A DNA stretch of 34,626 nt from Verrucomicrobiota bacterium (GTDB taxonomy: Bacteria; Verrucomicrobiota; Verrucomicrobiia; JABWAM01): the NCBI GenBank assembly GCA_016198745.1, contig JACQHZ010000007.1, forward strand, positions 1 through 34,626, in the 5' to 3' direction. The translations under genes were made by a program, and so were the position numbers. The notes under the pieces were generated by a model. The model saw only the letters and a program-made list of their open reading frames with translations, searched no databases and was not told where the DNA came from. This document shows, piece after piece, positions 1-34,626 of this stretch (within the stretch, counting starts at the first letter, position 1; the number at the start of each line of letters is the position of its first letter).

Positions 1-8
1 GCCTTCGG

Positions 9-40
9 CGCATACTTCACACGGGAGTGTGAAATATGCG
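9..40. repeat. Inverted repeat/hairpin cgcatacttcacac-GGGA-gtgtgaaatatgcg
   Basis: 14-bp arms with one mismatch, 4-nt loop; the right arm extended (gtgaaatatgcgggcta, 29-45) recurs inverted at 7774-7790. Confidence 0.75.
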
Positions 41-70
41 GGCTAAACGTTTACATAAACCAAAAACGTG

Positions 71-88
71 ATCCCGCCACGGCGGGAT
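71..88. repeat. Short palindrome atcccgccacggcgggat
   Basis: Perfect inverted repeat around a CCCGCC/GGCGGG core; same core at 166-181 and 29072-29089. Confidence 0.7.
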
Positions 89-165
89 GTCAAGTTTTTC
101 GCGACGGCACGATGGGGGGCGACGCAAGCGGCAGGGCATAAGGGAGCCGGGGTGTTCCGTCGTCG

Positions 166-181
166 TCCCGCCGTGGCGGGA
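166..181. repeat. Short palindrome tcccgccgtggcggga
   Basis: Same CCCGCCrTGGCGGG core as at 71-88 and 29072-29089. Confidence 0.7.
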
Positions 182-242
182 GAGAGCGGCGATGACGGAG
201 CATCGCCCTCCAAGTGTCTTGTCGGTTTGAGGCGCAGCTTCG

Positions 243-280
243 CTAGCAGCTTGTCGGACTTACGTCCACCAAGCTGCTAG
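243..280. repeat. Hairpin ctagcagctt ... aagctgctag
   Basis: Perfect 10-bp arms with an 18-nt loop that itself contains ggac/gtcc; overlaps the 3' end of the chimeric ORF 260-628. Confidence 0.7.
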
Positions 281-628
281 TTGGAGTTTTAAATCAACAT
301 GTCCCTGCCATTGCGTTCCAGTTCCCGACGGATCGAAAATGATGTGTTTGCCGGGGCGGCCATACACGAGCACGAGCGTGCCGTCATCAAGGACTTTGCA
401 GACCGGCCAGACTTTGCCCGGGCAGCGGTCTGAATCAATCAACCGCATCGGTTCGGGCGGAGTCCAGGTCTTTCTACCACGCATTGTTTTCTCTTTGCTG
501 GTTTTTGTCATGCAACGGCACGCATCAACGGCGGCAATCACGCTTTTGATTTCCTGGTAAATCACCGGTTGTTTTGCCAAGATGTATTCTTCTCCATTTA
601 AGTGGGAATATATTTCAACAATCTTCAT
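260..628 (-). pseudogene. Chimeric ORF: BglII-type restriction endonuclease-like N-terminus joined to a sialidase/BNR-like fragment
   Basis: N-terminus MKIVEIYSHLNGEEYILAKQPVIYQEIKSVIAAVDACRCMTKTSKEKTMRGRK resembles the N-terminus of BglII-family nucleases; downstream DDGTLVLVYGRPGKHIIFDPSGTGTQWQGHVDL matches SDGTLVCVYGRPGFHMMYDLTGTGEHWRHGLSFD of the 21015-22235 protein. Confidence 0.55.
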
Positions 629-770
629 GCCTGTTTCAAATATTTTATGGGCACTTCAAGAAGCGCCAATTGCATTTCTGTTTTATTAGAGTTGTTAAGA
701 GGATGGCGGTTTGACCAAGGGGCAACTCTGAGGCTCTTGCCGGCATGATTCGGATCATAAACAGGCCGAT

Positions 771-980
771 TCATCGGTCGCACCCGAAGATGGAAACGAA
801 GATCTGAAAATCGCCCGCGTCCCAACACGCATGGAAATCGCCCTGGTTGAAGATCGCCTGGTGCCGCCGATAAAATCCCAGCCAGCCGCGCAACACGTCG
901 AGATGTTCCTTCGGCAGATCCAAAAGAGGAGCGCCGATGGAGGGCACGCAAAAGAGCGATGGGACCACGTGACGATGCAC
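771..980 (-). pseudogene. Glycosidase C-terminal remnant (alpha-galactosidase/melibiase-like)
   Basis: Fragment VVPSLFCVPSIGAPLLDLPKEHLDVLRGWLGFYRRHQAIFNQGDFHACWDAGDFQIFVSIFG resembles a glycosidase catalytic-domain end; short, with no complete flanking ORF. Confidence 0.35.
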
Positions 981-1101
981 CGACGCGATTGAATCCTATC
1001 AGGTTCCACTCAAAGGATGGCCGAATGCGTCGAACCCGCGCGATGAGGTCGCGCACAAACGAGCTTCATTGACTGAACGACATCCTTACAAACTGAAATA
1101 A

Positions 1102-2517
1102 TCAACGAGCCTTTTGGTCGGCCCAGCGGCGGATTTCGGCAGCGGTCTTTTCCGAAACCGCGGGAATTTGCGAGGACAGTTGCTCCGCCCTTTCATGCGC
1201 GCGTGCAAGCATTGAATCCTCATGGCGGTTCGGGCTTTGCTCGCCCAGACGGTCAAAACACCCGCCGGTGTAGAACTCGCCGCTTCTCAACTGCTCAATG
1301 GTGAGCGGTTCGGTGAGGAATGAGCCTCCGGGACCAACGGACAGGATGGATTCCGCGTCAAGCGTCCGGTCGCTCACCTCGATGCCCTCACTGATACGAC
1401 CGAGAAGGCATATCAAATCTGCGTGCATGACGATCATTTCGGAGGAAAGCCCGCAGGCGTTGTAGCAGGAACCCAGGCCGTTGAACATGCCGCCGCCGCG
1501 CAACGCCGCCGGCAGCATGAGCAGGGCCGACTCGATTCCGTTTTGCGTGTCGTGGCGGCCGACCATGCTTCCCGTGGCCTCCGCCTCGATGGGCACATGG
1601 TAAAATCCGGCCATCTGGCAGGCGGCGATTTTCCACAGAATCTTGTCGGCGTTGTAGAAGATGACCCGGCCCGCCTTCATTTCGGCCAGGGCGTTTCCCG
1701 CCGAATAAGCGACGGCGGCGCCGGGCTTCAAAACCTGGGACAGCGTCAGGAGAAACAGGTTCTCGCAGTTGGCCGACAGGATTCCGCCGGCGAACGAAAG
1801 CGGCGCGGTTGTGCCGGCAATCGGTTCCGTTTGGGCGCAAAACGGAAGCCCCCTTCGGATGCATTCCTTCATGATCCTGGCGTTCAAAGGATGAATCGTC
1901 AACGGCGTGGTGACCGGCGCGCCCATCATGACCCGCGGTTTTTCTCCAACGGACCTTCCGTCCGAGAGGATCTCCGCGATCTCCAGCCAATTTTCAAGGG
2001 TTTCCGGCGAGGCCGGCGCCGCAAGCAGAGGCTTGGTCGTGTTGCACACAACCGCCTCAAGAGTCCTGACGTAAGCGATCTCTTCCTCCATTCCCTCGGG
2101 CGGCATTTCCATCCTATAAATGAACCCAACAGAGGGATGCGCCTCCCCGATGCGGGCGTGGCGCACGACATCCTCCAGGCGCGGGCGCCTCGGTTTCTGC
2201 GTCGGGTAATCCATGATCCAGGGATCAATCACCAGCGATCCGAATACGCGGGTGTCGGTGCCGATCCTCACGGGGGTTTCGTCCGCGCGATAGAGATTGA
2301 AGCTGGATGGCGCAAGAGGAAGATGTTCTTCCACGAGTTTTTGCGGAAGGAAAACCCGCTCACCGTCTGCGCCGATTTTCGCACCCGCGGCGGCAAGCAG
2401 GCGGCGGCATTCCACGTCCATCACCCGGATTCCGGCCTTTTGAAGAATTTCCAGCGACTTTTGGTGGATGACGGCGATTTCCGCGTCGCTCAAGACGTTC
2501 CATGCCGATAGTTTCAT
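1102..2517 (-). CDS. Trimethylamine methyltransferase (MttB) superfamily protein, non-pyrrolysine type
   Basis: Continuous ORF starting MKLSAWNVLSDAEIAVIHQKSLEILQKAGIRV; MttB-like segments (FCAQTEPIAGTTAPLSFAGGI, ATGSMVGRHDTQNGIESA); no internal stop. Confidence 0.8.
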   Translation of the reverse strand: MKLSAWNVLSDAEIAVIHQKSLEILQKAGIRVMDVECRRLLAAAGAKIGADGERVFLPQKLVEEHLPLAPSSFNLYRADETPVRIGTDTRVFGSLVIDPWIMDYPTQKPRRPRLEDVVRHARIGEAHPSVGFIYRMEMPPEGMEEEIAYVRTLEAVVCNTTKPLLAAPASPETLENWLEIAEILSDGRSVGEKPRVMMGAPVTTPLTIHPLNARIMKECIRRGLPFCAQTEPIAGTTAPLSFAGGILSANCENLFLLTLSQVLKPGAAVAYSAGNALAEMKAGRVIFYNADKILWKIAACQMAGFYHVPIEAEATGSMVGRHDTQNGIESALLMLPAALRGGGMFNGLGSCYNACGLSSEMIVMHADLICLLGRISEGIEVSDRTLDAESILSVGPGGSFLTEPLTIEQLRSGEFYTGGCFDRLGEQSPNRHEDSMLARAHERAEQLSSQIPAVSEKTAAEIRRWADQKAR

Positions 2518-2583
2518 ATTCCCCCACCAGGATTTCACTCTCCAAGGTCAAATAAAAGCAAAATCACCTCTTCTTGCCCGTCT

Positions 2584-3678
2584 CTAGCGTGTAACATTGA
2601 GGCCGAATTCAGGCAGGGAGATCGTTCTTCCCGACTGCGCCGAGCGCATTTCGGCCAGGCAGACCGCCAGCGAATCGCGCGCGGTTTTCGCGGCAATGAG
2701 CGCGGAAGTCCGGTCCAAGCCGACGGCGTGAACCGCCTCCTGCAGTTCCGCCGAGAACGCATCGGGGAACGACAGCTTTGGATGCGACTTTCGCCCGCGG
2801 ACATCCACCACCGTCACGCGCGGGCAATGCGTCGAGTTGAAGGCAACCGTGGCCTTCTCGAAGTAGGCATCGTAACCGTGCTCAAACGGGATGCCCTTCG
2901 TTGCTACGGCGCCAGAGCATGCGCTGACGGCGATGCCTGCCCGCCGATTGGCAGGCGGGTCCCGCCGGCCGACGTCATAGTTTGTGACCAGATAGACGGT
3001 TTCTCCGGTCTTGGGATCACGGACGCCGCGGGAACTGACCGCGCGCGACGGACCGAAGAGGAGGTTCACGAAATCGGTGTCGTGAATGTGCAGGTCCACA
3101 GCGATATCCACACCGCGTTTGTTCTCCGCCGCCTGTCCGCGTCCTGGCAGGCGGGTCCAACCGCCCCAGTCGGGCACCGCGATGATTCGTTTGAGCTGGA
3201 GCGCCTTCAATGGGCCGTGCTCGTTCGATTCAACCGCGTGTTTGAGATAACGGAATTCAGGAAAAAATCGCAATACTTGCGCCACCATGAAATGGCGGCG
3301 CGCCTTTTTCGCTGCCGCCAGCATTTCATCGGCGGCCGCGAGCGATGCAGCGATTGGCTTTTCCAACAACACGTGTTTGCCCGCGGCGAATGCAGCGAGG
3401 GCGGCCTTTCGGTGAAGCGGGGTGGGCAGGCAGATGTCCACGAGATCAACGCCCTTGTCCGCGAACAAATCGCGCATGTCGGCGTGCTTGCGGATGCCGT
3501 TCAGGTCTTGCACGCCGCCGCCGCCGCCGAAGTTGCCCTGCACGCCGCGCCAGTCGCCCGCGAGCTTCTTCGGGTCGCGCGTGCAGATCGCCGTGACCTT
3601 GCCGCCTTTGATGTTCCGAGCCGCCTTGAAGTGCGTCACGCCCATAAAGCCGATGCCGAGGATGCCGATGCGAATCAT
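2584..3678 (-). CDS. Gfo/Idh/MocA family oxidoreductase
   Basis: MIRIGILGIGFMGVTHFKAARN Rossmann motif, KHVLLEKPIA, DLHIHDTDFVNLLFG; ATG at 3678. Confidence 0.9.
   Translation of the reverse strand: MIRIGILGIGFMGVTHFKAARNIKGGKVTAICTRDPKKLAGDWRGVQGNFGGGGGVQDLNGIRKHADMRDLFADKGVDLVDICLPTPLHRKAALAAFAAGKHVLLEKPIAASLAAADEMLAAAKKARRHFMVAQVLRFFPEFRYLKHAVESNEHGPLKALQLKRIIAVPDWGGWTRLPGRGQAAENKRGVDIAVDLHIHDTDFVNLLFGPSRAVSSRGVRDPKTGETVYLVTNYDVGRRDPPANRRAGIAVSACSGAVATKGIPFEHGYDAYFEKATVAFNSTHCPRVTVVDVRGRKSHPKLSFPDAFSAELQEAVHAVGLDRTSALIAAKTARDSLAVCLAEMRSAQSGRTISLPEFGLNVTR
2936..2959. repeat. Palindromic mini-repeat cctgcccgccgattggcaggcggg inside an ORF
   Basis: CCCGCC/GGCGGG and CCTGCC/GGCAGG arms; in frame in the 2584-3678 gene (peptide RRDPPANRRAG); near-copy at 27176-27199. 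Confidence 0.7.
3129..3155. repeat. Palindromic mini-repeat ccgcctgtccgcgtcctggcaggcggg inside an ORF
   Basis: 7-bp arms ccgcctg/caggcgg; in frame in the same gene (peptide TRLPGRGQAA). Confidence 0.55.
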
Positions 3679-3689
3679 AAGTTTTATTT

Positions 3690-3704
3690 GTAACTGCCCA
3701 GGTT
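3690..3704. repeat. gtaactgcccaggtt motif, related to an end of the 29007-29202 element
   Basis: 14/15 identity with gtaactgctcaggtt at 29007-29021; both lie shortly upstream of a minus-strand start codon. Confidence 0.55.
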
Positions 3705-3748
3705 GTTGAAGCGGATTTGAGCTTTCTCCTCCCCGTACTCTCTGCGTG

Positions 3749-3797
3749 CCACGCGCTGCGCGTGGTAAACTCCGTGCCAGCCACGCGCCGCGCGTGG
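3749..3797. repeat. Tandem pair of palindromes ccacgcgctgcgcgtgg and ccacgcgccgcgcgtgg
   Basis: 3749-3765 and 3781-3797; 8-bp arms, differing only at the centre. Confidence 0.75.
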
Positions 3798-3871
3798 TGA
3801 GATCACCTGCTCCTTTCGTGAGAACTTCTGCCTTCCCGATTCTGCGTTCATTTGCGTAATCTGCGGATTCG

Positions 3872-4762
3872 TCATCGAAACTCCGCCAGAAAGGATTGAT
3901 AGAGCGCCAACGGCTGCGACAGATTGCCATCCAGCGGCGTCAGCGCCATGCGGACTCGCGCGACGCGTTCATCGCCCGGCAACAGATCGTCGCCAAACAG
4001 CGAGAAATCAAACGCGCTGTAGGAAACCAGGCGGTCGATTTCCTGATCGGCGTGATAGCGCGTGCTGATCGCATAAGCGTCGCGCGGATGCGACATCAAC
4101 ACCACGGCCAGTTTGTTTTCGGCATCGGCCACGAACGCAAAACAATACGCATAGTGGCGCACGGGACACATCTGGACGATGTCCGAGGAAAACTCGCTGC
4201 GGTCCCATCGTCCGTCCACGCAGCGGCGCGCAGCATGGGCATCGCGTGGAAACACGAGCACCGTGCCGCGAAAGACATCGTTCACCGTGGGAATCGTCAA
4301 TTCCGGACCACCGGTGGAGCGTCCGTAAGGCGGCGGTTTCAGGTAAATGTGCGGCCGCAGTTCCTTGTCAAAATAGCTCGGCGCGAAAATCTCGTGCTGC
4401 GGATACGTCCCCTTCGAGCGAACGGTGAGCGTGAGATCAATCGCGTTCGGCGACACGATCTCGTAACGGGCGGCGATTTCGCCCTGGTAAGCCTCGGTCG
4501 GCGGCCAGATCACCTCGACGAAGTTCGCGCCAACCTGCGACGCGCGGGGCATGCGTCGCGGCTGGCCCATGCCCTGGTTGATGGAAAACAGCCGATAGAG
4601 ATTGAGCGCCGAGTAGCGCGGATCAATCAACTGCCGCCCGCTGCGTTTGTCCACCAGGCGCGTGACGCCGTGATAGACGCCATCGGGTTGGATGCAACCC
4701 GCCATCGCCTCGGTCTCGAAGGCGAACCCGTGTTCGGTGGGAGTGGGATTAAGGGGTGTCAT
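3872..4762 (-). CDS. Hypothetical protein (conserved, unknown function)
   Basis: Continuous ORF from MTPLNPTPTEHGFAFETEAMAGCIQPDG; a short homologous remnant lies near 34200-34262. Confidence 0.75.
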   Translation of the reverse strand: MTPLNPTPTEHGFAFETEAMAGCIQPDGVYHGVTRLVDKRSGRQLIDPRYSALNLYRLFSINQGMGQPRRMPRASQVGANFVEVIWPPTEAYQGEIAARYEIVSPNAIDLTLTVRSKGTYPQHEIFAPSYFDKELRPHIYLKPPPYGRSTGGPELTIPTVNDVFRGTVLVFPRDAHAARRCVDGRWDRSEFSSDIVQMCPVRHYAYCFAFVADAENKLAVVLMSHPRDAYAISTRYHADQEIDRLVSYSAFDFSLFGDDLLPGDERVARVRMALTPLDGNLSQPLALYQSFLAEFR

Positions 4763-4915
4763 GGAATGCTCCCGGTTTCGGGTTGGGGCAACATGGTTAT
4801 CAGAACTGCCGCGCTTCGTCACTGTAAAATCGAAAGCAAATTCATTGGATGAAACGGGTACCATCCGGAAGTGGTTCAAAAAAGTCGCCGACGGATTCCA
4901 AGCCTAAGGGTTTTG

Positions 4916-4935
4916 TCCATCCCAGCTGGGATGGA
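4916..4935. terminator. Perfect palindrome tccatcccagctgggatgga followed by a pyrimidine-rich tract
   Basis: 20-bp perfect palindrome; gctttcttctttt begins 5 nt later (4941); upstream of the MFS gene. Possible terminator or leader element. Confidence 0.4.
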
Positions 4936-4985
4936 TGCGGGCTTTCTTCTTTTACGGTCCGCGGTTTGCATGCTATCAATGACCC

Positions 4986-6218
4986 ATGCTTTCCGACAGT
5001 CCCCGCCTGACCAAGGCGCATTACCATATCCTGTTGATGTCGTGGGCCGGCTGGCTCTTCGATTTTTACGATCTCATCTTGTATTCGTTCCTGCTGATCC
5101 CCATCAGCCAGGAGCTCGGTTTCACCAAGATGGAGCATTCCCTGGTCCTGGGCACTTCGCTGGCCATGACGGCCGTCGGGGGCATTCTTTTCGGGTTTCT
5201 CTCGGACAAGTTCGGGAGAAAACGCATCCTTCAATGGACGATTTTCACCTACAGCGTCGGGACGTTCATGTGCGGTTTCACGCAAAGCCTCTGGTGGCTG
5301 CTGCTCTGGCGAAGCGTGACCGGGCTGGGCGTCGGAGGCGAGTGGGCGACCGCACAGACCTACATCGGCGAGACATTCCCCCCCCGGATGCGCGGGCGAT
5401 TCGGCGCCTACGTGCAGACCGGCGCACCCATCGGAATTGCGCTGGCGACGGTGGTCGGGAGCTTTGTTGCGCCACACATCGGGTGGCGCGCGTCGTTCAT
5501 CGTCTCCTTTCTCCCGGCACTGCTCATTTTCAAGATACGGAAGGACATGCCCGAATCCGATCTTTGGATCGCCCGCAAGAACATCGTCCCATGCCATGAA
5601 GAAAAGAACAGCCTGCGGGACCTTCTCGGGCGCGAGATAAGGCGGACGTTCCTGCTGGCGCTGGTTTTGACGCTGTTGGACATGAGCGCCTACTGGTTCA
5701 CTTATACCTGGTTGCCGTCGTATCTTCATGAGGAGCGCGGTTTTTCGCTGGTCCGATCGGGGCTTTTCATGCTGGTCACGCAGCTGGGCGGCGTGATCGG
5801 CTACGTCACGTTCGGTCACGTCGCCGATCGGCTGGGCCGGCGGCCCGCCTACACCATCTATTCGGTGGTCATGGCCGCCGGCCTTTTGATGATCACGCTT
5901 TTTTGGAGCGCCATCGCCATGCAGCCCAAGCTCATCTTCATCTGCATGTTCGTCGTGGGCCTCGGGACCGGGATGTTTGGCGGGTATGGCCCGCTCTTTT
6001 CAGAGATTTTCCCAACCAGGATACGAAACACCGCCATGGGAACGGCATTCAACCTTGCCAGGGGAGTCCAGTTCTTCACCCCGGTGATCATCACGATGAT
6101 CGCGACCCGATATGGCCTGGAGGGCGGCATCTCGCTTGCGGCCCTCTTCGCCCTCCTGACCGGGCTGTGGATATGGGTGTTCCCGGAGACCAAGGGCAAA
6201 AGCCTTTCTGCTGACTGA
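4986..6218 (+). CDS. MFS transporter (metabolite:H+ / sialate-type symporter-like)
   Basis: 12-TM-type ORF with MFS motifs GFLSDKFGRKRILQW and GHVADRLGRRPAYTIYS. Confidence 0.9.
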   Translation: MLSDSPRLTKAHYHILLMSWAGWLFDFYDLILYSFLLIPISQELGFTKMEHSLVLGTSLAMTAVGGILFGFLSDKFGRKRILQWTIFTYSVGTFMCGFTQSLWWLLLWRSVTGLGVGGEWATAQTYIGETFPPRMRGRFGAYVQTGAPIGIALATVVGSFVAPHIGWRASFIVSFLPALLIFKIRKDMPESDLWIARKNIVPCHEEKNSLRDLLGREIRRTFLLALVLTLLDMSAYWFTYTWLPSYLHEERGFSLVRSGLFMLVTQLGGVIGYVTFGHVADRLGRRPAYTIYSVVMAAGLLMITLFWSAIAMQPKLIFICMFVVGLGTGMFGGYGPLFSEIFPTRIRNTAMGTAFNLARGVQFFTPVIITMIATRYGLEGGISLAALFALLTGLWIWVFPETKGKSLSAD

Positions 6219-6239
6219 AAGGAAGGATAGGAATTTTGA

Positions 6240-7760
6240 TCATTCGGCGCTCAGAACGTCGATTTTCAGTTTTTCCATCGCCTGCAGGAGGGGCACGGTC
6301 AGGTCGATCATGGGGTTTGTTTCCTGCAAGGCGATTTTCGCGATGGCAATGTGTCCGACGTCAAAGCCGTTCAACGCGGCGTCCATCGTCACCCATTGAT
6401 TTTCCCCCAGCCATGCCTCCGCCCACATGTGGAACCCAAATAAACCGTTGTTCGCCGTTGCCTGGCCTGAATAGTTGGCGGGCAGATAACCGATTCCGTT
6501 GACGATCCTCGTTGGCAGGCCGACGGCTCTCCCCAGCGCCGCCGCCAACACCGCGTGTTCCGTGCAGTCGCCCTGACGGGATCGGGCGGTTTCCCCGGCT
6601 GACGCAAAGGCGACGCTTAAATCCTTCTTTCGAATATAGCCCCGCACGAATGCCTCGATTTTTCGCGCAGCCCGCAGCGGATTTTTTTCGTTCCCAACCG
6701 CCTGATGCGCCAACTCCTGAATGATCTGGCTCTTGATCTCCAGATAAGGCGTTTGCTGCAAGTAACGATCCAAATCTCCGCCGCCCTGGCTGGGCAGAAC
6801 CCATGTCGCCGCGGCCTCGTCATGATGGGGGACGGTTACCGTTACCTCGGCAATGCCCGGTGCGGTGTTTGAAACAACCTGCTCTCCGCCCGACCAGATG
6901 GTGAGCGGTTGACTCCCATTTGTCGAAAGGCGAAAGGTTGCCTTTGAAAGTTTGGAGACATTGTTCAATGGCTTCGACGGCGTGATCAGCGTGGGCGCAA
7001 AGAGTTCGGCGCTTTCCAGTTCCCGCATGGCTTCCTCCCGCGTGGTCATGATTTGGTCAATGTCCCCGATGCCGGGGAATGACATGTGCGAGACGACGGC
7101 CTGATAATCGGCATCCATCCAAACCGTGACTTTCAAACCGGGCAGGACGCTGATTTCGCTGGTGGCATTCCAAAGATCGAGTTTCTTTCCCTGGACCTCC
7201 CTGGGCTCTCGTTGGTTCACATTCATGCTCACGATTGCGGGAGCCTGTGGGGCAACGATCATGAAAGCCTGGGATTTCCATCTTGATCCCGCCTGAAGAG
7301 GCATTTCAGCGCGCATCTTTTGTCCAAACGCCCTGGGACCGATCGTTTCCGGCGGAAATGGGCAGCGTTGTTCCATGCCGCGGGAAAGCATGGCCAGTTC
7401 GTTGCCAACACGATAGCCGCGGACCATCGAATTCATGCCCGCGCTCTGCGTTTTCTTTTCAAAATTCAGAACCAGACCCTGATCGTTTTCAACAATCCTG
7501 GAATGTTCAGTCACAAGCAACTCCATGCCGAGCCGTTTCAGCTTCATCTGCTGATGAATGTCGCTGATCCATTGCGGCTTCTGGGAATCTCCGCGCCGCG
7601 TGACCATGGTGTTCATGAAACCGACGCGCTTTCCCTGCATCAACATGATGCCCCATTGCTCGCTTTCAACCTGGGGCGAAGCGGATTCGCCGCGCACAAA
7701 CCCCGCGCCCAAGACCAGCAACAGAATGCAAAACCGCCTGACGGAAATGAGAGGTCCCAT
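6240..7760 (-). CDS. Exported transglutaminase-like protein
   Basis: Signal peptide MGPLISVRRFCILLLVLGAGFVRG; C-terminal core ARSRQGDCTEHAVLAAALGRAVGLPTRIVNGIGY...GFHMWAEAWLGENQWVTMDAALNG (Cys-His-Asp). Confidence 0.85.
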   Translation of the reverse strand: MGPLISVRRFCILLLVLGAGFVRGESASPQVESEQWGIMLMQGKRVGFMNTMVTRRGDSQKPQWISDIHQQMKLKRLGMELLVTEHSRIVENDQGLVLNFEKKTQSAGMNSMVRGYRVGNELAMLSRGMEQRCPFPPETIGPRAFGQKMRAEMPLQAGSRWKSQAFMIVAPQAPAIVSMNVNQREPREVQGKKLDLWNATSEISVLPGLKVTVWMDADYQAVVSHMSFPGIGDIDQIMTTREEAMRELESAELFAPTLITPSKPLNNVSKLSKATFRLSTNGSQPLTIWSGGEQVVSNTAPGIAEVTVTVPHHDEAAATWVLPSQGGGDLDRYLQQTPYLEIKSQIIQELAHQAVGNEKNPLRAARKIEAFVRGYIRKKDLSVAFASAGETARSRQGDCTEHAVLAAALGRAVGLPTRIVNGIGYLPANYSGQATANNGLFGFHMWAEAWLGENQWVTMDAALNGFDVGHIAIAKIALQETNPMIDLTVPLLQAMEKLKIDVLSAE

Positions 7761-7770
7761 GGGGGTTTAA

Positions 7771-7945
7771 GGCTAGCCCGCATATTTCACAATTTGACAC
7801 CACGATTCTGTAGGGTCCCCCCATTGGGGGACCGTTTGACGGGAGGCAACGGGGCCCGCCTGCCACCCGCATGGTGTGGTTGCCCTACAGTGTTTGAAAC
7901 AGGGTGTCATCGTTTTTACCGAATCATGAAAAATCCAGGCTAGCC
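7771..7945. repeat. Candidate palindromic/MITE-like element between ggctagcc direct repeats
   Basis: ggctagcc at 7771-7778 and 7938-7945; internal inverted tgacacc/ggtgtca and ctgtaggg/ccctacag; central gtcccccCATTgggggac. Confidence 0.4.
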
Positions 7946-8050
7946 GGAGATATTTGAAATTTTCGCCGCAAAGTTTGCCCCGTTCCACGGGGATGCACAA
8001 GAAACGCAAAACCACCTTCCCGTTTCCCTCCCGGCCAAGGTGGGCAGAAT

Positions 8051-10357
8051 CTATTTCTCGATATATTTGTCCAGACCTTCGTCGGAGGAACCCGCCTTTT
8101 TGAGCGGGTCCGTCGGTGGACCTTTGCCGGCATCCCCCGCGGGGACTTCCACCGGAGTGTTCTGTTTCGGGGAGGAGTCACCCGGGGAAGGGTTGTTTTT
8201 GTTTTCAACGGCGGCGGGCGTCCAGAAATCCGGACTCGCCGATCCGGCAAAGCGCATCTTGGTGGCTGGCGACACATCGGCCAATGTCTTGCCCACGACG
8301 CCGAGAACGTAAGGATTGCCCAAACGATCCATGCCCCGCGATTTTTCCAGATTGGATCCGGGGATGAATGAACCGCTCAACTGCTCCCATTGGACGGCCG
8401 TATCTTTGGCCACCGACTGGTTTTTCGCCCAGGCTTCAATGACCACCCTTAATTCCTGCAAATCATTGCGAATGGTTTCCGGTGAAACCTCTTTTTCCGC
8501 CTTTTCAGCTTCCGCGGCCTGTTTGGCGGCCATCGCGGTCGTGCGTGCTTTCATGAAAGCGGGAGTTCCAATCGCCGCCGCCATGCCGCCCGCGAAGGAG
8601 ACGGGCAAAATCAAATTGCCCACCCCCGAAATGGATTCGGTTTCGAATGCCTGATCATCAACTTTGGTCACCATCAGCCATGGACCACAGGCCTCGGCAA
8701 AACTTAATTTGTCCGGCAGGGAACTGTTGCCGAGCGCCTTCTGCAGCGGGGGGAGCCTGGCGGCATACTTCGGCAAAGCCGATTTGACGGCGGCATACGT
8801 CTTGTGGATCAGCCGCGGCGTATTCGCGTAACAAAGCGCGGAGCTTCCATTTTTCCGATTGGCGGTCAACCCTTGAAACGCGACGTCCGCGGACAAGGTG
8901 TTGGTTGCCGGTTTGGTCAGGATGCGGCGCGCCCCATCCTGGGTGAGAAAAACACCCATGAAATGATCGTTCAGCAGGAGGGTCGGCGAAATTTGCGGCA
9001 CGGGTGGGATCGCCAGGGTGAGCAAATCATTTTGCTCAAGCTTGGTTTCGGAAACACCGGGTCCTCCCTTGCTTTTGATCAGTTGCGTAAGAAACGCCGC
9101 GGTTGGTTTGAAGTCGTCCTTTTTTCCGATCTGCACCAGCAAGACCACCTCGGGAATATCCGCCTGCGCCGGCCAATCCAATTGAAATGAAATTTCGGGG
9201 CCGAGCGCGTCCAGGATGTTCTTATTCAGGTCCAGGCCCATTTTTGCGAGATTGGCGTTCACCTGATCCAGGACTTGAGCAACCTGGGGCGCGCCATGGC
9301 GATACACGCCGCGCAGATTGTCAAACTGCTTCCGCCAGTCCATGTTTTGAGCGCCATACAGCAAAGTGTCCGAACTGGTGAAGGCAAGCGTTTGATAAGC
9401 GCAGGGTTGATAGCTGGCGCCGAGATCAGGCCGTTTGTCTTTCGGCGCCAAAACCACCCAGCGATCCGTGATGTCGCGGCCCGCAAAACGCGCCCCCATG
9501 CCAAAGGCGACAAATGGCTTGTAGCTTTCGCGGAGCATGGCGGCCGTTTGTTTGCTGTTGGCAACAGGTTGTTTTTCGATGAAGCCAAACAGCTTGCCGG
9601 CGATTTCCTCCAAATTGACGAAGGCAAAAACATCTGAATCGGATCCCAGCCGCTTTTGGATGTCTTGAAAGGAGGGGCGTTGTTTCAGCGAATCTGCGGC
9701 GGCCGTGGAATGGGCGTAGCGATCCATAAAATCATGCAAAGACGGCTCGCCCAGACTGACGATTGCCCAGTCATCCACTTTGGCGAAGCAGACTCTTATC
9801 TTGTTGGGAACGGGTTCCCACCATTCGTAGGAATATTTCCCCTTTTTCTCCTGGCTGGTTTGCGGCGCCTTGCCTTTGCGCGCCACGAATTGTTTTAATC
9901 TGGCGACAAAGTCATCGAAGGGACCAGCGCCCTGGACTGATCGCACGCCAAACACCATCTCGCAAGGATTGGTCGAGGCGCCGGGATCAACCTTCGTCAC
10001 CGCCAGGAAAGACTCGCCGCTCAGGCTTTTGACGAAACTGGCGCCCAGAGCTTTTAGTTCGGTCTGGTCCTGGGCCGAAAGCGGCCGCTTTGGGGAAGAG
10101 GAAAGCTTTTCACCGATCAGGGCCTCCAGATCCTTGACCTCCTTGCTTTCCAATACCTCCTTCAAGTGCGAAGTTTGGTATTTGAGCAGGGTGGCTGTGG
10201 CATTGCGAAGGGTGGCGAAAAAAAGGGTGTTTGCGGGAAGACACTCGGCAATCGGGCGTTTCGAGAGCTTTCGAAAGATGCGCCAGTAGGCCGCGCCCCC
10301 CGCCAACCCAAGCGCCAGCACGACAACCAAGCCAATGATCCATCCCTTTTTTCGCAT
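8051..10357 (-). CDS. Hypothetical membrane-anchored protein, DUF3352-like
   Basis: Long ORF with N-terminal TM MRKKGWIIGLVVVLALGLAGGAAYW and a FFATLRNATATLLKYQTSHL region typical of DUF3352-like proteins. Confidence 0.6.
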   Translation of the reverse strand: MRKKGWIIGLVVVLALGLAGGAAYWRIFRKLSKRPIAECLPANTLFFATLRNATATLLKYQTSHLKEVLESKEVKDLEALIGEKLSSSPKRPLSAQDQTELKALGASFVKSLSGESFLAVTKVDPGASTNPCEMVFGVRSVQGAGPFDDFVARLKQFVARKGKAPQTSQEKKGKYSYEWWEPVPNKIRVCFAKVDDWAIVSLGEPSLHDFMDRYAHSTAAADSLKQRPSFQDIQKRLGSDSDVFAFVNLEEIAGKLFGFIEKQPVANSKQTAAMLRESYKPFVAFGMGARFAGRDITDRWVVLAPKDKRPDLGASYQPCAYQTLAFTSSDTLLYGAQNMDWRKQFDNLRGVYRHGAPQVAQVLDQVNANLAKMGLDLNKNILDALGPEISFQLDWPAQADIPEVVLLVQIGKKDDFKPTAAFLTQLIKSKGGPGVSETKLEQNDLLTLAIPPVPQISPTLLLNDHFMGVFLTQDGARRILTKPATNTLSADVAFQGLTANRKNGSSALCYANTPRLIHKTYAAVKSALPKYAARLPPLQKALGNSSLPDKLSFAEACGPWLMVTKVDDQAFETESISGVGNLILPVSFAGGMAAAIGTPAFMKARTTAMAAKQAAEAEKAEKEVSPETIRNDLQELRVVIEAWAKNQSVAKDTAVQWEQLSGSFIPGSNLEKSRGMDRLGNPYVLGVVGKTLADVSPATKMRFAGSASPDFWTPAAVENKNNPSPGDSSPKQNTPVEVPAGDAGKGPPTDPLKKAGSSDEGLDKYIEK

Positions 10358-10449
10358 GCAGAACGCCATAACAGAGCGGGGAACGCGTGGAAAGACAAAA
10401 CGCCATCGGATGGATCAGCGCATTCCATTTCAGCGCTGTCATGATGGCC

Positions 10450-10953
10450 TTATTCTCGCGACCTCGCGCTCTGGAAAAGATCGGATAGATTCTCTCCCCC
10501 CTTTCTGAAGGCCGCGATCTGCGCGGCTGTCTCATAGCCGCTGTTTCTGGCGTTTAGATTGGCGCCTTTTGCAACCAGATATCGGATCACATCCACATGC
10601 ATTTGCCGTGTGGCTGCAATCAGGGGCGTATCCCCCCACTGATCGGCCTTGTTAATTTCAGCGCCGTGAGCAAGAAGTAATTCAACAGCCGGGAGATGCC
10701 CCTTTTGCGCCGCCAACAAAAGAGCCGTGCTTCCATCCCCTCTTTGAGCGTTAACATCCACGTTGGAAGCAAGCAATTTTTTGACCTCAGCCGCGTCGGC
10801 TTGGGCGGCCGCCTTCATCAGAGGAGTTTCCTTTTCAAGATGCGCCGGATTTCGCTTGGCGCCTTTCGCCAATAAAAGGTCCACGATCTTGTCGTGGCCA
10901 TCTTTCTCGGCAAGCACCAACGGTGTCATGCCGATTGCGTTGGCGTCTTCCAT
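10450..10953 (-). CDS. Ankyrin-repeat protein, apparently 5'-truncated
   Basis: Tandem repeats such as DGSTALLLAAQKGHLPAVELLLAHGAEINKADQWGDTPLIAA; repeat-like coding (LLEKGAK) continues upstream of the ATG until an in-frame stop. Confidence 0.8.
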   Translation of the reverse strand: MEDANAIGMTPLVLAEKDGHDKIVDLLLAKGAKRNPAHLEKETPLMKAAAQADAAEVKKLLASNVDVNAQRGDGSTALLLAAQKGHLPAVELLLAHGAEINKADQWGDTPLIAATRQMHVDVIRYLVAKGANLNARNSGYETAAQIAAFRKGGENLSDLFQSARSRE

Positions 10954-11205
10954 CTTCGCGCCTTTCTCCAGAAGCCATGCGCAGCAATTCTAATTTTGGC
11001 AGTGCTCACTTGACGTTGACCGACACTCCGTGGGGGTGTTTGAGATCAAGGCGGCAGGGCGCTAAAATTGTATTTTTCGCATGATCTGCTGCGGGGAAAA
11101 CAGTCGCCTTTTCTGACCTGCGCATCACCAACAAATTTGTCCTGCACCCACCCCTTGATTTCTGCCGCATTTTTTCCTTGCGCAGATTTTTGATTTCTGC
11201 CATAT

Positions 11206-11219
11206 TCAACACGTGTTGA
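11206..11219. promoter_or_regulatory. Putative operator: perfect palindrome tcaacacgtgttga
   Basis: 14-bp perfect palindrome 20 bp upstream of the likely ATG of the LacI-type regulator. Confidence 0.55.
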
Positions 11220-11239
11220 TTAAAAATAAACACGAGTTG

Positions 11240-12274
11240 ATGCCAGTGGTGAATCAAGCTTCCATTGCTCGGGAATGCGGTGTTTCACGCACGACGGTTG
11301 CGTTTGCGTTCAATGAACGATTGTGTCGAAGAGTTCATCCCCAGACGAGACAACGGATTCTCACCAGTGCCCGGCAATTGGGTTATCAACCGAATCGGGC
11401 AGCCAGAGCGTTGCGGAGCGGAAGATTCAATTCCGTCGGATTGGTCATCGGCGACGTCATGAACATGTTTTACGCCCGGTTTGTGCGCACCTTCGAGCAA
11501 TTACTGGAGGCGCGGGGATACGATCTGGTTGTGGAAGATACGCATGTTTCAATCGAACGAGAAAAGCTTTGTCTGGAGAGAATCCTGGCGCGGCAAGTAG
11601 ATGGACTTTTTTGTTTCGTTCCAGAGAGGACTCCGTACAAGGACTTCTTCGCGAGGCAGTGGTGGGCGAAAAAGCCGGTCGTGGTCATGGGGCCTTGCCG
11701 GGAGGACCTCTTGGTGGATTCCGTTTTCAGTGATTATTCGCGCGGGATCACTCAAGCCGTGGATCACCTGGTAGAATTGGGACACCGCCGGATTGGGTTT
11801 GTCTGCGGGTTGGGCATGACCCAATCAGACGACGGCAGAATTCACTTGGCGCAAGACCGCCTGCGTCAGCGCGGACTCGGCTTTCCCGATCACTATTTGA
11901 TTCAGTGCGGGGCGAGCCTGCAGGATGGGCAAAGAAGCTTCGGCGAGTTTTTGTCGCGCACGCCGAGAGCGGACTGGCCAAGCGCAGTGATCGCCGTCAA
12001 CGATGTGATGGCCATCGGCTTGATGCGGGCAGCATTGGACTGCGGGCTGAAAGTTCCCGAGGCTCTATCCGTCATCGGCGTTGACAACACGCCGATCGCT
12101 GAATGCCTGCCGATCCCATTAACCAGCGTGGACTATCCTCACGACGATGTGGCGCGCCAGGTCATCGAGTTCTTTATCGATCGTGTCAGAGGCGAAGCGT
12201 GGCCGCCGCCGCGGCGGAAAGTGTTCGAGACAAGCCTTGTCGTTCGCAGTTCAACCGCAAAAGCAAAATCCTAG
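11240..12274 (+). CDS. LacI-family transcriptional regulator
   Basis: [24 protein letters not shown]; LacI core ([74 protein letters not shown]). ORF opens at GTG 11213; ATG 11240 preferred. Confidence 0.9.
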
Positions 12275-12284
12275 AGGCGCACGA

Positions 12285-12992
12285 ATGCAAACGAGAACTC
12301 AACGACCATGGCGCCATCGCGCATTCACCCTCATCGAGTTGCTGGTGGTGGTGGCCATCATCAGCATCCTGGCGGCGCTATTGATGCCGGCGCTGAGAAA
12401 TGCCCGGGACCGAGCCAAACAGATTTATTGCATAAATAATCTCAAGCAGTTGGCGGTGGCGGTATTCCTGTATGCCAACGAGGCGGACGGGAAATTTCCA
12501 TTGGTCTGGTACAACGGCGAGGGGCCGTGGGCATGGAAGTTGACCGCTTACGTAAAGAATACGAAGTTGTACAATTGTCCGTCGAATCCGATTCCGTACG
12601 ATGGTTACGGAGCCGCCCCGCCGTGGTGCCTGTCTTATGGACTCAATGCCTGGCTTAATACGTTCGATGGGGGCGGCACGCCGATCGATGGCATTGGGTT
12701 GGCCCAAGTTGCGCGTTCTGCCGAGACGATCATGTTGATTGATCATTATCGGTACGATGCCACTTGCTCCCCGGGGGCGCTGGGATGGATGGACCCGTCG
12801 ATCGTGGACGCCACTGCGCATGGGAACTTGGTGGGATGGTATCCTGCGCTTGCAAGCATTGGGAAAAGGCTGAGAGGATTTGATCTGCACGGCGCAGTCG
12901 GAAACGTGTGTTTTGTGGACGGGCATGTCAGCGCGCTCACTTTTTCCAAGGTCAACGGCGCCGCGCTTGATGAGTCGCTATGGAAACCCTAG
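12285..12992 (+). CDS. Prepilin-like protein with H-X9-DG motif
   Basis: N-terminal [25 protein letters not shown]-terminal [17 protein letters not shown] (H-X9-DG). Confidence 0.9.
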
Positions 12993-13068
12993 GCGAGATT
13001 GACGGCAACGACAGAGCCGGTTCAACCGAACGAATTACTCAACCCATCCTTCAGAAAATTTTTTCACG

Positions 13069-14079
13069 ATGAAAAAGATTCGGGTCGGGATGATTCGTTG
13101 CGACCTGCACGCGATCTACTATGCCAACGTGATGCAAGAGCATGATCCGCTTGTTCTGCGAGAACCGCAGTGCGGCCTCGGCGGCTATTACTATTTCTAC
13201 AGCCAATGGAACGACCCGAAGAAAATGACCATACCCCATGTGCCCGGTTTTGAGATTGTGAAGGTGTGGGATGCCAACCGATCACAGGCTGAAAACATGA
13301 GACGAATCTACCGCAGCGAGCCAACCGTTTGTGCAACCTTCGAGGATGTGTCCGAGGAGGTGGACCTGGTTCTCATTGCCAACTGCGATCTGGAAGGCGA
13401 CGACCATCTGAAATTGGCCAGTCCAGGCATCCAGCGGGGCGTTCCGACGTTCATTGACAAACCCCTCGCCTGCGATGTGGACGATGCGCGCGCCCTGATT
13501 AGTTTGGCGCAGCAGCACGACGCGCCGGTCTTGTCGCTGTCCATCATGCGGGAGCTGCCGCAGGCAACTCAATTTCGAGATCGGTTTCCCGAACTCAGCC
13601 GTCCCACCTTTGGCATCATCAAAGTGGGCGCGCAACCGCCCAATCGGAACAACGTTGGCTTATATCGCATGTCGGGACTCATTCACGGGATCAGCCTGGC
13701 CCAGCATTTGTTCGGCGCCGGGGTTCAATCTGTCGAAGCCATGGGCGGCAATGAGATGCCTTCGATTGTGCACCTGGATTACGGCGGCGCGCCGGAACGA
13801 CCCGTTGGCGGCGTCGTGATGAATTGCGGCGTGGGACCGACGTTTCATTGCGCCCTCTATGCCAGCGCGTACAGCGAATTGGGTTCGATCCATACGGGGC
13901 ATCTGAGTGATTATGAGTTTCCGTGGGGCGCGGTGAAGATTGTCGAGAAGATCAAGAAGATGGTGGCGACACGCCAGCCGCAGGCGCCTTACGAGGAGAT
14001 GATCGAGTGCATCGCCATCGGCACCGCCGCCCGCAAGTCGCTGGCCGAACGCCGGCGAGTTTACCTCAAGGAAGTCTGA
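13069..14079 (+). CDS. Gfo/Idh/MocA-like protein with atypical N-terminus
   Basis: Overall fold-like pattern and FIDKPLACDVDDARALISLAQQH; N-terminus VGMIRCDLHAIYYANVM lacks GxGxxG. Confidence 0.7.
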   Translation: MKKIRVGMIRCDLHAIYYANVMQEHDPLVLREPQCGLGGYYYFYSQWNDPKKMTIPHVPGFEIVKVWDANRSQAENMRRIYRSEPTVCATFEDVSEEVDLVLIANCDLEGDDHLKLASPGIQRGVPTFIDKPLACDVDDARALISLAQQHDAPVLSLSIMRELPQATQFRDRFPELSRPTFGIIKVGAQPPNRNNVGLYRMSGLIHGISLAQHLFGAGVQSVEAMGGNEMPSIVHLDYGGAPERPVGGVVMNCGVGPTFHCALYASAYSELGSIHTGHLSDYEFPWGAVKIVEKIKKMVATRQPQAPYEEMIECIAIGTAARKSLAERRRVYLKEV

Positions 14080-14100
14080 CTCCACTGGAAGAATCATGGA

Positions 14101-16389
14101 ATGAGCACATCCAAACGAATTGGCCAATTCTGGATTCCGCTGGCTTGGATCGTCGCCACCACGGCGCCCGCCTGCGGCGATCTTGTCATCGCCAAGGACC
14201 GCATGGCCACCAGCGCCATCGTGGTGGGACAAACCCCCTCCGAACCAGAGAAACGCGCGGCAGCAGAACTGCAGCATTATCTACAACAAATATCGGGCGC
14301 CTTGATTCCCGTCTGTGCCGATGGAACCAGCGGGACGGAACGCAGAATCTTGATGGGAACACCCGCTTCAAATCCTGCCATTGCCGGTCTGCTGAAAAAT
14401 CAAACAAAACGACTGTCCGATCTGGGCGAAGAAGGTTTTCTGCTGAAACAAATCGGAACGGACCTGATTATTACGGCAAATTCCGGTCGTGGCGTCTTGT
14501 ACGGGACCTATGACTTTCTGGAAAAAGACCTGGATTGCCGCTGGTATCTGCCAGGCGAGTTGGGGGAGGTGATCCCACAACGGGATACCATCATCCTGGG
14601 GAAGATTGATCGGACCGAGAAACCGTCCTTGCTGCTGCGTAACTTGCACATCGTCGGGGCCCCGGGCCAATACGACCGTACCATTGCCGACTGGATGTCG
14701 CGTAATCGGATCAACGCGAAGAAGACAAACGCCAGTGGGGTCAACGACATTCTGGCGGAGTTGAAGCCCCGGGCAATCGATCCCTACACGGGCGTTCACG
14801 CTTTCGCGTGGTTTGTGCCGGCCCACGAGTACTTTGGCGAGCATCCCGAATACTTTCCGTTGATCCGCGGGCGGCGCGCCAACCCGGGCGCCGCGGCCAT
14901 GGGTTATCAGTTGTGCCTGGCGAATCCCGAGGTTCAACGCATCTTCCTCGATAAAGCGAAGCGGTATTTGGCCAATCATCCCGACGTGCGGTGCTTCGGC
15001 CTCTGTCAGAATGACGGGGATGGCTGGTGCGAATGTGAGAAGTGTCTGGCGATGGGCCGTTCCCCGACGGATCGATATGTAGCGTTCGTGAACATCATCG
15101 CCCGCCAGATCGGCGCGGCCTATCCCGACACGCTGATCCCGATTATGGCCTACGGCCAGGTCACGGACCCACCGTCGGTCCGGCCGCTGGACAACGTCGT
15201 GGCGGATATCTACGCCCAACGCTGTTTCCCGCACCGGTTGGACGACCCGCGGTGTCCGACCAACGTCAAGGTGGTCAAGATCATCCGCGGCTGGCAGGCC
15301 ATGGTCAAGCCACGGCGTCTATTGTGGGGTGATCTGAGCGACGATCCGGAATACCTGCCCCGCTCGACGGCCCGGACGATTTCTCAGGATCTGCGCTGGC
15401 TGGCGTCGGAAAAGATGGCCGGCTTCATCGGTCTCATCATGCCGATTAGCCTGGAGAACATGAAGCTGTACACGTATGCGGTTGCCAGAATGTCTTGGAA
15501 CCCGCAGCGGCGCTACGACGAGCTTCTGGATGAGTTCTGCGCGAAGTACTACGGGAACGCCAGCAGTGAGATGAATCGCTACTTCCGAATTCTGGACGAG
15601 CGGGCCGAGAAACATCCCGATTGCCAACGTTGGGGAACCGCCGCGCAGCACTACTTTAATCTGCTCCCGCCGGCCGTTCTGAAACAATTAGGGGCGCACC
15701 TGGACAAGGCGCAGGTTTTGGCGCGCGGCGACGAAAAGGCCGAACGGCGGGTGGCGGCCGAGAAGAAACTCTACCGGCAATATGTGGACTATCTCACCGC
15801 GATCGCAGGCAGGGACGACATTGAAGAAGGCGTCCAGCAGGGTAAGATCAGCAATCTGGTTGCCAATGCGGGATTTGAAAACTGGCCCGCCACGATGAAA
15901 CCAATCACGGGAAAACAATCCGCGCAACCCGATCGACATCCGCAGGAGATACTGCTGGAGCAGGGTTGGACGAACGAATGGATCCGCGATACGAACGAGG
16001 GAACGGGGACGTTTGACATCGTTGAAGGCGCGGCTCCTGAAGGCAACAAATACATCCGAATCACCTGCGCCAATGACAAGAGCTACCTGCGGATCATGCA
16101 GGTGGTGAAGCTTAAAAAGGGCCACACGTATTACTTCAGTGTCCGCGTGAAGGCCGACGAAGGCGTTAGCGGCCCGATCTGGTTGAATCAGGATCATCCC
16201 GCCGGCCTGGACAAGATCGCTTGGTATTCATCGACGCGCGGGAATTGGCAAAAGGTCGTGATCCCCGAATTCACTGCCGCGCGAGACACCGGGACGATCA
16301 TTCTCGAGAACCGTTTCCCCAAGCTCTTTCCCGGCAGCGTCAGCTTTGAAGATGTCATATTCGTTGACGTGACGGAAATGGAGAAATGA
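14101..16389 (+). CDS. Exported DUF4838-type protein with C-terminal CBM-like domain (paralog 1)
   Basis: Signal peptide; alpha-glucuronidase-like N-terminus (EKRAAAELQHYLQQISG); LCQNDGDGWCECEKC; C-terminal NLVANAGFE...YYFSVRVKADEGVSGPIWLNQD. Confidence 0.85.
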   Translation: MSTSKRIGQFWIPLAWIVATTAPACGDLVIAKDRMATSAIVVGQTPSEPEKRAAAELQHYLQQISGALIPVCADGTSGTERRILMGTPASNPAIAGLLKNQTKRLSDLGEEGFLLKQIGTDLIITANSGRGVLYGTYDFLEKDLDCRWYLPGELGEVIPQRDTIILGKIDRTEKPSLLLRNLHIVGAPGQYDRTIADWMSRNRINAKKTNASGVNDILAELKPRAIDPYTGVHAFAWFVPAHEYFGEHPEYFPLIRGRRANPGAAAMGYQLCLANPEVQRIFLDKAKRYLANHPDVRCFGLCQNDGDGWCECEKCLAMGRSPTDRYVAFVNIIARQIGAAYPDTLIPIMAYGQVTDPPSVRPLDNVVADIYAQRCFPHRLDDPRCPTNVKVVKIIRGWQAMVKPRRLLWGDLSDDPEYLPRSTARTISQDLRWLASEKMAGFIGLIMPISLENMKLYTYAVARMSWNPQRRYDELLDEFCAKYYGNASSEMNRYFRILDERAEKHPDCQRWGTAAQHYFNLLPPAVLKQLGAHLDKAQVLARGDEKAERRVAAEKKLYRQYVDYLTAIAGRDDIEEGVQQGKISNLVANAGFENWPATMKPITGKQSAQPDRHPQEILLEQGWTNEWIRDTNEGTGTFDIVEGAAPEGNKYIRITCANDKSYLRIMQVVKLKKGHTYYFSVRVKADEGVSGPIWLNQDHPAGLDKIAWYSSTRGNWQKVVIPEFTAARDTGTIILENRFPKLFPGSVSFEDVIFVDVTEMEK

Positions 16390-18590
16390 ATCCACCAAGC
16401 AAAACAATTTGTGGAATTAGGGCGATCATGGCCCCGGCGTTGATGGTCATCGCCCCGTTTTGCGCGTGCGCGCAACAGGTTGTCATCGCCAGGGACGGCG
16501 TTTCATCTTGTGTCATCGTCCTTGGTAAAACTCCCTCGTCGGTTGAGCAGCGGGCCGCTGTCGAACTCCGGCATTATCTGCGCAAAATATCCGGCGTTGA
16601 GATTCCAATTTCTTCCGACGCGGCACACAGAATCGTTTTGGGAACTCCGAATTCAAATCCGGCCATCAACGAGATGCTGAAAGGCCAAACCAAGATGCTG
16701 ACCAACCTGGGTGACGAAGGTTTTCTGCTGAAGACCATCGGAATGGACCTCGTGATCACCGGAAATTCCGGTGATGCAGTCCTCCACGGTGTTTATGGTT
16801 TCCTGGAAAAATACCTGGGGTGCCGTTGGTTTGCGAAGGGAGAGTTGGGCGAGGCCATTCCAAAGCGCAACAACATTATCCTCCAGGATGTGGATCACAC
16901 GGAAAAGCCGGCCATGCGATTGCGCAACATCCATATGTGCGGGCCGGGGCATTACGACGAGGCGTTTGCGGATTGGATGTCGCGGAACAAGATGAACGCC
17001 AAGACCACGCACCATAGCAACGTGGGCGACATCATCGGCGCCTTGAAGGCCAGAGGGATCAAACCCGACACGAGCGTTCATTCGTTCGCGTGGTACGTGC
17101 CCGCAAGCGAGTATTTTGCCAGTCACCCCGAATACTTCATCCTGTTCAAAGGCAAACGCGCGCCGGGAACGATGGGCTATCAGCTTTGTCTCTCGAATCC
17201 GGAGGTGATTCGCATCTTCATCGAGAAGTCGAAGCAGTACCTGGCCTCGCATCCGTACTTGGACGCCGTCGGCATCGGCCAGAACGATGGCGGCGGCTGG
17301 TGCGAATGCGACCAATGCAACCCGATGGGCAAGTCGCCGGCGGATCGGTTGGTCGTGTTTGTCAACGCCGTGGCCGAGGGAATCGGGAAGGCCTGCCCCG
17401 GCAAGCTTGTCGCCATGATGGCTTATGGCGATTGCAACGAACCGCCCCGCGTCAGCGGGGTCAAACTGCGCGCCAACGTGCGCGTCGATTTGTATGCGAA
17501 CCGGTGTTACACGCACGCGCTCAACGATCCCAAGTGCAAGCTCAACGTGAAGGCGATGGAAAAGATCAACGGCTGGCTCGCGGTGGTTGGGCCGGAGCGT
17601 TTGGTGTGGGGCGATATGAGTGATGATCCCGAATTTTTGCCCTGTCCCAAAGGCAGGACGATTGCGGAAGACCTGCGGTGGATGGCGAACAAGCGGATGG
17701 CCGGTTTCATCGGCGCGACCATGCCCGAATGGTGGGAAAACATGAAGTTGTACTATTGCGCGGCGGCCAGGGCGAGTTGGGATCCGTCGGTGAGCTACGA
17801 CACGATCCTGGATGACTTCTGCGCCAGGTACTACGGCGGGGCCGGGGGCGAAATGAAAAAGTATTTTCTGTCCCTGGAGGAACGAAGCCGGAAAACGCCC
17901 GATTGCGAGCGCTGGGGAACTGCCGGCCAATACTATTCCGATCTGTTTCCTTCCATCGTTCTCAGGGAATTGGCAGGACGCTTGGACAAAGCACAAGCGC
18001 TGGCGCGCGGTGACGAACAGGCCGAACAGCGGGTGGCGGCTGAGCAGGGGCTGTGCCGACGCTACACACAGCATCTCATCGCCATCGCCGGCAGGGAAGA
18101 TATTGAGAAGGCGGTTGCGAAAGGGCGCATCGCCAATCTGATTGTGAATCCGGGATTTGAAACCGGGCTGGAGGACCCGTGGGGAGCTGAACGGCACGAA
18201 GGGGCGGGGAAATTCGATATCGAAGATGAAGGCGCGCCTGAGGGAAAGCAATTCATCCGGATCACCTGCGCGGACGACAAAAGCTATCTGCGAGTGGCGC
18301 AACAGGACATCCCGGTCAAGAAAGGACATCGGTATTATTTCAGCGTGTGGGTCAAGGCCGATGAAGGTGTCAGCGGCCCGATCTGGCTTAATCAGGATCA
18401 CCATGCCGGTCTCGACAAGATCGCGGGGTACACCGATACCCGCGGAAAATGGCAGAAGGTCGTCATCCCTGAGTTCATCGCAGCCAGGGATAAGATGACC
18501 ATCTTTCTGGAAAATCGGTACCCGAAGAAATATCCCGGCAGCGTGTGTTTCGACAATGTCATATTCGTGGATTTGGAAACTGTGAAATGA
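16386..18590 (+). CDS. Exported DUF4838-type protein (paralog 2)
   Basis: ATGA overlap with the preceding gene; same domain order; IGQNDGGGWCECDQC, ATMPEWWENMKLYY. Confidence 0.85.
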   Translation: MNPPSKTICGIRAIMAPALMVIAPFCACAQQVVIARDGVSSCVIVLGKTPSSVEQRAAVELRHYLRKISGVEIPISSDAAHRIVLGTPNSNPAINEMLKGQTKMLTNLGDEGFLLKTIGMDLVITGNSGDAVLHGVYGFLEKYLGCRWFAKGELGEAIPKRNNIILQDVDHTEKPAMRLRNIHMCGPGHYDEAFADWMSRNKMNAKTTHHSNVGDIIGALKARGIKPDTSVHSFAWYVPASEYFASHPEYFILFKGKRAPGTMGYQLCLSNPEVIRIFIEKSKQYLASHPYLDAVGIGQNDGGGWCECDQCNPMGKSPADRLVVFVNAVAEGIGKACPGKLVAMMAYGDCNEPPRVSGVKLRANVRVDLYANRCYTHALNDPKCKLNVKAMEKINGWLAVVGPERLVWGDMSDDPEFLPCPKGRTIAEDLRWMANKRMAGFIGATMPEWWENMKLYYCAAARASWDPSVSYDTILDDFCARYYGGAGGEMKKYFLSLEERSRKTPDCERWGTAGQYYSDLFPSIVLRELAGRLDKAQALARGDEQAEQRVAAEQGLCRRYTQHLIAIAGREDIEKAVAKGRIANLIVNPGFETGLEDPWGAERHEGAGKFDIEDEGAPEGKQFIRITCADDKSYLRVAQQDIPVKKGHRYYFSVWVKADEGVSGPIWLNQDHHAGLDKIAGYTDTRGKWQKVVIPEFIAARDKMTIFLENRYPKKYPGSVCFDNVIFVDLETVK

Positions 18591-18600
18591 GGATCTCAAG

Positions 18601-20886
18601 ATGAACCAACTGAAAGTGATCAGCAGATGTTTGATGGCGACCGCCGTGAGCTTGGCGATAGCGGGTCCGGCCGCGGCGGAAACGGAAGGACTCGCAATCA
18701 CAAAGGGCGGCAAACCCGCCACCGTGATCGTCGCGGGGAGAAACCCGTCTGCGCCTGAGAAACGCGCCGCCCAGGAGCTTCAACACTATCTCCAGAAAAT
18801 ATCGGGCGCTCAAATTCCGATCGCCGAGGACAACAAGGGCGCTGGAGAACCGCACATCCTTCTCGGAACCCCGACCGCCCATCCCTTGATCGCCGATGTC
18901 TTGAAAGATCAGGCAACGAGGCTGGCTGGTCTGGGTGATGAAGGTTTTCTGCTTATGAGCGTGGGGAACAATGTGGTGATTACCGGAAACTCCGGCGATG
19001 CAGTCCTCCACGGAGTTTACGGGTTGCTCGAAAAGCATCTGGGCTGCCGCTGGTACGCGAAAGGGGAGACAGGCGAAGTCATTCCGAAGCAGAACAGCAT
19101 CGTCCTGCGGAATGTGGATCATACGGAAAAGCCGGCCATGCGCTTTCGCAACATCCACATGTGCGGCCCCGGTCACTACGACGAGGCCTTTGCCGATTGG
19201 ATGTCCCGCAACAAGATGAATAACAAGACGACCCAAACGAGCAACGTGGACGATATTATCGGCGCGCTCAAACCGCGAGCGATCAAGCCTGACACGGAGG
19301 CGCACAACTTTAGCTGGTACGTGCCCCCGGCCAAATACTATGCCGAACATCCCGAGTACTACGCGCTGATGTACGGCAAACGGTTCGACCCGCGCTCCGG
19401 CATGGGCGTCCAGCTTTGCCTCTCCAATCCCGACGTGGCGCGGATCGTCATTGAGAAGGCGAAAGAATTCCTGGCTGCTCACCCGTACGTGGAGGTGATG
19501 GGCGTGACACCCGATGACGGCGGCGGACGGTGCGAGTGCGACAACTGCATGGCGATGGGCAAGTCGCATACGGATTGGTTGACGGTGTTTGTCAACAAGG
19601 TGGCCGAGGAAATCGGGAAGACTTATCCCGACAAACTGGTCGGCCTGTTCGCGTATGCCGAATGCCACAAACCGCCTTCGATCAAGCCCCGGCCCAACGT
19701 CCGTGTTTCGTTGTATGTGAACCGCTGTTGGACGCATGCGCTGAACGACCCCCAATGCAAGCTGAACGCCAACGCGAAAAAAATACTCAACGGCTGGCTG
19801 GCCAAGGTCAGGCCCGAGCGGTTGGTGTGGGGCGACATGAGCGACGATCCCGAATTTCTTCCGCGCCCCAAAGGCCGCGCGATTGCCAACGACCTTCAAT
19901 GGATGGCGCAGCAAGGCATCAACGGCTACATCGGCGCGACGATTCCCGAATGGTGGGAGAACATGAAGCTGTATTACTACGCCCTGGCTAGGGCGACATG
20001 GAATCCCAAGGTCAACTACGACGCCATTCTGGACGAATTCTGCACTGAGTATTACGGCCCGGCGGGCGCCGAAATGAAGAAGTATTTCCTGGCCCTGGAA
20101 GAACGCGCCCGGAAATTCCCCGATTGCGAGCGATGGGGGATTGCTACTCAGTATGACAGTGACTTGCTTCCCGAAGCCGTGCTCGCCGCGTTGGGGTCTC
20201 ATTTGACAAAGGCAGAAACACTCGTTGCCGGCCACAAAGAGGTCGAGCAACGGGTTGCCGCCGAGAGAAATCTCTACCAGCGCTGTGCGCGGCATATGGA
20301 GGCCATTGCCAAAAAGGAAGAATTTGAGCGAACTGTGGAGAAAGGCGCGGCTGTTAACTTGATCGCCAATCCCGGCTTCGAGGAAGGTCTCTCGAACAAA
20401 GGGTTTCCGATGGAGAAAATCGACCGAGACCCGTTGGATGCGCTGATCGAAGATGGACTGACGAACCAATGGATTCAGGACACCCATGAAGGCAACGGTT
20501 CTTTCGGGATTGAAAGAACCGGAGCGTACGAGGGGAAAAATGCGTTCAAGATGACGGGTGCAGACAACAAGAGTTATCTGAGAGTCCTGCAGGCCGTTAA
20601 AGTGAAGAAGGGCCGCAAGTATTACTTCAGCGTCCAGGTGAAAGCCGATGAAGGCGTCAGCGGCCCGATCTGGCTGCATCAGGACGCGCCCGGTCAGAAT
20701 GACAAGCTCACCGGCTACTCCTCGACGCGCGGCAACTGGCAAAAAGCGGTCATCCCGGATTACACCGCCGTCCGCGATGAAGTTCTCATCATCCTGGAAA
20801 GCCGTTATCCGCAGAGCCAGCCCGGTCGCGTGTATTTCGACGACGTGAAGTTGTTGGACATCACGGAGCTGCAAGGTGCGAGATAA
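18601..20886 (+). CDS. Exported DUF4838-type protein (paralog 3)
   Basis: Starts 10 bp after paralog 2; same domain order; VTPDDGGGRCECDNC, ATIPEWWENMKLYY. Confidence 0.85.
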   Translation: MNQLKVISRCLMATAVSLAIAGPAAAETEGLAITKGGKPATVIVAGRNPSAPEKRAAQELQHYLQKISGAQIPIAEDNKGAGEPHILLGTPTAHPLIADVLKDQATRLAGLGDEGFLLMSVGNNVVITGNSGDAVLHGVYGLLEKHLGCRWYAKGETGEVIPKQNSIVLRNVDHTEKPAMRFRNIHMCGPGHYDEAFADWMSRNKMNNKTTQTSNVDDIIGALKPRAIKPDTEAHNFSWYVPPAKYYAEHPEYYALMYGKRFDPRSGMGVQLCLSNPDVARIVIEKAKEFLAAHPYVEVMGVTPDDGGGRCECDNCMAMGKSHTDWLTVFVNKVAEEIGKTYPDKLVGLFAYAECHKPPSIKPRPNVRVSLYVNRCWTHALNDPQCKLNANAKKILNGWLAKVRPERLVWGDMSDDPEFLPRPKGRAIANDLQWMAQQGINGYIGATIPEWWENMKLYYYALARATWNPKVNYDAILDEFCTEYYGPAGAEMKKYFLALEERARKFPDCERWGIATQYDSDLLPEAVLAALGSHLTKAETLVAGHKEVEQRVAAERNLYQRCARHMEAIAKKEEFERTVEKGAAVNLIANPGFEEGLSNKGFPMEKIDRDPLDALIEDGLTNQWIQDTHEGNGSFGIERTGAYEGKNAFKMTGADNKSYLRVLQAVKVKKGRKYYFSVQVKADEGVSGPIWLHQDAPGQNDKLTGYSSTRGNWQKAVIPDYTAVRDEVLIILESRYPQSQPGRVYFDDVKLLDITELQGAR

Positions 20887-21014
20887 CCCGGTTCAATTCA
20901 TTCGCGTGGAAAATTCTGTCCACTGTATCGGCGCGATCACTATTGTGAAAACGCCGTGCGCTGGGAGACGGTGACGCGGTTCGTTTCTGCGGAAAACATT
21001 TATTGATAGTCACG

Positions 21015-22235
21015 ATGAACAAGCCTTTCAAATTATCTTCGATCACTTCCATCGCCCAAATCCAGCATGGTATGCGGCGCTATCCCACGCTCTACATGCT
21101 GCCGAACGGCGACTGGCTTGTCCCGTGTCATTGGGAAGCGGACACGCACTTCGCGAGACGCATGTTCCTGCGTTCCACCGATCATGGGCAAACGTGGCGC
21201 GATGAAGATGCGCCGGTGCCGCGTGAGAACGGATTGATCGCTCTCCGCAACGGCGAGGTCTTGGCGTTCGACAATTACCCGATGCTGAAGCAAGACGACG
21301 AGTACATTGTCGGCGCGTCCTGGTCAAAGGACGGCGGACGCAGTTTCGGTCCGATGGAATTGGCGACGATCCATGCGCCGGATGCCGAGCCATGGTCGCT
21401 TCAGGAAATGATGTCCTGCTGCTGGACGACTGCGCCCGAGGATTGGACGCCCATCTTCGAAGCCGCCGGCCACCGGAATTGGCGGGCGAATTTTTCGGAG
21501 CGCATCCGCAAGATCATGATCGGCGGCCCGCCGCCCTCGCGCGCGGCGCTGGAGCGCGAGGACGGGAGCATTGTCGCCTTGAACTGGTATCATCCCAAGG
21601 GACAAAAGCGCGTGCCGGGCCTGTTTGTTCTCGAATCGCGCGACCGCGGTCGATCGTGGCGACAGATCGCCTTGGTTGTTTCAGGAGATGGTTTGAGTGA
21701 ACCTTCGCTGGCGCAACTCGACAACGGTGATCTGCTCGCGCTGAACCGAACGGGCGGGCCGCTGCTGCAAGCGCGTTCTTCCGATGGCGGTTTCACGTGG
21801 AGCAAGCCTCAACCCGTCCGCTTCGCTGAGGAATTCAAGATGCGCGACACGACGCCGTACTTCTCCCACCTGGTTCAGCGAATGCGCCAGGATGGCGCAG
21901 AGAAATTCGCCTGTGGCGTCGCGCCCGACATGATTCGCATGAGCGATGGGACATTGGTCTGCGTCTATGGGAGACCGGGTTTTCACATGATGTACGATCT
22001 CACGGGCACCGGTGAGCATTGGCGACACGGGCTGTCGTTTGATGAAATCGAGTTTGATCTTTGCCGGCGCAACGGCTCGCCATGCTGCGATTTTGGCTCG
22101 ACCGGCTACATGGGAGTACAGGAAGTCGCACCCGGCGAATTGGCAGTTGTGTACGACCTCCAGAACTGGACCGAGTCGCGCGGCAAACCGCGGATGCGCT
22201 GGACGATTCGCTGCGCGCGGTTAACTCGGCGCTAA
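21015..22235 (+). CDS. Sialidase/BNR-repeat-like protein
   Basis: Asp-box-like repeats (STDHGQTWRDE, SRDRGRSWRQI, SSDGGFTWSKP); no evident signal peptide; ATG at 21015 preferred over the upstream TTG. Confidence 0.8.
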   Translation: MNKPFKLSSITSIAQIQHGMRRYPTLYMLPNGDWLVPCHWEADTHFARRMFLRSTDHGQTWRDEDAPVPRENGLIALRNGEVLAFDNYPMLKQDDEYIVGASWSKDGGRSFGPMELATIHAPDAEPWSLQEMMSCCWTTAPEDWTPIFEAAGHRNWRANFSERIRKIMIGGPPPSRAALEREDGSIVALNWYHPKGQKRVPGLFVLESRDRGRSWRQIALVVSGDGLSEPSLAQLDNGDLLALNRTGGPLLQARSSDGGFTWSKPQPVRFAEEFKMRDTTPYFSHLVQRMRQDGAEKFACGVAPDMIRMSDGTLVCVYGRPGFHMMYDLTGTGEHWRHGLSFDEIEFDLCRRNGSPCCDFGSTGYMGVQEVAPGELAVVYDLQNWTESRGKPRMRWTIRCARLTRR

Positions 22236-22273
22236 GGAGCCGTAATGGTTATTTTTCAACAGTCCCTAAGCCA

Positions 22274-24148
22274 ATGAACGCGACTCCGCTCCCCGCGCGC
22301 CTCGGCTCGTATTATCAGACGATTGTGCCTGACACGTTGGACCTCGCGGAACGCGCCCGGCTCAGCCTCAACCATCTCACCTCCGTCATCCGTGAAGAGC
22401 AGGATTACGAGATGGGTTGGGTCGGCGTTTTCGAGTCGCTCGGCGAAGCATTCCGCGATCTGCCCCGGCCTGCGATCACTCTGCGCTGCTGTCCGCTTCA
22501 GGCCTGTCAGCCCAAGTGCATGGAAGCAATGGCCATGGCGCGGATCATGAGCGGCAGCCGGCAGAACCTGGAGCGTGAAATCAAGATGGTCGAGATGCTT
22601 GCCTCACACGTCGGTGACGAAGGCATCTATTGGGTGCCGGCATACGACAACAAACCGTGGCTCGGCCCAGTCGAATTTCGGCCGCACGCGTCCGTGCACG
22701 GACAGGCCCGGATGATGCGCGCGATGGTTGCTTGGCATCAGTACACAGGCGATCCTGCTTGGAAAGAACGGATCGATCGGATGGTGGATGGCATGGATCG
22801 CCTGCTGGTGGTTCATAAAAATGGCTACGCTTACTTCCCCATCCACGGCTGGATGGGCGAGGAATATTTCAGTTCGTGCTACGTGAAAGATCGCGGCTGG
22901 AAAGACACCGCCGAACCGATGGATGAGAAGTCCGGGGAGGAAGGCTCGTTGTTCAACCACCAGGGGCACACGCCCGGCGTACTGGCGAATTGGCACTTGA
23001 TGACAGGCAACAAACAAGCGCTGCGTCTGGCCGGCGAGTTGGTGCGGTTCCTCACCAAGCCGAAATTCTGGGCGGATTGGAAGAGTGGCGACTACCCCGG
23101 CGTCATCGGCGCGGAGCACGCCCATTGGCATGGGCATTTTTACGGCCACATCAATACGCTGACGGCCATTCTCGAATACGCCATCGCGACGAACGACGCG
23201 CAGCTCAAGACGTTTGTGCGCGACGGTTACGAATGGGCGCGCCAGCCCTGGTTGGTCGCGCGCCTCGGCCTGGGCGCAAATGGCCAGGGCTGCGCGATCC
23301 CCCGGATGATCGGGCTGGCGATCAAGCTTTCCGATGCCGGTGTTGGTGATTATTGGGAAGACGTTGACCTGTACATCCGCAATCACGGCACGGAAATGCA
23401 ATACACGCCCGAAGACATCCCCTACTTGCGCAGCCTGGGCGAAAGAAAACTTTCGCCGGAACAAATCTCGCGTTTGCCTTTTTCTCCGCATGCGGTTGCG
23501 ACCACGGAGCGTGTGATCGAGGCAAGCATCGGCGCGTTCGCCATGAACCCGTTCAAGTTCGCTTGGGCGCTGTGTTGTAGCCCTTGGGGCGCCATGGGAC
23601 TTTTCTACGCCTGGGAAGCGGCGTTGCGCTATGCCCAGGGAGTCGCTTGCGTCAACCTCCTTCTCAACCGCGCCTCTCCATGGCTGGACGTTGACAGTTA
23701 TCTGCCTTACGATGGCAAAGTCGTGCTCAAGAACAAGACCGCGAAAGAGGCTTTCGTGCGGTTGCCGTTATGGGTTGAAAAGAAGGATGTCGGTTGCCAT
23801 GTCGGCGGCAAGGCGGTAGCGCCTGAATGGTTTGGCTGTTACCTGCGAATTGAGGATTTGAAGGCCGGAGACATTGTGACCATGGAGTTCCCGGTGCTGG
23901 AGAGAACGGAACGATGGACGACCGATGAGACGCTGTCCCCTGAGATGCCAGGGTGGCCCGGCCGAGTCGCCCGCAACTACAAGTTCAAGGGCAACACCCT
24001 GGTCGAAATCTCTCCGCCAGTTCCGACCTGGCCGTTGGCGAAGGGAAACTGGTGGTTGTATCAAGGCCGTGCCCACAGATATTGCGCCGGCAAAGCGCCG
24101 ATGAACGAAGTGACCCGGTTTGTCACGCCCTTCGGCCTGAAGTGGTAA
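22274..24148 (+). CDS. Glycosyl hydrolase-like protein (six-hairpin type, GH127-like)
   Basis: MNATPLPARLGSYYQT...; (alpha/alpha)6-like pattern (HASVHGQARMMRAMVAWHQYTGD, GHTPGVLANWHLMTGN) followed by beta-domain-like tail; ATG 22274 in frame. Confidence 0.65.
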   Translation: MNATPLPARLGSYYQTIVPDTLDLAERARLSLNHLTSVIREEQDYEMGWVGVFESLGEAFRDLPRPAITLRCCPLQACQPKCMEAMAMARIMSGSRQNLEREIKMVEMLASHVGDEGIYWVPAYDNKPWLGPVEFRPHASVHGQARMMRAMVAWHQYTGDPAWKERIDRMVDGMDRLLVVHKNGYAYFPIHGWMGEEYFSSCYVKDRGWKDTAEPMDEKSGEEGSLFNHQGHTPGVLANWHLMTGNKQALRLAGELVRFLTKPKFWADWKSGDYPGVIGAEHAHWHGHFYGHINTLTAILEYAIATNDAQLKTFVRDGYEWARQPWLVARLGLGANGQGCAIPRMIGLAIKLSDAGVGDYWEDVDLYIRNHGTEMQYTPEDIPYLRSLGERKLSPEQISRLPFSPHAVATTERVIEASIGAFAMNPFKFAWALCCSPWGAMGLFYAWEAALRYAQGVACVNLLLNRASPWLDVDSYLPYDGKVVLKNKTAKEAFVRLPLWVEKKDVGCHVGGKAVAPEWFGCYLRIEDLKAGDIVTMEFPVLERTERWTTDETLSPEMPGWPGRVARNYKFKGNTLVEISPPVPTWPLAKGNWWLYQGRAHRYCAGKAPMNEVTRFVTPFGLKW

Positions 24149-24183
24149 CGAGGCGTTCACTTGAGAAAAACAGGAACCCAACC

Positions 24184-25380
24184 ATGACCGTCAATTCGTT
24201 GCTGGCAGCTTCGGTTCCGTCGGAATTCCTCTGGCTGCAGGAAAAAGTTCGCCGCTTGATCGAGGCCGCCCGTTTCGTTGGTGAAGCCGGCGTCTCCATG
24301 TATTATCCGGCGCCCAGCGGAAACCTGTATCCGTCCTGCTATTTGCGGGACTTCACTTATCTGGTCGAGTCGGTCCCTGAGTTCATTCCACCGGGCCACA
24401 CCCGCGCAATACTCGAATTGTTTCTGAGGAATTGCCGCGCAGACGGGCTGTGCCCGGAAAAGATTCTTCCCAGTGGACAGCCGACCTATGTCTGTCACGG
24501 CGCGCGGCCGGCAGCCGACAGCGGATTGTTCCTTGTAAAGCTGTTCCACGCGCACCTCAAGCAAACGAACGATCCGGAGTTTCTTCGGCTGCATTTCGAC
24601 AGCTTGTTGGCGTCGCTGCGCGCAGTGCCGACGGAACCGGAGACGGGACTGGTCTGGATTGACCCTGGCCGCCCACACACCGGATACGGCTTCACCGACA
24701 CGATCTCCAAAACCGGCCGCGAATTGTTCTGCTCACTGCTGCTTTTTGAGTCGTTCTCAATCCTTTGCGCTCTGGCAACGTCCATCGGTTGTCACGACGA
24801 TTCGGCGGTGTGCAAAGCGCAGGCGGAAAACTTGCAGCGCAGCTTGGATTCGCTTTGGTTTGAGCGCGACGGGATGTTCTACGCTGCCTCGGCGGACTGC
24901 CGGCAACTCGATGTCTGGGGGTCGCTTTACGCATGCATGGTGGGCGCCGTTGACGCACCGCGCGCGCGCCGTATCGGTGACTGGTTCGAGGCGAACCGCG
25001 ACCGCGTGCTATACCGAGGTTGTCTCCGTCACCTTCCTGCGCCGGAACACTGGAACCGCCTGATTCTGGCCGACGCCTCACCGCCCGGAACATTTCAAAA
25101 TGGCGCCTACTGGTCCACCCCGACCGGCTGGTACGCGGAGATGCTTGAGTCGCGTGAGGCCGGAAGCGGATTGAAGTTGCTGCGAAAGTTGGTTGCAGAA
25201 TTCCAGAAGCACGGCATCTGGGAGTGTATTGGACCCAACGGATACTATCGGCTGGAAAACAATCTTTCTTCAATTGTCTTGCCGTATCGATCGTTCAAGA
25301 CAATCCTGGGCAGAAGAGGAGAACGGCAACAAGCGAAGCCTGCAACACGGACCGTGGAGCGGGAGGAGGCGGAACGATGA
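24184..25380 (+). CDS. Six-hairpin glycosidase-like protein
   Basis: MTVNSLLAASVPSEFLWLQEKVRR; GYGFTDTISKTGRELFCSLLLFESF, GTFQNGAYWSTPTGWYAEML resemble six-hairpin glycosidases. Confidence 0.6.
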   Translation: MTVNSLLAASVPSEFLWLQEKVRRLIEAARFVGEAGVSMYYPAPSGNLYPSCYLRDFTYLVESVPEFIPPGHTRAILELFLRNCRADGLCPEKILPSGQPTYVCHGARPAADSGLFLVKLFHAHLKQTNDPEFLRLHFDSLLASLRAVPTEPETGLVWIDPGRPHTGYGFTDTISKTGRELFCSLLLFESFSILCALATSIGCHDDSAVCKAQAENLQRSLDSLWFERDGMFYAASADCRQLDVWGSLYACMVGAVDAPRARRIGDWFEANRDRVLYRGCLRHLPAPEHWNRLILADASPPGTFQNGAYWSTPTGWYAEMLESREAGSGLKLLRKLVAEFQKHGIWECIGPNGYYRLENNLSSIVLPYRSFKTILGRRGERQQAKPATRTVEREEAER

Positions 25381-27074
25381 TCTACATCTCCGATATGCGC
25401 CAATGCCGACCGATCGCCAGGTTTTCGGAGAAACCCACCAGAAACCGCTGGCGCATCATCCCTTACGAGACGACCGATCCGCATTTGAAAGACGGCCAGA
25501 TGATCGGCGCCGCCTCGTATGTGGATGCGCCGGAGGTGCGGCTTCCACTGCGCCTTTCGGGTTGGCACGCAGTTTACGTGGGCTATTGGAACCCGTACCA
25601 CGCTTATGATGGCGGCCTGATTCTGAAGTGCAAACTCAGCGGCGACCCATGTTTTGTCCGTCTGCATGAACCAACGGCGGATCCAGACCAATATGTTACC
25701 TGCCTGAGAGAGGCATTCGTAACGACGGCTGATCTGACCGGGCGAGATCTGGTATTCGGGAAGGTGCGCGGTCCGTTCGGGCAGAAAGCGTATCTCGCCT
25801 ACGTGAAACTCGTGCCGCTCACCTCCGAGGAGATCGCCGCCGTGAAAGCCGACCGCGCTCGGAAAGATGCAAGGATCGTGCAAGTGACCATAGATGGCGC
25901 GAGTTTTATGGCCGGCAACGAGTACACGACCAAGGAGCATATCTTGGAACTGGTCGAACGGTATCGCTACTCGGATGTGGGCAAGGTGATCTGGGCCGTT
26001 ATGTATGGTGACGTGACCAGTTACCCTTCAAGGATTGCAACCTTTAACGGCGCCAAGCCCATCGTGCCGATCAGGAGCATCAGCGCGGCAGTTCCGTATG
26101 CCGCCTATTGTAAAGTGGCATACGCGAGCATACGAAAGCTGACCTCCAAAGGCATTATTCCCGCGGCCGTGGCCGCCCGGCGCGTTCATCAGATGGGGCT
26201 GAAATTCGACATCATGTGTCGCCTCGGAATCACGGGCGGCAGCCTTCCGCCGATGGACCAGGGAACACCCAAGAAGTTCTTGCCATCGCACCCGGAATAC
26301 CGCCAGGTCTTGGCGGACGGTGCGGCGATAGACAAAGCCAGCTATGCTTTCTCCGAGGTCCGCCGCTATGCGCTGTCCATCATACGCGAGGCGGCGGAGA
26401 CTTTTGATTGCGACGGCGTGAATCTGGCCTTTGTGCGCGGACCTTACTTTGTGATGTACGAGAAACCCGTGCTCGATGCTTTTCATAAGGAATACGGAAA
26501 AGATGCGCGCAGCATGCCGCTTGACGATCCTCGGCTGATCGCTGTGCGATGCCGCTTCCTCACCGGGTTTGTCCGCGCTGCGCGCCGGGCGCTTGATGAA
26601 GTCGGCGCGAAGAAGCGCAAGAGAATCGCCATGTCCGCATACGTGTTTTTTGAGACGCAGTCCAATCTCAAATTCGGCATCGACGCGGCATCATGGATGA
26701 AGGAGGGATTGCTGGACAGCATCATCTGTCAGCAGGGGAAAACAGACCACCGCCTGATCGCCGCCGCCAAGACAAGTCATTGCAAGTTCATCAGTCAGCC
26801 ATCGGGCGGCGACTTCGTCAAAAGCTGCCACGCGAGTTACGAGGCCGGTGCGGATGGGGTAGCCGTGTGGGATGCGGACCATGTTCAGGACCAGCCCCCG
26901 CGATGGGCGGTTTTCAGCAGGGCCGGTCACAAAGACGAGCTTCAGAGAAGTGAGGATGAGCATTCGTTTCGCGCCGGCAACGCGCCTGAGTTGAGCAGGA
27001 CCATTCGGTTAAAAACGGTTGGCGGCATCGATGTGTTCCAAGGTCTGTGGCATGCGGCTTTCTCGTGCGGTTGA
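25377..27074 (+). CDS. Hypothetical protein, putative TIM-barrel glycosidase
   Basis: ATGA overlap with the preceding gene; TFDCDGVNLAFVRGPYFVMYEKPVLDAFHKEYGKDAR resembles GHL-type TIM barrels. Confidence 0.6.
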   Translation: MIYISDMRQCRPIARFSEKPTRNRWRIIPYETTDPHLKDGQMIGAASYVDAPEVRLPLRLSGWHAVYVGYWNPYHAYDGGLILKCKLSGDPCFVRLHEPTADPDQYVTCLREAFVTTADLTGRDLVFGKVRGPFGQKAYLAYVKLVPLTSEEIAAVKADRARKDARIVQVTIDGASFMAGNEYTTKEHILELVERYRYSDVGKVIWAVMYGDVTSYPSRIATFNGAKPIVPIRSISAAVPYAAYCKVAYASIRKLTSKGIIPAAVAARRVHQMGLKFDIMCRLGITGGSLPPMDQGTPKKFLPSHPEYRQVLADGAAIDKASYAFSEVRRYALSIIREAAETFDCDGVNLAFVRGPYFVMYEKPVLDAFHKEYGKDARSMPLDDPRLIAVRCRFLTGFVRAARRALDEVGAKKRKRIAMSAYVFFETQSNLKFGIDAASWMKEGLLDSIICQQGKTDHRLIAAAKTSHCKFISQPSGGDFVKSCHASYEAGADGVAVWDADHVQDQPPRWAVFSRAGHKDELQRSEDEHSFRAGNAPELSRTIRLKTVGGIDVFQGLWHAAFSCG

Positions 27075-27081
27075 CCTGCAT

Positions 27082-27108
27082 ATTTCATGAAAGTTCCTTT
27101 CATGAAAT
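27082..27108. terminator. Perfect hairpin atttcatgaaag-ttc-ctttcatgaaat
   Basis: 12-bp perfect arms, 3-nt loop, 8 bp after the stop of the 25377-27074 gene; no clear U-tract. Confidence 0.4.
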
Positions 27109-27175
27109 GACGCTCGGAGATGATGAGCGTTCGCTTTTGGTGGCAGGAAGGACCCAGACAGCGCTGTTTGCAAGA

Positions 27176-27199
27176 CCTGCCCGCCGCCAGGCAGGCGGG
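27176..27199. repeat. Palindromic mini-repeat cctgcccgccgccaggcaggcggg
   Basis: Near-identical to 2936-2959; lies between convergent genes. Confidence 0.7.
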
Positions 27200-27270
27200 G
27201 AAGGCCACAAAGAACTCGTGGCGACAATCCTGACACCGGACCCGCGCAAAGCCTTTGCGCATTTTTGAGG

Positions 27271-28464
27271 TCAAGAATGTTTTTGAAAGGTAAAATCCAG
27301 CGCCTGGCCTTTCCGGAGCGACTCGACGGCCCGCAGGGCAAGCTGCGTGGCCAGCGCGCCGGCGCGGCCATCGGCGTTTTCGGGGCGCCTGCCTTCCAGG
27401 AAACATCGCGCAAAATGTTCGAGGGATTCGACCCAACCTTTGTCGGGAACGAGGCTGCTGGCGTAATCGGTTTCGCGCTTGAAAGGATTCGGGCCGAAAT
27501 CGCGGCCGGGCCGGCGCACCTGCTCGAAACCCATGCTCCACTGCTTCACGGTTTTTTCGACGTCGCAGGCCCGGCACACTTCGTAATAATCAAATCCATG
27601 CCGGCCGATTCCGGCCGCCTGCTCGCCAAGATGGCACGCGCAGGCTTCGTCGAATTCGCCGGGAAAACCGCGCACGCGCAGGTCCACGAAGTCGCTGATG
27701 GTGACCGCCTTTGTTTCGCAAAAGATTTCCAGATACTCCTTCCACAACAGGCAACTCCCGAGTCTTCCCAACAGGAAGGACGCGCGACTGCCTCCGGGGA
27801 AATCCAGCGCCAGCAGGTTGTTTTTGAACGGGTCGCCGGTCATATAAACGCGCGTCGGCTCGCTTTCCAAGAGCCAGCAAAGGAAATCCAGAATGTGGGT
27901 CCCTTCGTAAAGCATGTGCGGTTTGTTCTCGTAGTAGCCCTGGCTGTACTCGCTCGGCACCGGCCACATCATGCGGTAGTTGACGAAAAACGGCGGGCGC
28001 TGCGTTTGGATCAACCGCTTGGCGCGTTGATAGGCGGGCGCGAAACGGCGATTGAACCCGATGGCCAGTTTGCCCGTTGCGCGCGCTTCGGCGGCGAGCA
28101 CCGCGGCCGTTTCCGCTTGGGTTTCGGCCATGGGTTTTTCGCAGAGCACCCACTTGCCGGAATCGAGCGCCTCGACAATCAAGCGGGCGTGCAAGTCCTG
28201 CTTCGTTCCAATGATGACGATGTCCGCATCGGGATCGGCGAGGATGCGGCGATAATCCTTCGTCACGTAGCGCGGATGATATCGGGCTTCATGTTGAGCG
28301 AGCCGTTGATCGTCAAGGTCGCAAATGGCGTGGACCGTCATGATCTTGCTGTGACCGGCGATGTGCAGGTGATGGGCGGTGATGAATCCGCCCGCGCCGA
28401 TGAAGGCAACGCGCACTTTATGGGTCTTCTTTGCAGTTGTCGTGCGATTTGGAAATTGCATCAT
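27271..28464 (-). CDS. Gfo/Idh/MocA family oxidoreductase
   Basis: VRVAFIGAGGFITAHHLHIAG, WVLCEKPMAET, GTHILDFLCWLL. Confidence 0.9.
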   Translation of the reverse strand: MMQFPNRTTTAKKTHKVRVAFIGAGGFITAHHLHIAGHSKIMTVHAICDLDDQRLAQHEARYHPRYVTKDYRRILADPDADIVIIGTKQDLHARLIVEALDSGKWVLCEKPMAETQAETAAVLAAEARATGKLAIGFNRRFAPAYQRAKRLIQTQRPPFFVNYRMMWPVPSEYSQGYYENKPHMLYEGTHILDFLCWLLESEPTRVYMTGDPFKNNLLALDFPGGSRASFLLGRLGSCLLWKEYLEIFCETKAVTISDFVDLRVRGFPGEFDEACACHLGEQAAGIGRHGFDYYEVCRACDVEKTVKQWSMGFEQVRRPGRDFGPNPFKRETDYASSLVPDKGWVESLEHFARCFLEGRRPENADGRAGALATQLALRAVESLRKGQALDFTFQKHS

Positions 28465-28651
28465 ATTTCAACCGGTTCAGTCGGGCGACGGTCGTTGCGT
28501 TGCGACGCCGCCACAGCGGCAAGGCGCGGCGCAACGGCAGCAGATGGTGTTTTTGGATGATCCTCGCCACCGACAGCGCGGGATCGCGGCTTTCAAGAAT
28601 GAAATGCGCCACATCAGATTCATCATGGTTTGCTCCTCCGTTGAAATTCAT
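28418..28651 (-). pseudogene. Small coding-like ORF, possibly frameshifted near its start
   Basis: DESDVAHFILESRDPALSVARIIQKHHLLPLRRALPLWRRRNATTVARLNRLKYDAISKSHDNCKEDP looks protein-like; a GGAGGA motif precedes ATGATG (28621-28626) in a different frame; overlaps the 28464 start. Confidence 0.35.
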
Positions 28652-28988
28652 CCGAATCCTTGCGCGGGCGAACCGTGATCTCGCCGAAGACGACCGTCGC
28701 TTCGCCCATCCCGTTTGCACGGCAGTATTCGGCCAAGGTTTGCTCGCCGACCATGGTTTTGTGACACGTGAAAACGATTTTTGACGGCGTGTCAATCCGC
28801 GCGGTGAATTCCAACACGGTGGGACGCTTGCTCGCGTCCCACGGACAGACGAACTCGAATTTCTGACTCTGAGCATAAGGCAACTGCAGTTCCTGGTCCT
28901 TGTTCGGGAGCAGGTTAATGGAATTGATATCATCAGCGAGAACCAGGCAGGGCATGAGCGCCGCGAACAATGCGATGTGGATTTTCAT
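28623..28988 (-). CDS. Small exported hypothetical protein
   Basis: Signal peptide MKIHIALFAALMPCLVLADD; RBS-like aaaaggaataag upstream. Confidence 0.55.
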   Translation of the reverse strand: MKIHIALFAALMPCLVLADDINSINLLPNKDQELQLPYAQSQKFEFVCPWDASKRPTVLEFTARIDTPSKIVFTCHKTMVGEQTLAEYCRANGMGEATVVFGEITVRPRKDSDEFQRRSKP

Positions 28989-29006
28989 GATCTTATTCCT
29001 TTTCTA

Positions 29007-29202
29007 GTAACTGCTCAGGTTATCAGGCTCAAGGGTTCACGGTTCAGGGTTGTCTTTTTCACGGGCATTTCGTCCCGCCGTGGCGGGACCTTGCCCTAAT
29101 ATCTTCGAAACGCTCGATTTTCATGTTTTTCCCCGCCTGCTGCTGCGCGGGCAGGCAACCGTTGAACCGTTGAACCTCTGAACCGTGAACCTGAGTAGAT
29201 AC
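29007..29202. repeat. Candidate palindromic/MITE-like intergenic element
   Basis: Ends gtaactgctcaggtt and, inverted, gtatctactcaggtt; inner inverted match ggttcacggttcag; contains the gtcccgccgtggcgggac palindrome. Confidence 0.5.
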
Positions 29203-29230
29203 CTTTTTGATACTGAAGTTTTCCAAGAAT

Positions 29231-31663
29231 TCATTTAACTGAAGGAGCGCCCGGCCTTTTGCGTATAAGAATCGCAAAATGATCGCTGGGCATGCGGACC
29301 TCCGTCGTGATCAAGTTTCCATCCCTTATTTCTTTGACCAATGGTTCTAAGACCTGCTTTCCATCCCCGTCAAAAACATAGGTTTCCGCTCGACTTCCAT
29401 CCGGCCATCCGTATCGGCCGGAGCGCTTGGTAAGGATGCGCTCTTCGCCAATGACCATGCCTGAGCGCAGTTCCAATGGCGTGATCGGATACATCCGATG
29501 GAGGAACGTTAACTCCTTCGGCTCTTCGCTCCAACTGGGGATGGCCAGGACGCCGCCATGCTCCAACAGACCCCGCACAAGTTCAGCCGTGTTGCGGTAA
29601 TAATCACCATCGCCTCGAGTGGGATGATTGCCGTACCCCCAGGGAACGCCAAGATGGGTTTCACGGATGGAAGAATACGAAAAGAGGGTCTCGACGAAAG
29701 CGGGAATCTTGAGATTGAGCAGGGTGCGCGTTTCCATTGGCCCATTGGCGATGATGATTTTATCATTTTCGCGCAAATAATTGACGAGCGCAACATGCCA
29801 GGGCTGCTGCAGGAGCGCGACACTGGACATTTTGCCGGTAACGGCATGGGTTCGCGGATCGATGGCTACCGTGCAGCCGTCCCAGGCCGTGTTCCAGGCG
29901 CGAGCCCCGTAGCCGGCGGAGCAAAAGACATCGTGATACAACCCGTCGGCCTTCAGATCGTTGACGAGATACTTGACCGTCTCCAGCATCGCTTTGCCGT
30001 ACGAATTGTCGAGGGTTGAAATGAAGAGCGGCGCCATGGTGATGCCCTGCGGGCTTCCGGCGACCATCGTTTGCTGCGCGCCATTCGGGCCCAGCAGCCT
30101 CGAATCCGAATATTTTTCGGCGGCGCCCGGCTCCGTGCTGAGGGTGGCATTCATGTAAAACAGCGCCTTGACGCGCGGGGTGACGGCGTGCAGTTGGCGC
30201 ATCCACTCGGAAGTGCGAGCGCAAAACTTCTTCGCCAGTGGAATGGCCGTGCCCATGGCGGCTTTTCCCTGGTCGAACATGGCATCGTAGGAACAGACCA
30301 TGTTGATGTCGCGACTCTTCAACCACCGGCGGCAGTCCTCATCGTTCAACCGGGTCGAAACCCAGTCCACGAATGAAGTCGGGCCGGGGATGGTAAAATT
30401 GGAGCCCCAGTTGCGACGCACGGCGTTGATGAAATCCCAGTAGTCGCCTTGGGGAAGCGGATAAATGCTCCACTCGAGCGTATGATTCCGCCCAGGTTCA
30501 ATCCCCAACTCCCGGTCAGCCAGCCCGATGGCCTCCGGACGCGCGAATTCCTTGACATGCGCCCGAAAGATGTCGTCCTCCGCCACAAGCCCCACGGCGA
30601 CATTTTCCCAACGGGCCAGCACGGTCGGATTGTAACTGTCTTGCTGAGACTGATTCCGGGCATAGTGCGGCCCTCCGCCCAGTTTGATCTCGGTCGGTTT
30701 TTCGCTCAACGCCAGCGCATTTTCCAGCATAACGCCAACGAGATGATTGCTGGTGTTGGTAAAAGTGTCTGCAATGAGGATGTGGTCATCCCGCACCGTA
30801 ACGCGCCGTCCAATCCGGTAGCCTTGGCAAGCCCATTCGGCCTGGCCGGTCCTGCCGCGCGGGATTTCCCGCCACTCACCCGTGGTCGTGACCGCCCACT
30901 GGCCTTCGGGTTCGCTCGTGCGGGTATGGAAGCGGAAGATCCGGTCCCCAATTTGGACGCGGATCATCCCGCCGTCGCTGAGGCGAACGTGCATCCCGAT
31001 CCGCCGCCGTCCCAGCGGAACATAGGTCGGCACTGCTCCGGTGGGCGCGGGCTGAACCGCGTTCCCGGCCTTCGATGTGATGGCGTCGCCGACTTCCACC
31101 CGGACATCGCGGAGAACCAGGTAATGATCCTCGGCGGTGATCTCATTGTGCATGAAACTTACGGTGTTCTTGCCCGGTTTGACGCGGGCGGTGATGTCAA
31201 ATACGAACTGAAAGGGATTCACATCATCGACCGAGTACGGCGACTCGCACGCCTGCACGCTTTCAAAAGAGAAATCCGGCCAACTGAAAAGGAACCAGAT
31301 GGTCCCTCGAGGGAGCGCCCAGTAAACGTCGCGGCCGTTCTTGTCATGGTACTCGAGCGGCTTGTTAAGAAGGTCGGCGCCGACAATGCTCTTTCCGTTA
31401 ACCGTCATCGTCATGGCCGCATTGTTGGCGCATGGACTCGAATAGTTCACGCGCGCCGCGAACGACAGCCGGACCTGTTGTCCTTTCCCCGCTTCCGGCA
31501 GATCGAGGGACAGTTCCGCGGTGGTCTTCTTGCGAACGATTTGCTCTTTGGCTAACAGGATCACGGCGTTCGTGGATGCGGCCAGCGCGGCGGGAACGAC
31601 CAGCGCAAGCAGTACAAGGATTGCTGTTCCCGCTGCAATTTTCCGCGTTTTGTTGCAGATCAT
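29231..31663 (-). CDS. Exported hypothetical protein, putative glycosidase
   Basis: Signal peptide RKIAAGTAILVLLALVVPAALAAS; beta-rich N-terminus, then (alpha/beta)-like region (DLKADGLYHDVFCSAGYGARAWNTAWDGCTVAIDPRTHAV). Confidence 0.65.
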   Translation of the reverse strand: MICNKTRKIAAGTAILVLLALVVPAALAASTNAVILLAKEQIVRKKTTAELSLDLPEAGKGQQVRLSFAARVNYSSPCANNAAMTMTVNGKSIVGADLLNKPLEYHDKNGRDVYWALPRGTIWFLFSWPDFSFESVQACESPYSVDDVNPFQFVFDITARVKPGKNTVSFMHNEITAEDHYLVLRDVRVEVGDAITSKAGNAVQPAPTGAVPTYVPLGRRRIGMHVRLSDGGMIRVQIGDRIFRFHTRTSEPEGQWAVTTTGEWREIPRGRTGQAEWACQGYRIGRRVTVRDDHILIADTFTNTSNHLVGVMLENALALSEKPTEIKLGGGPHYARNQSQQDSYNPTVLARWENVAVGLVAEDDIFRAHVKEFARPEAIGLADRELGIEPGRNHTLEWSIYPLPQGDYWDFINAVRRNWGSNFTIPGPTSFVDWVSTRLNDEDCRRWLKSRDINMVCSYDAMFDQGKAAMGTAIPLAKKFCARTSEWMRQLHAVTPRVKALFYMNATLSTEPGAAEKYSDSRLLGPNGAQQTMVAGSPQGITMAPLFISTLDNSYGKAMLETVKYLVNDLKADGLYHDVFCSAGYGARAWNTAWDGCTVAIDPRTHAVTGKMSSVALLQQPWHVALVNYLRENDKIIIANGPMETRTLLNLKIPAFVETLFSYSSIRETHLGVPWGYGNHPTRGDGDYYRNTAELVRGLLEHGGVLAIPSWSEEPKELTFLHRMYPITPLELRSGMVIGEERILTKRSGRYGWPDGSRAETYVFDGDGKQVLEPLVKEIRDGNLITTEVRMPSDHFAILIRKRPGAPSVK

Positions 31664-31669
31664 TCTAAT

Positions 31670-31944
31670 GGGTGCCTCCGGAAACTAGGAACGGGCGCGT
31701 TGCCGCGGATTTTTTCCAGCGGCAAGGCGTGGCGACTGGCCAATCCCCGCAGCGGGCTTGGCCAGTTCGACACAACGCTGCCGCTGGGAAAAAGACGCGC
31801 AACCCGTTGGGCGTACGGTGGTTATGGCCTCTGGCGGCGTTGCTCGCGGCTTACAGACCCACTGCGGGGTATGCGCGCCGCTCGCGTCTTGCCATAGGCC
31901 ATAACCACCTTTCGCGCGCCCATTCTGAGTTTCCGGAGGCACCC
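31670..31944. mobile_element. MITE-like non-autonomous element, 275 bp
   Basis: Termini gggtgcctccggaaactaggaacgggcgcg and inverted gggtgcctccggaaactcagaatgggcgcg (27/30); flanking TAAT at 31666-31669 and 31945-31948; two internal long hairpins. Confidence 0.75.
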
Positions 31945-32017
31945 TAATGAGATTCAAGGTCAACAACGCGCCAACGAACAGGCAAACCAGACCAACCGTT
32001 ATGGGTTTGGGCGTCAT
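31685..32017 (-). pseudogene. ORF with one TM helix running into the MITE-like element
   Basis: MTPKPITVGLVCLFVGALLTLNLI is host-encoded; the rest (RVPPETQNGRAKGGYG...) is element sequence. ATG overlaps the pseudopilin stop (TGATG). Confidence 0.6.
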
Positions 32018-32754
32018 CAGTCCGCCTTGCTCTCATCGACGCTCTCGGCGATGAAGGCATAAGCGCCATCCGTTCTTCCTTGCTTGCCGACCAAATCAGA
32101 CCTGGCCAGCGCCGCCACATGGCCATCGCCAAAAAGGAAATTCCCTTTGCCATGATGTCGGAGGTGCACAGAATTGGCGGGCGGACCCGCGTTATACGCC
32201 AGGAAAAAGTACCGCTGTTTACGGACCTCGTTGGGGTCCGCCCAATTATTGAGCACACTGTCGCCCAGCAGCAGGAAACCGGCGGGAGGACCGAAATCGT
32301 TGTTTTCTGCGTCCACCACGGCGGCGCTGCCAATGTTGTACTTGCTGTCATACATCTGTTGCAGACTGCCGGTTGACAGGATCCGCATGCCGTAGGCGTG
32401 GGCTGCGGAACCGTCCCAAATGCGCGGTGATTGCGCAGGACATAGAAACACGGTTGCCTGTCCCACTTGCGGCGCGGGCAGATAACCGATTGCAAGCAAC
32501 TCGTTCCACGTCTTGTTGCTGGGTGGGTTGAGTGCCGACGGCGTCCATCCTTCATAATCATTGGCATAGAGATGACAGGCGGCGCCGATCTGCTTCAAAT
32601 TGTTCATGCAGACAGTGCTCCGGGCGGAATCCCGGGCGATTTTAAGCCCCGGCATCAGCAGCGCCGCCAGAATGCTGATAATGGCCACGACGACGATCAA
32701 TTCGATCATGGTGAATGCTTCCCTGAAAAAGCGGAGCAAGGGAAATCCAACCAT
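32017..32754 (-). CDS. Prepilin-like protein with H-X9-DG motif
   Basis: [44 protein letters not shown] 32754 preferred, ORF open to 32850. Confidence 0.85.
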   Translation of the reverse strand: MVGFPLLRFFREAFTMIELIVVVAIISILAALLMPGLKIARDSARSTVCMNNLKQIGAACHLYANDYEGWTPSALNPPSNKTWNELLAIGYLPAPQVGQATVFLCPAQSPRIWDGSAAHAYGMRILSTGSLQQMYDSKYNIGSAAVVDAENNDFGPPAGFLLLGDSVLNNWADPNEVRKQRYFFLAYNAGPPANSVHLRHHGKGNFLFGDGHVAALARSDLVGKQGRTDGAYAFIAESVDESKAD

Positions 32755-32906
32755 GGGGCAGCCTTTTTGCACGGCCAGAATATGGCTCAGCCGCCCGCTC
32801 TTCCAAAGCGCTTTTTGACGCCCAAGGTCAGAAAACTGCCTATATCGCAACCATGTCTTGACCGTTTGAAGACTCGTCTATAGCGTAGGCCGCAGAGGGC
32901 CACTCG

Positions 32907-34121
32907 ATGCGGGATTTTCTCTATCTGCGGTTGCTGCGGGCGCTGGTGGCCGAGTTGGCCAGCGGTTTGTACGGAGAAGGGCGGCGCTTTCTCTCCCAAC
33001 GGAAGATTTGTCGCCTGTGGAAGGTTTCGTGGCCCACGGCCGCGAGCAGCCTCGCCTGGCTGGTGAATCGGGGATTCCTGACCGTCAAGCCACGAAGCGG
33101 TTATCGCATCGCCCCACAATCCCAACAAAGAGCGCTCTTGCTTCTCCACGGCAAGGCAGCTCCCCATCTTCCCCTTCCCATGACCTGGGACTGGAAGCGC
33201 TTTTATCTCGCGCCGAAACCCACACCAACCGCGAGACACATCGGCGTAGTTCTGACGGGAATTGAAAGCCCGTCGGAAAGACTGAACCACTTGCCTCCTC
33301 CGGATGCTGCCGTTGACCTTGGATTTGTGAGCGCGCGGCGCCTCTTTCAGGAAGCGACCCGCAAGAATTGTTCCGTTGAATTTTACATTGACAATGGGCG
33401 ACCCGATCGGCGGAGCGCCATCGTGGAGCAGTTGCTCAAACGAAAACCCGCCGGCCTGATCGCGTTCCGCCGGCTCCGTTCGTATGCCGCCCTCCGTCCG
33501 ATGATCGCGCCCATCGTTGCGGCCCAGATCCCGGTGGTCACGGTCTTCGATGATTGCGAGGGGTTGAATGTCGTTTCCATCAACATCAACAACGTGGGAT
33601 TGGGCCACGATGTGGCGCGGCGTTTTCTGAAACTGGGCCACCGTCGCGTCGCCGTTCTGCTGCCCAAAATCCCGAACCCTTATTTTCAGGACCGCGCCGT
33701 GGGCGCGCGGATGGCCATGCAAGAACTGCGCTTGCCCGATGCGTCTCTGGATGTCTTCGAGTTGCCGCCCTTCAAGGCGCTCCCGCCTTCCGTGGCCAGG
33801 AAGTTTCGCGATCCCGACCAACGCCCCACGGCTCTTTTTGTCACTTCGGCCGATTTGTTTTTCGGATTGTGGCCCCTCTTGCGGCAGTTGAAGCTTGCTG
33901 TTCCCCGCGATGTTTCGATCATCATGACAGCCGGCGCCGACTATCATCCCGGTTGCAACCGCTCGTTCGACACGATGAAAATCGATTTCTCCCGCGTAGG
34001 GGCAACGGCCTTTTCCTCGTTGCTGTCGCTACTGGAGGGAAACTTGAAACAAAGAACCACGGTGCTTGCCCCGCGCTATGTGTCAACAGGCTCCGTGCGC
34101 CCTTTGAACAAGCGGATATGA
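32907..34121 (+). CDS. Transcriptional regulator with GntR-type HTH and LacI-type sensor domain
   Basis: FLSQRKICRLWKVSWPTAASSLAWLVNRGFLTVKPRSGYRI; LacI-like core with VARRFLKLGHRRVAVLLPK. Confidence 0.8.
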   Translation: MRDFLYLRLLRALVAELASGLYGEGRRFLSQRKICRLWKVSWPTAASSLAWLVNRGFLTVKPRSGYRIAPQSQQRALLLLHGKAAPHLPLPMTWDWKRFYLAPKPTPTARHIGVVLTGIESPSERLNHLPPPDAAVDLGFVSARRLFQEATRKNCSVEFYIDNGRPDRRSAIVEQLLKRKPAGLIAFRRLRSYAALRPMIAPIVAAQIPVVTVFDDCEGLNVVSININNVGLGHDVARRFLKLGHRRVAVLLPKIPNPYFQDRAVGARMAMQELRLPDASLDVFELPPFKALPPSVARKFRDPDQRPTALFVTSADLFFGLWPLLRQLKLAVPRDVSIIMTAGADYHPGCNRSFDTMKIDFSRVGATAFSSLLSLLEGNLKQRTTVLAPRYVSTGSVRPLNKRI

Positions 34122-34199
34122 TCTGATTCCATCCGTGCAATGCGCATTCTCAAAGTTGATGCGCAATATCAACAGTTGCCAAGAACGCAGGGGAAACGT

Positions 34200-34262
34200 C
34201 GCCGGCCAGGCCACCTCGACGAAGTTCGCGCCGACCTTCGACGCCCGCGGTCCGGGCAGCGG
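34200..34262 (-). pseudogene. Remnant homologous to part of the 3872-4762 gene
   Basis: GPRASKVGANFVEVAWPAT vs MPRASQVGANFVEVIWPPT; DNA ccacctcgacgaagttcgcgccgacct vs tcacctcgacgaagttcgcgccaacct. Confidence 0.65.
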
Positions 34263-34311
34263 GGTGGTAACGGGTATGCGTATCGCGCCCCATCCCTGGA
34301 TTGATCTCTTG

Positions 34312-34626
<315 letters not shown>

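Follow-up and report, generated by a model that had tools for sequence, protein, structure and literature searches.

Organization of the locus

The window, which is the whole stretch of 34,626 nucleotides of Verrucomicrobiota DNA that was analysed, contains three adjacent genes on the + strand: D1 (14101..16389), D2 (16386..18590), and D3 (18601..20886), with ORFs of 762, 734, and 761 amino acids, respectively. Each encodes a predicted exported protein with GH67N-like, DUF4838, and CBM4/9-like parts. All three were annotated from their ORFs, Pfam, and pairwise comparison, and D3 in addition from AlphaFold2 and Foldseek against the PDB. The N-termini of all three carry a hydrophobic stretch with an AxA-like end, which was recognised by inspection and supports their predicted export. 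The original prediction of three full-length paralogs with signal peptides, placed back to back with the first two overlapping by ATGA, was borne out, and its coordinates are exact: the ATGA at 16386-16389 is common to the end of D1 and the start of D2. D2 and D3 are separated by a gap of 10 bp. Two long antisense ORFs (16653-18722 and 18559-20874) were dismissed as shadow ORFs.

Pfam DUF4838 (PF16126) matches all three proteins with E values of 1e-45 to 1e-53 and 156-183 bits against a curated cut-off of 26.6, which is far beyond chance and excludes a chance match by a wide margin. Glyco_hydro_67N was also matched in all three (E 1e-7 to 1e-11). The CBM-like C-terminus that had been claimed was recovered as CBM_4_9, above the cut-off in D2 (E 6e-11) and just under it in D1 and D3 (25.5 bits, cut-off 25.9).

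The three genes belong to an operon-like run on the + strand, as had been proposed, with spacing from 4-bp overlaps to gaps of about 130 bp. Upstream lie a LacI-family regulator (11240..12274), a pseudopilin-like gene (12285..12992), and a Gfo/Idh/MocA-family oxidoreductase (13069..14079; Pfam GFO_IDH_MocA), which lacks a signal peptide by inspection. Downstream, 21015..22235 encodes a BNR_2 beta-propeller-like protein (Pfam BNR_2, E 1.7e-16). It was previously called sialidase-like, a function that is not supported: no signal peptide was seen on inspection, and solved sialidases in the PDB match the protein over short stretches only, with E values of 5e-5 or worse. Two six-hairpin-like proteins had also been proposed. 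The label stands for the first (22274..24148), a probable remote relative of GH127 beta-L-arabinofuranosidases, without a signal peptide by inspection, through a sub-threshold Pfam GH127 match and a five-member profile that matched solved GH127 in the PDB (E 1.6e-4). For the second (24184..25380), a possible (alpha/alpha)6 protein, the label goes no further than a sub-threshold GDE_C hint (E 0.29). A GHL10-like protein (25377..27074; Pfam GHL10, E 1.8e-5, just under the cut-off) follows, and its ATG overlaps the previous stop as ATGA. No transporter was recognised among the cluster genes.

The gene set was absent from 80 related loci in the neighbourhood comparison and from the surroundings of two inspected relatives of the 24184..25380 protein. 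Comparison of these loci therefore gives no pointer to the substrate of the possibly undescribed glycan pathway that had been suggested, and the argument for co-function of the cluster comes solely from gene spacing.

Tandem origin of D1, D2, and D3

Pairwise protein identity is 59% for D1/D2, 51% for D1/D3, and 61% for D2/D3, and the closest proteins outside the trio are 33-37% identical. In the tree, D1, D2, and D3 form a single clade (99% SH-aLRT) on a long stem. Ka/Ks within the trio is 0.16-0.22, and synonymous sites are near saturation. Because of this single well-supported clade, the near-saturated synonymous sites, and the Ka/Ks of about 0.2, the trio is judged to be an old in-place tandem triplication under purifying selection. 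The C-terminal ends had been described as nearly identical, which is true of a motif of about 22 residues and fails for the whole domain (58-72% identical). Recent gene conversion of these ends was ruled out, as synonymous sites are saturated there, and for the same reason their likeness is attributed to constraint at the protein level.

The genome contains about 46 DUF4838 genes, including several tandem arrays, and the trio is therefore one such case among many in this genome. A 10-member alignment was used for the contig scan of the genome, since a 36-member alignment was too diverse.

Predicted fold and active site

The AlphaFold2 model of D3 (pLDDT 82, pTM 0.78) has a glycosidase-type TIM-barrel fold, which supports the original reading, where comparison with GH67/GH20-like barrels had been proposed as a check. 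Its nearest solved folds in the PDB, found by Foldseek, are GH115, GH84, GH20, and GH67 glycosidases. A profile search against the PDB matched GH67 in two separate stretches, whereas D3 alone as a query gave chance matches only. No solved DUF4838/GH163 structure was present among the profile and Foldseek matches.

The GH67N-like N-terminal domain and the barrel fold of the trio resemble GH67 and GH115 alpha-glucuronidases. Both families rank among the top matches by fold and by profile, and the trio has a WGD[ML]SDDPE loop whose acidic residues do not vary; action on uronic acids by an inverting mechanism, with a new Asp at position 412 of this loop as the base, would accommodate both. However, identity to GH67 and GH115 is 10-14% with a large rmsd over the full length, and Pfam matched the GH67 N-terminal domain only and no GH67 or GH115 catalytic model. 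The fold match is also seen with GH84 O-GlcNAcases and GH20 beta-hexosaminidases, which have the same arrangement of N-terminal domain and barrel and make it unspecific. A glucuronidase-type activity is thus decidedly unlikely. The GH84 and GH20 families are themselves distant, with 9-15% identity in fold alignments and no Pfam match in the trio. Their catalytic pair is located after barrel strand 4, and the ND or DD pair of the trio at this place resembles the DD pair of GH84 and the DE pair of GH20. Another DUF4838 gene of this genome adjoins a clear GH20 gene (L136), which is in line with a hexosaminidase-type chemistry.

Five residues (D306, H235, C311, C313, and C316 in D3) are invariant in the trio and in 65 relatives, which were picked for their similarity to the trio and to a few homologs. 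Asp306, which follows barrel strand 4, is therefore kept in the trio, and the QND motif at this site is replaced by PDD in D3. In contrast, the strand-7 Tyr412 found in 65/65 relatives is an Asp in D1, D2, and D3, and it is this Asp that sits in the acidic loop. Cys372, invariant or nearly so in the relatives, is a Tyr in the trio, whose loop past strand 8 is also shorter than that of the relatives. These three changes make it possible, on the alignment, that activity is lost or changed in the trio, especially in D1. It was also considered whether a catalytic Glu had been lost from a strand-8 EQG motif, an idea that was dropped, as that Glu is not conserved among the relatives.

The PEWWEN motif of D2 and D3 is incomplete in D1, where its first Glu is missing. 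Together with the CBM4/9-like domain of all three proteins, this might point to one or more of them, and to D1 in particular, as a glycan-binding helper of the others without catalytic activity. D1 nevertheless retains the strand-4 QND and the invariant His and Cys residues, and the Ka/Ks values of D1 with D2 and D3 are no higher than the value between D2 and D3, which leaves such a role quite unlikely.

DUF4838 had been described as a domain without a well-established substrate. This is corrected by the literature, in which a DUF4838 protein is labelled GH163 (PMC9870897), BT_1035 is listed as GH163 (PMC12834350), and the GH163 enzyme of Bacteroides thetaiotaomicron is an endo-enzyme that cleaves the GlcNAc-beta-1,2-Man linkage of complex N-glycans (PMC10154615). 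The trio might then be true GH163 endo-beta-N-acetylglucosaminidases, which attack N-glycan-like GlcNAc linkages by substrate-assisted catalysis, and the QND or PDD motif lies at the place of the catalytic pair of GH20 and GH84. This reading is unlikely, given the Asp in place of the family-wide Tyr, the shorter strand-8 loop, and the presence of about 46 very diverse family genes in one genome, which do not fit a single N-glycan bond. The GH163 specificity is not transferable to the trio because that Tyr is replaced within an acidic loop. To our knowledge, few GH163 members have been characterised. On these alignments, the trio is placed in a known and partly characterised family, as a branch of its own whose active site is altered.

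Regulation, proposed function, and comparison with known systems

The regulator gene at the head of the cluster matches Pfam LacI and Peripla_BP_3; its likely ATG is at 11240, and its longest ORF starts from 11213. An inverted repeat, TATTCAACAC/GTGTTGATTA (11203..11222), surrounds a perfect 14-mer, TCAACACGTGTTGA (11206-11219), which has no further occurrence in the 6.4 Mb assembly. A second, imperfect copy with 2 mismatches was found by motif count on the + strand at the likely LacI ATG (11227..11240), so that 2 palindrome matches were observed in the window against 0.09 expected. The palindrome at 11203..11222 is likely the operator of the local LacI protein. An operator common to LacI clusters was rejected, since the palindrome is unique in the assembly.

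The pseudopilin-like protein, a prepilin-type N_methyl/DUF1559 protein (Pfam N_methyl, SBP_bac_10), starts 11 bp past the LacI stop. The pairing of regulator and pseudopilin recurs genome-wide and is a more surprising by-product of the analysis than the trio itself. It can be tentatively speculated that this bacterial family has dozens of substrate-specific cassettes, the present cluster among them, in which a LacI/GntR-type sugar-sensing regulator is made with, and sometimes fused to, its own prepilin-type pseudopilin. Sugar sensing would then deploy a dedicated surface or secretion fibre together with exported hydrolases like D1-D3, and the trio, its active site rebuilt, would represent a new specificity. 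The pairing hints at how these uncultured bacteria may link glycan sensing to capture or secretion.

The favoured explanation, which is somewhat probable, is that D1, D2, and D3 are glycoside hydrolases of the DUF4838/GH163 superfamily that are exported, arose as old tandem duplicates, and serve one shared extracellular glycan under private LacI control. It builds on computed gene structure, domains, ancestry, predicted fold, kept and altered positions, and the unique palindrome, from which we infer export, catalysis, a single shared substrate, LacI control, and division of labour. Each protein would combine a TIM barrel with a GH67N-like alpha/beta domain, a helical domain, and a CBM4/9-like jelly roll, and the putative acid/base is the invariant strand-4 Asp, which is D306 in D3. 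The targets of the three proteins within this glycan are probably related linkages or decorations. Since the active sites of the trio deviate from the consensus of the family, a target other than the GH163 N-glycan bond is probable. Repression of the cluster by the LacI regulator is probably lifted by a product sugar. The cluster proteins that are not exported (BNR, six-hairpin, GHL10-like, and oxidoreductase) may then process the released products to completion. Because its three members have the same alteration of the active site, the trio offers a compact set for studying specificity change in DUF4838/GH163.

Compared with known systems, the trio is tied to BT_1035 of Bacteroides thetaiotaomicron, the characterised member of GH163, through the family label, with DUF4838 matches far over the cut-off. 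It shares the strand-4 Asp and a C-x-C-x-x-C cluster with the 65 relatives from many phyla, but is at best 33-37% identical to them and differs at strand 7 and in the strand-8 loop. The tandem layout is matched in an Armatimonadetes MAG (L082), in which three adjacent DUF4838 genes form their own clade (100%). That triplet is an independent triplication and has a canonical WDY motif. Its neighbours differ from those of the trio, except for a pseudopilin gene and a LacI-like gene, the latter lying on the opposite strand.

The tandem DUF4838 genes and their cluster

Three full-length DUF4838 paralogs lie in tandem on the forward strand: D1 (14101-16389, 762 aa), D2 (16386-18590, 734 aa) and D3 (18601-20886, 761 aa). 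An ATGA overlap joins D1 to D2 and a 10-bp gap separates D2 from D3; the coordinates and overlap of the original prediction were borne out. Pairwise identity is 59% for D1/D2, 51% for D1/D3 and 61% for D2/D3. Pfam analysis placed Glyco_hydro_67N and DUF4838 (PF16126, E 1e-45 to 1e-53) in each protein, with CBM_4_9 above the cut-off in D2 and 0.4 bits under it in D1 and D3. Signal-peptide-type hydrophobic stretches were found by inspection at all three N-termini. Long antisense ORFs over D2 and D3 were rejected as shadow ORFs.

The trio is part of a forward-strand gene cluster. Upstream of it, Pfam identified a LacI gene, then, beginning 11 bp past its end, a prepilin-type N_methyl/DUF1559 protein, and finally a Gfo/Idh/MocA oxidoreductase. 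Downstream are a BNR_2 protein (Pfam), two proteins previously described as six-hairpin-like, and a GHL10-like protein, the last of the four, whose gene has an ATGA overlap with the preceding one. All four lack an obvious signal peptide. The first six-hairpin protein appears to be a distant relative of GH127, and the second is only possibly of the six-hairpin type. The BNR_2 protein can be described as sialidase-like no further than its fold family, since it matches solved sialidases only in short, weak stretches. Close to the contig end, at 260-628 (-), is what looks like a gene remnant or a truncated gene: a short stretch of it (302-412) shares 51% identity with the C-terminal portion of this BNR protein.

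A perfect 14-bp palindrome, TCAACACGTGTTGA, is located at 11206-11219, directly upstream of the likely LacI start, and a second, imperfect copy is at 11227-11240. The exact 14-mer is unique in the whole assembly. It is a natural candidate for the autoregulatory operator of the LacI gene.

A possibly undescribed glycan pathway had been suggested for the cluster, to be checked by genome neighborhood among other means. No similar gene set recurred in the 80 loci around related DUF4838 genes, where the commonest shared neighbors were weak oxidoreductase matches. For the second, possible six-hairpin protein, another genome encodes a relative at 50% identity, whose surroundings have nothing recognizable in common with the cluster. 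Therefore, comparison provides no evidence for a shared pathway.

Duplication and distribution

Between D1, D2 and D3, synonymous sites have approached or reached saturation, with Ka/Ks of 0.16-0.22. This indicates an old duplication with purifying selection on all three copies. In a quick tree of the catalytic region (112 proteins; SH-aLRT support without bootstrap), which leaves the deeper placement of the trio unsettled, the trio forms a single clade (99%) on a long stem, with D2 and D3 together inside it (97%). The C-terminal ends, described earlier as nearly identical, are so in their motif but not across the domain. This motif reflects constraint at the protein level, because the whole domain is only 58-72% identical, with pS of 0.70-0.78. 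The D2 and D3 barrels are more alike (69% aa, 73% nt) than their flanks, which could result from older gene conversion.

The window is contig C118 of a draft genome (6.43 Mb, 522 contigs, 74% complete) with 51 DUF4838 match rows, or about 46 genes. Four same-family genomes have 8-16 rows each; the search covered 22 genomes, half of which have none. Two or three DUF4838 genes also lie close together on contigs C161, C299, C414 and C37. A further tandem triplet arose independently in an Armatimonadetes MAG (L082:7315-14475), which also has a pseudopilin gene nearby and, on the other strand, a LacI-like gene. Because other contigs and this MAG carry them too, the family tends to form tandem arrays. 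The trio branch itself was found nowhere else: its closest relatives in the scan of genome contigs have 33-37% identity, and 387 other genomes sampled from the phylum contain no match to D2 at E 1e-70 or better.

Elsewhere in this genome, a clear GH20 hexosaminidase gene and a DUF4838 gene directly adjoin (L136:2944-5082 and 5091-8126, both -). MttB (trimethylamine-methyltransferase-like) genes recur near DUF4838 genes (1102-2538 (-) in the window, L140:8323-9744 (-), L130:1336-3009 (-)), and one of them shares one ORF with a URO-D-like domain.

Pairing of regulators and pseudopilins

The genome contains at least 147 Peripla_BP_3 regulators. N_methyl proteins number at least 150, from 150 candidates scored out of 301. 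At least 47 of the 147 regulators listed have an N_methyl match on their own strand no more than 700 bp downstream (about 1.3 expected from density); with 150 of the 301 candidates scored, none of the 147 has one on the upstream side. In a same-family genome, a pseudopilin follows 15 of 20 regulators, counted from listed coordinates (about 0.1 expected). This contrast is too large for operon clustering to matter. Within the window, LacI/GntR-type regulators are paired with pseudopilins at 11240-12992 and 32017-34121. The latter belongs to a second cassette facing the first: its regulator is encoded on the forward strand (32907-34121), and on the reverse strand are a pseudopilin gene (32017-32850), a gene for an exported-looking protein (29231-31663) and an oxidoreductase gene (27271-28464).

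At four loci (L184:247-2082, L185:452-2281, L187:520-2196 and L188:1025-2779 (-)), a DNA-binding, sugar-sensing regulator and a prepilin-type pseudopilin form one ORF of 558-611 aa; judged by frame length alone, C28 of this genome and C33 of a relative resemble them. Lost stop codons between neighboring genes are a simple explanation. If a prepilin peptidase cut the fused product, the regulator portion would be released.

Among the 46 DUF4838 genes, 12 are preceded by an N_methyl match at a distance of up to 2.5 kb (1.3 expected) and 12 have a LacI-type match within 5 kb (2.6 expected), a contrast that is overstated since the expected values assume an even genome-wide spread and ignore operon clustering. 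A literature search of open-licence papers found no description of regulator-pseudopilin pairing, which merits separate study.

Active site and relationship to GH163

An AlphaFold2 model of D3 (68-sequence alignment; pLDDT 82, pTM 0.78) gave GH115, GH84, GH20 and GH67 enzymes as top PDB Foldseek matches. In a profile search of solved sequences, GH67 matched over two stretches, and the matches to GH115, GH84 and GH20 fell largely within the N-terminal domain. In GH20 and GH84, the catalytic pair sits after barrel strand 4. With strands placed by predicted secondary structure only, Asp306 (D3 numbering) lies directly past strand 4 and is invariant in the trio and 65 aligned relatives. His235 and the Cys cluster 311/313/316 are equally invariant. 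The motif past strand 4 is QND in D1 and D2 and PDD in D3. Tyr412 (strand 7), present in 65/65 relatives, is Asp in all three proteins, within a trio-only loop, WGD[ML]SDDPE[FY]LP. Cys372 (strand 6), present in 94% of relatives, is Tyr in the trio, and the post-strand-8 loop is shortened. The relatives were picked for their resemblance to the trio and a few homologs, and several of these positions vary among the many divergent paralogs of this genome, so the departures point to an altered active site rather than an altered reaction.

DUF4838 had been considered to have no established substrate, a view that published work contradicts. A Polaribacter DUF4838 protein (PMC9870897) and BT_1035 of B. 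thetaiotaomicron (PMC12834350) are assigned to GH163, and the B. thetaiotaomicron GH163 is described as an endo-enzyme that acts on complex N-glycans at GlcNAc-beta-1,2-Man (PMC10154615). Putative membership of the trio in GH163 rests on the common Pfam domain, and the specificity of the trio probably differs from that of known GH163. The trio is best read as three putative exported GH163-superfamily hydrolases under private LacI control.
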